Positions 1 to 51,000 of a stretch of 51,000 nt of DNA are shown in pieces. The stretch's first letter is position 1. Each line of letters opens with the position of its first letter. Below the pieces are notes generated by a model. That model saw only the letters and a program-made list of their open reading frames with translations. It did not search any database and was not told the DNA's origin. The DNA lies in NCBI GenBank assembly GCA_000993535.1, contig LBWG01000004.1:1-51000 (forward strand). Direction: 5' to 3'. This DNA is from Candidatus Uhrbacteria bacterium GW2011_GWF2_39_13. GTDB taxonomy: Bacteria; Patescibacteriota; Patescibacteriia; UBA9934; GWF2-40-263. The position numbers were made by a program, and so were the translations under genes.

Positions 1-181
1 ATCTTTTATAAGATTATAACTTATTTGATATCATTTTGCAATACCGATTCCAATAAAATCTCAAATTATCCAGAGCTTTTATATGCTCCCATAGATTCTA
101 GCAATTGAGTTTCCGCGCGCCTGTACTGATGCAGAAACAGTGATTTTTGCGATAAAATAATACTAAATTCATATTTGCTTA

Positions 182-210
182 TTGACAAAGATATCAAATT
201 CATATATAAT
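182..210 (+). promoter_or_regulatory. Sigma70-type promoter of the region A gene run
   Basis: A TTGACA box at 182-187 and a TATAAT box at 205-210 are separated by 17 bases, which is a full match to the housekeeping consensus. Initiation would fall near 217, leaving a leader of about 37 bases before the first pseudopilin at 254. A GAGG at 239-242 can serve as its ribosome binding site. No other convincing promoter was noticed before 20455, so this one may drive much of the following + strand run. In the rest of 1-253 I see no gene. Confidence 0.7.
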
Positions 211-253
211 CAATAAAAGGAAGAGTTTCAAAAGCCAAGAGGATAATTAAAAA

Positions 254-952
254 ATGCGCTTGAAAATATCCAGGAGAAAAATAAGAAGGCTGAAATTTTC
301 GAGAGTAAAGTTTTTTATCTTTACCCTTATCGAGCTCCTCATGGTGATATCCATTATCGCTATCCTCGCCAGTATTTTGCTTCCGGCATTACAGAAAACC
401 AGAGAAAAAGCCTATGAAATATCGTGTAAAAGCAAGTTAAAACAGATAGGCCTCGGCATTTCAATGTATTTAAATGATAACAATGACTATTTCCCAGTAC
501 CTTATTATGAGTTCTATAAGAGATTGGAAGACCCGTATCTTCCGATTGTTAAAGACAGCGCAGGTTATTATCAGGACAGGTCAGGCATCCTGATATGTCC
601 TTCACAAAGAGAATCCTGTTTTGTGGGTACAACTTCTCCGTGGACATACTTAAGAAACTCGTATGGACACAATTATACCATGATGAGCGGTGTAGGCGCA
701 AATTATCTGAATCCCAACACGTCGGCATTGCGAATGCCAAGGGTGTTACGGCCTTCCACTTTTCTCCTGATGGCTGATTTCGACAAAGGTGGTACGACAA
801 TATATCCTGGCAATGAGACTACAGCCCCCGTATCATCCCGGCATAATCTGGGAAGTAATGTACTTTTTGCGGATTTTTCCGTACGCTGGTATTCCTACGT
901 CAGCCTTATGCATTTTCAGAATGGGATACTTACTAACTGGACATGGAAATAA
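254..952 (+). CDS. Pseudopilin-like protein, prepilin-type N-terminal domain, copy 1
   Basis: A 232-residue type IV pilin-like (pseudopilin) protein. A very basic stretch of about 25 residues (many R and K) precedes FTLIELL, followed by a hydrophobic helix ending in [13 protein letters not shown]; this is the N-methylation/cleavage region that anchors such proteins in the inner membrane before prepilin peptidase processing. The C-terminal part carries the H-X9-D motif of the H-X9-DG family ([13 protein letters not shown]), with F in place of G. The residue before the cleavage-site F is I, not the usual G. It is a close paralogue of the next gene. GAGG at 239-242 supports the ATG at 254. The role in this phylum is not established; secretion or display of neighbouring glycan-active proteins is inference. 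Confidence 0.88.
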
Positions 953-975
953 AAATTCTAAAACCGAGAAAATAT

Positions 976-1629
976 ATGAAAAAGAAATCATCAGGACTAA
1001 AATCTTTTGTTTTCACTCTCATTGAGCTCCTTATGGTTATTTCTATTATCGCTATTTTGGCAACTATATTGCTTCCCGCACTGCAAAAAACTAGAAATAA
1101 AGCTTATGAAATAGCCTGTAAAAACAAACTCAAGCAAATAGGTCTTGGTCTCTCAATGTATTTAAATGACAACAATGAATATTTCCCCTATCCTTACTAT
1201 TACTATTATATGAGGCTGGAATCTCCGTATCTTCCGATTGTTAAAGACAGTGCCGGTTACTATCAGGATAAGTCTGGAATACTTATTTGCCCGTCAGACC
1301 GTAATCCAGGATATTGTGTGACTTCAGGCACATTGAAATATTTGAAAGCTTCCTATGGGCACAATTACACTTCCATGGAGGGTTTCGCTGTGCGTCTCTC
1401 AAAAGTTGTCAGGCCCTCATTTTTCCTTATGATGGCTGATTCCGGAGCAGCCGCACTCGGAAACTCTACAGGCTGCATCAATCCATATGACCCATCGGCA
1501 AATCCAGTCGCGGCATGGCATAATAATGGAAGCAATGTGCTTTTCGGAGACCTTTCGGTACGCTGGTATTTATATACCGATATAACATACTTCCGAAATG
1601 GTATCCCTTCATATTGGAAAAATGAATAA
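976..1629 (+). CDS. Pseudopilin-like protein, prepilin-type N-terminal domain, copy 2
   Basis: A second pseudopilin, very similar to the preceding one: blocks such as [31 protein letters not shown] and SGILICPS recur in the same order, so the pair arose by tandem duplication. The motif FTLIELL is followed by a hydrophobic helix; the C-terminal motif is [13 protein letters not shown], with L instead of G in H-X9-DG. The longest frame begins at 943 and overlaps the first gene by 10 bases, but 976 gives an MKKK start and a 12-residue leader like those of the pseudopilins at 14843 and 42174, so I prefer it. The residue before the cleavage-site F is V. The product should sit in the inner membrane and project outward. 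Confidence 0.86.
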
Positions 1630-1669
1630 GATATATGAAATATCAAATTAAAAAAAGAAAGAGCTGAGT

Positions 1670-4600
1670 ATGAAAAAAATCGCCTTGTTTTTTGTCATCG
1701 CGTCACAATTCATTGGAACTCTTTTTGCGGAAGATAAAGTGGACTTTCCTTCCTACGTTCCTTTGCTGGATACTCCCAACTCTTGGGAGACAGGTGAATA
1801 CTGGAAAGCATTTAAGCCTGGTGTCCCCGGATATCCTTTTCCTAAAGATTTTTATTTTGCCGAAAACGGAAATTATATAAGAATGTATCCTGAAAAAGCA
1901 AAGATTTTTTACATGACAGGTATTTTGCAGAAAACTATACCTGGGCATTGGAGCATAAGGGATTTCGACCCTGAAAGATATGCCAAGGCATCCCCTGCGG
2001 TAAAACAGATGGTTGATTCTTACATTAACAACAAATACCCTATCCCGACTATTTTATACCATGCGGCGAAAGGTAGTGAATTACCAACAAAAGAGGCAAT
2101 GAAAAAAGCCGGCGACTTATGGATGGGAGATGGAATGCCGGAGGAAATCATATATCGCCTTGAACCAGTCTTTCAGTATTTGAAAGACGGAACTATCTGG
2201 AAAGGCTCATCCATGTCCTGTACGACGGAAGACGCGTTAACTAAATTTTTTAAGGAAAACCTTATACCGCGCCTTGAAAAGGAATTGCCCTTCTGCAAGG
2301 ATCAGAAACATAAATGGACAAGGAAAGAATTGAGAAAATTATGCGATATATACTGCGAGGAATATGCGAATAACGCATCGTCAAGACCTATTGCATGGGG
2401 TATGTTTCTCAGCCCTTACTATCTTGCGTCGCGTTCCGATGTCATGACCGTTGCGGAAAAAGGCGCCGATGATTTTGCAGGGGCCCGAGCAAGAGGAATG
2501 ATAAGACAGTCAGGCGGAAAGAAAGTATTCTACACTTGGCGCGGTCATGAACCTACCGAGAAATACGCCTATTTCAAGAACGGTGCCCGTTTATCCTGCC
2601 GCCAGGACAGGGCGGAACAGGGGCTGCCTCTCCCTCACATGTGGTACTATCTCTTCAATCCTTATTTTAAAGGGGCGAACTATTCCACAATAGAAAGCAT
2701 GACCGGCTCCCTGATACAGAATATAGAAGGGGACGGGAATTATCAATTATCAACACTTGGATATATTTTCAATAAAATGATTGATTATACGGAACGTCAC
2801 CCGGACAGGGGTGTCGCGTATACGCCTGTTGCTCTGCTGATGGATTACAATCATGACTCGGGCCATTTCAGTCAAAACGGAACAACATATTCCTCCGCCA
2901 ACATTCCTTTTGACGATGCCGATCAAATGAATTCAGGACTTATCAGTGATTTGTTTTTCACTGAACACAGACATGTAAAAGGCTCGAAAAATTATTCCGT
3001 AATTGCGTCCTACGGAGAACTTTTTGACATACTCAGTCCAAATCCGGAAAAAGGCATAGATCCGAAAATTTTTGATGGATATAAAGTTATCTTTGCGATG
3101 GGAGGGCTTGAACTCGACCAGAAATACGCACAGGTACTTACAAATTATGTCAAAAACGGCGGAACTCTGGTAATGAACATAAAAGATCTAAATAAATTCA
3201 TGCCCCTTGATTTTTTGGGTGTTTCTAAAACTGGAGAGACAGCTAAAGGAAATATGATAAAAAATAATATAAGCGGAAAAGAGTTTAAAGAAAATACTTT
3301 CACCTATACTCCCCTTGCTTTGAAGAATGCCGTGGCGCTTTATTCCTGTAAGTCTTCCCCTTTAATAACAAGATCTAAAGTTGGGAGAGGTTATGCCGTC
3401 CTGATAGGATTAGACTATATGTTACAGGATGAAACAGTTACTGCCGGGACTTGGAAAAAGTGGCAGAAAAAGCCTCTTCTGAATTTCACGGGCGATTTCA
3501 TTGCGCATCTTACGGCAGGGCTTACCCCGCTTGAGATCCGCATTCGCCCTGAAGACAGAGGAGATATAACATGGCTGATAAGCAAGAAAGGCGACGGATG
3601 GACTGTAACGCTGTTTGATTATTCTCTGGAAAAAGAACTATCAATTTCAAATGCCCGTACAGCGTCGATATCTGCGAAATACAATTACCAATCAATACCA
3701 TTTGAGATTATCTGCAAGGCCCCGATGAAAGATGTCATGGAACAATATGAAGACCGTGACGTTAACTATGAAACAATCAACGGCAATATAGTTGTCAAAG
3801 AAAGCATGAAGGCAGGGGACATAAGGGTATATGATTTCCAGCCGCATAAAATTGTGCTGCCCCCGCGTGAAAGATTTGTCAATTACGCGTTGAACAAACC
3901 CGTTAAAGTATCTTCCACACTAAAAAAATACACTGCGCGTCCTGCTGTTGATGGAAGATGCGACAATGATGATTTCTGGCAGTCCGGAGCAAATAAGACA
4001 GGCCGTGCTTTTGAGATGCCGCAGTGGCTGGAAGTAGATCTCGGAGATATAAAAACCATAGACCATATCTATGTCCAGTTCCATTGCTGGGATGATAGAA
4101 GTCCTGAAGTCCGTCACTTCATTTATAAATATTATATAGAAGCTTCGGAAGATGGAAAGACATGGCAGAAGGTGATTGATGAAAGCAATAACGAGGACAT
4201 CGTAAATCCAATGGGCCTTGAACGCTGGTTCAATCCGGTTAAGGCCCGTTATGTAAAACTGACGGTCTTGAGAAATTCAGGTTTTTCAGGTGCACAGGTG
4301 GTGGAGTTTCAGGTAATGGGTGAGGAAAAAGAAAAATTCCAGCCGGAGAGAAAATCCATCATCCCCAAATGGCAGGTACAGTTCCCAGACGAAATAAAAA
4401 ACGTTCCGGAAAAAAAGAAAAAATACCTTACGGAAATGACTCCTGAAACAGTGAAACCAGGTTGGATGCCGGCAGGAAAAGAATGGAAAGAAATGAACGG
4501 ATGGGTCACGTTATACACGGATAATTCTGATGAGGGCGGGGCCTTCACAAAAAGCATTTACGGAGAAAGCGTATTCGAAGCAGTTTATGATATCCCGCCT

Positions 4601-4849
4601 GACGCGATAAAATTCGTCTCGGCAATCGGCTTGGGGAGTAAGAGCCGTGAAGCTTCCGTTGAATTCAAAGTATTTGTTGACGGTAATGAGAAATTCAACA
4701 GTGGCCTTTACCGCTTTGGTATGCCCGTACTCCCGGTTATTGTCGAGGTAGGTGGCGCAAAAAAACTTAAACTTGCTGTTACGGATGCCGGAGACGGTAT
4801 AGCTAACGACTACGCATGGTGGGGCGACGCAAGGTTTATTTTTAAATAG
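1670..4849 (+). CDS. Large secreted glycan-active protein with F5/8C and NPCBM modules
   Basis: A 1059-residue protein with a clear signal peptide (MKKIALFFVIASQ...FAED). The first 450 or so residues look like a glycoside hydrolase barrel of a family I cannot name. Residues about 460-600 resemble the Rossmann-like domain of beta-galactosidase trimerisation or GATase type (FDGYKVIFAMGG ... VKNGGTLVMN). Residues about 740-885 form an F5/8 type C (discoidin) module (NKPVKVSSTL, AVDGRCDNDDFW, WLEVDLGDI, ARYVKLTVL). The C-terminus from about 930 is an NPCBM/NEW2-like module (DGNEKFNSGLYR, KLKLAVTDAGDG). Both modules typically bind galactose-type glycans. It probably acts in the periplasm or outside the cell. 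It follows the pseudopilin pair by 40 bases, with AAAGAG before the ATG. The substrate is unknown. Confidence 0.8.
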   Translation: MKKIALFFVIASQFIGTLFAEDKVDFPSYVPLLDTPNSWETGEYWKAFKPGVPGYPFPKDFYFAENGNYIRMYPEKAKIFYMTGILQKTIPGHWSIRDFDPERYAKASPAVKQMVDSYINNKYPIPTILYHAAKGSELPTKEAMKKAGDLWMGDGMPEEIIYRLEPVFQYLKDGTIWKGSSMSCTTEDALTKFFKENLIPRLEKELPFCKDQKHKWTRKELRKLCDIYCEEYANNASSRPIAWGMFLSPYYLASRSDVMTVAEKGADDFAGARARGMIRQSGGKKVFYTWRGHEPTEKYAYFKNGARLSCRQDRAEQGLPLPHMWYYLFNPYFKGANYSTIESMTGSLIQNIEGDGNYQLSTLGYIFNKMIDYTERHPDRGVAYTPVALLMDYNHDSGHFSQNGTTYSSANIPFDDADQMNSGLISDLFFTEHRHVKGSKNYSVIASYGELFDILSPNPEKGIDPKIFDGYKVIFAMGGLELDQKYAQVLTNYVKNGGTLVMNIKDLNKFMPLDFLGVSKTGETAKGNMIKNNISGKEFKENTFTYTPLALKNAVALYSCKSSPLITRSKVGRGYAVLIGLDYMLQDETVTAGTWKKWQKKPLLNFTGDFIAHLTAGLTPLEIRIRPEDRGDITWLISKKGDGWTVTLFDYSLEKELSISNARTASISAKYNYQSIPFEIICKAPMKDVMEQYEDRDVNYETINGNIVVKESMKAGDIRVYDFQPHKIVLPPRERFVNYALNKPVKVSSTLKKYTARPAVDGRCDNDDFWQSGANKTGRAFEMPQWLEVDLGDIKTIDHIYVQFHCWDDRSPEVRHFIYKYYIEASEDGKTWQKVIDESNNEDIVNPMGLERWFNPVKARYVKLTVLRNSGFSGAQVVEFQVMGEEKEKFQPERKSIIPKWQVQFPDEIKNVPEKKKKYLTEMTPETVKPGWMPAGKEWKEMNGWVTLYTDNSDEGGAFTKSIYGESVFEAVYDIPPDAIKFVSAIGLGSKSREASVEFKVFVDGNEKFNSGLYRFGMPVLPVIVEVGGAKKLKLAVTDAGDGIANDYAWWGDARFIFK

Positions 4850-4909
4850 AAAACCACAAAAAATTGTCTGCTTTTGTGACTGAATAAGATGAGCAGAAAG
4901 AATTACAAC

Positions 4910-5746
4910 ATGCATTACTTAAAAATAATTCTGGTTGGTATTTTTATTTTCCCAGTTCTCCTGGGCGCTCAGAATTTATTAATGACAGGAGATGGCGAAG
5001 CTAATTTTGACAAACTTGAGAACTGGGGTAAAACAAGTGCACAAATCGCAATAGACAGCTCTCCCTATTCAGGGAAAAGTTGTTTTAAAATGACGTCTCA
5101 ATGGGGTTCAGCCTGCGGCTCTGAATTCATCCCGGTATATCCAGACAAAAAATATAAAATATCCGGATGGTTTAAGAGGAGCGTCGATGGCGGAAAAATG
5201 AGTTTGTACTTGGGACTGATATCGTTTGATCTGAATAAAGTGTTGATTGCGTCCAAATACGTGAATACAGTTGCTGCTTCCGAAACGGAACTTGCAGTGC
5301 CATGTAAAGCGGGAGATATTGTAATACAGGTTAAAGATGCTTCAAAGTGGAAAATAAAAACTAAATATAATTTCATTGCTTTTGCAACTGATAACTCCGG
5401 AACGTACAGAGATCTTCCCAATTCGAATATCACACCTGTAATCAGCGCAGAAAAACAGGATAACTCTTGGAAAATTACGCTGTCAGAGCCCTGCGGAAAG
5501 GCTTATCCTGAGAATACTCCTGTCCGCTTGCATCATGACGGTAGTAATTACACTATGTCCGCTGTTGCGCCCTCTTTTACCGCTTATGACTGGGAAAAAT
5601 ATTCTACAGAAATCAATGCTATAGCCAAATCAGGTACTCCCGGCAATCAATTCTGTCCCGGAACAAAATATGTTAAAGTTGCAATTTTGGCTACAGGCAG
5701 AGGAATAACTTATTTTGACAATTTTAGTTTTGAAGAAGTAAAATGA
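4910..5746 (+). CDS. Secreted carbohydrate-binding-module-like protein
   Basis: A secreted protein of about 278 residues. The N-terminus after MHYLKIILVGIF is a signal peptide ending near LGAQ. Residues about 20-110 have the look of a CBM4/9/22-type jelly roll (NLLMTGDGEANFDKLENW, SSPYSGKSCFKM, YPDKKYKISGWFK), and the end (YVKVAILATGRGITYFDNFSFEEV) completes such a fold, with an insertion between. A longer frame starts at 4889, but GAAAGAA lies about 9 bases before 4910, so the shorter start is preferred. No catalytic motif is seen. Its stop is overlapped by the long form of the sulfatase frame. It probably binds the polysaccharide attacked by its neighbours. Confidence 0.7.
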   Translation: MHYLKIILVGIFIFPVLLGAQNLLMTGDGEANFDKLENWGKTSAQIAIDSSPYSGKSCFKMTSQWGSACGSEFIPVYPDKKYKISGWFKRSVDGGKMSLYLGLISFDLNKVLIASKYVNTVAASETELAVPCKAGDIVIQVKDASKWKIKTKYNFIAFATDNSGTYRDLPNSNITPVISAEKQDNSWKITLSEPCGKAYPENTPVRLHHDGSNYTMSAVAPSFTAYDWEKYSTEINAIAKSGTPGNQFCPGTKYVKVAILATGRGITYFDNFSFEEVK

Positions 5747-5784
5747 GTTCTGATGAGAAACAGAAAAAAAAGGAGCCCCTGAAA

Positions 5785-7239
5785 ATGCCGTTAATTGAAA
5801 TAGGAAATAAACGTATGATCAAAAAAAATATTCTGTTTTTTATGACAGACCAGCTTTTATGGAATGCTTTAGGATATGCCGGGCATCCAATTGTAAAAAC
5901 ACCAAACCTAGACCGTCTTGCACAAAAGAGTTTGAACTTTCCAAATGCATTTTGTGTAAGTCCGGTATGTGTACCTGCTCGAATCTCTCTTTTCTGTGGC
6001 CAATATCCCCATAAACATGGACAAGCAACGAACCTTCCAGTCAAAGAAGGGACTAAAATGTTTATTGAAACGTTAACTGCCAATGGCTATCACACAGCCG
6101 CTGTAGGCAAGCTACATTTGATGCCGATTTCGAGAGAAACAAAAAGGTTTAAAACGTTGAAGCTACATGACGGTTATTCAAAAGCTGAAGAGTCTGACTA
6201 TGTGAAATATTTGGAAAAAGTAAAACCTGAATATGCCCCATTAAATATGCATGGGTATCCGGAAGAGAAAAAAGAGGGAGTAATATCAGGCAAAAATGCT
6301 ATTACAGGGGAAAAATATGAAACTATCATTCTGGGTACGTCAAAAGTCCCTAAGGAATACTTCTACACACAATTCATATCAGATAAAACAATAGAATTCC
6401 TGGAAACCTGCAATAAAGAAAATCCCTTTTTCCTTTTCGTTTCATTTTTGGGTCCCCATAGTCCTTTTATCGTTCCAGAACCATATAATACTTTGTACAA
6501 CCCCGATGATATTCCTGTCCCTGAAACAGTAAAAGAAGATCTCTCCTCAAAACCCAAATCGCAATATCAGAGAAGGAGCCTTTGGGGAATGGAGTATGTG
6601 TCAAATGAACAACTGCAAAAGATAACATCTCTGTATTACGCGCATATAACTCTTATCGACGAACACGTGGGAAAAATCCTGAAAAGACTTGAAGAACTTA
6701 ATCTATATGATGATACAATTATTGTTTTTTCTTCCGATCATGGGGAATTTCTAGGCAATCATGGCCTCTTTTATAAAGGTGCTATGTATGATGAGGCTAC
6801 AAAGATTCCTCTTCTGATACATGATACAGAAATGCGTTCTTCCCGCAAGATAGATGAACTTGTCTCACAAATTGACATAATGCCTACTCTTCTGGACTTA
6901 GTAAATATTCCTCTTCCTGAATGGAATCAGGGAAAAAGTTTAAAGCCGCTTATTGATGGAAAAGTATCATCCGTAAGAGACGAGGTGTTTTTTGAGATTA
7001 GGAACGCCGACGATGGTTTAGGTTACAATATCGCGCCCGGATATATAGTCGGATGCAGAGACAAGGATTACCTTTTTTCTTACGAAGTTAATAAATATCA
7101 CGATCTCTTTGAAGGTGAACTCTATGATCTGAAAAAAGACCCCCGTCAAATAAATAACCTTTATAATAAGACGGAGTATAAAGGAAAAAATAATGAATTC
7201 AAGGAACGAATTCTGAACTGGTTTATAGCAACGCAATAA
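5785..7239 (+). CDS. Sulfatase, Cys-type, without signal peptide
   Basis: A member of the arylsulfatase/alkaline phosphatase superfamily, 484 residues, predicted to remove sulfate esters from a sugar. The active-site motif C-V-P-A-R (Cys at residue 62) fits C-x-P-x-R, in which the Cys is converted to formylglycine by FGE or anSME. Metal and substrate motifs include MTDQ near the start, PNLDRLA, VGKLH, SFLGPHSPF and SSDHGEFLGNHG. The start at 5785 is chosen because AGGAG at 5771-5775 lies 9 bases before it; the longer frame from 5743 overlaps the previous gene by ATGA. No signal peptide is visible, so desulfation may happen in the cytoplasm on imported oligosaccharides, which is inference. No sulfatase-maturing enzyme lies in the window. 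Confidence 0.92.
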   Translation: MPLIEIGNKRMIKKNILFFMTDQLLWNALGYAGHPIVKTPNLDRLAQKSLNFPNAFCVSPVCVPARISLFCGQYPHKHGQATNLPVKEGTKMFIETLTANGYHTAAVGKLHLMPISRETKRFKTLKLHDGYSKAEESDYVKYLEKVKPEYAPLNMHGYPEEKKEGVISGKNAITGEKYETIILGTSKVPKEYFYTQFISDKTIEFLETCNKENPFFLFVSFLGPHSPFIVPEPYNTLYNPDDIPVPETVKEDLSSKPKSQYQRRSLWGMEYVSNEQLQKITSLYYAHITLIDEHVGKILKRLEELNLYDDTIIVFSSDHGEFLGNHGLFYKGAMYDEATKIPLLIHDTEMRSSRKIDELVSQIDIMPTLLDLVNIPLPEWNQGKSLKPLIDGKVSSVRDEVFFEIRNADDGLGYNIAPGYIVGCRDKDYLFSYEVNKYHDLFEGELYDLKKDPRQINNLYNKTEYKGKNNEFKERILNWFIATQ

Positions 7240-7306
7240 TTTTATCATAAATTTGAAAAAGACAGCATGTGCTGGTGCCATGTTAACTTGAAACAGGAGA
7301 ATAAAA

Positions 7307-9151
7307 ATGCAGTTGTCTGAGTATCCGCTTCAGGAAAAAGTCAACGCGTTTGTTGAAAAACTGGAAGTGCTTCCAGTAACGGGAACGACAAAAATAGACA
7401 AAGATTTTTACCTTGACTTAAGTGAAAAAATTGTTTGCCCCGCGTTGAAATGGCAGAACAGTGATGGACAGATAATAGACCCGTTTGAAGGGTATTCCGT
7501 ACCGATGGCGACAGCCCGTTTTGTCGGGGCCTGCGCCGGACTTATTCTCGGAGGGCGCGGAGATGAAAAAATAATCAATGCGTGTATCTCAGGCATGAAC
7601 GCGGCATGTAAAACCGTCTCAATTTCAACTGAAAAATATATTATAGGCAGTCCCGCGTTTTATGTCAAAGAGCTTATGCTGGGCTTTAAAGCATTGAAAG
7701 GCAAAGTCGATAAAAAGAAACTTTCACTTTGGATAAAACAGCTCAACTCATATAAGCTGGACATAGCCGCTGTTTCAATGAGGCATGAGTTTGACAAACA
7801 GCCTGAATGGCACAGCAGGCAAATACCCGGCAACGGCCTGACTTTTTTAATAGCCGGGGAAATGATGAAAAAATTTTACGGCATGGCCGATAACAGCGAG
7901 TGGATCGAGAAACAGATGCCTTATCTTCCGCAGAAATTCACCGAATTCGGGATGTGGAGGGATTCAGGGGACCCCATGACTTACGACTGGGTTCCAAGGA
8001 TGAACCTTTCGCTGGCATTGCTCTACGGCTATAACGGGAATTACAAAAACGAGATAGACGAATATCTGCGGCGCGGCGCGCTGACTATGCTTTTTTATCT
8101 TTCAACAAGCGGCGAAGCTCCCTATGGGGGAAGAAGCAGTCAGAACAACCACAATGAAGTTACCATCGCGCTTATTTGCGAATACGAGGCGAACAGATAC
8201 GCAAAACTCGGGAAAACAAAATTGGCCGGGGCTTTCAAAAGGGCCGCTCACAAGGCCCTGCTTTCCATTAAAAGATTTATTGACATGAAACCTTTCAGAA
8301 ACACAAAAAATTCTTTTCCTCCAGAAAAAGAACATGGCAGGGAAGCCAGTTACGGTTTTTACAGCGTATATTCTCTTCTTACCGCAAGTCAGCTGGGTAT
8401 TACATATACATTGGCAAATGATGAGATAGAGGAAGCCCCGTTGCCGCAGGAAATTTGTGGATACGCTTTTGAGCTCCCTGGTGCTTTTCATAAAGTCTTC
8501 GCGTCATGCGGAGATTACCATATCGAAATAGACACTAATGCGTCTTTCACCTATGACGCTACCGGCTTGGGCAGAATACATCGAAAGGAATTTCCATCTG
8601 AACTGGGAATATCCACTTCCATTGTTTCTCATGGAAATTTTCTTCCCCTGCCGCCAGCCAGTGAAAGAAACATATGCATCGGTCCAGGATGGGTTGATAA
8701 TGCCGGAAAAAAATACTGGCTTTCAGAGTTCTGGGAACAAATAGAAAAAACAGAAACCAAAATATTGAAAGAAGATACGGCAAGTGTTGAATTTTCAATA
8801 AGTTATACCATGAAAAATGAAAAATGGGGATGCCGTGTGATAAAAGAACACTATCAGCTCACAAATACGGGCCTCATTATAAATTCATCTATTGAGGGCA
8901 ATGTTTCCGGTATCATTTTCCAAGTTCCACTTATGAAATTCAACGGAAAAAATAAAGGAATAATAAGAAGCTCCGAATCGTCTTTCAAGGTTCAATCAAT
9001 GAATTCCGAATATAATGTTAAATGCCTATCTAGTAATGTAAAAAGCATTATTGAACCGTTTATGGCATCTAACCGAAACGCTGATTACCAGATTGGATGT
9101 TTCATGAGTGAAAATAACAATATTACTATCAAACTTTCCATAGAAAAATAG
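7307..9151 (+). CDS. Alpha-toroid plus beta-sandwich protein, polysaccharide lyase-like
   Basis: A 614-residue protein without a signal peptide. The first 370 residues are helix-rich and look like an incomplete alpha/alpha toroid (WHSRQIPGNGLTF, FGMWRDSGDPMTYDWVPRMN, EAPYGGRSSQNNHNEV). The remainder is strand-rich, as in the heparinase II/III-like and alginate-lyase-like polysaccharide lyases. The Asn/His-rich stretch NNHNEV is a plausible catalytic site by analogy with toroid lyases, but I cannot assign a family. A strong AGGAG lies 7 bases before the ATG. It sits between the sulfatase and an SGNH esterase, which fits a role in breaking down a sulfated, acylated polysaccharide. A glycoside hydrolase of similar fold is an alternative. 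Confidence 0.6.
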   Translation: MQLSEYPLQEKVNAFVEKLEVLPVTGTTKIDKDFYLDLSEKIVCPALKWQNSDGQIIDPFEGYSVPMATARFVGACAGLILGGRGDEKIINACISGMNAACKTVSISTEKYIIGSPAFYVKELMLGFKALKGKVDKKKLSLWIKQLNSYKLDIAAVSMRHEFDKQPEWHSRQIPGNGLTFLIAGEMMKKFYGMADNSEWIEKQMPYLPQKFTEFGMWRDSGDPMTYDWVPRMNLSLALLYGYNGNYKNEIDEYLRRGALTMLFYLSTSGEAPYGGRSSQNNHNEVTIALICEYEANRYAKLGKTKLAGAFKRAAHKALLSIKRFIDMKPFRNTKNSFPPEKEHGREASYGFYSVYSLLTASQLGITYTLANDEIEEAPLPQEICGYAFELPGAFHKVFASCGDYHIEIDTNASFTYDATGLGRIHRKEFPSELGISTSIVSHGNFLPLPPASERNICIGPGWVDNAGKKYWLSEFWEQIEKTETKILKEDTASVEFSISYTMKNEKWGCRVIKEHYQLTNTGLIINSSIEGNVSGIIFQVPLMKFNGKNKGIIRSSESSFKVQSMNSEYNVKCLSSNVKSIIEPFMASNRNADYQIGCFMSENNNITIKLSIEK

Positions 9152-9170
9152 AAAAAATAAAGGAGTTAAG

Positions 9171-9824
9171 ATGAAAAGTTTATTTGTCATAGGAGACAGT
9201 ATCTCATGTTATTACGGACGTTATCTGGAAAAAATGTTATCCGGGATAATGGAGTACGACCGGAAAGGCGGGTCACACACACTGACGGATTTGGACGACT
9301 GCACCAACGGGATAAACGGCGGAGACAGTTCAATGGTACTGACATATTTAAAAGAAGTTGTAAAAAAAGAATGGTTCAATCCGGATATTCTACTTCTTAA
9401 CTGTGGACTTCACGACATAAAAACACATCCCGAAACCGGAGCACTTCAGGTACCGCTCAAACAATACAGGAAAAACCTTGACAATATATTATCAATAACC
9501 AGTGACAGGAAAATAACTGTCGTATGGGTAAGAACCACACCGCTAAACCAAAAACATTATACTGACAGCAAACTTTTTGTCAGGAGGGCGGAAAACATCA
9601 GCGAATATAATTCAGTCGCCGACCAGATTATGAAGTCAAATAATATCCCTGTCATAGATCTTTTCGCCTTCACGAAAACTCTTGGAGACGATATTTATCT
9701 CAATGGAACCGACGACGTTCATTTCAATGAAAAGGCCGCGGCAGAACAGGCCGCCTTCATCGCCGGATGGATCTACTGTCGTGTGACTCGAATTGATTGT
9801 ATAAATAAAGGAATGTATTCATGA
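9171..9824 (+). CDS. SGNH/GDSL-family hydrolase
   Basis: A 217-residue SGNH hydrolase, probably a sugar O-acyl (acetyl) esterase. Block I is FVIGDSIS (Ser10), block III is LLLNCGLHD (residues 75-82, with LH where GxND esterases have a short loop), and block V is DDVHF (Asp181, His184). The length is normal for the family. There is no signal peptide, so it should be cytoplasmic. AGGAG lies 6 bases before the ATG and 19 bases separate it from the preceding gene; its stop overlaps the next start by ATGA. Together with the sulfatase and PIG-L deacetylase it forms a set of de-decorating enzymes. Confidence 0.85.
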   Translation: MKSLFVIGDSISCYYGRYLEKMLSGIMEYDRKGGSHTLTDLDDCTNGINGGDSSMVLTYLKEVVKKEWFNPDILLLNCGLHDIKTHPETGALQVPLKQYRKNLDNILSITSDRKITVVWVRTTPLNQKHYTDSKLFVRRAENISEYNSVADQIMKSNNIPVIDLFAFTKTLGDDIYLNGTDDVHFNEKAAAEQAAFIAGWIYCRVTRIDCINKGMYS

Positions 9825-11757
9825 CAAAACAAATCACCATCGAAAAAATTGCCCAGCCCAAGTGCCGCCTGCCGGTAATTAATATTTTCAGTCAGCACCT
9901 GCCGGAGAGAGGCATCCTGGCTGATATTGCCTATTCGGATATGGGCAGAGGCGTACTTTTCCTCGTAAATACAGAGACACACTTATGGAAGAAAAATTTC
10001 TTCTTCCTGAAGGCGCCAGTTGCGGCTTCCGCGCTCTGACCAAAGGAAAAGACGGGAACTTGTATATAGGCAGCAATGACGGATGCCTTTATTCTTTTGA
10101 CATTGATTCCACGTCCTTCAAAAAAGCTTCCGAGCTCCTTCCTCACAAAACCTGTTGTACTGGTGCTTACACATCTGTGTCCGGGAAAATATACGTCGGC
10201 ATTTATCCTGACGGGAACTTTTTTCAATATGATCCGCTAACAGGAAGCACAAAACGTTTTTCAACGCTTCCTAAAGGGAATCTCGGACTTTACTGCACCG
10301 GCTTTATTGACCTGCCGGATGGTAAAATGCTTATTATGACCACGGGGGGAAATCCGGGAATTGTCCTCTTTGATCCCGAAAGCGGAAAAACTGAAATTGT
10401 CTATGAAGGCAATACTGAAAAGGAAACTCGCGGTTTCTTCAATGGCTTTATGGACAGCGATCGCATAATAGCAAATTATCACGAAAGCATAAGGATTTTC
10501 AACTGGAAAAAAATGGCTTTTGAAAAAGATCTGATTGAAGACTTTCATGAATCCTTATTTCTCCTCGAAAAAGCTGGGGATGAATATTATTTCGGCGGTT
10601 GTCCGTCTGGAAATATGTACAAAATAAGCAACGCCAAACTTGAAGTTGTGAAAAAGGACTTTCCCGCTTTTAATATGGTAAACAATTATCACGCTCTTGG
10701 TGATAATGAATTTATATGCATCGGCGACAACGGACTTGTCATGAGATTCAACTTGAAAACAGGCAGCTTCCGTTCACATCAGATAGATAATATCGCTGAT
10801 AAAGGAATGGCAATACAGTTTCTTTCAAAAATTCCGGGAGAAGATTTTATTGTTGGAGCTCACTTCATCAACTCACAAATGTTCAGAATTAAGCTTTCTG
10901 AAAAAAAATCTGAATCGTCTCTCACTAAAGTTGTACATGCTCCGGGACAGGTAAACTGCGGAACGGTACTCAACGGCAAATTTTATTCAGGTTCCTACAT
11001 AGGGGCCCTTGTTTCCGAATACGACTGGAATAAAACATTTGTTCCACGTGAAAATCCTCTTATCATCGCAAAAATAGGAGACAAACAGAACCGTCCAATA
11101 GATATGGTAAATGATGGTAAATTCATTTATATAGCGACAGGGGCCGAATACGGTACTCTCGGAGGAGCGATAAGTGTTCTGGAGCCTCTAAGCAGGCAAA
11201 TGGAAACTTACCGTGATTTCGTCAAGGGACAGAATCCGACATGCCTTTATCGGTCAGGAAACGGGTTCCTGGTTGGGGGCACGGATATATTCGGCGACTG
11301 CGGAACTGCCAAGCCTACAGCTCCGCATGCGGTACTGTTCCAGTGGGATACCAAACAGAGAAAAACCGTTCACTCTATGACGCCATGGGAAATTCCGCAT
11401 CTCAAGATAACCAGCATGTCGCCGTCAGATATATGTATCGGAACAAAAAATCCTCCAGGCCAGGATGGAGAAGAGTATTTCCTATGGGATACAAAAACCG
11501 GAAATTGTGAAATTAAAAAATGGCCGCTCAGAGGCGTTTTCATAGGCGGTGTTTTCATGAATGACCGGGAGTTTTACGGAGCGACTGAACACGGCCTTTT
11601 TGTTCTTGATATCAAAACCAATGATTATGAGATGCTCAGCAGCAGCACCAAAAAGACGGGCTCTTATTGCACTCGCTGTTTTAGGAAACTGAATGAAAAT
11701 GAATTCATCTTTGACATAGAGGGTGTAAACGTGATGAAAGCCATAATTAAAAAGTAA
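9821..11757 (+). CDS. Beta-propeller protein interrupted by a frameshift
   Basis: Two frames together encode one seven-bladed-propeller-like protein of about 645 residues. Frame one (9821-10039) starts with ATGA overlap on the previous stop and gives a first blade ending VNTETHLWKK. Frame two (ATG at 9985, reads to 11757) continues with KFLLPEGASCGFR and repeated blades such as DGNLYIGSNDGCLYSFD, GKIYVGIYPDGNFFQYD and NPGIVLFDPESG. Adding one A to the run of five at 9992-9996 joins them smoothly as LWKKKFLLPEG. If the lesion is real, re-initiation at 9985 would make a 590-residue protein lacking its first strand; that ATG has only a weak ribosome binding site. The function is unknown; NHL/SMP-30-like propellers often bind or hydrolyse sugars and lactones. 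No signal peptide is seen. Confidence 0.72.
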
Positions 11758-11767
11758 AACATCAATT

Positions 11768-12859
11768 ATGAAAATTCTGAATACAGTTCTTGTTGGTCTG
11801 GGCCGAATAGGATGGAAATACCATCTGCCTGAGATTCTGAAACACAAAGGTTTCAAGTTATCAAGCATAGTCGAGCCGCTGAAAGAGAGACGTGATGAAG
11901 CATTTAAACTTTATGGAGTAAAGTGTTTTAAAGATTGCGTTTCTCTTTTTTCTTCAGGAGAAAGACCTGATCTGATGGTAATAGCGTCCCCTACGCCTTT
12001 TCACATGAGGCAAAGCCTGGAAGCTTTTAAAAACGGTTGCGATGTTTTCTGTGATAAACCTATGGCGCTTTCGTATGCTGAAGCTGCAAAAATATTTCAG
12101 GGCATGAAGAAATATAAGAAGAAATTCATGCTCTATCAACCCCATAGAGGAACTGAGGAATTCCTGTCCCTGAAGCATGTTTTAAGCCTTGATCTTATCG
12201 GACAAATTTACATGATCAAGAGGATTTCTTCAGGTTACAATATAAGAAATGACTGGCAGTCTCTGAAAAAATACGGAGGTGGAATGCTGAACAATTACGG
12301 CGCGCATTATATGGATCAGCTCCTGCGCCTGCGTCCTTCAAACGTAACAAAAGTTTTCTGTATTCTGCGAAACGTCATAAGTGCCGGAGATGCCGAAGAC
12401 CTCGTAAAAGTGCTCATGGAAACGGAAGAAGGGCTTATGCTCGAACTGGAAGTAAATATGGCGTCGGCACACATAATGCCGCCATGGCAGATCAACGGCG
12501 AATATGGTAGCATCATTCTCGACAGAGAAAAAAAATCATGGCATGTGCGTTATGCAAATAAAAAAGATCTTTGCGGAATTAAGCTGCAAAAAGGAGTGGC
12601 GGCATTAAATCGCGAATACAGTAATGGCAAAGATATCAAATGGAATGAAAAAGAATTCGAAATTTCAGGGTTCGATAAAATTGATTTTTACTCGAAAGTC
12701 TATGAACATTTCGCATTGAACATGAAGCCTTTTGTCCCTATTGAAGAGACAATGGAACTGATGCGTGTTTTTGACCTCTGCCGGAAATCAGCTTCAAAAG
12801 GAAAATGTATTTCACATGTTGAGATAATTAAAAAAACAACACAGGGAGTTTCTAAATGA
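11768..12859 (+). CDS. Gfo/Idh/MocA family oxidoreductase
   Basis: A 363-residue NAD(P)-dependent sugar or sugar-derivative dehydrogenase. The Rossmann motif is VGLGRIG (residues 9-15). The usual EKP motif is CDKP here (Asp96-Lys97-Pro98). The catalytic G-x-H-x-x-D motif is GAHYMD (His180, Asp183). It is cytoplasmic. The start is 11 bases after the propeller gene, and the stop overlaps the next start by ATGA, so translation is probably coupled. The substrate cannot be read from the sequence; position next to an alpha-barrel hydrolase and a deacetylase suggests a sugar freed from the decorated polysaccharide. Confidence 0.88.
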   Translation: MKILNTVLVGLGRIGWKYHLPEILKHKGFKLSSIVEPLKERRDEAFKLYGVKCFKDCVSLFSSGERPDLMVIASPTPFHMRQSLEAFKNGCDVFCDKPMALSYAEAAKIFQGMKKYKKKFMLYQPHRGTEEFLSLKHVLSLDLIGQIYMIKRISSGYNIRNDWQSLKKYGGGMLNNYGAHYMDQLLRLRPSNVTKVFCILRNVISAGDAEDLVKVLMETEEGLMLELEVNMASAHIMPPWQINGEYGSIILDREKKSWHVRYANKKDLCGIKLQKGVAALNREYSNGKDIKWNEKEFEISGFDKIDFYSKVYEHFALNMKPFVPIEETMELMRVFDLCRKSASKGKCISHVEIIKKTTQGVSK

Positions 12860-13956
12860 ATTACGCGGAAAAAATCAGTGACGAAATCGCAAAAACCTTA
12901 AACATGAACGGGCCGTTATGGAGTCTCTGGGAAGAATGGTGTTCTCAGGCTTTTCAACAGGGCCATGCCATCAGGGCCATGCTGGCGATGAACAGAATTA
13001 AGCCTAAAGAAATCTATTTGGACATGGCAAAAGATTGGGCGGTTATGACTCTCCGGCTGCAAGGTACGCAAGGGCATCCCGACAGATATAATATGGGATA
13101 TGGCGAACAGATAAAAAATGGTGTTCCAAGGAGCTGGTTTGTCGCGGACTGCGGTACTCTTGCCGTGGCCTTGCTTGATGTCGCCTCGTTTCTCCCTGAA
13201 AAAGATAAGTTGAGAAATGAAATCATTGATTCCGTAAAGCGCTTCGCTGATTATATAATAAAAAACTGGACTCTGAAAGACGGCAGCTTCACTCTGGGAT
13301 ACTTGAATTTTGAAGCACAGGAAAAAGAGCCGTACCACTGTGCCAATGCTCAAAGCAATCTCTTTCTCTGGCCCCTGTGGAAAGTTACCGGAGATGCAAT
13401 TTACAGGGAACAGGCGCTGAAAGCTACTCAGTGGCTTGCATCGTGGACGGACTACGATTGTCCCTATTGGGGTTCCCCCGTTCACAATCGGGCATATAAC
13501 TGTGAGAGCCTTTTTACATCTCTGGCACATATTGACAAAAATGAGAAGATATACAGGAAGGTTGTAGAAAATATAGAAAAATATATAATCAGGTGGGCCA
13601 CTGAAAATTTTGAAAAAGGATGGTTCAAAAATGGAGTGCCTGCTCATGCCAAGGACCCTCTGCTTGTCATGAACCTGCTGCTTTACAAAAAATATATTAA
13701 AGCCGACCCAATAGTCGTTAATACGGCAAAGAAAGCACTTAAAGGAATAGAAAAAGTACTTGATAAAAGTTTTAAGTCTGTCGAAAAGCATAATGTGTCA
13801 GGGATGGCTTTGGCAAGCAATACTTCGGCGGCAAGAAAAGATACTGACCTCTTTGAGAACATACTTCTCAATAAGTTTTACGTTACTGACGGATTAACGG
13901 GAATGGCGATGGTATTCAGCAATGACCCGGATGCCATGTACCCGTTTTCAAATTAA
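12856..13956 (+). CDS. Alpha/alpha-barrel protein, glycoside hydrolase-like
   Basis: A 366-residue helix-rich protein with the repeated helix-hairpin pattern of (alpha/alpha)6 barrels: aromatic, acidic and His motifs close the helix pairs (SLWEEWCSQAFQQGHAI, DRYNMGYGEQ, RSWFVADCGTLAVAL, ANAQSNLFLWPLWKVTGD, NRAYNCESLF). This is seen in GH88/GH105 unsaturated uronyl hydrolases, AGE-type epimerases and related enzymes, but none can be named with confidence. No signal peptide is seen. It overlaps the preceding oxidoreductase by ATGA, which suggests linked function in the cytoplasm. If the toroid protein at 7307 is a lyase, an unsaturated-uronyl hydrolase would be the natural partner; that is inference. 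Confidence 0.6.
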   Translation: MNYAEKISDEIAKTLNMNGPLWSLWEEWCSQAFQQGHAIRAMLAMNRIKPKEIYLDMAKDWAVMTLRLQGTQGHPDRYNMGYGEQIKNGVPRSWFVADCGTLAVALLDVASFLPEKDKLRNEIIDSVKRFADYIIKNWTLKDGSFTLGYLNFEAQEKEPYHCANAQSNLFLWPLWKVTGDAIYREQALKATQWLASWTDYDCPYWGSPVHNRAYNCESLFTSLAHIDKNEKIYRKVVENIEKYIIRWATENFEKGWFKNGVPAHAKDPLLVMNLLLYKKYIKADPIVVNTAKKALKGIEKVLDKSFKSVEKHNVSGMALASNTSAARKDTDLFENILLNKFYVTDGLTGMAMVFSNDPDAMYPFSN

Positions 13957-13973
13957 AAATCTCTGGAGACAGA

Positions 13974-14681
13974 ATGAAAAATATCGCATCAGCCATAATG
14001 GCAATCGGCGCTCATCACGATGACAATGAACTGGTAGCCGGCGCACTGGCAAAACACAAAAATGCCGGATGGCATGTCGTTTCCGTAGTGATGACAGATG
14101 GCAGATATGCTCTAGGTAAATCCTCAGAGGAAAATATCCAGCTGCGAGAGAAGGAATCTCTTGATGCCGCTGCGCTTCTGGGAATGGAATGTGAATTCAT
14201 GCATTTGCCGGAAGGAAACGTCTACCCTCTTGAAGAAACAAGAAACGCGCTGACAAATATAATAAGAAAGCACCAGCCAGCCATAGTAATTACCCATCCG
14301 GCAAAAGATTATCACATAGACCACATGAACACCAGCCGCAGTGTACTGGAAGCTGTGTATTCATGTGAGAGTGTTCACGGCAGAGGTGAATATCCTCCAT
14401 GCCCAAAACCGTTTTTATATTATTCTGACGCATGGTTTACTCCATTTGAACCTGATGAATATGTAGACATAAGTAACTTCATAAATCTGAAACTGGACAT
14501 GTTGCGATGTCACAAATCACAGATACCTCCGGACTGGGTGGAAGATGACAACATGGTTGGTCATGCAAAACTCCAGAGCCGCACACGCGGAATCGAAGCA
14601 GGAATTAAATACGCAGAAGCTTTCCGTTTCGTACCACTCCACGCGCGTCTCAGGGTCAGCAATTTACTGGGAGAAAAATAA
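13974..14681 (+). CDS. PIG-L family N-deacetylase
   Basis: A 235-residue zinc-dependent deacetylase of the PIG-L/LmbE family, which removes N-acetyl groups from amino sugars or amino-sugar conjugates. The family motif A-H-x-D-D-x-E reads AHHDDNE (His14, Asp17), and the second half is HPAKDYHIDH (residues 108-117), giving the third zinc ligand and catalytic His. Length and motif spacing are normal. No signal peptide is seen. GGAGA shortly before the ATG serves as ribosome binding site. It ends the cytoplasmic enzyme block that began with the sulfatase, and suggests that the polymer contains N-acetylated amino sugars. Confidence 0.9.
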   Translation: MKNIASAIMAIGAHHDDNELVAGALAKHKNAGWHVVSVVMTDGRYALGKSSEENIQLREKESLDAAALLGMECEFMHLPEGNVYPLEETRNALTNIIRKHQPAIVITHPAKDYHIDHMNTSRSVLEAVYSCESVHGRGEYPPCPKPFLYYSDAWFTPFEPDEYVDISNFINLKLDMLRCHKSQIPPDWVEDDNMVGHAKLQSRTRGIEAGIKYAEAFRFVPLHARLRVSNLLGEK

Positions 14682-14684
14682 ATA

Positions 14685-14843
14685 ATGGAAAGTGCTACGT
14701 CTAAAAAGATATCAGCTGTTACTGCTTTCAAAAACATTAGAAGCAATACTCTGATTATTCAAGATTTTCTGAATTCCATTATGGAAAAAAGCAGCTTATC
14801 AGATAACTTAGCTTCATTTAACAGGAAAGGATTACATGTATAA
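14685..14843 (+). CDS. Possible 52-residue small protein
   Basis: A short frame fills the gap between the deacetylase and the third pseudopilin. It starts 3 bases after one stop (ATG at 14685) and ends in TAATG, sharing one base with the pseudopilin start. The product begins MESATSKKIS and ends NRKGLHV, with a mildly hydrophobic middle and no recognised motif. The exact fit suggests translational coupling, either as a real small protein or as a leader that sets pseudopilin translation. There is no strong ribosome binding site before its ATG, so it may be chance. Confidence 0.35.
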   Translation: MESATSKKISAVTAFKNIRSNTLIIQDFLNSIMEKSSLSDNLASFNRKGLHV

Positions 14844-15442
14844 TGAAAAAATACAGATATAAAGTAATAATATGCGGGATTTTTACTCTTTTGGAGCTCC
14901 TCATAGTTATAGCTGTAATAACTATTCTTGCGGCGCTCTTGCTACCGGCCCTGAGTAAAACAAAAGATAAAGCATATGAAATAAAATGCGCATCCAATCT
15001 CAAACAGTTATACCTTGGCTTCATGAGTTATACCGATGACAGCAATTTCTACATGCCGAGAGCATATAACTCACTATATGGCGGCGCATGGGTAAGTGTG
15101 CTGAAACAGCATATAAACAATAATGCGGTCTTTCTTTGCCCTAAAGACGATCCTTCGAACAATAATAATATCGCCACAAGTTATGGCTATTATAATCAAT
15201 GGGGAAAGAACACTGGCGAAGACACTTTTAAAAAATTAAATCTTGTCGCCAGTCCAACGGTGATATTGGCGGACGCGGAAGTATATATTACTTATGGAAG
15301 CGGCTGGGGAACAAGTTATCCATTCAGGCATAGCGCGGGCTTGAACGCGCTATGGCTTGAAGGAAATGTTTCACGAATGAGGGGAAGTTCTATAACTGTA
15401 AGCAAATGGGACTGGTATCTCTGGGTTACAAATTCAAAATAA
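14843..15442 (+). CDS. Pseudopilin-like protein, third copy
   Basis: A 199-residue pseudopilin. A basic leader (MKKYRYKVIICGI) is followed by FTLLELLIVIAVITILAALLLPAL, the membrane helix of prepilin-like proteins, then KAYEIKCASNLKQL and a soluble domain. The C-terminal motif is FRHSAGLNALWLEG, an H-X9-DG variant with E for D. The residue before the cleavage-site F is I, with G one position earlier. AAAGGA at about 14825 is 12 bases before the ATG, and the start shares a base with the stop of the small frame upstream. It heads a second block of secreted proteins (CBM9-like, GH42-like, coiled-coil), repeating the layout at 254. Confidence 0.85.
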   Translation: MKKYRYKVIICGIFTLLELLIVIAVITILAALLLPALSKTKDKAYEIKCASNLKQLYLGFMSYTDDSNFYMPRAYNSLYGGAWVSVLKQHINNNAVFLCPKDDPSNNNNIATSYGYYNQWGKNTGEDTFKKLNLVASPTVILADAEVYITYGSGWGTSYPFRHSAGLNALWLEGNVSRMRGSSITVSKWDWYLWVTNSK

Positions 15443-15470
15443 AATTACAAAAATCTGAAATGGGGAAACA

Positions 15471-16388
15471 ATGGTAAGAGTTTTCATTTTGTTTTTATTT
15501 TTTATTCCGCTTCTCTTCACTGAGGCGTCATCAAAATATGATATTTACCTTGCAAAGAAATCTGAAGCAGAGGCAACCGTAAATTCGACAAATATTCCGC
15601 CCTCGGATTTATTCCGAAGCGTTAATGGTAATCTTACGGAAGCTGCGAAAACATTTTTTAAAATTTCATACGACCAGAAAAATATATACATCAAGGTTCA
15701 CTGCGAAGAAAATGATCTGAAAAATATAAAATCAGTTATAAAGGAACATGACGGACACGTTTTCACTGATGATTGCGTGGAACTTTTCATAATACCGGCA
15801 AAAAAAGGAAATGATTATTTCCAGTTTGTAAGCAACAGCGAAGGAGTAAAATTCGAAGCTAAAAAACAGAATGGAAAATTCACCAAGGAATGGGACGGGG
15901 ACTGGAAGGTTATACCAAATAAAGGAAATGACTTCTGGGAATTGAATATAATCATCTCCTTAAAAAGTTTGAATGCCGGAGAAATTAAACCCGGCGACGA
16001 ATGGAAAATCAATATATGCAGGGAACGATATTGCGGCGGACGCTTTGAACTTTACACATGGGCATATACCAAAAATTTTCATGATGCGTCTAAATTCGGC
16101 ACTCTGGTTTTTGATGATTTATCTGTAAAATTGAGACGCGATTTTAATTCCGTTGCGGATAATATAAATAAATGGCGCAAGCAAATTAAAGCGTCTCTGA
16201 AAAAGGAAGATAATTATTTGAACAAATTCAAAAATCTTGAAGGCATATATAATACAATTAATGATGCTTTACAGAAAAAAAACATAACCCTTTCTGGATT
16301 TATTTCATTGAAAACTTCCCTTGATCTACTTCCCGCTGAATATGAAACTCTGGCATGGGATATTGAAATTGAAAAATTATTTAAATAA
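15471..16388 (+). CDS. Secreted CBM9/DOMON-like carbohydrate-binding protein
   Basis: A 305-residue protein with a signal peptide (hydrophobic run MVRVFILFLFFIPLLF). Residues about 60-220 match the pattern of a CBM9-like or DOMON-like sugar-binding beta sandwich: FKISYDQKNIYIKVHCEE, FTDDCVELFIIP, YFQFVSN, WELNIIISLKSL, EWKINICRERY, FGTLVF. The last 80 residues are helical and charged. A GGGG lies just before the ATG. Such modules normally recognise polysaccharide ends, so this is probably a binding subunit for the large GH42-like protein that follows 13 bases later. No catalytic motif is seen. Confidence 0.75.
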   Translation: MVRVFILFLFFIPLLFTEASSKYDIYLAKKSEAEATVNSTNIPPSDLFRSVNGNLTEAAKTFFKISYDQKNIYIKVHCEENDLKNIKSVIKEHDGHVFTDDCVELFIIPAKKGNDYFQFVSNSEGVKFEAKKQNGKFTKEWDGDWKVIPNKGNDFWELNIIISLKSLNAGEIKPGDEWKINICRERYCGGRFELYTWAYTKNFHDASKFGTLVFDDLSVKLRRDFNSVADNINKWRKQIKASLKKEDNYLNKFKNLEGIYNTINDALQKKNITLSGFISLKTSLDLLPAEYETLAWDIEIEKLFK

Positions 16389-16401
16389 AGGATTTGTTAT
16401 T

Positions 16402-19400
16402 ATGAGAAAATTAAAATCTATCCTCGGCCCCTGTTTGTTTTTTTCACTCCTTCCCATATTTGCCTCTCTTAATTCTCAAACGGAAATAGCAGAATCTATG
16501 AATTGGAAAATGCCGGCAGCGGGCAATGAATCTCCTGACAACTTATTTCATGGGGGAAAAATAAAAATTCTATTCATAGGAACTTGGGAAGGACAGATCG
16601 AGAGCATCAAGCTTGCCGAAAAACTCAGAGCTCTTGAAATTGCCACTCACATGACTTACAGCAACAAAGAACTCGGTTCTGAAAAATTTACCGGGGCAGC
16701 AATTTTTGACCCGGTCGAGACAAAACGGGAACTTTCCGGGAAACTGGATAAAAACTGGGATTTGATCGTTGTCGGCAAAATTGATTGGGCGGCTTTTCCA
16801 AAGGAACTGCAACTGAAAATATTGAAAAAAGTGCATTCAGGAACAGGCCTTCTTTATATAGGAATTCATAATGGAGACCGGTTCATTAAACGTATAAAGA
16901 CTGAGAAGTCTATTCCCATTGAGGATACTATAAAAGCATCTATAATATTAGACAAGAAATTCAAAGAGACCTACTCTCTGCCGGAAACTAAAATTGTCTG
17001 CGCAAAATTGGGCAAAGGGAAAATCTGTTTTGTGGATTATACAGGAGAGTTGCATAACGGCTCAATACAGATGTTAACGCCAACAAGGTATATTTACGAT
17101 ACGCCATTTATTTATGATTGCTATCTTGATTTTTTGAACAAATGCGCCATGTGGGTTACAAACAGACTGGACGTTAAAACCGAGGATGCAAATGCTCATT
17201 TCAATATGGATGAAGCCAGCCCGGCTGATATTGAACTTCAGCCGGACAAGTTTTCATTTCTGCCCAAAGAAGCAATAACGGGAAAGTTGCTTTTGAAGTC
17301 CCCCAAGACCAATATCAGCGTTGTATTGGAATTGTACGACAACCTTAACCGACTGATAGAAAAAAAAGAAGTTCATGTTTCCGGTGATACATTGTCTTTT
17401 AAGTTTGCTCCTGTTGCTCCGCTTGTCCCGCTGCATTATATCTGCGCCCAAATTATCAGTAATGGCACTGTCGTCAGCGAAGCGCGCAAACCTATAGCCG
17501 TAAAGACAGAAGCTGCTGCGGATTTTGTTCTGGCAGTATGGGTAACTCATCCAGTGAATCTGCCTGTGGGAAAAAATCTTTTAAAGTCTCTGAAATCTTA
17601 TGGGGTTGATGTGATTTATTCTTACAATATGCCTGCGAAAAACGATATACAGCTCTCTTCTGAAGGGAAGGCCATTGCAGAGGCCAATTTGCTCTCCATG
17701 CCGTATGCTCTCAGAATATTTTTTTCAGATTCACCCGTCAACATGACACGCAAGCCTTGCCTGAATGATCCTGAATACAGAAAATCCATTAAATATATAT
17801 TCAAAAGACAAGAAAAAAGTTTCTGGCCTTATTTCCCTTTTTATTATTCACTGGGTGATGAAAACGCTCTCTCCGCATACAATAATGCGGACATCTGTTG
17901 CTCCGAATTCTGTAATAAGGATTTTATAAAATTTCTGCAGGGAAAATTTAAAACGTTGAACGACCTGAATACCTGCTGGCATAAAAATTATAAATCATGG
18001 GATGAGGTTAAACCCATTTTATTGACCGATGCTAAAAAAGATAAATATTTGATTCCATGGTTTTACCATAGAATGCATATGGACAAAGTTTATACTGATA
18101 TTCATGATTTCTGTAAAGGTGAAATAAGAAACTTCGATCCTGACGCAAAAGTAGGATTTGAAGGGTTTCTATGCGGGTCAACATGGGGCGGCGGCGATTA
18201 TACCCAGTTATTCAAGCAACTTGATTTTTTTGTGCCTTACGCATCTGTCACTGACAATGAGATTATGAGAAGCTTCTGTTCTCCGGCAAAATCATATGGA
18301 ACTATTTGCGGCGCGTATTCCGCAACCATGAGCAATCCCAAGAGAAGCAGCTATGCTGCATGGGATACATTGTTCAGCGGTGGAAACCTGATTGTCTGGT
18401 GGCAAGCTTCAGGCTATTTCTTTGAAAATGGAAAAATCATCGGACCGGGATTGAAACCTGACTTGACAGCCTACAGCTGGTTTAATCTGTTGTGCGATGA
18501 GGTGAATGAGATAAAAATGGGGGCGGCAACAGTTCTGGAAAATTCCCATTCTGTCAATTCAGGCACAGCCATTCTCTATAATCGCCTAGCCTATTATGCG
18601 GCAACGGCAAACGACAGAACGCTTCATCTCAACAGTTTCGTCAAGTTGCTTAAGGACTCATCTTTGCGAGCTGATATACTGTGTTTCGAGGATATTCTTG
18701 ACTCATCATTTACACCTGAAAAATATCCTCTGCTGATATTGCCTGGATGTGAATATTTGCCTAAAAGTGTTGCTGAGAAGATTTCTGTGTATATGAACTT
18801 AGGAGGCAAAATAATCTGCGACATTTATCCTTCTACAGATATGAACGGCAATAGTCTTGACATTGATAAATCAAAAATGCTTATGTTCAATCCAGAAAAC
18901 TTGGAGAAATATAATGGAGACTGGGGAATGGGTGAAGTAAAAAACTTTCCATGGACTGAAAATGGCGCAATAATAAGAAAGAATTTTCAGAAATTGCTGG
19001 CATCTATCGATAAAGTAAAAGCCCCGGTAGAATTGAGTGATACCTCTGGTAATGATCCTTTCGACTGTAATGCAAGAGAATGGAGTAATGGCACAGAAAA
19101 ATATCTAGCCATTCAGAGATATCCATATCCGGATTCGCCGGAAACTAAAAACATAAAAGTGAAATTAAGAAAGCCTGTTTTTGTGTATGATATCAGGAAA
19201 AGGAAATTACTTGGTTTCAGAGACACTATTAATCTGAATATTCAGCAGGGAGACAGTTTCCTTTTTGCTCTGTTAAATCGAAAACACCTTGACTTCAATA
19301 TCTCTGTGACAAATGGGACGCTCAAAATATCAGCATCTGAAAAGCCTGATGAAAAACTGTTCTTCAAAATCGACATATTTTCTCCCGACGGAAAAAAAAT

Positions 19401-19548
19401 ATCATACTACAGCGGCAATGCCGTCATAACTGATGGCGTTGGAGAATATCATATAAAGTATGCGCTGAACGATGCGCCTGGAGAATGGACAGCAAAAATC
19501 ACTGATATTGTTACTGGCGTCTGTAAAACTTTGAAATACACAAGGTAA
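16402..19548 (+). CDS. Secreted GH42-like glycoside hydrolase, large
   Basis: A protein of about 1048 residues with a signal peptide (MRKLKSILGPCLFFSLLPIFAS). Residues about 50-250 look like a ThuA/GATase-like domain (KILFIGTWEG ... WDLIVVGKIDW). A barrel of GH42/clan GH-A type follows at about 380-720 with FYYSLGDEN, where the E of DEN is a candidate acid/base, and an aromatic strand NLIVWWQASGYFF. A trimerisation-like Rossmann domain follows (YPLLILPGCEYLPKSVAEKISVYMNLGGKIICD) and then C-terminal beta domains. The start at 16402 is preferred over 16321 because it begins a signal peptide and AAAGGA precedes it. Beta-galactosidase-like activity is plausible, but the nucleophile was not identified. 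Confidence 0.75.
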   Translation: MRKLKSILGPCLFFSLLPIFASLNSQTEIAESMNWKMPAAGNESPDNLFHGGKIKILFIGTWEGQIESIKLAEKLRALEIATHMTYSNKELGSEKFTGAAIFDPVETKRELSGKLDKNWDLIVVGKIDWAAFPKELQLKILKKVHSGTGLLYIGIHNGDRFIKRIKTEKSIPIEDTIKASIILDKKFKETYSLPETKIVCAKLGKGKICFVDYTGELHNGSIQMLTPTRYIYDTPFIYDCYLDFLNKCAMWVTNRLDVKTEDANAHFNMDEASPADIELQPDKFSFLPKEAITGKLLLKSPKTNISVVLELYDNLNRLIEKKEVHVSGDTLSFKFAPVAPLVPLHYICAQIISNGTVVSEARKPIAVKTEAAADFVLAVWVTHPVNLPVGKNLLKSLKSYGVDVIYSYNMPAKNDIQLSSEGKAIAEANLLSMPYALRIFFSDSPVNMTRKPCLNDPEYRKSIKYIFKRQEKSFWPYFPFYYSLGDENALSAYNNADICCSEFCNKDFIKFLQGKFKTLNDLNTCWHKNYKSWDEVKPILLTDAKKDKYLIPWFYHRMHMDKVYTDIHDFCKGEIRNFDPDAKVGFEGFLCGSTWGGGDYTQLFKQLDFFVPYASVTDNEIMRSFCSPAKSYGTICGAYSATMSNPKRSSYAAWDTLFSGGNLIVWWQASGYFFENGKIIGPGLKPDLTAYSWFNLLCDEVNEIKMGAATVLENSHSVNSGTAILYNRLAYYAATANDRTLHLNSFVKLLKDSSLRADILCFEDILDSSFTPEKYPLLILPGCEYLPKSVAEKISVYMNLGGKIICDIYPSTDMNGNSLDIDKSKMLMFNPENLEKYNGDWGMGEVKNFPWTENGAIIRKNFQKLLASIDKVKAPVELSDTSGNDPFDCNAREWSNGTEKYLAIQRYPYPDSPETKNIKVKLRKPVFVYDIRKRKLLGFRDTINLNIQQGDSFLFALLNRKHLDFNISVTNGTLKISASEKPDEKLFFKIDIFSPDGKKISYYSGNAVITDGVGEYHIKYALNDAPGEWTAKITDIVTGVCKTLKYTR

Positions 19549-19552
19549 TCCT

Positions 19553-20455
19553 ATGTCTGCTTTCATTCTGTTGATATTCTTCTTCATAAGCTTAAATTCT
19601 GGAGGAGAAGAAACGCGTCCACAATCTGATTTATATTTTGCATGTGATTTTGAGACAGACTGTCCTCTTGTTCCTTTCTGCTCCAATATAGATAAGCCAT
19701 ACAATGTTAATATCTCATTAAGCAAAGAAAAGTTTTCTTCAGGGAAAACGTCATGTAAAGTCGAAGTTGAGATTCCCGAAAATAAAAAAGGAAACTATTT
19801 TTATTTACAAATACCGCTTCCAAACATTCCTTTAAGGAACCCTACAATGATTTCGATGGATATTTTTAATTTGGGAACAGGCGGTTGCCTTGGGGTGATA
19901 GCCAAAACTGCCGACGGAAAACAAATGCCATGGTGCTATTTTCCGAAAAAAGGTCAGTTTTACAGCAAGAATGAGAGATGGCAAAAACTGTATTTCAATA
20001 TCTATCCTGATTTTATAAAGCATTGCCAGAATAAAAACATTAACAGCTGCGATATTATTATTACAAAGGTATGGTTCCGTTTTTCTCTCAAACCTCCTTT
20101 TAAAATAGCATTTTTTGCGGACAACTTTTCCATGGACTACCTCACTTACAATATGGAGGCTATAGGTAAAAGCAATAGCGAGCTCTTTCAAATCGTGAAG
20201 AGTAAATTCAATTCTATTTCTGAAGAATATGAATCCCTGCTTCTTATAGAACACAATGCCCCTTACATGAAAAAATTAAATGATTTGAAAACCAGACTTC
20301 ATAATTTTGAAAAGACATTAAGTGATGACAATACCCATGACATGAAAGGCGCCGCAGATATCAGAATTAAAATAGATAATATGACAAATGAAGTTAGGAA
20401 TATAATTATGGATATGGAATTGGATGAGTTGTTAAGAAATCCATCACTTTATTGA
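19553..20455 (+). CDS. Secreted protein with beta-sandwich and coiled-coil tail
   Basis: A 300-residue protein with a hydrophobic N-terminus (MSAFILLIFFFIS) that should be a signal peptide. Residues about 25-200 look like a CBM-type jelly roll (DLYFACDFETD, FSSGKTSCKVEVEI, ISMDIFNLGTGG, RWQKLYFNIYPDF, FFADNFSMDYL), similar in style to the protein at 4910. The tail from about 205 is a long charged helical segment, probably a coiled coil. No enzyme motif is seen. It starts 4 bases after the GH42-like gene, with AAGG before it, and is the last gene of the + strand run. A role in glycan binding or complex assembly is inference. Confidence 0.7.
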   Translation: MSAFILLIFFFISLNSGGEETRPQSDLYFACDFETDCPLVPFCSNIDKPYNVNISLSKEKFSSGKTSCKVEVEIPENKKGNYFYLQIPLPNIPLRNPTMISMDIFNLGTGGCLGVIAKTADGKQMPWCYFPKKGQFYSKNERWQKLYFNIYPDFIKHCQNKNINSCDIIITKVWFRFSLKPPFKIAFFADNFSMDYLTYNMEAIGKSNSELFQIVKSKFNSISEEYESLLLIEHNAPYMKKLNDLKTRLHNFEKTLSDDNTHDMKGAADIRIKIDNMTNEVRNIIMDMELDELLRNPSLY

Positions 20456-20815
20456 TATGTTTGGACAAAAGTTTCTACCTCGTCTTCAAGTATGCGTTTT
20501 TTTTAATTAATGGCTTTGACTGCCAGTCTTTTCTTTTGTTCATCGGCATGCTGAGTTTTTACGCTAAAAATCTGGAATCTCAACATAATTGATTATGCCA
20601 CTTCATATTTATTGAGGCATTACTTCTTCAGTATTTTTGCCGCCATTTTTTCAAGTCCGCTTTTGTTTTTTCACGGAATTAGATATATCACCGTATTTAC
20701 ATCATCCTATCATCGCACCTCATTATTCCTCCTTTTTTAGGATCTCACAATGACTCTTGTTATATCTTCGAATGCAAATCAGTATTACATATGAATTTCC
20801 GGACACTACGCCATT
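20456..20815. other. Gene-free spacer between convergent runs
   Basis: The stretch separates the last + strand gene from the end of the - strand operon. I see no rho-independent terminator with a good stem. On the - strand a 27-residue frame (20586 to 20503) and its continuation after the stop read like coding sequence (HADEQKKRLAVKAIN, then ILEDEVETFVQ), which could be a relic of a decayed gene. No inverted terminal repeats were found. Confidence 0.4.
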
Positions 20816-21643
20816 TCATTTTATTCCACACACCCTTATCTTTGCTCTTGCGTATTCGGTTATCTTCTCTTCAACAGGCCTAAAGTAAAGATCGACAGGG
20901 ATGAATTTCTCCCCGTTTTTCTCAAGCTCAGATGCGATTCCGCGAATGAATAAGTTCTGAAGTTCTGTAGCTATATTTATTTTTGCCACTCCGCATTCAA
21001 TGGCCTTTTTTAATTGTTCTTCCGGCACCCCTGTACCGCCGTGAAGCACAAGAGGAATTGACACACTCTTACCTATTTCCATGGCGCGTTCAATATCTAA
21101 ATAAGGTTCCTCTTTATAAAAGCCGTGGGCTGTACCGATTGAAATAGCGAGCGCGTCAACTCCCGTTTGGCCTGCAAATTTCACAGCTTCCTCCGGTGTG
21201 GAAAGTTCGACTTTGCCATCACCAAACGGTACATGTCCTATCTCCGCTTCAATAGATACTCCAGTTCTATGGGCAATATCTACAGCTCCAGCGGTCAGGT
21301 CAATATTCTCGTTTAAAGATAGTTGTGAACCGTCAATCATCACTGAAGTATAACCAATTTCTATTGCCCTTTTCAACTGTTCGATAGAAGTCCCGTGATC
21401 AAGATGCAGAACAATTGGGATATCTGTTTTTCCCGCAAGCCTTGCGGCCATAGCAGCAATAAGTTCAGCCCGCTCATCCTTGAACAGCCGCTGATAAACT
21501 TGAATTATTACTGGAGAACTCTCTTGTTCAGCCGCCTTGAAAACTCCCAAAAGCGTTTCAAGGTTAGCCACATTAAAAGCGGCAACGGCACGTTTGTTTT
21601 GTCGAGCCTTTGGCAATATTTCATTTAAAGTTACTAATGGCAT
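20816..21643 (-). CDS. Class II fructose/ketose-bisphosphate aldolase
   Basis: A 275-residue zinc-dependent aldolase of the Fba/GatY/KbaY/IolJ family, which splits a ketose phosphate to dihydroxyacetone phosphate and an aldehyde. Catalytic Asp82 and zinc ligand His83 lie in LHLDHG, Glu134 in EAEIGH, His173 in IGTAHG and His201 in LHGGTG; the NIATEL stretch forms the phosphate site. It is the last gene of the 12-gene operon, 3 bases after the Fe-S gene. With IolB and the PfkB kinase upstream, an IolJ-like role (cleaving phosphorylated 2-deoxy-5-ketogluconate to DHAP and malonate semialdehyde) is possible. Tagatose- or fructose-bisphosphate aldolase activity is the alternative. Confidence 0.9.
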   Translation of the reverse strand: MPLVTLNEILPKARQNKRAVAAFNVANLETLLGVFKAAEQESSPVIIQVYQRLFKDERAELIAAMAARLAGKTDIPIVLHLDHGTSIEQLKRAIEIGYTSVMIDGSQLSLNENIDLTAGAVDIAHRTGVSIEAEIGHVPFGDGKVELSTPEEAVKFAGQTGVDALAISIGTAHGFYKEEPYLDIERAMEIGKSVSIPLVLHGGTGVPEEQLKKAIECGVAKINIATELQNLFIRGIASELEKNGEKFIPVDLYFRPVEEKITEYARAKIRVCGIK

Positions 21644-21646
21644 ATA

Positions 21647-22669
21647 CTAGTTTCCTTTTGCTTTAAGTATGGCTTCTTCAATACTGATCGCATTGAAATC
21701 AGGCTTGGATTTTTTCAATGCGAATTTAGTATATGGGGAAAATGTGATTATCAGGTCTTTTTCCGGATTGTCTGCAAGTTCGAAAACTCTGTCACTTAAT
21801 TTTTTCATAAGTTCCGGACATATCTCGTCATAGATTACGGCGCCTTCGCCGGCAGCATATGATTCTTCGAGATTTGTTCCAAACATGTCCAGCTTATATC
21901 CGGCGGACTTCAGAAGTTCACGAGGTGCAGTGAGATTATTATAATTTTTCAGATAATCGCTGTCAATACAATATACATTTATAGATTTAGATGGCTTATT
22001 AATACTGCCAAGGGATAAAAGATATTCAGAACTATGCATAACGTTGATTCCATCTATCGGGAAATCATTCTTCAGTGCATCATAAGACGCAGGGCAACTG
22101 GTCACGAGAGTTGAAGAACAGGACGCCTTGACAGCTTTTTTGAATTTCTCGTTAACAATTGATGCATCTTCAGCAAAACCTAAAACATTCAGTGCCTTGC
22201 CGCAATCACCGCCGCTTATTGTTTTACAGTTACCAGCGAGTTGCAGAAAAGCCGATGCTATCTCAGGCTGATGATTTTTTGTGTAGCCGTCAATGTAATA
22301 AAGGACATCGCCTGTCCCTTCGACAGTGAATTCCACTTTTTTCAAATCATCGGCCACGGTTCTGATGTTTTGTGGTGCGTTTCCACTTTCGACTATATCC
22401 TGACGAGCCCCCAGAATAAGGCCGACTTCGTCATAGTGATTGACACAATGATAACGACATGATGCGCTGAGTTCCGCTTCGTAAATAGTTTTTATGTAGT
22501 CTTGATTCTTCATGTTTTTACTGTCCATACGGACTTTATCCAGAAGAAGCGCACGTCCGCGCGGAGTATCAGACTCCTTGAAAGTTACATTACCAACAGC
22601 CGCGAGGTGTCTGCACATGAAACAAAAACGGCACGCTTTAATTACATCAAGGTATTTGTCAATATTCAT
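21647..22669 (-). CDS. Fe-S protein, GlcF-like partner of an FAD oxidase
   Basis: A 340-residue protein resembling the Fe-S subunit of glycolate or lactate oxidases (GlcF) and related CCG-domain proteins. The N-terminal motif is CRFCFMC (Cys13, Cys16, Cys19), followed by PRGRALLLD typical of this family, and a second reduced motif CRYHC (Cys71, Cys75). The later half resembles the disulfide-reductase-like part (VTSCPASYDALK ... VMHSSEYL), but canonical CCG signatures are not evident. The usual pair of complete CxxCxxCxxxCP sites is not present, so it may hold fewer clusters than GlcF. It starts 2 bases after the flavoprotein gene; the two surely act together, passing electrons from a hydroxy acid or sugar acid. 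Confidence 0.8.
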   Translation of the reverse strand: MNIDKYLDVIKACRFCFMCRHLAAVGNVTFKESDTPRGRALLLDKVRMDSKNMKNQDYIKTIYEAELSASCRYHCVNHYDEVGLILGARQDIVESGNAPQNIRTVADDLKKVEFTVEGTGDVLYYIDGYTKNHQPEIASAFLQLAGNCKTISGGDCGKALNVLGFAEDASIVNEKFKKAVKASCSSTLVTSCPASYDALKNDFPIDGINVMHSSEYLLSLGSINKPSKSINVYCIDSDYLKNYNNLTAPRELLKSAGYKLDMFGTNLEESYAAGEGAVIYDEICPELMKKLSDRVFELADNPEKDLIITFSPYTKFALKKSKPDFNAISIEEAILKAKGN

Positions 22670-22671
22670 AG

Positions 22672-24117
22672 TTATCTAGCTCCTTTAAAACCCATCTTAC
22701 CGGGATTCATTATATTATTGGGATCAAGTACTTGTTTGATGTCCTGAAGTATTTTGAATGCAGGCCCATAGAGATCTTTCATCATACGGCCCAGTTTCAA
22801 TCCTACACCGTGATGCTCATTGATTACGCCGCCTTCTTTTATTGCCGCGCGGATAGCCATGTCCCAGATTTTGTTATAGAGGGCGATTGCTTCATGCGGG
22901 TCCTGCGGAGGGTTATCGATAATAAAGCGGGCATAGAGCATGCAGCCCCATTCATACCAGTGAGAAAAATGCCCGATAAATGTTGCTTGCGGAAAGTTTT
23001 CTTTCACAGTATTTTTCATTGCCCAATAAACATTCTCAATATTTGAAAATGTCGCAACTGTATCCAGAGTGCCAAACGCCTGAGGCAGCTGGAACATATA
23101 TGGAGGATAGAAAAATTTATAACGATGTTCCCACCATGCTTCACCCATTTCAGAGCCGAGATCTTCAGGTTTCTGCTCCATGGCAATTGTACTCGCCTGT
23201 TCCATTTCAAGGTCCACCATTTTTTCAGGGCCGTCAAAGCCGAACACCAGATATGCTCCCTGTTTGTCAATGCCGAGAACGCGTTTAATCAATTTTGCGG
23301 TTTCCGGTTCATCATAAAGACGTATCACACATGGATGGAGCCTGCTGGTCATAATTTTTGCGCCTGCGGCCATTGCTTCATGCATGTTTTTAAAGAGAAA
23401 CGCATGGAATTTACGGGATTCTGGTATCGGATGAATTTTCATTGTGGCCTTAGTAACAACCCCAAGAGTTCCTTCACTGCCAAGGAAAAGCTGGGTAAGG
23501 TCCGGACCTGAAGCATGGCGCGGAACTGGGAGGGTATTTATGATTTCACCTGTTGGTGTTACAACTTCCATGGACATTATCATATCTTCCATTTTTCCAT
23601 ATTTGGTGCTTAGTACCCCTGTGCCGCGGTGAGCAATAAAACCGCCGAGAGTGGCACATGCAATGGATGCAGGGAAGTGCATTGTGCTGTAACCGGCTTT
23701 TTGCACGGCCCATTCCAGATGCTGGGTATTGATACCGACTTCAACTGTCGCCGTCATTGAAACAGGATCAATACTTAAAACTTTATTCATCCGCTTCATG
23801 TCCATGATTATACCGCCATAAATAGGCAGTGCGCCGCCTTGTGAACCGGAACCGCCTCCCCACGGAATCACTGGAATGCCGTAATTGTTTGCGAGCTTAA
23901 GTATTTCAGAAACTTCCCTGGCGGAACCGGGATGAACAATAAAATCAGGTACTGTGCCTTTCTGACCCCTGTCATGCCAGAGTTCAGGCACCCAGTAGTA
24001 ATCTATAGAATGTCCGAGTTTGTCAGAGTCATCCGTTTTGACATAATCTTCGCCGACGACCCACGTCAGCTCACTGCGGAGCATTTCGTAGGTATAATTT
24101 TGATTTGACATTAACAT
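22672..24117 (-). CDS. FAD-linked oxidase, GlcD-like
   Basis: A flavoprotein of about 481 residues of the FAD-binding PCMH/vanillyl-alcohol oxidase family, like glycolate oxidase subunit GlcD or D-lactate dehydrogenase. Seen motifs are PDFIVHPGSAREVSEILKLA, the FAD-binding VIPWGGGSGSQGG, IDPVSMTATVEVG, GTLGVVTKATMKIHP and a C-terminal INEHHGVGLKLGRMM. The frame is open to 24171, but GGAG about 11 bases before the ATG at 24117 and the upstream stop at 24143 favour the shorter form. It should oxidise a 2-hydroxy acid or sugar acid, with the Fe-S protein as partner. The substrate is unknown. Confidence 0.88.
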   Translation of the reverse strand: MLMSNQNYTYEMLRSELTWVVGEDYVKTDDSDKLGHSIDYYWVPELWHDRGQKGTVPDFIVHPGSAREVSEILKLANNYGIPVIPWGGGSGSQGGALPIYGGIIMDMKRMNKVLSIDPVSMTATVEVGINTQHLEWAVQKAGYSTMHFPASIACATLGGFIAHRGTGVLSTKYGKMEDMIMSMEVVTPTGEIINTLPVPRHASGPDLTQLFLGSEGTLGVVTKATMKIHPIPESRKFHAFLFKNMHEAMAAGAKIMTSRLHPCVIRLYDEPETAKLIKRVLGIDKQGAYLVFGFDGPEKMVDLEMEQASTIAMEQKPEDLGSEMGEAWWEHRYKFFYPPYMFQLPQAFGTLDTVATFSNIENVYWAMKNTVKENFPQATFIGHFSHWYEWGCMLYARFIIDNPPQDPHEAIALYNKIWDMAIRAAIKEGGVINEHHGVGLKLGRMMKDLYGPAFKILQDIKQVLDPNNIMNPGKMGFKGAR

Positions 24118-24142
24118 GTTATCAACAGCTCCATATCTTGTT

Positions 24143-25495
24143 TTATTTATAAAAAATTTGGGAAATATCATTTTTTAAGGCGTCAAAAAGTTCATCCGTC
24201 ATGGATTGTATTTCATCCAGCGAGCACACAGCTGCCGTAAGAGGGTCCAATGCGATTGCATGAAATATTTTTCTGCGATCTCCCCCCAATGCTCCTTCAG
24301 CGGCAAGCATCTGAACATTAATCATGCAGCGATTTAATCCTGCTAGCTGCTCCGGATAATTCTCTATCCTGCAAGGCATAATTCCGGCGCCGTCAATCAG
24401 GCATGGCACTTCCACACTGCATTCAGGAGGCAGATTACTAATTAATCCGCGATTAACGACATTCAGATTAGCTGAAAAGGCATGATTCAATTCAATGGCT
24501 TTGATGATTTGAACGGCATATTCATTGCTCGGATTAAGGTCGAATTCCTTTGTGCCGGACAGTAATTTTGCTATTTCTATTTCATTGCGCTTCTGCAGTC
24601 CTGCGCAAATTTCAAGCGCTGCGCCGGATCTGCCAGCTCCCATCGCGCCCCAATCTATGCCATCTGCTGTATGAGGATAATCAACCCTGCAAAATTTGTC
24701 GATTAAGTCTTTGCGTTTGCGAATATAAGGGGTGTACTCGCTACCGTGTCCGCTTGATTCCGTAGGGAAATAGCCGAAATGCCTGAACATCTCAAAGCGG
24801 ACTTTGTCCTTATTGTAGATTGCCGGATTTTTCATGGCTTTTCTTAATAAAGGATATGCGTTTTTACCGTCTATTTCAAACTTCAGGAAGAAGGCCTGGT
24901 GGTTTATACCCGCCGCCTGATATCTGACTTTGTCTTTATCAACTCCAATATATTCCGAGAGTGCGTGAGATGTCCCCTGGACGCTATGGCAGAGACCGAT
25001 CACTTTGATTGTTTTTGCTCTTTTGCTCAAGGCAATTGTGTTGATTGACATGGGATTGACATAGTTCAGCAGATAGGAACCTGGGGCTTCCTGTTCCATA
25101 GCATCAAGTACTTCAAGCAAGGCCTTGAGTGTTCTCAGTCCGCGGAAAACCCCACCTGGACCAAGTGTATCTGCCACTACCTGATCGACACCATATTTGC
25201 GCGGAATTTCCTGTTCTATCCGCTGATGTTCCAGAGTTCCGGCGCGGAACAATGTAATAACATAATCGGCTTTATGAACTGCTTTTCTTAAATCAGTAGT
25301 GGCGGTGGTATTGGGTACGATCCCAAGTTTTTCACTTATTTTCTGTATGAAAATACTGGCGTTTTTGAGACGTTCAGCATTAATGTCCATAAGAACTATT
25401 TCTGAACTCCGCAATTTTTCGTTCATCAGAATGTCCTTGATGAAATTCTGCGCGAAAATTACACCGCCAGCCCCTATCAATACTATTTTGGGCAT
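24143..25495 (-). CDS. GH4 glycosidase, alpha-galactosidase (MelA)-like
   Basis: A 450-residue NAD- and metal-dependent glycoside hydrolase of family GH4. The N-terminal Rossmann motif is LIGAGGVIFA. Family signatures are NYVNPM (Asn147), GLCHSVQG (Cys169, metal ligand) and GINH (His199, metal ligand). The CHS triplet resembles alpha-galactosidases of MelA type rather than the 6-phospho-glucosidase group, though GH4 also includes alpha-glucosidases and alpha-glucuronidases. It is cytoplasmic, so a glycoside must be imported. It sits between a Gfo/Idh oxidoreductase (12 bases) and the GlcD-like gene (25 bases) and probably frees the sugar that the operon degrades. Confidence 0.92.
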   Translation of the reverse strand: MPKIVLIGAGGVIFAQNFIKDILMNEKLRSSEIVLMDINAERLKNASIFIQKISEKLGIVPNTTATTDLRKAVHKADYVITLFRAGTLEHQRIEQEIPRKYGVDQVVADTLGPGGVFRGLRTLKALLEVLDAMEQEAPGSYLLNYVNPMSINTIALSKRAKTIKVIGLCHSVQGTSHALSEYIGVDKDKVRYQAAGINHQAFFLKFEIDGKNAYPLLRKAMKNPAIYNKDKVRFEMFRHFGYFPTESSGHGSEYTPYIRKRKDLIDKFCRVDYPHTADGIDWGAMGAGRSGAALEICAGLQKRNEIEIAKLLSGTKEFDLNPSNEYAVQIIKAIELNHAFSANLNVVNRGLISNLPPECSVEVPCLIDGAGIMPCRIENYPEQLAGLNRCMINVQMLAAEGALGGDRRKIFHAIALDPLTAAVCSLDEIQSMTDELFDALKNDISQIFYK

Positions 25496-25507
25496 AAATA
25501 TGTTCCT

Positions 25508-26671
25508 TTATTTTATTTGTCCGTTATCGAAATATTTTATGATTTTGGATGGGAGAGACGGAATGTCTTTCGGGGCATTTCCGTTCCGCATTGACAGATG
25601 TCCCAGAACACCTGCCGCCACCGCGTTTCTTGCCGCTATCGGCGAGGTATTCGGAAGAATACCATCTCTGACGAAATTGATAAACGCCGTAATGATTGCA
25701 GGATCAGAACCTCCATGACCGCCGCTTATCGCCTTGAGTTTGTGGATGATATCGGGATTGCTGCGAGAGCCGCGCTGTGTCCATACATGAATTTCGCAAT
25801 CGCCCTTGTCTCCCACATTTTCCACACGCCCGCGAGTTCCGATAAAAGTATAATTGCGTTCGGAATCTGGAGTGTAAAAACATTGCGTATATGATGCATG
25901 CACCCCATTGTCCAGCGAAAGCATGAGCATGTTATGGTCTTCAATGTCAATATGCGGAGCCAGATCATTCTGTGAAAGAGGCGGCCAGCATGTTTCTTTC
26001 CATGCCTTGTCACGATCCGGGGCTTCATTTGCTTTGCGCCTTCCACATTTGTCATATACCGATAATTTTCCCATGCCTATGACTCTGTCAGTATATCCGC
26101 CAGCCAGCCAGTGAATGATATCAATGTCATGTGCGCCTTTCTGCAAGAGGAGGCCATTTGTATGGGCCTGCTCGGAACACCAGCTTCTGAAATAGCAGTT
26201 GCCATAGCCGATAAAATGGCGGCACCATACGGCCTGAATATCTCCGATTATGCCCGAATCAATGATTTCCTTCATTTTCAGGACAAATGGCATATAGCGC
26301 ATGTTATGTCCCAGGAAAAGTTTTGTCCTGTTCTCATAGGCCGCGTTCAGTATGCGGTCGCAGCCTTCAATTGTTATTGCCATCGGTTTCTCAAGATACA
26401 CGGCCTTTCCGGCGTTCAGCGCCGCAACGGCTATGTCTTCATGCTGATAATCGCGGGTCATTATGAAAACCGCGTCCAGGTCTTTTCTTTTGAGTAACGC
26501 GTTATAATCTTCTGTAAGGAAAATATTCTTCCCGGCCTTACCTTGAAAAGTATCAAGAGCTTTACGGTCAAGATCGGCGGCGGCGATAATTTTAACGTTG
26601 TCAGAAGAAAAGCTCTGTATCATTCCGGAGCGTTTGCTCAAACCGATTATTCCTATTTTGAATGTCTTCAT
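25508..26671 (-). CDS. Gfo/Idh/MocA family oxidoreductase
   Basis: A 387-residue NAD(P)-dependent oxidoreductase. The start KIGIIGLSKRSG is a Rossmann fold with a loosened G-x-G-x-x-G. EKP is at residues 94-96 and the active site GAHDID has His181 and Asp184. An insertion around residues 195-225 includes KCGRRKANEAP and makes the protein a little longer than usual. The ATG overlaps the stop of the amidohydrolase by ATGA. In inositol operons this place is taken by IolG, but the sequence alone does not show inositol as substrate. Cytoplasmic. Confidence 0.87.
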   Translation of the reverse strand: MKTFKIGIIGLSKRSGMIQSFSSDNVKIIAAADLDRKALDTFQGKAGKNIFLTEDYNALLKRKDLDAVFIMTRDYQHEDIAVAALNAGKAVYLEKPMAITIEGCDRILNAAYENRTKLFLGHNMRYMPFVLKMKEIIDSGIIGDIQAVWCRHFIGYGNCYFRSWCSEQAHTNGLLLQKGAHDIDIIHWLAGGYTDRVIGMGKLSVYDKCGRRKANEAPDRDKAWKETCWPPLSQNDLAPHIDIEDHNMLMLSLDNGVHASYTQCFYTPDSERNYTFIGTRGRVENVGDKGDCEIHVWTQRGSRSNPDIIHKLKAISGGHGGSDPAIITAFINFVRDGILPNTSPIAARNAVAAGVLGHLSMRNGNAPKDIPSLPSKIIKYFDNGQIK

Positions 26672-27522
26672 TTGTTTCCTCTGTTTTTTAATATTGAATC
26701 ATAAATCTTCTTCGCATTGCCATAAAATATTTTTTCTCTTTCAGTTTTTTCACCCCAGCGGTAATAGTATGAGCCGACAAGTTCCAGAAACAGTTTCCAG
26801 AAGTTTATCATCTTAAGAATATTCAGATATTCTCTTTTTTCTCCGTAACAGAGCGCGTCAGTAGCAAAGAGTATCTTGTCGTTGAAGTATCTCGTCGGCA
26901 ATCCGTCATTGCATTTCCTGTCAAGGTTTTTTATGAGCCATTCAACATCCTTGCGATAGCCGCTCAGGTCATGGTAGATATTGGGATAATAATATAAGTT
27001 CTGCGCTGTTTCCTCAAGCCAGGGATAGCCGAGATGCCCGCCTATGAGAGTCAATCCCGGAAACGCCGCCGCTATTGACGACAATTGCGCGGGTTGCATA
27101 TTAGTCGGGCCAAATGAAAGATTATCTCCCATTTTCCCTTTCGCGCATTTTTCAACCATTCCGGTATGAAAAAGTACCGGCATTCCGAGCTTTTCAGCGC
27201 GCTCATAGAAAGGAAAATATTCCGGCGCGTCGTATGGTTTTTCGGGACGGTATGCCTTCAATCCGAAAAAGCCTTTTTCTTTGAGACGGTCAATATCATC
27301 GGGTGTTTTTCGCAGGTCGAGATAAGCGAAGGGAATATATACGCCCGGGAATTTTGCTGAGACTTCAATTATTTCATCTTCGCTCGCAAAATCATGGGTT
27401 GTTAATCCGCATCCGCTGACGTCCATCAACCATACCTGTTCCAGATTGCCATCGGCAATAATTTTTTTCAATAAATTGAAATCAGGGTTTTTAACTAAAT
27501 GAGCATGCGCGTCAATTACCAT
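26668..27522 (-). CDS. Amidohydrolase family metal-dependent hydrolase
   Basis: A 284-residue TIM-barrel hydrolase of the amidohydrolase-2 type (PF04909-like). Metal ligands are the HxH pair in DAHAHL (His6, His8), His119 in LFHTG, His163 in GGHLGYPW and Asp222 in FATDAL; the lysine of GLKAY (Lys89) is in the usual place. Family members hydrolyse lactones or decarboxylate ring acids. In a sugar-acid operon, lactone hydrolysis after dehydrogenase action is the most natural role (inference). The stop overlaps the next gene by ATGA. No signal peptide is seen. Confidence 0.85.
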   Translation of the reverse strand: MVIDAHAHLVKNPDFNLLKKIIADGNLEQVWLMDVSGCGLTTHDFASEDEIIEVSAKFPGVYIPFAYLDLRKTPDDIDRLKEKGFFGLKAYRPEKPYDAPEYFPFYERAEKLGMPVLFHTGMVEKCAKGKMGDNLSFGPTNMQPAQLSSIAAAFPGLTLIGGHLGYPWLEETAQNLYYYPNIYHDLSGYRKDVEWLIKNLDRKCNDGLPTRYFNDKILFATDALCYGEKREYLNILKMINFWKLFLELVGSYYYRWGEKTEREKIFYGNAKKIYDSILKNRGNK

Positions 27523-27533
27523 AATCTTTCCCT

Positions 27534-28388
27534 CTATATAATAGTCTTAGGCGCGCTTGCTGTTCCTATATCAGTCGCGACAATATAATTTTTGTGATTT
27601 CTGATGTAAGTAACGGGATAATCATCGCCGGGAACTCCCAACACTGAAATTCTTAATACGGTATTTGCCCAATCCATTCCCTTGTGTTCATTGCGGGTCA
27701 TCAGAAGCATTTTTCTTGCGCTGAGACACTGTTTCATGCCGAGAGTAATCGCACGTCTTGGAAAGTTAATAAGATTGCCTCCAAGCCCGTGGCGCACGGC
27801 ATCAACTGTTCTGGTAAAGTCATTGATATTTAGAATTCTCGGGTCTGTATCTTTCACACCTGCTAACGGTTCGTTAAAAGCGACATGACCATGGATGCCG
27901 ATTCCCCCGTAGCAGACTTCAATTCCGCCGGCCTTATCTATCATTGAAGAAAGTTTATCCAGATTTTCCGGTGTTGGAAAAATTCTTTGTTCTTCCGGCA
28001 TCAACAATTCATTATCAATCAAATTAAAGAACAAGGGGCCTATTTGCCTGCGAAAACTTAAAGGATGAGTTATCGGAACGAGTCTGTCATTATCATCACA
28101 ATATTCATCCATAAAGAAAAACCAGCAATTTTTCAAGTTTATGCGTTCAGCATTGATTTTTGCGGCCATTAACTTGTATGGCTGTGTCGGGCCTACAGGC
28201 ATTATAAAAGCGGCAGGGCCATCTTTTTTTTCCGCTTTACGGAATTCTTTAAGCATTTCTTCGGCGAGATATTCATAAAGTTCGTTAAGGGTATCTTTTA
28301 CCATCAGATGTCCTTCGCTCTTTTCAATTAATTCATCAACTGAAAGGCTGAAGAGGTTTCTGATTTCGCTGCTTCTATCCGGTATCAT
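27534..28388 (-). CDS. NagB-like isomerase/deaminase family protein with altered active site
   Basis: A 284-residue protein of the glucosamine-6-phosphate deaminase/6-phosphogluconolactonase fold. Recognised pieces are MPVGPTQPY (phosphate loop), FFMDEY (Asp94 matching the catalytic D72 of E. coli NagB) and GIGIHGHVAFNEP. In NagB this last motif has D-G-H; here the Asp (D141 in E. coli) is His166, while the following His (168) and Glu (173) are kept. So it may be a sugar-phosphate isomerase or lactonase rather than a true deaminase. The start at 28388 is chosen because GGAG lies 8 bases before it; a GTG at 28394 overlaps the kinase stop. It follows the FGGY kinase, which might supply its phosphorylated substrate. 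Confidence 0.8.
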   Translation of the reverse strand: MIPDRSSEIRNLFSLSVDELIEKSEGHLMVKDTLNELYEYLAEEMLKEFRKAEKKDGPAAFIMPVGPTQPYKLMAAKINAERINLKNCWFFFMDEYCDDNDRLVPITHPLSFRRQIGPLFFNLIDNELLMPEEQRIFPTPENLDKLSSMIDKAGGIEVCYGGIGIHGHVAFNEPLAGVKDTDPRILNINDFTRTVDAVRHGLGGNLINFPRRAITLGMKQCLSARKMLLMTRNEHKGMDWANTVLRISVLGVPGDDYPVTYIRNHKNYIVATDIGTASAPKTII

Positions 28389-28393
28389 TTTCA

Positions 28394-29878
28394 CTACTCC
28401 ATATCTTTATTGTTTATATTCCGGTAAACCCCGGCTAATTCGTCATGAATGTTTCTGTAATGCCTGAATTGCTTTGCATAAAATTCCGCATTATCCGCAT
28501 CAGGCAGAATTTTCCGGTCAAATTTCAGACATTGCCTGACCGCGGAAATTTCATCAGGAAAAACACCTGTTCCGACGCCGGCCAATAACGCACTCCCGAA
28601 TGAAGCGTCGCAAATAGACGGACACTTGACAGGGGCATTAAATACATCACTGATAATTCGGCACCAGAGTTCGTTTTTAGCACCCCCTCCTATCAATATG
28701 AATTCATGCGTTTCAAGGCCCATTTTCTCAATGGTACTGTAACAGTCACGCAATGAAAAAGCCACCCCTTCAAGCAATGCCCTTGAAAGATCCGCTTTGC
28801 ATGATCCCATTGACAATCCTGTGAAACTTCCTCTCAGAAAAGGGTCCCAGTAAGGCGAACGCTCCCCCATCAGGTACGGATGAAAAAATACTCCGCCGCT
28901 TCCCGGCGGAGATTTTGCCGCCAGCTGATTCAGTTCCTGATAAGTCGTTTCAGGCGTACAGAAATTATCTCTGAACCAACGTTGACAGGCTGCCGCCGCG
29001 TTAGTGGCGGTAACAGTGTACCACATACCGGGAACGACATGCGAATATGTCAATGTTTCGGGGTGTGGATGCGCATTGGAAGTCATGACATTCACATTTC
29101 CTGCGGTAGCCAGTTTTAGTATGCACTGTCCTGATTCAATAGCGCCGGAAGCATAATCTTCCACTGCCGAATCGCTGGCCCCCATGATGACGGGAATACC
29201 TTCAGGTAATCCTGTTTCCAATGCGGCTCCCGCAGTCAGTTTTCCTGCTATGTCAGTCGGTCTTCCGATGCGGGGCAATGCCTTTACTGATATATCGGCC
29301 AAAGCGCAAAGTTCCTCTGACCAGCAGGAGTTTTTCATGTCCCAGAATAATGTTCCCTGGGATTCTATGCAGTCACAAGCCATTTCACCTGTCAGAAGGA
29401 AACGGATATAATCTTTTACAAAAAGGATATGTTTAACCTTCTTGAGATTTTCCGGTTCATTATTTTTCAGCCAGAGCATCTGGGGAAGCGTCCAGGTCGG
29501 AGTTGGAGTTTGGTATGCGGTATTGAAAATGAGAGCGAAATAATTCTTTTTCAGAAATCCGCATTCTTTTACGCTTCTCTGGTCTGTCCAGATAATAGTC
29601 GGACGAATGACGTTCAATTTGCCATCCAGAAGCACAGCTCCGTGTGTATAACTGTCAAGAGCGACTGCCGCGATTTTCTCGCGGTGTTTTAATTTTCTCA
29701 GGATTGTACACATTGTTGCATGCCAGTCTGCCGGGTTCTGTTCCGCATAGCCGGGTTGCGGATGACTGGTGTTATATTCACCGGAAACGCTGTCAATCAG
29801 ATTACCCCCAGTATCAATCAGAGTAACCTTGCAGCCGCCTGTCCCGAAATCTATGCCTAATAGTAAATCTTTGTTCAT
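28394..29878 (-). CDS. FGGY-family carbohydrate kinase
   Basis: A kinase of about 494 residues of the FGGY family (xylulokinase, gluconokinase, glycerol kinase and relatives). The N-terminal ATPase motif is LLLGIDFGTGGCKVTLID, then PGYAEQNPADW, WTDQRS, the sugar-binding LWDMKN, MGASDSAVEDYASGAI and the C-terminal LIGGGAKNELWCRIISDVFNAPV. It is closest in look to xylulokinase-like members. The ATG at 29878 overlaps the IolB stop by ATGA, favouring it over the frame start at 29893. It phosphorylates a free sugar or polyol; the identity is not readable from sequence. A PfkB kinase in the same operon means two separate phosphorylation steps. Confidence 0.9.
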   Translation of the reverse strand: MNKDLLLGIDFGTGGCKVTLIDTGGNLIDSVSGEYNTSHPQPGYAEQNPADWHATMCTILRKLKHREKIAAVALDSYTHGAVLLDGKLNVIRPTIIWTDQRSVKECGFLKKNYFALIFNTAYQTPTPTWTLPQMLWLKNNEPENLKKVKHILFVKDYIRFLLTGEMACDCIESQGTLFWDMKNSCWSEELCALADISVKALPRIGRPTDIAGKLTAGAALETGLPEGIPVIMGASDSAVEDYASGAIESGQCILKLATAGNVNVMTSNAHPHPETLTYSHVVPGMWYTVTATNAAAACQRWFRDNFCTPETTYQELNQLAAKSPPGSGGVFFHPYLMGERSPYWDPFLRGSFTGLSMGSCKADLSRALLEGVAFSLRDCYSTIEKMGLETHEFILIGGGAKNELWCRIISDVFNAPVKCPSICDASFGSALLAGVGTGVFPDEISAVRQCLKFDRKILPDADNAEFYAKQFRHYRNIHDELAGVYRNINNKDME

Positions 29879-30669
29879 TTTGCCGCAATCCATTTGTGTT
29901 CAGGGTCTATTACCGATAGAAATTTACGATGATTCTGTCCTGCCATTATCCAGAGGTAATACATAGTATAACCGGGCGCATTTATAACCGGATGGTAGCC
30001 GCGCGGAATAAGCGTTGTATCATTTTGTTTGACGGTACATGTAACGTCAATGGATTTGTCGTCAGTATAAATTTTCTGAATACCATAACCTTGTTCTGGA
30101 TTGAAACGGAAAAAATAAATTTCCTCCATATCAACTTCAAGCGGCAAATTGTCAAAGTCATGTCTATGCGGCGGATAACTCGCATGATTGCCGGAAGGAA
30201 CAAAAGCTTCCCCTATAAAAAGATGTTCTGCCGGCAATTCATCAGTCAATATCAAATAAGCGTCGCGCTGGTAATTTTCCTTTCCAATATGGACTTCTTT
30301 GACTTGCGACGGAGATATCATATATGGTTCACTCTTCAATGTTGAAGGCGATGCCGTCCAGGCTATTTCCAAATCTGTTGCGGCTTTTATTGTATATGTC
30401 ATGCCGGCCGGGATATAAACAGTATAAGGCTTTCCGTAAAAGACATTTTTTCTGCCATCAGTAATTGAGAATTTGAATTTTTTTCCGTATATCTCACAGT
30501 TGCCCCCCAGAACAATCAGAGCTGTTTCAAATTTCCCGGTGTCGGAGGAATATTCTTTGTCTTTCTGCAGATTGATAATTCCGAATTCAGTCAACTGAAT
30601 ATCTGCATCACCAATGTTTGATATCTTTGCAAAACCATTCTTTTTGTTATAATGCTTCAGGTAAATCAT
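29875..30669 (-). CDS. iolB: 5-deoxy-glucuronate isomerase
   Basis: A 264-residue bicupin of the KduI/IolB family, matching IolB in length (about 270) and motifs. IolB converts 5-deoxy-D-glucuronate to 5-dehydro-2-deoxy-D-gluconate in inositol breakdown. The metal site is built from SYPPHRHD (His168, His170), MEEIYFF (Glu183) and the later PRGYHPV (His226); FRFNPEQGYGIQKIYTDD and YYLWIMAGQ are typical of IolB rather than KduI. Cytoplasmic. It overlaps the FGGY kinase by ATGA. The other inositol genes iolD and iolE are not in this window, so a related sugar acid cannot be ruled out. Confidence 0.9.
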   Translation of the reverse strand: MIYLKHYNKKNGFAKISNIGDADIQLTEFGIINLQKDKEYSSDTGKFETALIVLGGNCEIYGKKFKFSITDGRKNVFYGKPYTVYIPAGMTYTIKAATDLEIAWTASPSTLKSEPYMISPSQVKEVHIGKENYQRDAYLILTDELPAEHLFIGEAFVPSGNHASYPPHRHDFDNLPLEVDMEEIYFFRFNPEQGYGIQKIYTDDKSIDVTCTVKQNDTTLIPRGYHPVINAPGYTMYYLWIMAGQNHRKFLSVIDPEHKWIAAK

Positions 30670-30683
30670 ATATTAATCCATTC

Positions 30684-32036
30684 TTAAAGTTGTGTAAGTT
30701 CAAGTTCCAGAAGTTTAGCAAAAAACTTAAGATCTTTAGCAATATCTCCACGCGCCATCACGTAATGATGTTCAAAACCATTTTCAATCAGAGTTTCTGT
30801 TATTTCAGATGCGCTTCGTCTGAATTTTACTTTCAACGGATTTCCTTTCAGAAGCTGTTCAGTTTCAATCCCGTCACCGCTGATGGTCATAAGTCTGAAA
30901 ACTTTACGGTCCCGGGATTCGCTGATGCGTAATACTGTTACCGGACCTGCTTCAAGAGGAAACTCGCATGCCAGTCCCTTCTTGTCTCCTCCGTCTATTA
31001 TGGAATGTTTGTTTATAGTTGGTTTGCATCCCTTGCGGCAGAGAGCAACCGGAGCCGCGCCGCAATGCCAGAAAAGTCCTGTGTCTCCATCAGGATCAAA
31101 AGAAATAAGGTCACAGAAAAATGAAGGTTTGCCAGTCAACGATTCGGAAATCAGCATGGCTAGGGCCCCATACATATCCCCTTCGCAGGCAGCGGGGATA
31201 TTTAATCCTGTAAGGCATCCGAGCAGATGACAGACTCCAATGCCATACAAGTCACTGAATTCAGGCCAGCACCGTACGGTCCATGCGTCAAGATGGTATT
31301 TTTCAGTCAGTTCCATAAAGGACGCCAGCAGCGCTGTGCCTTTATTGAGTTCCTCCTCAGAAACATTTCCGCATACGCAGCCATTCATTAAAACTTCTCG
31401 TGCCTTTACAAGGCTTTTTTTGCTTGCTGTTTCTGTGCGTTTTACAATTTCCAGAAGAGTAACGCCTTCAGCTTCCACACCGAATTTTTCCCGCATTTCA
31501 AGTTCGCTGAAATTCGATGTATAAAAACCCGGTACTCGCCCGCCCGCAGAACCTATTCTGACATTGCGGAGATGATTTACGCAGGCTATAACATTTATTC
31601 TGCGTTGTATTTCTGGAACAGCCGACGCAGCATTACCATAGATAAAATCATATTTCAAATTCATTTTCCAGAGCGCATGAGCGTTCATATTTGTGGCGCA
31701 GAAGCTATTTGCTTCTATGCGTTTTCCTTTCATTGCCGGTTCCGGCTCGGACCAGAAAAGTACAGGTTTCCTGAGTTTTGCCGCCATGCCGGGAACAATA
31801 CCGCCTAAGGAAAAGGTTATGTAATGTGCTATGATTACATCAACTTTTTCATCTTCAAACTTACGGCATATTTTTTCGGCTTCCGCTTCATTCTGGACAA
31901 GCTGTCCGCAATCTATGATTTCAACATTATCCAATGTTTCCAGCGCCTTTAGTGAAGTCTTTCTTCTTTTTTCAAGTAAATCCGTTATCCAACTGCCTTT
32001 GACAAGCGAAAGATAAGCAGCTTTTATTTTTTTCAT
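30684..32036 (-). CDS. L-fucose/L-arabinose isomerase-family protein
   Basis: A protein of about 450 residues of the FucI/AraA superfamily, which interconverts aldoses and ketoses with a divalent metal. The Rossmann-like N-terminal part (VDVIIAHYITFSLGGIVPGMAAKLRKPVLFWSEPEP), the middle LDAWTVRCWPEF and PAACEGDMYGALAMLI, and the C-terminal ISFDPDGDTGLFWHCG are typical of the wider family. It lacks the strict signatures of true FucI or AraA, so the substrate is open. The longest frame begins at 32105, but the MKK start at 32036, with AAAAGGA upstream and only 4 bases from the kinase stop, is favoured. It probably makes the ketose for one of the operon's kinases. Confidence 0.82.
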   Translation of the reverse strand: MKKIKAAYLSLVKGSWITDLLEKRRKTSLKALETLDNVEIIDCGQLVQNEAEAEKICRKFEDEKVDVIIAHYITFSLGGIVPGMAAKLRKPVLFWSEPEPAMKGKRIEANSFCATNMNAHALWKMNLKYDFIYGNAASAVPEIQRRINVIACVNHLRNVRIGSAGGRVPGFYTSNFSELEMREKFGVEAEGVTLLEIVKRTETASKKSLVKAREVLMNGCVCGNVSEEELNKGTALLASFMELTEKYHLDAWTVRCWPEFSDLYGIGVCHLLGCLTGLNIPAACEGDMYGALAMLISESLTGKPSFFCDLISFDPDGDTGLFWHCGAAPVALCRKGCKPTINKHSIIDGGDKKGLACEFPLEAGPVTVLRISESRDRKVFRLMTISGDGIETEQLLKGNPLKVKFRRSASEITETLIENGFEHHYVMARGDIAKDLKFFAKLLELELTQL

Positions 32037-32040
32037 TTTA

Positions 32041-32949
32041 TTAAAATCCTTTTTCAGATAAAAATTTTTCAGTTTCGGATAATCTCGGGATACCGGTTCT
32101 GCCACCGAATTTTGTACACTTCAAGGCCGATACGGCGGAGGCAAAGTTAATGCATTCAGTCCAGTTGCCGCCACTGAGATATTTATAAATAAAAGCGCCA
32201 TGAAAAACATCTCCCGCTCCGGTGGTGTCAATTGCATGAACCTTGAATGCCGGACATCTCAGAATGTTTTTTCCGTCAAAACCGATAGAACCTTTTTCTC
32301 CCATTGTAACAGCAGAAAAAATACAATTGAACTTAAAGAGTTTTTTAGCGGCATCTTCCATATCGGCTTCCCCTGTATACCGCAATGCAAATTTTTCAGA
32401 GGCTATAATTATGTCTGATAATCCGAGAAGTTTTTCTATACCGGGAACAATTGTACCGGCATCTATCGAAACGGTTACTTTGTTTTTCCTCGCAATTTGG
32501 GCAGCCGCAATAGCCGCTTCCGTCTGATGCCCGTCAAGGTGCAGTACTTTAGCTTTTTTTATCATCTCAATGTCGACTTCATCCGGCGACAACGCTTCTA
32601 CATTGCCTTTTGTCCATACGATACTGCGTTTGCCGCCGGCTTTCTCTATCCAACAGAAAGCGGCCGGAGATTCCGTACCCTTGCGGAGTTTCATAGCTTT
32701 GATATTAATGCCTTCGGCCGCAAGTCCATCTCTAATAGATTTTCCTCTCTCGTCATCGCCATAGGTGCTGATAAGCGCGGTTTTTGCGCCGAGACGCGCC
32801 GCCGCGACAATCGCAGTCGCCGCAGGTCCGCCGCCCTGAACAATAGTTTGAATAATTTCAACTTTATCATCCTGCGGTATATATGGTACCAGACAGAGAT
32901 AATCTACGCTGCAATATCCGATACCTATTATATCTGAATGGAATTCCAT
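32041..32949 (-). CDS. PfkB-family (ribokinase-like) sugar kinase
   Basis: A 302-residue PfkB/ribokinase-family kinase. The N-terminal signature includes QGGGPAATAIVAAARLGAK (near residue 40), and the second signature DTTGAGDVFHGAF (residues 241-253) contains the catalytic base Asp247. The family includes ketohexokinase, KdgK and IolC. In this operon, with IolB downstream and a class II aldolase at the end, an IolC-like role phosphorylating 5-dehydro-2-deoxygluconate is plausible but not shown. The ATG shares one base with the regulator stop (TAATG), so translation is coupled. Confidence 0.9.
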   Translation of the reverse strand: MEFHSDIIGIGYCSVDYLCLVPYIPQDDKVEIIQTIVQGGGPAATAIVAAARLGAKTALISTYGDDERGKSIRDGLAAEGINIKAMKLRKGTESPAAFCWIEKAGGKRSIVWTKGNVEALSPDEVDIEMIKKAKVLHLDGHQTEAAIAAAQIARKNKVTVSIDAGTIVPGIEKLLGLSDIIIASEKFALRYTGEADMEDAAKKLFKFNCIFSAVTMGEKGSIGFDGKNILRCPAFKVHAIDTTGAGDVFHGAFIYKYLSGGNWTECINFASAVSALKCTKFGGRTGIPRLSETEKFLSEKGF

Positions 32950-33752
32950 TATTTCTTATGCCTTTCCCTGTTTTTTTCAGCCAATATTAATTTGATACCG
33001 TTTTTCTTGAATTTTCCTGCTTCTTCTGAATTAAGTTCATAGTCACTTATGACAGCATCAAATACGTCTAAATCAGTTACTTTCAACAAACAATCACGCT
33101 GATATTTGCTGGAATCAACAAGACAATATTTTCCCAGCCCGTTTTTTATAGCCGCCTTGAGAGTGCCAAGGATGTAGTCATTTGTAGTCGAAAGACCTCT
33201 TTCCGAGGAAAATCCAGCGCCCGATATAAAAATCTTTTTGAAAGTCATTTTTGACACGAACTCCTGAACCAGATCACCAAGAAAGGCATTTATCTGATAA
33301 TCAAGTCTGCCGCCTGTAGATATAAATTTTATTTTGCCGTTCGAATGTTTACCTAGAGATTGAACATGCACCGAATTGCTTATAATAGTTAAATCCTCTA
33401 ATGGATTTTCATAAAGCATTTCGGCAAGATAATAACATGTTGAAGAGGCATCAAGAAAAATGGTATCTCCGGGTAATATCTTTTTAATCGCGCTTAAAGC
33501 AATTGCTTTTTTCAGAGCTCCATTTTCCTTTAATCTTTTTTCATATTCAATTTCGATGGATTTGTGAGCTGTTACTTCAATACAGCCATAAGATTTTTTT
33601 ATGAAACCATTTTTTTCAAGTATATCAAGATCCCTGTGTATTGTCGCTTTCGAGGCGTTGGTATTATTAATCACTTCATCAATCTGATGAAATTTTTTTG
33701 ACTGAAGCATCTTTAGTAAGTTATCTCTTCTTATCTCTGGATTTCTTTGCAT
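32949..33752 (-). CDS. DeoR/GlpR-family transcriptional regulator
   Basis: A 267-residue repressor of the DeoR family. An N-terminal winged helix-turn-helix (residues about 5-57, RRDNLLKMLQSKKFHQIDEV ... ATIHRDLDILEKNGFI) is followed by the sugar-phosphate sensing DeoR C-terminal domain (GDTIFLDASSTCYYLAEML, TIISNSVHVQSLG, STGGRLDY, FISGAGFSSERGLST, LVDSSKYQRDC). It is the first gene of the operon behind the promoter at 33784-33811, so it is autoregulated in all likelihood, with a phosphorylated intermediate as inducer. A palindrome at 33826-33841 is a candidate operator. Confidence 0.92.
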   Translation of the reverse strand: MQRNPEIRRDNLLKMLQSKKFHQIDEVINNTNASKATIHRDLDILEKNGFIKKSYGCIEVTAHKSIEIEYEKRLKENGALKKAIALSAIKKILPGDTIFLDASSTCYYLAEMLYENPLEDLTIISNSVHVQSLGKHSNGKIKFISTGGRLDYQINAFLGDLVQEFVSKMTFKKIFISGAGFSSERGLSTTNDYILGTLKAAIKNGLGKYCLVDSSKYQRDCLLKVTDLDVFDAVISDYELNSEEAGKFKKNGIKLILAEKNRERHKK

Positions 33753-33783
33753 ATGCTCATTGCCTTATCTTTGGATTAAATAA

Positions 33784-33811
33784 ATTATACAATATATTTT
33801 TTTAATGTCAA
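33784..33811 (-). promoter_or_regulatory. Sigma70-type promoter of the 12-gene operon
   Basis: On the - strand TTGACA (33811-33806) and TATAAT (33789-33784) are separated by 16 bases, both boxes matching consensus exactly. Initiation would be near 33777, about 25 bases before the DeoR start codon. The A/T-rich spacer and leader fit a strong, repressible promoter. Confidence 0.75.
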
Positions 33812-33825
33812 TACAAAATCTCATA

Positions 33826-33841
33826 ATATTTCATAAAATAT
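33826..33841. promoter_or_regulatory. Candidate DeoR operator palindrome
   Basis: An inverted repeat ATATTT-CATA-AAATAT lies 15 bases upstream of the -35 box of the operon promoter. Position and symmetry suit a regulator site, but the region is A/T-rich, so chance symmetry is possible. Confidence 0.35.
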
Positions 33842-33880
33842 CAATTTATCCCACGTAAATGAAGTGATGGATTGAGTTTA

Positions 33881-33890
33881 TGAAACGTTT
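33881..33890. promoter_or_regulatory. LacI-type operator-like palindrome
   Basis: TGAAACGTTT contains the perfect palindrome AAACGTTT with central CG, the shape used by LacI-family and CcpA-like regulators. It overlaps by two bases the -35 box of the + strand promoter at 33889-33916 and lies about 70 bases upstream of the operon promoter. It resembles the site at 38119-38130 near the LacI gene. Confidence 0.35.
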
Positions 33891-33916
33891 GCCGCCTGAG
33901 GGGGCCCGTCTATAAT
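33889..33916 (+). promoter_or_regulatory. Promoter of the putative small RNA
   Basis: TTGCCG (33889-33894) and a perfect TATAAT (33911-33916) are 16 bases apart on the + strand. No protein gene lies on the + strand until 36126, and a terminator follows within about 70 bases, so this promoter appears to serve a short transcript only. Confidence 0.5.
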
Positions 33917-33922
33917 AAAGAC

Positions 33923-33987
33923 AGCAATCTAATATTATATACATTGTTTCACTATCATTCCTCTGAGATGATAGTGAATCTTTTTTT
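33923..33987 (+). ncRNA. Putative small RNA of about 65 nucleotides
   Basis: Inferred from a promoter at 33889-33916 and a terminator ending at 33987. The predicted RNA has an A/U-rich single-stranded 5' part of about 25 bases and then an 11-base-pair terminator stem. The hairpin loop holds UCCUCU, which could pair with Shine-Dalgarno sequences of AGAGG type, as in several Gram-positive regulatory RNAs. It lies between two - strand sugar operons with an operator-like palindrome at its promoter. It resembles no RNA family known to me, and no expression evidence is available. Confidence 0.4.
33948..33987 (+). terminator. Rho-independent terminator, + strand
   Basis: A perfect 11-base inverted repeat TTCACTATCAT / ATGATAGTGAA (33948-33958 and 33968-33978) with a 9-base loop is followed by TCTTTTTTT. 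The T run is only on the + strand side, so it terminates + strand transcripts. It lies 15 bases past the stop of the - strand oxidoreductase and may also end that message poorly. Confidence 0.65.
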
Positions 33988-33992
33988 CATGT

Positions 33993-34973
33993 TTATGTAT
34001 GTTTCGTATTTCTTATATTCCGGCATATTTCAATTGCCTGCAATGATGATACCGGAAGACATCTTTCCGGTTTGCTTCGATTTTCAATACATTTTGCAAA
34101 ATATTCAAGTTCGGCTTGATAGGCATCTCCATTCATTGTTATAAATTCGTTGCCTTTATCTGTGCCAATGTGGATAACATCAGACTGCAATGAACTAAAA
34201 CGGATGCTTCCTTTTTCGAAAGTCGCAGCGTATTCAGATACAAATGGTGTATGTTGATAAAGAAATCCGCCTTTAATACTGACTTTTGCCTGATTATCGT
34301 TGTAACGAAACAATAATTCCCAGTATTCATCAACCTTCAGGTTAACCTCTATGTTTTCTGGAAGCCCCAGACAGGAATTCGCAAAATCTATGTCATGTAT
34401 AAGCAGATCAAACAACGAACCTCCACAAGTCTTTTTGATTTCAGTATCCAGCCAGACGCCCCATGTGGGCTCGCCACACATCCGGGTTGTAGTTAAAAGC
34501 TTTAATTCGCCATAGCACTTATCTCTAATACGTTCAGCTAAAAATTTCCACGCAGGAGCAAACCTGACACAATGTGCGACCATCATGATACGATTTTTTT
34601 CTTCTGCAAGTTCAATGAGTTCTCTGCATTGTCCCAATTCCGGGCAGAACGGTTTTTCCAGTAAGACGTCAAGCCCAAGATTTAATGCTTTCTTAGTTAA
34701 CTCATAATGCATAAATAACGGCACGCAAATAGATACCGCATCGGGTTTTTCTATTTTGCAACATTCATCAAGAGTCTTATAAACAGGTGTTTGCTTCAAA
34801 CGTTCCAGCGGTAAATCGCAATTACCCTGATTGCCTGTTTTATCAATGTCTGCAAAAATATCTGCTGATCGATTATCGACAATTCCTAATAATTCAAGTT
34901 TGTCCGATGCAATGATGTTTTTTGCATGCACCACACCCATGAAACCAAAACCGACTATCACCATCTTTTTCAT
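33993..34973 (-). CDS. Gfo/Idh/MocA family oxidoreductase
   Basis: A 326-residue NAD(P)-dependent oxidoreductase with a clean Rossmann motif VGFGFMG (residues 7-13), LLEKPFCPE (EKP 105-107) and the active site LLIHDID (His192, Asp195). The length is normal. The start overlaps the stop of the MDR dehydrogenase by ATGA, so the two are translated together and probably act on successive or the same intermediate. The pair is divergent from the AraC-type regulator at 36126. The substrate is unknown. Confidence 0.88.
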   Translation of the reverse strand: MKKMVIVGFGFMGVVHAKNIIASDKLELLGIVDNRSADIFADIDKTGNQGNCDLPLERLKQTPVYKTLDECCKIEKPDAVSICVPLFMHYELTKKALNLGLDVLLEKPFCPELGQCRELIELAEEKNRIMMVAHCVRFAPAWKFLAERIRDKCYGELKLLTTTRMCGEPTWGVWLDTEIKKTCGGSLFDLLIHDIDFANSCLGLPENIEVNLKVDEYWELLFRYNDNQAKVSIKGGFLYQHTPFVSEYAATFEKGSIRFSSLQSDVIHIGTDKGNEFITMNGDAYQAELEYFAKCIENRSKPERCLPVSSLQAIEICRNIRNTKHT

Positions 34974-36028
34974 TTCGCATTATCCCATTTAAAGATTATT
35001 CCCATATCCTTTGAACGGTCTTGACGCAAATCCTGATAAACACCTGGTGCGTCCGTGTAGTCCACTTGCCTGCTGATGAGTCGGTCAATGTCCAGTTCGC
35101 CCCTGCCAACAAGATCAAAAAACAGTTCGACGTGGCGTTTTATCGTCCATGGATTGTCGGATTGCGGATGTGTTGGATGAGAAAAGTTATGGCAACCTAT
35201 TATTGTGTAACTGGGCCAGGCGCAGAAGTCCTGAAAATCAAAAATAACTTTTTCTTTGGGACTGCTCAATAACAACAGTCTGCCTTTTTCCCGCAATACG
35301 GAAAGTTCCTTCTCCATCAATTTTGCATTACCGGTGATTTCAAAAACCACATCAGCCAGACGCCCGTGATTATGTTTTTTTATCATATCCAGAACATCCT
35401 GCTCTTTTGGATTTATACCAATCACGCCAGAATCCTTCGGCAGATAATTGAGGCGATCGGGAGACACATCAACCGCTAAAACAGGAGCGGCTCCGCATTT
35501 TCTGCAGAACCTCACAGCAAACTGGCCGAGTAGCCCAAGACCATAAACAACTGCGCATTCGCCCCAGGCAACCTTTGAACTTCGGACACCGTTCATAACA
35601 ATTTCAGGGATAGTGAAAAAGACGGAATGATCATCATTAAGAATTTCAGGGACCTCGAAAAAACCTATTTTGCCGGCGGCCTTCAATGTATCCGCTGAAA
35701 CCTTTTCACCGATGTCTTCAATAACATACGCAGCGTGTTTCCCTCCGGTAGCCAACTTTTTTCCGAGCATGGATTTGTCAACCCCCTGGCCAAGTTCGAC
35801 GACTGTTCCTATATTGTTATATCCCGGATAATAAGGGCAACTGAAGAATTTTTCCCAATTGGAGCCCATAGGAAATTCCCCGCAAAAGGCAGTCATTTCA
35901 GTGCCAATGCTGACCATAGTCCTTGATGATTTTATGAGTACCTGTCCAGCTCCCGGCAGAGGCATGTCAAGTTCTTCTATGACTGCTTTTCCGGGTTCAG
36001 GAAACACTATCGAGGGATTCTTTTTCAT
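34970..36028 (-). CDS. MDR-family dehydrogenase lacking the zinc motif
   Basis: A 352-residue medium-chain dehydrogenase/reductase. GroES-like N-terminal domain (PLPGAGQVLIKSSRTMVSIGTEM ... YYPGYNNIGTVVELGQGV) and NAD-binding VVYGLGLLGQFAVRF (GLGLLG 163-168) are clear. The GHE catalytic zinc motif of alcohol dehydrogenases is absent (PGYNNIG instead) and Ser40 stands where zinc enzymes have Cys; there is no four-Cys structural zinc site. It is therefore likely a zinc-free member. GAGG lies before the ATG. It forms a two-gene operon with the Gfo/Idh gene, divergent from and probably controlled by the AraC regulator. Confidence 0.82.
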   Translation of the reverse strand: MKKNPSIVFPEPGKAVIEELDMPLPGAGQVLIKSSRTMVSIGTEMTAFCGEFPMGSNWEKFFSCPYYPGYNNIGTVVELGQGVDKSMLGKKLATGGKHAAYVIEDIGEKVSADTLKAAGKIGFFEVPEILNDDHSVFFTIPEIVMNGVRSSKVAWGECAVVYGLGLLGQFAVRFCRKCGAAPVLAVDVSPDRLNYLPKDSGVIGINPKEQDVLDMIKKHNHGRLADVVFEITGNAKLMEKELSVLREKGRLLLLSSPKEKVIFDFQDFCAWPSYTIIGCHNFSHPTHPQSDNPWTIKRHVELFFDLVGRGELDIDRLISRQVDYTDAPGVYQDLRQDRSKDMGIIFKWDNAK

Positions 36029-36058
36029 AATTACGCCTCTTCGTTTTTATATTTTAAA

Positions 36059-36086
36059 TTGACTTGTCTTTTTATTATTATATATT
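36059..36086 (+). promoter_or_regulatory. Possible promoter of the AraC-type regulator
   Basis: TTGACT (36059-36064) and TATATT (36081-36086) are 16 bases apart, about 40 bases before the regulator start. The region is shared with the leader of the divergent dehydrogenase operon, so a regulator bound here could govern both. It is A/T-rich, and the call is moderate. Confidence 0.45.
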
Positions 36087-36125
36087 AATAATAGGATTTA
36101 ATCTCACCCAAAAAGGTCAAAAAGT

Positions 36126-37034
36126 ATGCAGAAAACGTCAAAAATAACAGCGTCAGGATTTTTTGATCCGATTGATTTGCGGAAAAATTTTCCTGTAACG
36201 CAACCCTCTTTTAAAACACCGCCCTCGCTGGCCCATGTCCATAATTGTTTTGAAATAGGATTATGCCGGGACGGTGCAGGGATTTTTATCGTAGAAGACA
36301 AGGTTTTTTCATGCATGGCCGGGGACGCTATTTTTATTAACAATCGCGAATTTCATGCTCTCCGAAATGCTTCTCCGCTGAATTCTGACTGGAGATTCAT
36401 TAATCTTGATCCGGTGGCACTTTTGGCCGGATGGGTGCCCCCTGGAGAAGAGGCCCTTGATGTTTCCAATTTCAGCGGAAGAACATTTGTTAATGTTATT
36501 CATGAAAAGGAGCACCCTGACATAGTTTTTATGGTACGCAAACTGATTGATGAAATGGAAACAAAAAAAACGGCATACCGTTCTCTGGTTCGTTCTATTA
36601 TATGGTCACTGCTTATTATGCTGCAACGTATGATTCCCAAAGAGGACAGGATGGAAAGGAAAGAACCATTTGAGATCCAGCGCATCTATCCATCATTGCA
36701 TTATTTATCAAGACATTATGCCGAAGTTCTGAATATTCCCAAACTGGCTGTTTTATGCCATTGCAGTCTTTCCACGTTCAGGCGAATATTCCGTCGTAGT
36801 TTGGGCTGCCTTCCGCTGGACTATGTAAATGAATTCCGATTAAAAGTAGCTTCAACGATGCTGTTATCAACCAGGCAGTCTATTGGAGAAATTGCGCTGA
36901 AATCAGGCTTTTCTACGCAATCTAATTTCAATCGTCACTTCAAAGCCAGATTTAATCAATCGCCCCGTGATTACCGGATACAACACAGCAGAAAAAAATT
37001 GCAGTCAAATATGAATAACGCAATGGACGGATGA
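36126..37034 (+). CDS. AraC-family transcriptional regulator
   Basis: A 302-residue regulator. The N-terminal half is a cupin-like sensor (HVHNCFEIGLCRDGAGIFIVEDKVFSCMAGDAIFINNREFHAL), which usually binds a sugar. The C-terminal 100 residues hold the two helix-turn-helix motifs of AraC/XylS proteins (LNIPKLAVLCHCSLSTFRRIFRRSLG and SIGEIALKSGFSTQSNFNRHFKARFNQSPRDYR). AAGG lies a few bases before the ATG. It is divergent from the MDR/Gfo-Idh pair, which it likely activates. It ends 28 bases from the converging LacI gene. Confidence 0.93.
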   Translation: MQKTSKITASGFFDPIDLRKNFPVTQPSFKTPPSLAHVHNCFEIGLCRDGAGIFIVEDKVFSCMAGDAIFINNREFHALRNASPLNSDWRFINLDPVALLAGWVPPGEEALDVSNFSGRTFVNVIHEKEHPDIVFMVRKLIDEMETKKTAYRSLVRSIIWSLLIMLQRMIPKEDRMERKEPFEIQRIYPSLHYLSRHYAEVLNIPKLAVLCHCSLSTFRRIFRRSLGCLPLDYVNEFRLKVASTMLLSTRQSIGEIALKSGFSTQSNFNRHFKARFNQSPRDYRIQHSRKKLQSNMNNAMDG

Positions 37035-37062
37035 ATAAATACGGACTTCTCGGCGAGCAGCT

Positions 37063-38037
37063 TCACGCAGAAAACCTGATATATATTTCCGGAGCTATCA
37101 CGGCGGATTCAAGCGGGGTTCCGTCTTTCAGGTGCTTCATTATTATTTCTATACATTTAGTTCCGCACTTGTATGCCATCTGGTCAAAAGTCGAAAGGGG
37201 AATGAAACAATGCTCCGTCATTTCTATATTGTCAGCCCCGGTTATCATCACTTTGCCGGGAAGCTCAGCTCCAGAATTTTTCAGGCCGGAGATGACGCCC
37301 ACTGCAATTTTGTCATTGGCGCAGATTATGGCATCCGGTTTGTATTTTCTTATTTCCTCTGCGGTTTTAAGTCCTGCCTCAACATTGAAATCACTTGCCT
37401 GAATGAGATGGTATTCGCGGTTTTTCATGTTTTTCATAAACGCTGTTTTACGTCTTTCCCCGACATCGCAGGGAGGGCAAGCGACAAAAATAAATTTTTC
37501 CGCGCCTTTTTCGGCACAACGTTTAACCAAAGCTGATATGCCTTTTCCGTCATCACAGCTTACGGAGGGGTAATTCTTCAGGCGATTGGACGCCAAGATA
37601 AACGGCAATTTCTTTTCGTCCAATTCATTTATCCAAGATTCATCTCCCTTGAAGCCCCATATTATAAGAGCGTCTATTTCCTTCCTGTTGAATATGCTCA
37701 GGTATTCTCCGCTTTTTATGAAATCGTCATCCAAGATAAACGGCAGGAGGCGGTATTTATATTTATGCAGAGCAGTATATGCGGCGCTCATGAACTTTGA
37801 GAGATTTTCGTCTTCAAGCCCGGGATATGACGGAGTGACTATGCCTACAGTCATCGCCTGTTTTGAAAAAAAACGCGAGGCGTGAATACTTGGTTCATAA
37901 CCGTATTGACGGCATATTTTAAGTATTTTTTCCTTTGTCTTACCACTTATAAGTATCTCGCCTTCTTTTCCGGCAAGAACCCTTGATACAGTTGCTGCCG
38001 AGCATCCCGATATTTTAGCTATTTCCCGTATGTTCAT
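37063..38037 (-). CDS. LacI-family transcriptional regulator
   Basis: A regulator of about 324 residues. The N-terminal helix-turn-helix and hinge (MNIREIAKISGCSAATVSRVLAG) are typical of LacI/GalR, followed by a periplasmic-binding-protein-like sensor domain (MTVGIVTPSYPG ... DALIIWGFKG, ASDFNVEAGLKTAEEI, PDAIICANDKIAVGVI, ITGADNIEMTEHC). The frame is open to 38106, but only the ATG at 38037 gives the correct start of the DNA-binding domain, with GGAAAAG upstream. It is divergent from the Gfo/Idh - ADH - ADPRH-fold operon and probably represses it through the palindromes at 38096-38130. Confidence 0.92.
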   Translation of the reverse strand: MNIREIAKISGCSAATVSRVLAGKEGEILISGKTKEKILKICRQYGYEPSIHASRFFSKQAMTVGIVTPSYPGLEDENLSKFMSAAYTALHKYKYRLLPFILDDDFIKSGEYLSIFNRKEIDALIIWGFKGDESWINELDEKKLPFILASNRLKNYPSVSCDDGKGISALVKRCAEKGAEKFIFVACPPCDVGERRKTAFMKNMKNREYHLIQASDFNVEAGLKTAEEIRKYKPDAIICANDKIAVGVISGLKNSGAELPGKVMITGADNIEMTEHCFIPLSTFDQMAYKCGTKCIEIIMKHLKDGTPLESAVIAPEIYIRFSA

Positions 38038-38078
38038 AACTTTTCCAGTCTTATTTTCATTTAATTTAATATTTAATC

Positions 38079-38107
38079 TTGACAAAGCAAATGAAATATT
38101 GTACAAT
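38079..38107 (+). promoter_or_regulatory. Sigma70-type promoter of the LacI-linked operon
   Basis: TTGACA (38079-38084) and TACAAT (38102-38107) are 17 bases apart, a strong match. Initiation near 38114 leaves a leader of about 40 bases before the oxidoreductase at 38155, which has AAAGGA at 38142-38147. The -10 box lies inside the perfect palindrome 38096-38109. Confidence 0.75.
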
Positions 38108-38130
38108 ATACTGCAACAGTAAACGTATAC
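38096..38130. promoter_or_regulatory. Probable LacI-family operator region
   Basis: Two symmetrical elements overlap the promoter: a perfect 14-base palindrome ATATTGTACAATAT (38096-38109) across the -10 box, and GTAAACGTATAC (38119-38130), a one-mismatch palindrome with the central CG usual for LacI-type operators, just after the start of transcription. A repressor there would block initiation. Confidence 0.5.
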
Positions 38131-38154
38131 AATATACTAATAAAGGAATCATAT

Positions 38155-39225
38155 ATGAAAAAGCTCAGGGCAGGCATAATAGGATGTGGTTTCATGGCCC
38201 AGGAAGCGCATATCCCGGCGCTTTCATCGCTTCCCAACGTTGAAATAGCGGCAATCTGCGACCCGAGAAAATCAGTGACGGAAAGGCTCTCAAAAAAATG
38301 GAGTATCCCTTTTGTCACTGATAGTGTCGAAAAACTTTTATCTTCTGAAATTGATTTTGCATGTATATTCACGCAGGTACAATTACACAAACATCATATT
38401 GATATGGCGATTGATGCCGGAAAGCATGTTTTCACTGAAAAACCTCTCGCCATGTCGGCGGAGTCGGCTAAATCCATCCTCGCAAAAGCGAGGAAAGCCG
38501 GTACTCACGTTGCGGTAGGCTATATGAAAAGGCATGAGAAGAACATCAGGGCCGCACTTGAACTGAACAGAGAAAAAAATACAGGGAACATTATTTTCGC
38601 GAGAAGCCATTCTTTCATAGGCCGTCACTGGGATGCCTGTGTAAGCGGGGTGTTTCCGATTTTTTCCTCCGATGAAAAAGTTCCCTATGATTTTTCTGTA
38701 CTGGACCCAGCGCCGGTATGGCTTAAAGATAAACGCGATGAAAAATTCTATTCATTCGATAACCCCTACTACGCGCTTCTTGACACCGGATGTCACTCCG
38801 TCAACCTGATGCGTTTTGTTACAGGCAAGACACCGGAGATATCTTCCGTCATAAAGAGCAATGGCCTCCGCATCGTAAACATGGATTTCGGAAATTTCAG
38901 AGGCGTAATAGAGTTCTGCGTCAATTTCAATATGAACAAATGGGATGAAGTCACGGAACTCTATTCTGAAAAATCGACCCTTAAAATTTTCACTCCGCCA
39001 CCGACTTTTATGCAGTCTTCCGCAAAGGCCGAACTCTATACTGAAAACGGACTTATACATACAAACACTGTCTTTGACGAAAATCATCAGTGGGCATTCA
39101 AGGCTCAAATGGAAGATTTTATTGATACCATAACAAAAGGAAATATCAACACGATGGACTTGGAAGATTCTATCGAGGACATATCTCTGATAGAACAGAT
39201 ATACCGCAGGGAAAACAATATTTAA
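38155..39225 (+). CDS. Gfo/Idh/MocA family oxidoreductase
   Basis: A 356-residue NAD(P)-dependent oxidoreductase: IIGCGFMAQEAHIPAL (Rossmann, residues 8-23) and TEKPLAM (EKP 95-97). The active-site motif G-x-H-x-x-D reads GCHSVN, with Asn216 in place of Asp, so chemistry may differ from standard members. It is first in a three-gene operon under the promoter at 38079-38107, followed after 17 bases by a zinc alcohol dehydrogenase. The pairing repeats that of the unit at 33993-36028. The substrate is unknown. Confidence 0.87.
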   Translation: MKKLRAGIIGCGFMAQEAHIPALSSLPNVEIAAICDPRKSVTERLSKKWSIPFVTDSVEKLLSSEIDFACIFTQVQLHKHHIDMAIDAGKHVFTEKPLAMSAESAKSILAKARKAGTHVAVGYMKRHEKNIRAALELNREKNTGNIIFARSHSFIGRHWDACVSGVFPIFSSDEKVPYDFSVLDPAPVWLKDKRDEKFYSFDNPYYALLDTGCHSVNLMRFVTGKTPEISSVIKSNGLRIVNMDFGNFRGVIEFCVNFNMNKWDEVTELYSEKSTLKIFTPPPTFMQSSAKAELYTENGLIHTNTVFDENHQWAFKAQMEDFIDTITKGNINTMDLEDSIEDISLIEQIYRRENNI

Positions 39226-39242
39226 ATTTTCAGGAGCAAAAA

Positions 39243-40235
39243 ATGAAAGCTGCTTTTCATACAGGGAAAAAGGAAATCTCAATTCGCGAAATCGATATGC
39301 CGGAACCGGGAGAAAACGAGTATCTGGTAAAAATAAAATCATGCGCCATCTGTGGTTCCGACATCTGGTGGCCGAATGACGCAGTCAGTAATGAACCGGT
39401 ACACGGACATGAATCCGCAGGCGAAATAGTCAAATGCGGCAAAAACGCCAAAAAATTCAAATCAGGCGACAAAGTCGTATGCTACGCCATTCTCGGATGC
39501 GGGAAATGCGTACACTGCGCGAAGGGAATGCTCACTTACTGCAAAGCAAAAAAGTTTGTGGAAGGAGGCTTTCAGGAATACGCCGCGTTCAATGAGTCCC
39601 TGCTTTTTCCCTGTCCTGAAAATACTGACTGGGTTACGGCATCATTGCTTTCTGATGCCATAGGTGTTCCATTGAGAGGCCTGAGGCGGCTTCCTGTAAA
39701 TGAAAACGACACTGTCAGCGTCTGGGGCCTGGGGCCTCTAGGCCTCCTTCAGATTATGTTTCTGAAAGCGAACGGAGTAAAAAAAATCATAGGCATTGAC
39801 ACTGTAAATGAAAGGCTCGAATCCGCCAGGAAGCTTGGGGCTTCGGACACAATAAATCCCAAGGAGAAAGACACGGTAGCAGGACTAATGGGACTTACAA
39901 ATTCCCTCGGCACAGATAAAGCATATGTTTATATCAGGCATCCGAAAGTCACGGAAGACGTTTTCAAGAGCACCAGGGATGGCGCGTCTATCTGCACATT
40001 TACGGGACTTGACGGCAAATACGAACTTCAGGAATGGTACGAGAGAACCCTTGTATGGTCTTTCTATTTCATGTCATCCGAATATGAGGAAAACCTCAAG
40101 TTCATAAAAGAGAAAAACATAGAGTTGAAGAGCGTAGTTTCGCATGTTTACCCACTGGAAAAAATTAACGAGGCTTTCAAAAAGAGATTCGAAGAGCAGG
40201 ATAAATCTCTCAAAATAGTAATAAACATGAACTGA
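39243..40235 (+). CDS. Zinc-dependent alcohol (polyol/threonine-type) dehydrogenase
   Basis: A 330-residue medium-chain zinc dehydrogenase. Catalytic zinc ligands are Cys37 (CAICGSD) and the GHE motif (residues 55-57, HGHES); the structural zinc site has Cys86, Cys89, Cys92 and Cys100. NAD binding is by VWGLGPLG (GLGPLG 162-167). It most resembles sorbitol/threonine dehydrogenase-type members and should oxidise a polyol or sugar hydroxyl. AGGAG lies shortly before the ATG. Between the Gfo/Idh gene and the ADPRH-fold gene it forms part of a tight operon. Confidence 0.9.
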   Translation: MKAAFHTGKKEISIREIDMPEPGENEYLVKIKSCAICGSDIWWPNDAVSNEPVHGHESAGEIVKCGKNAKKFKSGDKVVCYAILGCGKCVHCAKGMLTYCKAKKFVEGGFQEYAAFNESLLFPCPENTDWVTASLLSDAIGVPLRGLRRLPVNENDTVSVWGLGPLGLLQIMFLKANGVKKIIGIDTVNERLESARKLGASDTINPKEKDTVAGLMGLTNSLGTDKAYVYIRHPKVTEDVFKSTRDGASICTFTGLDGKYELQEWYERTLVWSFYFMSSEYEENLKFIKEKNIELKSVVSHVYPLEKINEAFKKRFEEQDKSLKIVINMN

Positions 40236-40247
40236 TAAGAGGATGAA

Positions 40248-42071
40248 ATGAAAATAGATTTTTCAGAATACAGGAAGAAGGTGATGGGCTGCTGGTTGGG
40301 AAAAGCCGTTGGCGGCACCCTCGGGGGACCTGTCGAAGGTATATGCAAACCCATGTCTCTAACTTTTTACGACCCTGTCCCTGAAGAAATGATGCCGAAT
40401 GACGACCTTGATTTACAGGTTGTGTGGCTGGAAACGCTTCTCAGAAAAGGCCTGCCCGTTAACAGAAAAACACTCTCCGAAGCATGGATTGAGCACATAC
40501 ACATGTATTGGGATGAATACGGCGCGTCCATAAGAAATATTTCACAGGGGATTTATCCTTCTGCAAGTGGTTATTTCGACAACGGATTTACCGCCGGAAT
40601 GGGAGCGGCGATAAGGACGGAAATATGGGCATGCCTTGCCCCCGGAGATCCTGCGCTTGCTGTCAGGCTCGCCACAGAAGACGCCTGTGTTGACCATGCG
40701 GAAGAGGGTGTTTATGCCACACTTTTCATAGCCGCCATTGAAAGCGCGGCTTTTGTGGAAAGCAATAGGGATAAACTTATAGAGACAGGCCTTTCCTTCA
40801 TACCGTCTTCATGCAGAGTAGCAAAAGCCGTAAAGGACACGATTAAATGGTGGCATCGAAAAAAGAACTTGCATAAAGTCCGTGAAATTCTGATTGAAAA
40901 GCACGCGAACCAGAACTGGACTGATGTCGCCATTAACATGGCGTTCATAATCCTCGGTTGGTACGCGGGAGGTAATGATTTCAATGAAATATTATGTTCC
41001 ACCGTCAACTGCGGACACGACGCCGATTGCACCGCCGCGACAATAGGCTCCATACTCGGCATAATAAATCCGTCCTCAATAGGTGAAAAGTGGCTTAAGC
41101 CCATAGGCCGCGATCTGATACTTTCCCCCAATATAGTCGGCATGCATCACAGAAAAAACCTTGATGAGTTTTCTGAACAGATTACAAGGCTTTCATGTGA
41201 TGTCCTCAAATATTATTCTTCGGAAACATCTTTCGGCGGCGCAGGCGAAACAAATTATCTCAGAACACCATTAAACAATAATTACACTTCAATAACTGAT
41301 ATTGAAAACAATGAAGCTCTTATTTCAACTTCGCCGTTTCCGATGGTACTCGAATATCCTGAATGCATCGCATTGAAACCCGAAGAGAACAAAGAATTTT
41401 CAGTGAAAATACAGAACCCGTTCAATAAAAATATTAAAATTAAATTACATGTTTCAGTCCCCGACGGATGGACTCTGAATAATCTGGATTTTAATTTTGT
41501 TCTTGGAAAATCTTCCCTGAAAAAATGTTATTTCAAAGTAAAAGCGCCTGCGTCTGATACCATCAGGGCTTATCGCAACCCGATTGATTTCACGATTGAA
41601 GCCGCGGGCTTAAAATGGACAGTTTCAGCCGGGCTCCCGATGAGTATTCCATGGCTTTGCAAAAGAACAGGCAAAGTCCCTGAAAAATGTCCCGGATTTT
41701 CTCGGAAAGACAAGCTGAAAATAATCGAAGCCGCCGGGCATTTTGCAAATATCCCTGACGGTCCCTGCGTTTTTACAACAGACGTGAAAACACCTTTTGA
41801 CATAATCTACAGGATTGTAGTCCAGTCGAACAGGGAAACAAAAATATGGATTGACGGGGATTTGAAAAATTTGCACAAAGGTCTTTTCCGAGTCCCGGCT
41901 CTGCATCGTTCGGAAGAAACACAGAAAGACATAGCCCTTTCAAGAGGCTGGCACAGGTTTACAATCGCTCTTGGAAATGGCAAAGGCGGACAGCTTTTCA
42001 CCGGCATAGGTTATCCCGGCTCATGGAAATGGACGGAAAACATAGAATATCGTCAGCCTATATTAAAATAA
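40248..42071 (+). CDS. ADP-ribosylglycohydrolase-fold protein fused to a beta-sandwich domain
   Basis: A 607-residue protein. Residues 1-330 belong to the ADP-ribosylglycohydrolase family: GCWLGKAVGGTLGGPVEG at the start, the first metal motif PNDDLDLQ (Asp52, Asp53, Asp55, compare TDDT) and the second NCGHDADCTAA (Asp258, Asp260, compare GGDTDT). Residues about 370-450 look like a NEW3/CARDB-like beta sandwich (ENKEFSVKIQNPFNKNIKIKLHVSVPDGWTL), and a further beta domain ends the protein. Such a fusion within a sugar-oxidation operon suggests it cleaves an N- or O-glycosidic bond in a small glycoside, not ADP-ribosylated protein. It has no signal peptide. AGAGGA precedes the ATG. Confidence 0.82.
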   Translation: MKIDFSEYRKKVMGCWLGKAVGGTLGGPVEGICKPMSLTFYDPVPEEMMPNDDLDLQVVWLETLLRKGLPVNRKTLSEAWIEHIHMYWDEYGASIRNISQGIYPSASGYFDNGFTAGMGAAIRTEIWACLAPGDPALAVRLATEDACVDHAEEGVYATLFIAAIESAAFVESNRDKLIETGLSFIPSSCRVAKAVKDTIKWWHRKKNLHKVREILIEKHANQNWTDVAINMAFIILGWYAGGNDFNEILCSTVNCGHDADCTAATIGSILGIINPSSIGEKWLKPIGRDLILSPNIVGMHHRKNLDEFSEQITRLSCDVLKYYSSETSFGGAGETNYLRTPLNNNYTSITDIENNEALISTSPFPMVLEYPECIALKPEENKEFSVKIQNPFNKNIKIKLHVSVPDGWTLNNLDFNFVLGKSSLKKCYFKVKAPASDTIRAYRNPIDFTIEAAGLKWTVSAGLPMSIPWLCKRTGKVPEKCPGFSRKDKLKIIEAAGHFANIPDGPCVFTTDVKTPFDIIYRIVVQSNRETKIWIDGDLKNLHKGLFRVPALHRSEETQKDIALSRGWHRFTIALGNGKGGQLFTGIGYPGSWKWTENIEYRQPILK

Positions 42072-42075
42072 AAAC

Positions 42076-42104
42076 TTGTTTTTATAGGAAGAAAAAATTA
42101 AAAT
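42076..42104 (+). promoter_or_regulatory. Possible promoter of the pseudopilin/sialate esterase unit
   Basis: TTGTTT (42076-42081) and TAAAAT (42099-42104) are 17 bases apart, directly after the ADPRH-fold gene. A five-codon frame (MEKAL, 42160-42177) then overlaps the pseudopilin start by ATGA and might act as a leader. Both signals are modest. Confidence 0.4.
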
Positions 42105-42173
42105 ATCCATTTTAGATGCTTAATTATTTATGAGGACAAAACTTATTAAAAAAATAAAAATGGAAAAGGCTTT

Positions 42174-42797
42174 ATGAAATCAAGGACAAAAAAAAAGGTC
42201 ACTGGGATTATAGGTTTTACACTTGTCGAATTGCTCGTTGTTATTACTATTATTGTTATTCTGGCAGGGCTTTTGCTTCCTTCTTTGAGAAAAGCGCAAC
42301 AGACTTCACAGAAAATAAGATGCGCAAACAATATGAAGCAAATAGGAATACTTTTCAGTATGTATACCAATGATTACAGAGTCTTCCCGTCAACTTCCGC
42401 GACATGGGGAGGAGTAACTTATTTATGGCAATATTTTGTGTCTCTGATGACAGACCCTTCCGCAAACAAAAGCGCATTTGTCAATATGCCGTTGTTCCGT
42501 TGTATCTCATACGGTGATTACAATTACCCCTACTACAGTTATTCCATGAACAATTATATGAGCGGCAGAATTAGTTCTTCAATCAGGCAAACCTCGAGTA
42601 TTTTGCTTATCGCCGATCGGAACGCGCTATCTACAGACTATAATTCTCTCAAAAATATAGTTGCCAATATAGGGTTCAGGCATCTTAATCAGGCAAACTT
42701 ACTCTTTGCAGACGGACATGTTTCGTCTGTCAAGATAAATAATGAATCTTTTTACGGGACTCCTCCAAACATTTGGCGGGAATCTTTAAACTGGTAA
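42174..42797 (+). CDS. Pseudopilin-like protein with canonical H-X9-DG motif
   Basis: A 207-residue pseudopilin. The leader MKSRTKKKVTGIIG ends in the canonical Gly before FTLVELLVVITIIVILAGLLLPSLRKA, so it fits prepilin peptidase rules exactly. The C-terminal motif is RHLNQANLLFADGHV, a perfect H-X9-DG. The middle region is Tyr/Asn-rich (DYNYPYYSYSMNNYM). AAGG lies five bases before the ATG. As at 254 and 14843 it is followed directly by a large secreted glycan-active protein, here with LamG and GH20-like domains. It should be anchored in the inner membrane with its domain outside. Confidence 0.88.
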   Translation: MKSRTKKKVTGIIGFTLVELLVVITIIVILAGLLLPSLRKAQQTSQKIRCANNMKQIGILFSMYTNDYRVFPSTSATWGGVTYLWQYFVSLMTDPSANKSAFVNMPLFRCISYGDYNYPYYSYSMNNYMSGRISSSIRQTSSILLIADRNALSTDYNSLKNIVANIGFRHLNQANLLFADGHVSSVKINNESFYGTPPNIWRESLNW

Positions 42798-42823
42798 TAA
42801 TTTTAATCTAAAGGAAATAGAAT

Positions 42824-45800
42824 ATGAGAAGATTTAGTTTTGTCTTGGGTGTCTTGGGGGTCTGTGCTTCATCTTTTTGTCATGGAAATGAAAAATTGGA
42901 GACAGTTTTATATCTGCCATTTAATAAAAGTGAAAATATATTAAAAAATATTTCAGGGGACAATAAGCTTTCAATATCCTCAAAAAACGTTCAGGAAAAG
43001 ACAGATGATTCCAAATTGGGAAATGCGGCGCTTTTCAATGGAAAGGACAGTCTTATTGAAATAAAGAGTCTGAATTTGAAGCCGAACGAAAGTTTCACAA
43101 TCGAATTCAGGGTTAAAGCTGAACCTCAAAAATCAGCTGAAGCTTTTCCGATTATATTATATGGCAATAAAGATTTGAAATGGGAAATCAGTTTTTTCTC
43201 ACGTGGCAGAATCGGTTTTTTTCAGAAGAAAAATAACAAAATTCTACAAGGAACTGTAATGCTGTCGCAAATGGGAAGACAGGAAAAATGGACACATATA
43301 GCATTTGTAAGGGATAGCAAAGAAGGGAAAATAAGATTTTATCAGGATGGACAAATGCTGTATGAAAAAAGTGAAATCCCGGATTCTTTTTCGATATCCC
43401 CGAATGAGACTATGTACATAGGAGGTGAGAACAGCAAGGAGGGAAGCAAGCATTTTCATGGACTTCTGGGCAAATTTGTTTTTTATAAAGGCGCGAAACG
43501 GATTTTTGATGCAGAAAACAGCGGGCAGAATGTTTCTGAATATAAACCGGCATCCCCTGTTTTGGAAAAACCTGATCCGATGATAGCGGCAAGCTGGGAG
43601 GTCTTGAAGAAATATCAACTGAATATCGTTCCTGCTCCAAAAGATATAAAGGTTACAGGCGAAGCAATGGCAATCAGTCCTGATGAATGGGGACTGGAAC
43701 TTAAAAACGATTACCTGTCACCGGGTATTGAATTTTTTAACGAACGGATGGAACTTGCAGGCGGAAAAGCATTAAAGGAAAATAAGAACGCCCAAAACCG
43801 TATTATAATAGGTGATTTTGAGAAACTCAAAGAGTATTTGCCTAAAATCGGAAACCCGGAAAAACCGCCCCGGCAGGGATATGTAATCGGCACATTTTCT
43901 GAAGATGGGAAGAAAAGATTTGTCATAGCCGGAACAGACAAAGAGGGCAGTCTTTACGGTTGCATAACGTTGGCGCTGGCGCTGAAAAAAGGTGAAAAAA
44001 ATCCGTTTCTTTATCCCATCACCGCGCGTGACTGGCCGGATTTCACCTACAGAATGGCAAATTTCCATATTCTGCCCGGAAAGTTTGATTTTGAATCGAC
44101 CAAAAAGATTATTGACAGAGCGCTTGCCTTGAAATTTAATATGGTACAAGGCTCATCGCTTTATACCACTATAGCAGATATGATTAAAAATTCCGAGAAA
44201 ATTAAAAAATATTACGATTATGCAAATAAGCGCGGAATCAGGATGCTTATTCAGAACCATACTTGTGTTGAAGAAGATATTCCTAAATTTGATTCTAAAA
44301 CAGTGAAGGGCGCTTCGCATATTTATTATCCCTACAAAACTGAGGAAGGTCTGCTTGCTGATTCCCATTACGGCCCGGGACGCGCATTTACATGGTGCCG
44401 TGATGATCTGATAGAGAAACGCGGTTTCCAACTTAATCAACTGCTTAATGAAATAAACGGTAATTCTGTTTTCCTGCATTCAATGGACTGCGGTGGCGTG
44501 GACAATCCAGGCAACTGGGCAAAAAGAACCCCTATGGATATAAAACGCTGGAGAAATGACAGGGCCGCGGCCGAAGCTAACCTTTATAATATCATCTATA
44601 ATAACATGATTAAAAATCACCCCGATCTATTATGTATCATCGTTGAATATCCTTATGGTGCAAGTTATTTGAAAAACCGGGAAATAATAGAATGGCTGAC
44701 TCGTTTGAACCGCTTGTTGAATCCGGATATTTATTTTTGCATGAGGGAATGCAGCAGGGAAAATCTTGAGAAATGGCTTGCCATGACTGGTAAAAGGCCT
44801 TATATAATAGGTTTTGAACCTTATCCTGTACGCCACCAGCAATTCTTTTCATGCATGCCAAGATATGCGAGAACATTTTATTTCAAAGACAGAGAGAAAG
44901 ATATTTACTGGATGTTTTCAAATTCAACTCTTAAAAGAAATCTGGAGCCTAAGGCCCTGATACAGGCAGAATATGCCTGGAATACAGAAGCGCCGGGATG
45001 GGGTTGGTTTCCCGAAGACGCGAAATACATCACACGCATAGATGAACAGGTGCCTCAGATCAATGAGGAACTCCTGCCGCGCGCCCTCTCTATTTTCTAC
45101 GGAGAAAAGGCCGCTCAGTATATAGCCAAAGCGCTCAGCACATGTATTTCTGCCGGTATTACGACAAATCAGAGCGCGTTTCAGGGAGCGTCTCTTTCCT
45201 CCTACTTCAATGCCAAGGCCAAGGCCGGAGAGGAAGCCGTAAAAGATATGGAAAAGGCAGCTCCCCTCGTTACCGGAAATGAAAAGAATGAATTCGATTT
45301 TCTATATTCCCTGATAAAAACAGCCGCAATTCTTAATAAAGTCAAAAGTATGCAATTACAGGCAAGGGACGATCTGGCAAATGGAAAAACAGAAGCCGCG
45401 GAACAAACTATAGCCGAAGCGCGAAAACTGCTCAAGAACGTGAAGGAGCCCAAATGGACATCTCTGCTCTCAAAAGAACTTGACGTTGCCAAGAATGTCG
45501 GCTGGTTCAGGGAAAAGAAAAAATATCTGGAGCGGATAAAGAAAGAGAACATTAAAGTGGGTGTTTACAACTACGGCTTCCATAAAGGCATTGTCTACAG
45601 CCTGGATAACGCCGCAGGAATGAAGACAGGTGTTTTTGAAGATCCCCAGCCTGCATATTTAAAAAATTTTGATGCTGTAATTTTCAATGCCTGTAAGGAC
45701 ACAGGTGATGTTTACGGGGACTGGCGCAAAGCGGTACGTGACTTTGCTGAAAATGGCGGAGTCGTCATTTTCACACACAATGCCATAGGCAGGTATCCCA

Positions 45801-46165
45801 GTTCAGATTTCGGGAAGCAGATATTTCCTGAAATCTGCTCAGGATACGCTGGACAGCAGATTAACGAAACGGAATTGACAGTTAAAAAAGACATTGACGA
45901 AGGCTTTAAAGCCGGAGATAAATATATTCACGGTTATTCTGACCATCTTTTGCCGGAACCCGGAAAAAACGCTGAAATTCTATTGGTCAATAAATTGGGC
46001 AAAGCAGTCGCGGTCGGAGGTAAAGTTGGAAAAGGATACGTCATCTATACCGGCGAAATTTTTGGGTTGAGCAATGAAAGCAATGATAGCGACCTGACCG
46101 GAGACAACTGGAAAATGCTCTTCCACATGATCCGGTATGCAAAGAAAAACTGTACAAAAATTTAA
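42824..46165 (+). CDS. Secreted LamG plus GH20-like multidomain protein
   Basis: A 1113-residue protein with a signal peptide (MRRFSFVLGVLGVCASSFCHG). Residues about 28-235 are a LamG/concanavalin A-like module (LYLPFNKSE, NAALFNGKDSLIEIKSLNL, SFTIEFRVKAE, WTHIAFVRDSKEGKIRFYQDG, MYIGGENS). Residues about 265-390 match the alpha/beta domain preceding GH20 and GH84 barrels (YQLNIVPAPKDIKVTG, RFVIAGTDKEGSLYGCITLALAL). A TIM-barrel-like region follows (RMANFHILPG, FNMVQGSSLY, GNSVFLHSMDCGGVDNPG, IIVEYPYG). The C-terminus from about 905 is ThuA/GATase-like (LKNFDAVIFNACKDTGDVYGDW, GGVVIFTHNAIGRY). A standard GH20 D-E pair was not recognised, so beta-N-acetylhexosaminidase activity is only a guess. 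AGGA precedes the ATG. Confidence 0.78.
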   Translation: MRRFSFVLGVLGVCASSFCHGNEKLETVLYLPFNKSENILKNISGDNKLSISSKNVQEKTDDSKLGNAALFNGKDSLIEIKSLNLKPNESFTIEFRVKAEPQKSAEAFPIILYGNKDLKWEISFFSRGRIGFFQKKNNKILQGTVMLSQMGRQEKWTHIAFVRDSKEGKIRFYQDGQMLYEKSEIPDSFSISPNETMYIGGENSKEGSKHFHGLLGKFVFYKGAKRIFDAENSGQNVSEYKPASPVLEKPDPMIAASWEVLKKYQLNIVPAPKDIKVTGEAMAISPDEWGLELKNDYLSPGIEFFNERMELAGGKALKENKNAQNRIIIGDFEKLKEYLPKIGNPEKPPRQGYVIGTFSEDGKKRFVIAGTDKEGSLYGCITLALALKKGEKNPFLYPITARDWPDFTYRMANFHILPGKFDFESTKKIIDRALALKFNMVQGSSLYTTIADMIKNSEKIKKYYDYANKRGIRMLIQNHTCVEEDIPKFDSKTVKGASHIYYPYKTEEGLLADSHYGPGRAFTWCRDDLIEKRGFQLNQLLNEINGNSVFLHSMDCGGVDNPGNWAKRTPMDIKRWRNDRAAAEANLYNIIYNNMIKNHPDLLCIIVEYPYGASYLKNREIIEWLTRLNRLLNPDIYFCMRECSRENLEKWLAMTGKRPYIIGFEPYPVRHQQFFSCMPRYARTFYFKDREKDIYWMFSNSTLKRNLEPKALIQAEYAWNTEAPGWGWFPEDAKYITRIDEQVPQINEELLPRALSIFYGEKAAQYIAKALSTCISAGITTNQSAFQGASLSSYFNAKAKAGEEAVKDMEKAAPLVTGNEKNEFDFLYSLIKTAAILNKVKSMQLQARDDLANGKTEAAEQTIAEARKLLKNVKEPKWTSLLSKELDVAKNVGWFREKKKYLERIKKENIKVGVYNYGFHKGIVYSLDNAAGMKTGVFEDPQPAYLKNFDAVIFNACKDTGDVYGDWRKAVRDFAENGGVVIFTHNAIGRYPSSDFGKQIFPEICSGYAGQQINETELTVKKDIDEGFKAGDKYIHGYSDHLLPEPGKNAEILLVNKLGKAVAVGGKVGKGYVIYTGEIFGLSNESNDSDLTGDNWKMLFHMIRYAKKNCTKI

Positions 46166-46177
46166 AGGTAAATAATT

Positions 46178-47731
46178 ATGGGTTTACGAAAAATTTTTCT
46201 GCTCTGTATAAGCATGGGAGGTCTGATTGTGCCTTTGAAAACTAAAGCTGATTTAAATGTTGCCGAAATATTCGGGGACAATATGGTTTTGCAGCAGGGG
46301 AAAACCGTTCCTGTGTGGGGATGGGCAAAGCCCGGAGAAAAGGTCAGTGTCAAATTCAAGGGACAGGAAGTTTCGGGCGTTGCCGGGGATGATGGCAAAT
46401 GGACTGTTAAACTTTCTGAAATGAAGACGGACTCTGTTCCGTATGAAATGGAAATAGTTTCGGGGAACGAAAAGAGAGTTATTAAGAATATTCTCATCGG
46501 CGAAGTCTGGCTTTGTTCGGGACAGTCCAATATGGCGTTCACCGTGAAAGAAGGGACAAACGCAAAAGAACAAATCGCAAAAGCTGATTTCCCGGAAATA
46601 AGGTTTTTCACCATGCCGCGAAGACAGCCTTCCGATATACCGCTTGAAGATTTTCCGCCACAGTCAAAATGGCTGGTTTGCAGTCCTGAAACAGTTAAGA
46701 GTTTCAGCGCCGTCGGATATTTTTTCGGGCGGACTCTTAATGAAAAATTGAAAATACCAATAGGCCTTATTAACAGCAGCGTAGGAGCGACATTCGCAGA
46801 GGCATGGACAAGTTATGAAGGACTGAAAAAAGAAAAAAGACTGAAGGCTGTTTTTGAAAGGCATACAAAGCTCATGGAAAAAAACGCTTTTGATAAACGT
46901 GTCCGGCAATGGCAGAACGACTTGGCGGAGTGGAAGAAAATTCCGGAAGCGGAAAGAAAAAAAAGGGAAACCATTTCAAAGTGGTGGAGAAAAACAGCCC
47001 CTCCCTATGGCTATCCCGGAAGCTCCGGAATGCCTTCATGTCTCTATAATGCCAAAATCAATCCTCTGGTGCCTTTCACCATAAGAGGAGTAATCTGGTA
47101 TCAGGGAGAAAGCAATGTGGCGCGTCCCCGGGAATACGGGATTCTTTTTCCGGCGCTCATAAACGACTGGAGGGACAAATGGCAGGAGGGCGATTTCCCG
47201 TTTTATTTCGTCCAGATAGTGCCGTGTTCGGAGTTTGAAGAAGGCAAATTGCCGGAACTCTGGCACTCGCAGTACAAGACCGCAAAAGGAGTGAAAAACT
47301 GCGGCTTTATTTCAGCAATAGATTTTATCGGGGACGTCAATAATCCGCACCCTGAAGAAAAAGAACCTGTCGGCTTCCGTCTGGCAATGCTGGCGCTTTC
47401 TGAAACGTATGGTATTAGAGGACTTGAATATAAAAGCCCCTCTGTTAAAGAAATGAAAAAGGAAAACGGCAAGATAAGGATATTTTTTGATAACGTCAGC
47501 AGGGAAGGGCTCATATCAAAAGATGGAAAAGCCCTGTCATGGTTTGAAATTGCCGGCAAAGATAAAAAATACGTCAAGGCTGAAGCCTCCATAGAAGGCG
47601 GAAATACAGTGCTTGTCTCATCTTCCGAAATTAAATCGCCGGAATATGTCCGCTATGCGTGGAACAGTATTGCAGAACCCAATCTCTGCGATAAAAACGG
47701 TTTACCTGTTCTGCCGTTCAGTTCTGAGTAA
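46178..47731 (+). CDS. Sialate O-acetylesterase
   Basis: A 517-residue secreted esterase of the SASA family, which removes O-acetyl groups from sialic acid or similar sugars. A signal peptide starts MGLRKIFLLCISMGG. The N-terminal beta domain (IFGDNMVLQQGKTVPVWGWAKPGEKVSVKF) precedes the SGNH-like catalytic domain with Ser117 in LCSGQSNM, IWYQGESN (residues 307-313) and a catalytic His391 in NNPHPEEKEPVGFRLA. It lies 12 bases after the GH20-like protein, with AAAGGT before the ATG. Together they suggest attack on host-type, acetylated glycans such as mucin chains (inference). Confidence 0.92.
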   Translation: MGLRKIFLLCISMGGLIVPLKTKADLNVAEIFGDNMVLQQGKTVPVWGWAKPGEKVSVKFKGQEVSGVAGDDGKWTVKLSEMKTDSVPYEMEIVSGNEKRVIKNILIGEVWLCSGQSNMAFTVKEGTNAKEQIAKADFPEIRFFTMPRRQPSDIPLEDFPPQSKWLVCSPETVKSFSAVGYFFGRTLNEKLKIPIGLINSSVGATFAEAWTSYEGLKKEKRLKAVFERHTKLMEKNAFDKRVRQWQNDLAEWKKIPEAERKKRETISKWWRKTAPPYGYPGSSGMPSCLYNAKINPLVPFTIRGVIWYQGESNVARPREYGILFPALINDWRDKWQEGDFPFYFVQIVPCSEFEEGKLPELWHSQYKTAKGVKNCGFISAIDFIGDVNNPHPEEKEPVGFRLAMLALSETYGIRGLEYKSPSVKEMKKENGKIRIFFDNVSREGLISKDGKALSWFEIAGKDKKYVKAEASIEGGNTVLVSSSEIKSPEYVRYAWNSIAEPNLCDKNGLPVLPFSSE

Positions 47732-47740
47732 AGAAAATCC

Positions 47741-47800
47741 AAAGTCTCTTTCAGAAGCTGAAGTTTTCTACGAATTTCCGGAGACTACGGGAGAGACTTT
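47741..47800. terminator. Inverted repeat between convergent genes
   Basis: AAAGTCTCT (47741-47749) and AGAGACTTT (47792-47800) form a 9-base inverted repeat spanning the gap between the sialate esterase and the histidine kinase. Inside it a short stem TTCAG-AAG-CTGAA (47750-47762) is followed by GTTTT. Either could act as a terminator; neither is a textbook one. Confidence 0.35.
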
Positions 47801-47801
47801 A

Positions 47802-48830
47802 TCATAAGTTTCTGGGAAGTTCTATCATTATCGAAGTGCCAAATTCATCGGATGAAGTCATTGAGATTCTGCCTTTGTGAAGTTCGGCAATAAGCTTGGC
47901 GCTATAAGTACCAAGCCCAGTACCGCCCTTTTTTCCTGAAGTGGCGTACTTGTCGAAGAACTTATTATTCATTTCACTGGGAACTCTGCCCCTGTTCTTA
48001 ATTTCCACAGTGTATTTTTCATCTTTCCTTTCAACTCTTATTTCGACTTTTTCTCCGGCGGGAGATACTTCAATTGCATTCTTGTACAGGTTGGAGAACA
48101 TTGAATACATCAGGGTTTCTTCACCGTTTACTTCAAATACAGTGGCATCTTCATTCAGGCATTTCCCCTCTACCGTAGCTGATAAATTGATTTTCCTTGC
48201 ATCTATATTGAGACGATGGTCATTGATAACTCTTTTCAGAAGGCCTTTCAAATCGAATGGAGAGGAAGCAAGTTTGTAGGCACCTTCTTCTATGCTGTAA
48301 ATATTAAGTGAAAGATTTATCATATTGAGAAGCTTGTAAACAGAATCCTGGATAATCCGGGCAAGCTTTTTACATTCCCCTGCGGATAAGTCTTTCGACT
48401 CCAGAAATTGAGATACAATAAACATGGAATCCAAGGGAGTTTTCAGGTCATGCCGTCTAATGCGTTCGAAATCTTCACGGAGTTTTTCCGCGTTTTTGCG
48501 TTCTGTTATATCCTGTATAATGCCGGATACTTTGATGGTTTTCCCGTTTTCTTGCAACGCCGCGAAAGTAACCCGGACCCATATTTTTCTGTTTTTAGCT
48601 GTAATCATTTCCAGTTCGAGGTCATCGGTACCGCCTTCGTTTAGCAGGCGCTGGAAAGTTTCCCTGAATTTCAGAGCTGAATTTTCGGTGTAGGAGCTCA
48701 ATGCCTCTTCAAAACCGGCCTGATATTCCGGAGGAATTTCACGGATACTGTAAACTTCGTCAGTCCATGTCATTCTGTCAGTTGCCAAATCGTAATCCCA
48801 GCCTCCGATTTTGGCAATTTTCTGGCTCAT
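47802..48830 (-). CDS. PAS-histidine kinase, 3' part of a split sensor kinase
   Basis: A 342-residue fragment with a PAS domain (residues about 5-115, IGGWDYDLATDRMTWTDEVY ... VSGIIQDITERK) and a histidine kinase core. The phospho-acceptor is His127 in RRHDLKTPLDS, the N box is SNLYKNAIEVSP and the ATP lid has KGGTGLGTYSAK. It is in the same frame as the upstream MASE3 gene, and the two are separated only by TAA and four codons (LKEK-stop-ELLN). A full-length relative would read LKEKEELLN, so a single GAA to TAA change splits one MASE3-PAS-kinase. Translation may re-start at the ATG 48830. No response regulator is adjacent. Confidence 0.85.
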   Translation of the reverse strand: MSQKIAKIGGWDYDLATDRMTWTDEVYSIREIPPEYQAGFEEALSSYTENSALKFRETFQRLLNEGGTDDLELEMITAKNRKIWVRVTFAALQENGKTIKVSGIIQDITERKNAEKLREDFERIRRHDLKTPLDSMFIVSQFLESKDLSAGECKKLARIIQDSVYKLLNMINLSLNIYSIEEGAYKLASSPFDLKGLLKRVINDHRLNIDARKINLSATVEGKCLNEDATVFEVNGEETLMYSMFSNLYKNAIEVSPAGEKVEIRVERKDEKYTVEIKNRGRVPSEMNNKFFDKYATSGKKGGTGLGTYSAKLIAELHKGRISMTSSDEFGTSIMIELPRNL

Positions 48831-48842
48831 GTTCAGAAGTTC

Positions 48843-49604
48843 TTACTTTTCCTTCAATTCTTTAAAAATCAGATTGAACGGCTGTCTCAGGCTGTTTTCG
48901 ATAATGGCTTTGTAAATCAGGTAAAATGATACCAGTTTGAAGATATCCTTGTAGAGGCTGAAGGAAAATTCCGAAGCAATAGTAAAAAATACCGACCAGA
49001 AAAGAAATTTCAGGACAGTTCTGTCAAATAGTTTGCGGTTCCAGTGAAGAGGCAGCAGGGACAGTATCAGTATCCCGCATATTATGTATTCGCTGAAGAT
49101 TTTAAAATCAGTCTGTCCCGTTCCTTCGATGAAACAGACGGGAAATATCTTCCAGTAATAAATCGACGCCATCAGAAAACAGGTCACGCAAAAATAAATT
49201 CCGAAAACAGTCTCATAAAAAAATCGTCTGCGGGCCTTTGGAAAAATGAAAAAGATCAACAGGGAAATGCTCTGCATGTAACGTGCGGCGACCCAGAGGT
49301 CGCTTGCATAATAATCATAGTCAAATATGTTCATTCCCTTATAGGAAAGGGTGTGCGCCAGATCCAGAACTGAAACAAAGAAATACGCTATTCCCAGATA
49401 TACCAGGCTGCAATTGTCAGTGCGCTCTTTTACATTCCATGCAATGAGAAAAAGGCTCAGCGCTATTGCTATGGCGGCAAATTCCACGATGCAATGGAAA
49501 AGGAGGTAGTTGATTGCCGAGATGGAATAAAGCGTTACTATGCCTGCCGCAGTCAGTAGGGAGAAAAAAAGTTTATCCTTGATTATAGTATGGCGAATAT
49601 CCAT
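48843..49604 (-). CDS. MASE3 membrane sensor domain, 5' part of a split sensor kinase
   Basis: A membrane protein of about 253 residues with roughly seven hydrophobic helices. It matches the MASE3 sensor domain: YLLFHCIVEFAAIAIALSLFLIAWN, YFFVSVLDLAHTLSYKGMNIF, LWVAARYMQSISLLIFFIFP and a last helix before the linker FKELKEK. MASE3 normally sits in front of PAS, kinase or GGDEF domains, and here the PAS-kinase frame continues just after the stop. The frame is open to a TTG at 49652, but an ATG at 49604 (MDIRHTIIKDK) is a likelier start. Ribosome binding signals are weak at both. Confidence 0.75.
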   Translation of the reverse strand: MDIRHTIIKDKLFFSLLTAAGIVTLYSISAINYLLFHCIVEFAAIAIALSLFLIAWNVKERTDNCSLVYLGIAYFFVSVLDLAHTLSYKGMNIFDYDYYASDLWVAARYMQSISLLIFFIFPKARRRFFYETVFGIYFCVTCFLMASIYYWKIFPVCFIEGTGQTDFKIFSEYIICGILILSLLPLHWNRKLFDRTVLKFLFWSVFFTIASEFSFSLYKDIFKLVSFYLIYKAIIENSLRQPFNLIFKELKEK

Positions 49605-49883
49605 TTGATGAATGTTCCGCGGTTTATTGATTTTTAGTAAGCTACTCTGCAAGCTAGATTATTCAAGGAGGAACGTCCATTGTTTTGTGCTAAAATGGAA
49701 CATTCAAATTGATACAGAAGAGCACTTCTCCGGTTTTTTTCTTGCTATACGAGGCACTGTGATAAATATTAAAGAAAATAATTTCAATTCAAAAATTACA
49801 AGATTCTGGCTTTATGATTTTTGGGCAGTCGTTTGGCATGTTTCTTTCTAGAAGAAAGAGGAAATATCAAAAAGAGGCGCGAT
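49605..49883. other. Spacer between divergent sensor kinase and desaturase
   Basis: Its first part could belong to a TTG-started form of the MASE3 gene (up to 49652). A strong Shine-Dalgarno-like AGGAGG at 49668-49673 on the + strand is not followed by a usable long frame; the only reading is a 10-codon frame. TTGCTA and TAAATA near 49740-49770 might form a weak promoter for the desaturase. No gene is supported. Confidence 0.3.
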
Positions 49884-50926
49884 ATGTTCAGGCAACCCGG
49901 TATGGCAAAACCTCTCATCTCTGAACCGCAGTGGTATCAGGAGATATTGAAATACGAAAAACCGGATCTTTCAAAATCCATTTTCCAGATATTCTCTTCA
50001 TTGGCTCCCTATATAGCCATATGGGTCTTTATCGTCTGGATGATAAACAAGGCTTACGCCTGGTGGCTGCTCCTGCCTGTCGGAGCCATTGCCTCAATTT
50101 TTCTGGTACGTATTTTTATAATCTTCCACGATTGCACCCATAATTCCTTTTTCGTTTCCCGGAAGACAAACAGGTTTTGGGGCTATGTAATTACTCCATT
50201 TGAGCGATGGCAGCATTCCCACAACATACACCACAATTCATACGCTGATCTCGATCACCGGGGGGTGGGCGATGTATGGACATTAACAATGGAGGAATAT
50301 CTCAGGCTGCCGTTGCATAGAAAAATTGCCTACCGCCTTTACAGAAACCCTTTTATAATGTTCGGCCTTGGCCCGGCATATGTGTTCTTATTCGACCATC
50401 GTTTCAGCTTAAAGGGGAGCGGTTCAAAAGGGCGTTCAATGATCTGGCCCTTTTATTCTTTATCGGGGTATTGGGCATTTTGAAAGTTTCGCCTATATAT
50501 TTTCTGATGTATATGTACATTATGGTTGTTGCCGGAGTATTCGGTATATGGCTGTTCTATATCCAGCACCAGTTTGAAGGGGTTTACTGGTCACGTCATA
50601 ATGAATGGGATCCGATGAAGGCGGCATTTGAGGGAAGTTCCTATTATAAATTGCCCAAAATCCTTCAGTGGTTCTCCGGCAACATCGGACTGCATCCTGT
50701 CCATCATCTCAGGAGCCATATTCCCAACTACAACCTGCAAAAGTGCTACGATGAGACGCCTGCCTTGCATGTGCTCAAAGAACTTTCCATCAGGAGAAGT
50801 GCCAAGTCACTACGGTTGAGCCTGTGGGATGAAAAGGAAAAGAAGCTGGTGGGCTTCCATTCCCTTAAGGTCCGCCGGGCGGAACTCTTGAGGCTGTCCC
50901 ATCAGGAAAATTCAAATAAAATATAA
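49884..50926 (+). CDS. Fatty acid desaturase, interrupted by a -1 frameshift
   Basis: Two frames together encode one membrane-bound desaturase of about 347 residues. The first (start 49884, GAGG before the ATG; stop at 50483) has the His boxes HDCTH (82-86) and HSHNIHH (111-117). The second continues (from about 50411) with KGERFKRAFNDLALLFFIG, helices, YIQHQFEGVYW and the third box HPVHH, ending at 50926. They join at AAAGGGG (50411-50417), where one extra G would restore the frame. The tract also fits the X XXY YYZ rule in frame (A AAG GGG), so -1 slippage could produce the full enzyme. Without it the product lacks the third His box and would be inactive. Confidence 0.8.
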
Positions 50927-50955
50927 AAAAACGGAACTTAGATTAGAAAGCGTTT

Positions 50956-51000
50956 ATGGAAGCAGAACAGGCTATGGGAAAAAAACAATATATTGTCTGG
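50956..51000 (+). CDS. Start of a truncated gene, possibly viroplasmin-type RNase HI
   Basis: A frame opens at 50956 and runs off the window (MEAEQAMGKKQYIVW, 15 residues). The piece GKKQYIVW resembles the beginning of the viroplasmin-like RNA-binding domain found at the N-terminus of many bacterial RNase HI proteins (K-K-x-Y-V-V-W-K-G). The true start may be the second Met. The evidence is very short, so the identity is tentative. Confidence 0.35.
   Translation, partial: MEAEQAMGKKQYIVW

Follow-up and report, generated by a model that had tools for sequence, protein, structure and literature searches.

A conserved sugar operon of Lentisphaeria and related classes with IolB-family, PfkB, FGGY and GlcD/GlcF-like proteins, possibly for the breakdown of a uronate-like sugar

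The window, the whole stretch of 51,000 nucleotides of DNA that was analysed, contains twelve open frames between positions 20816 and 33752, all on the minus strand and in the order given in a preliminary description. With the starts as listed, the intergenic gaps amount to 2–14 bases, and the genes overlap at the junctions DeoR/PfkB, PfkB/FucI-like, IolB/FGGY, FGGY/NagB-like, amidohydrolase/Gfo and GH4/GlcD. The starts of orthologues suggest that those listed for the FucI-like, FGGY and GlcD genes are too early, and with the orthologue start for GlcD the GH4-GlcD junction would become a gap of about 25 bases. That the twelve genes form an operon holds, with a core order that recurs in dozens of genomes, far above chance. 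A single consensus promoter had also been proposed, and a candidate sigma-70-like box (TTGACA-16-TATAAT; 33784..33811, minus strand; 12/12 match, spacer 16) is indeed found 5' of the DeoR gene. However, the GlcF gene contains another 12/12 box, and the region holds 39 promoter-like sites compared with 31.9 ± 5.5 in shuffles, which is not above chance regionally, so that a promoter before the DeoR gene can be called plausible and no more.

The conserved core consists of the genes for DeoR, PfkB, an AraA/FucI-fold isomerase, IolB, FGGY, GlcD, GlcF and a class II aldolase. The DeoR-family regulator (32949..33752; DeoRC 112.9 bits, HTH_DeoR) neighbours the core at 20 or more of 36 loci. It is followed by a PfkB-family kinase (32041..32949; PfkB 168 bits), in which the catalytic D-[TS]-TGAGD motif is present in 36 of 39 copies and which stays below the IolC cut-off (124.5 vs. 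300 bits). Its nearest solved relative is the sulfofructose kinase YihV (137 bits), and the positions of YihV N109 and R138, which we take to be sulfonate ligands, are changed in all 35 operon PfkB proteins compared, with a lysine possibly kept at a shifted place. The predicted structure of the isomerase (30684..32105; AlphaFold2 model, pLDDT 84, TM 0.79 to L-arabinose isomerase) and its acidic and histidine motifs, CEGD, WHCG and EHH, retained by 32 of 36 isomerases, fit membership of the AraA/FucI superfamily. Its nearest curated family is SftI (231 bits, cut-off 700); all SftI scores range from 231 to 271 bits, and SqvD/SftI exceeds the cut-off in none of 24 genomes. The IolB-family isomerase (29875..30669; TIGR04378) scores above the 5-deoxyglucuronate isomerase cut-off (247.8 vs. 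205 bits), carries YYLW in 50 of 50 operon copies and falls into a clade apart from four comparison IolB proteins with YYLN, two of them from annotated iol operons (support 0.999, small sample). The FGGY kinase (28394..29893) passes the curated xylulokinase XylB score (TIGR01312 389.7 bits, cut-off 380.25) and is by family XylB-like rather than fuculokinase-like.

The last three core genes encode an FAD protein, an Fe-S partner and the aldolase. The first of these (22672..24171) had been described together with its partner as a GlcD/GlcF-like FAD/Fe-S oxidase; its nearest solved relative, however, is alkyl-DHAP synthase (222 bits), and its 221 bits lie below the curated GlcD cut-off of 568. 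The metal motif of D-2-hydroxyacid dehydrogenases and GlcD follows the pattern GHxGDGNxH, and at this site the operon protein has GHFSHWYEW, with one of the histidines lost. The GlcF-like Fe-S subunit (21647..22669) matched no Pfam family; its predicted model resembles EtfD, LutA and HdrB, and CxFCxMCR is present in 60 of 62 GlcF-like proteins. The class II ketose-bisphosphate aldolase (20816..21643; TIGR00167 244 bits, cut-off 216) is devoid of the DPR arginine: the motif DPRx[FY] near the C terminus is absent in 50 of 50 operon aldolases and in YdjI, and is present in KbaY and GatY. YdjI is annotated as an octuluronate-1-phosphate aldolase.

The remaining genes are accessory and come and go between operons. 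The NagB-like protein (27534..28394) reaches 75 bits to nagB (cut-off 237) and belongs to a family with at least 80 loci; it has GIHGH, and another operon NagB has GFNGH, neither being the active-site motif GNDGH. An Amidohydrolase-2 protein (26668..27522; PF04909 87 bits) is the partner of the NagB-like gene and follows it in many Lentisphaeria loci, and a Gfo/Idh/MocA oxidoreductase (25508..26671; family match) is often third in this unit, which lies inside the core only in the window and in L032 and otherwise forms a separate unit. The NagB-like gene proved accessory and was dropped as operon marker, GlcD being the better one. A GH4 glycosidase of the MelA subfamily (24143..25495; PRK15076 491 bits, cut-off 486) is found in the core at 50% identity or more only in the window and four relatives (L032, L128, L131 and L132). 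The reading of the twelve genes as one twelve-step pathway is thus not supported. By family, DeoR, PfkB, IolB, FGGY/XylB, GH4/MelA, Gfo/Idh, Amidohydro_2 and class II aldolase were recognised, while the FucI-like, NagB-like, GlcD and GlcF proteins are distant members of their families.

The assembly around the window has the look of a CPR-size genome (contig C1; relatives of 0.5–1.6 Mb, mostly complete) and the window contig carries Lentisphaeria genes, which makes a search of this assembly for iol genes uninformative. The contig seems to be mis-binned within a small CPR-like assembly, and the absence of iol genes was therefore tested in relatives, among them two near-single-contig genomes. 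IolD exceeded the cut-off in none of 18 and none of 8 related genomes (24 distinct) and IolE in none of 14 (best 91.5 vs. 290 bits), in agreement with their reported absence. Of 198 Lentisphaeria genomes, 57 encode a GlcD orthologue (66–87% identity), several of the operon-bearing ones being of ruminant gut origin, and all 57 also encode an IolB of the operon type. A check of gene neighbourhoods confirmed that the gene set is conserved: the core with IolB and isomerase turns up repeatedly in Lentisphaeria and also in further classes of its phylum. Of 36 loci, 34 have FGGY, all but 3 have IolB and all but 14 the isomerase; most loci retain the succession IolB-FGGY-GlcD-GlcF-aldolase.

We tentatively favour the reading that the operon is a regulated catabolic system for an anionic, uronate-like sugar, which appears possible rather than probable. 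IolB would convert a uronate-type aldose into a 2-ketouronate, PfkB would phosphorylate it at C1, and aldolase cleavage of the resulting ketouronate-1-phosphate would yield DHAP along with an acid semialdehyde of three carbons, namely tartronate semialdehyde from a plain hexuronate or malonate semialdehyde from a 5-deoxyhexuronate. In a parallel arm, the isomerase and the GlcD/GlcF-FGGY module may feed another sugar into metabolism in the form of a ketose phosphate and pass electrons on through the Fe-S subunit, and in the window GH4 together with the NagB-like/amidohydrolase/Gfo unit may be an additional entry section for certain glycosides. A uronate-like sugar is suggested by the kinase, as YihV phosphorylates a ketose that is anionic at C6, by the YdjI-like lack of the DPR arginine in the aldolase, by the recurring core with its invariable IolB in the absence of IolD and IolE from the relatives tested, and by an MFS transporter in two operons whose nearest match is the galactonate subfamily, far below its cut-off. 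The joint occurrence of FGGY, GlcD and GlcF in Mesorhizobium was also counted in its favour. At the level of sequence, the IolB clade suggests a uronate rather than a lower-inositol role, as does the context of a Priestia relative, whose gene neighbours encode tagaturonate reductase and altronate dehydratase. In E. coli, galacturonate and glucuronate are substrates of KduI, a member of the same family (PMC3578941). Against this stand the IolB score above the 5-deoxyglucuronate isomerase cut-off and a uronate context outside the phylum that consists of a single annotated plasmid. Moreover, the operon contains no enzyme for the C3 semialdehyde, and the uronate arm does not explain the role of isomerase, FGGY and GlcD/GlcF. 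UxaC is encoded in 54 of the 57 operon genomes, so that common hexuronates already have a route, which argues against simple hexuronate use and weakens the view of IolB as a plain UxaC substitute. The more specific proposal of an undescribed uronate route without reduction or dehydration, in which IolB isomerisation, C1 phosphorylation and cleavage to DHAP and tartronate semialdehyde are joined to an alkyl-DHAP-synthase-like flavoenzyme with Fe-S partner and to FGGY, and which has spread in Lentisphaeria and related classes, appears unlikely.

Separate modules under one regulator, with an IolB/PfkB/aldolase arm, an isomerase arm and an FGGY/GlcD/GlcF arm acting on several sugars that are released jointly from the same glycan, are unlikely: FGGY-GlcD-GlcF without the rest in Mesorhizobium, an isomerase that some genomes lack or encode at another place and the changing accessory genes would agree with them, but the kept gene order and the presence of this IolB in every GlcD-bearing genome of the class suggest a joint function. 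A rebuilt inositol pathway, in which Gfo/Idh would oxidise an inositol, unrelated enzymes (TIM barrels and the amidohydrolase) would replace IolE and IolD, and IolB, PfkB and aldolase would yield DHAP and malonate semialdehyde, could draw on the IolB score, on the DeoR, PfkB and class II aldolase genes as in iol operons and on the Gfo/Idh and TIM-barrel genes that lie next to a number of core operons. It is nevertheless quite improbable given the missing IolD and IolE, the divergent IolB clade, the low IolC score of PfkB and the absence of Gfo and amidohydrolase from most core operons; the lower inositol route proposed before for IolB, PfkB and aldolase stays one of several live options; IolB clade and Priestia context favour a uronate. 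It is likewise quite improbable that a deoxyhexose-type sugar is degraded, with the isomerase forming a ketose that FGGY phosphorylates at C1, the aldolase releasing DHAP and lactaldehyde, GlcD/GlcF oxidising lactate to pyruvate, and IolB/PfkB as a side branch; the AraA/FucI fold, the aldolase without the C6-phosphate arginine and a rhamnosidase-like gene near some operons fit this, but the isomerase is lost far more often than IolB, GlcD lacks a metal-motif histidine and FGGY is not fuculokinase-like. Conversion of sulfoquinovose to DHAP and sulfolactaldehyde by an SqvD-like isomerase, a YihV-like kinase and an SqiA-like aldolase is very improbable and was set aside on scores and residues despite the sulfoglycolysis relatives of isomerase and kinase, with SftI scores far under the cut-off, both presumed ligand positions changed in every PfkB copy and no sulfolactaldehyde enzyme or sulfoquinovosidase of known families recognised in the operon. 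Mixed SqvD/SqiA clusters are known (PMC9594981), which was counted for this alternative.

Over a quarter of the Lentisphaeria genomes that were searched have the core, and no description of it was found in the literature searched. In agreement with the earlier statement that no described pathway uses this set, the same literature contained no published pathway with it, and no paper joining alkyl-DHAP synthase and xylulokinase in an operon, treating iolB together with inositol in Lentisphaerae, or linking tagaturonate, tartronate semialdehyde, DHAP and a kinase. The enzymes represent concrete candidates for a new sugar-acid breakdown route. An iolB annotation by itself does not mean inositol use, and YYLW versus YYLN is a sequence signature that may separate two kinds of IolB.

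Compared with known systems, the operon shares IolB, PfkB, a class II aldolase and DeoR with the iol operon (IolB-IolC-IolJ, DeoR-type IolR), but it lacks IolD and IolE in the genomes tested, has an IolB of another clade and a PfkB under the IolC cut-off, and adds isomerase, FGGY and GlcD/GlcF. The sulfo-EMP and sulfo-EMP2 pathways use an isomerase, a kinase and an aldolase of related families, but are devoid of IolB, FGGY and GlcD/GlcF, and the window proteins score far under their cut-offs, with the presumed sulfonate ligands changed. On plasmids of Mesorhizobium, Roseibium and Shinella, FGGY adjoins GlcD, in Mesorhizobium also with a collinear GlcF-like gene, whereas IolB, PfkB, isomerase and class II aldolase are all missing from the annotation of the stretches read. 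The Priestia megaterium plasmid pBP01R2b, with IolB in the place of UxaC for hexuronate, likewise has a YYLW IolB in a sugar operon and no iolD or iolE in the stretch, but it continues by tagaturonate reductase and altronate dehydratase and has no PfkB/aldolase arm. The ydjEFGHIJK genes of E. coli lack the IolB, isomerase, FGGY and GlcD/GlcF of the window operon, but share the position of a DeoR-type regulator, a PfkB kinase (YdjH) and a class II aldolase that likewise has no DPR arginine (YdjI), and their annotated substrate is a 2-ketouronate.

Twelve tightly packed minus-strand genes of the window (20816-33752) form an operon that is real and conserved. The scan with the window NagB-like protein gave 80 loci, of which L032 carries all twelve families together and L005 and L015 carry most of them. 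Of 198 Lentisphaeria genomes, 57 encode GlcD orthologues (66-87% identity), which also occur in additional genomes from other classes of the phylum. A close relative of the window IolB is encoded by 64 genomes of this set of 198, and none of the 57 with GlcD lacks it (hypergeometric 2e-42, a value that ignores kinship and serves as a guide only). The recurring order is DeoR (divergent or leading), PfkB, an AraA/FucI-fold isomerase, IolB, FGGY, sometimes GH4, GlcD, GlcF and a class II aldolase. Among the 36 loci with enough flank, FGGY and GlcF are found in 34 each, IolB in 33, the aldolase in 30, PfkB in 28, the isomerase in 22 and DeoR in 20; PfkB, IolB, FGGY, GlcD, GlcF and the aldolase occur all together in 25. 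The preliminary description had made its case depend on conservation of the gene set, and this core indeed recurs across class and phylum, while the literature searched holds no described pathway matching the operon.

Profile searches upheld the gene names in broad terms and most family labels stood, but four are loose. For the FucI-like protein the Pfam fucose/arabinose isomerase domains give hardly any match, and among curated families it comes closest to sulfoquinovose isomerase (231 bits, cut-off 700); the NagB-like protein reaches 75 bits against a cut-off of 237, GlcD 221 against 568 with the curated GlcD profile, and GlcF matched no Pfam family. The single promoter proposed for the operon has a perfect consensus box at 33811-33784, but shuffled sequence contains promoter-like sites at about the same frequency as the region itself, and the GlcF gene harbours a second perfect promoter-like box. 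An inverted repeat at 33948-33978 (12-pair stem, T run), located between the operon promoter and the upstream Gfo/Idh gene, is likely a terminator parting the Gfo/Idh unit from the operon. Elsewhere, the window encodes a PIG-L de-N-acetylase (13974-14681), an ADP-ribosylglycohydrolase-family protein (40248-42071) and a large lectin/glycosidase-like protein (42824-46165).

The genomes related to the window's assembly are small (0.5-1.6 Mb, mostly near complete), and another contig of the same assembly reads like those CPR-type genomes. Lentisphaeria and Victivallales MAGs encode proteins with 77-80% identity to the window NagB-like protein, and the window's pilin-like proteins are of a kind that also occurs close to the related loci. 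Because Lentisphaeria-type genes stand in an assembly with such small relatives, the contig is probably mis-binned, and therefore gene absence from its own assembly is uninformative and relatives were tested instead. There IolD exceeded the cut-off in none of 18 genomes and none of 8 in a second set (two genomes common to both), and IolE in none of 14, these sets including G150 (5.73 Mb contig) and G398 (a 3.75 Mb contig out of some 3.8 Mb); in some control genomes these searches do exceed the cut-off. The operon does not represent the classical inositol route. One rival remains in which the upper enzymes of an inositol route have been replaced, with IolB itself on its side. A small tree separates the operon IolBs from four other IolBs, two from annotated iol operons (Sphingobium, Ligilactobacillus) and two from unannotated records, with Priestia and Lachnospira IolBs placed in between. 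The residues YYLW occur in all 50 operon copies and in Priestia and Lachnospira, YYLN in the four comparison proteins. The Priestia gene neighbours altronate dehydratase and tagaturonate reductase, and KduI, a relative of IolB, helps galacturonate and glucuronate conversion in E. coli (PMC3578941). Clade split, signature, neighbours and precedent together suggest, without proof, that the YYLW clade acts on uronates.

In a structure prediction (pLDDT 84) the isomerase best matches L-arabinose isomerases (TM 0.79), followed by D-arabinose and L-fucose isomerases. A deoxyhexose route remains a second rival.

A further rival is a bundle of separate pathways, on which the accessory genes bear. Only in the window and L032 does the core enclose the NagB-like gene, its amidohydrolase partner and Gfo/Idh; the NagB-like pair sits beside the core in divergent orientation in L005 and L015, and in many genomes it stands apart. 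In the family of the window gene (27534-28394; loci L004-L083), G-I-H-G-H replaces the G-N-D-G-H of NagB; the motif count is biased by one search pattern that contained HGHVAFNE. This family, often paired with an amidohydrolase, is spread over Lentisphaeria, Kiritimatiellae, Lokiarchaeota, Anaerolineae and others. Close behind the pair, L004 (2024-3667, representative), L005, L020, L028 and L039 carry a GH123-type glycosidase gene. Behind several core operons come another NagB, with 26-32% identity, and then a true NagA (285-298 bits, cut-off 226); this second variant, with a GFNGH motif, stands behind the core aldolase in L128, L154, L174, L207 and others, often near ThuA, Gfo/Idh or TIM-barrel genes, and hints that an N-acetylated sugar is handled together with the core. 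A SIS protein like glucokinase regulator/MurNAc-6-phosphate etherase is encoded beside the core at L128:13294-14994 and L174:12125-13813.

GlcD comes closest to alkyl-DHAP synthases (222 bits), then to D-lactate dehydrogenases; its HHG and SHxY motifs are like those of alkyl-DHAP synthase, and in its motif GHFSHWYEW one histidine expected in hydroxyacid dehydrogenases is missing. The predicted model of GlcF resembles EtfD, LutA and HdrB, consistent with an electron-transfer subunit. A Mesorhizobium plasmid groups FGGY, GlcD and a GlcF-like gene (44, 49 and 20% identity), and in Roseibium and Shinella FGGY lies with GlcD; because of this grouping, the three form a module of their own.

From gene content, conservation and residue patterns, which are observed, we infer all reactions of the route: IolB, PfkB and the aldolase would convert a uronate-like sugar to DHAP and a C3 acid semialdehyde, and the isomerase with the FGGY-GlcD-GlcF module would provide entry of a second sugar. 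What speaks most strongly against a simple hexuronate substrate is the presence of UxaC in 54 of the 57 operon genomes. An MFS transporter upstream of two operons is nearest to the galactonate subfamily, far below its cut-off. A sulfosugar route also remains a rival: among solved structures, PfkB comes closest to sulfofructose kinase YihV (137 bits, against 110 for ribokinase), which acts on a ketose whose C6 group is anionic. The positions that we take to be the YihV sulfonate ligands are changed in all PfkB copies, although one lysine may correspond, shifted by one residue. In other clusters, a ComA (phosphosulfolactate synthase) gene lies a few genes from the NagB-like gene (L044:5922-6761; same cluster in L048). 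The Lokiarchaeota MAG loci L051 and L058 possibly hold an archaeal sulfo-TAL-like cluster: there a FucI/SftI-like isomerase (28-29% to the window) is encoded close to a NagB-like protein and a member of the transaldolase/FSA family. For the uronate-like route, a ketose 1-phosphate with a far-end carboxylate would fit kinase and aldolase alike. In this aldolase family the DPR arginine binds the second phosphate; it is missing from all 50 operon copies, 48 of which have a Q-x-x-R motif instead. KbaY and GatY possess this arginine, whereas YdjI, annotated in E. coli K-12 as octuluronate-1-phosphate aldolase, lacks it as the operon aldolase does.
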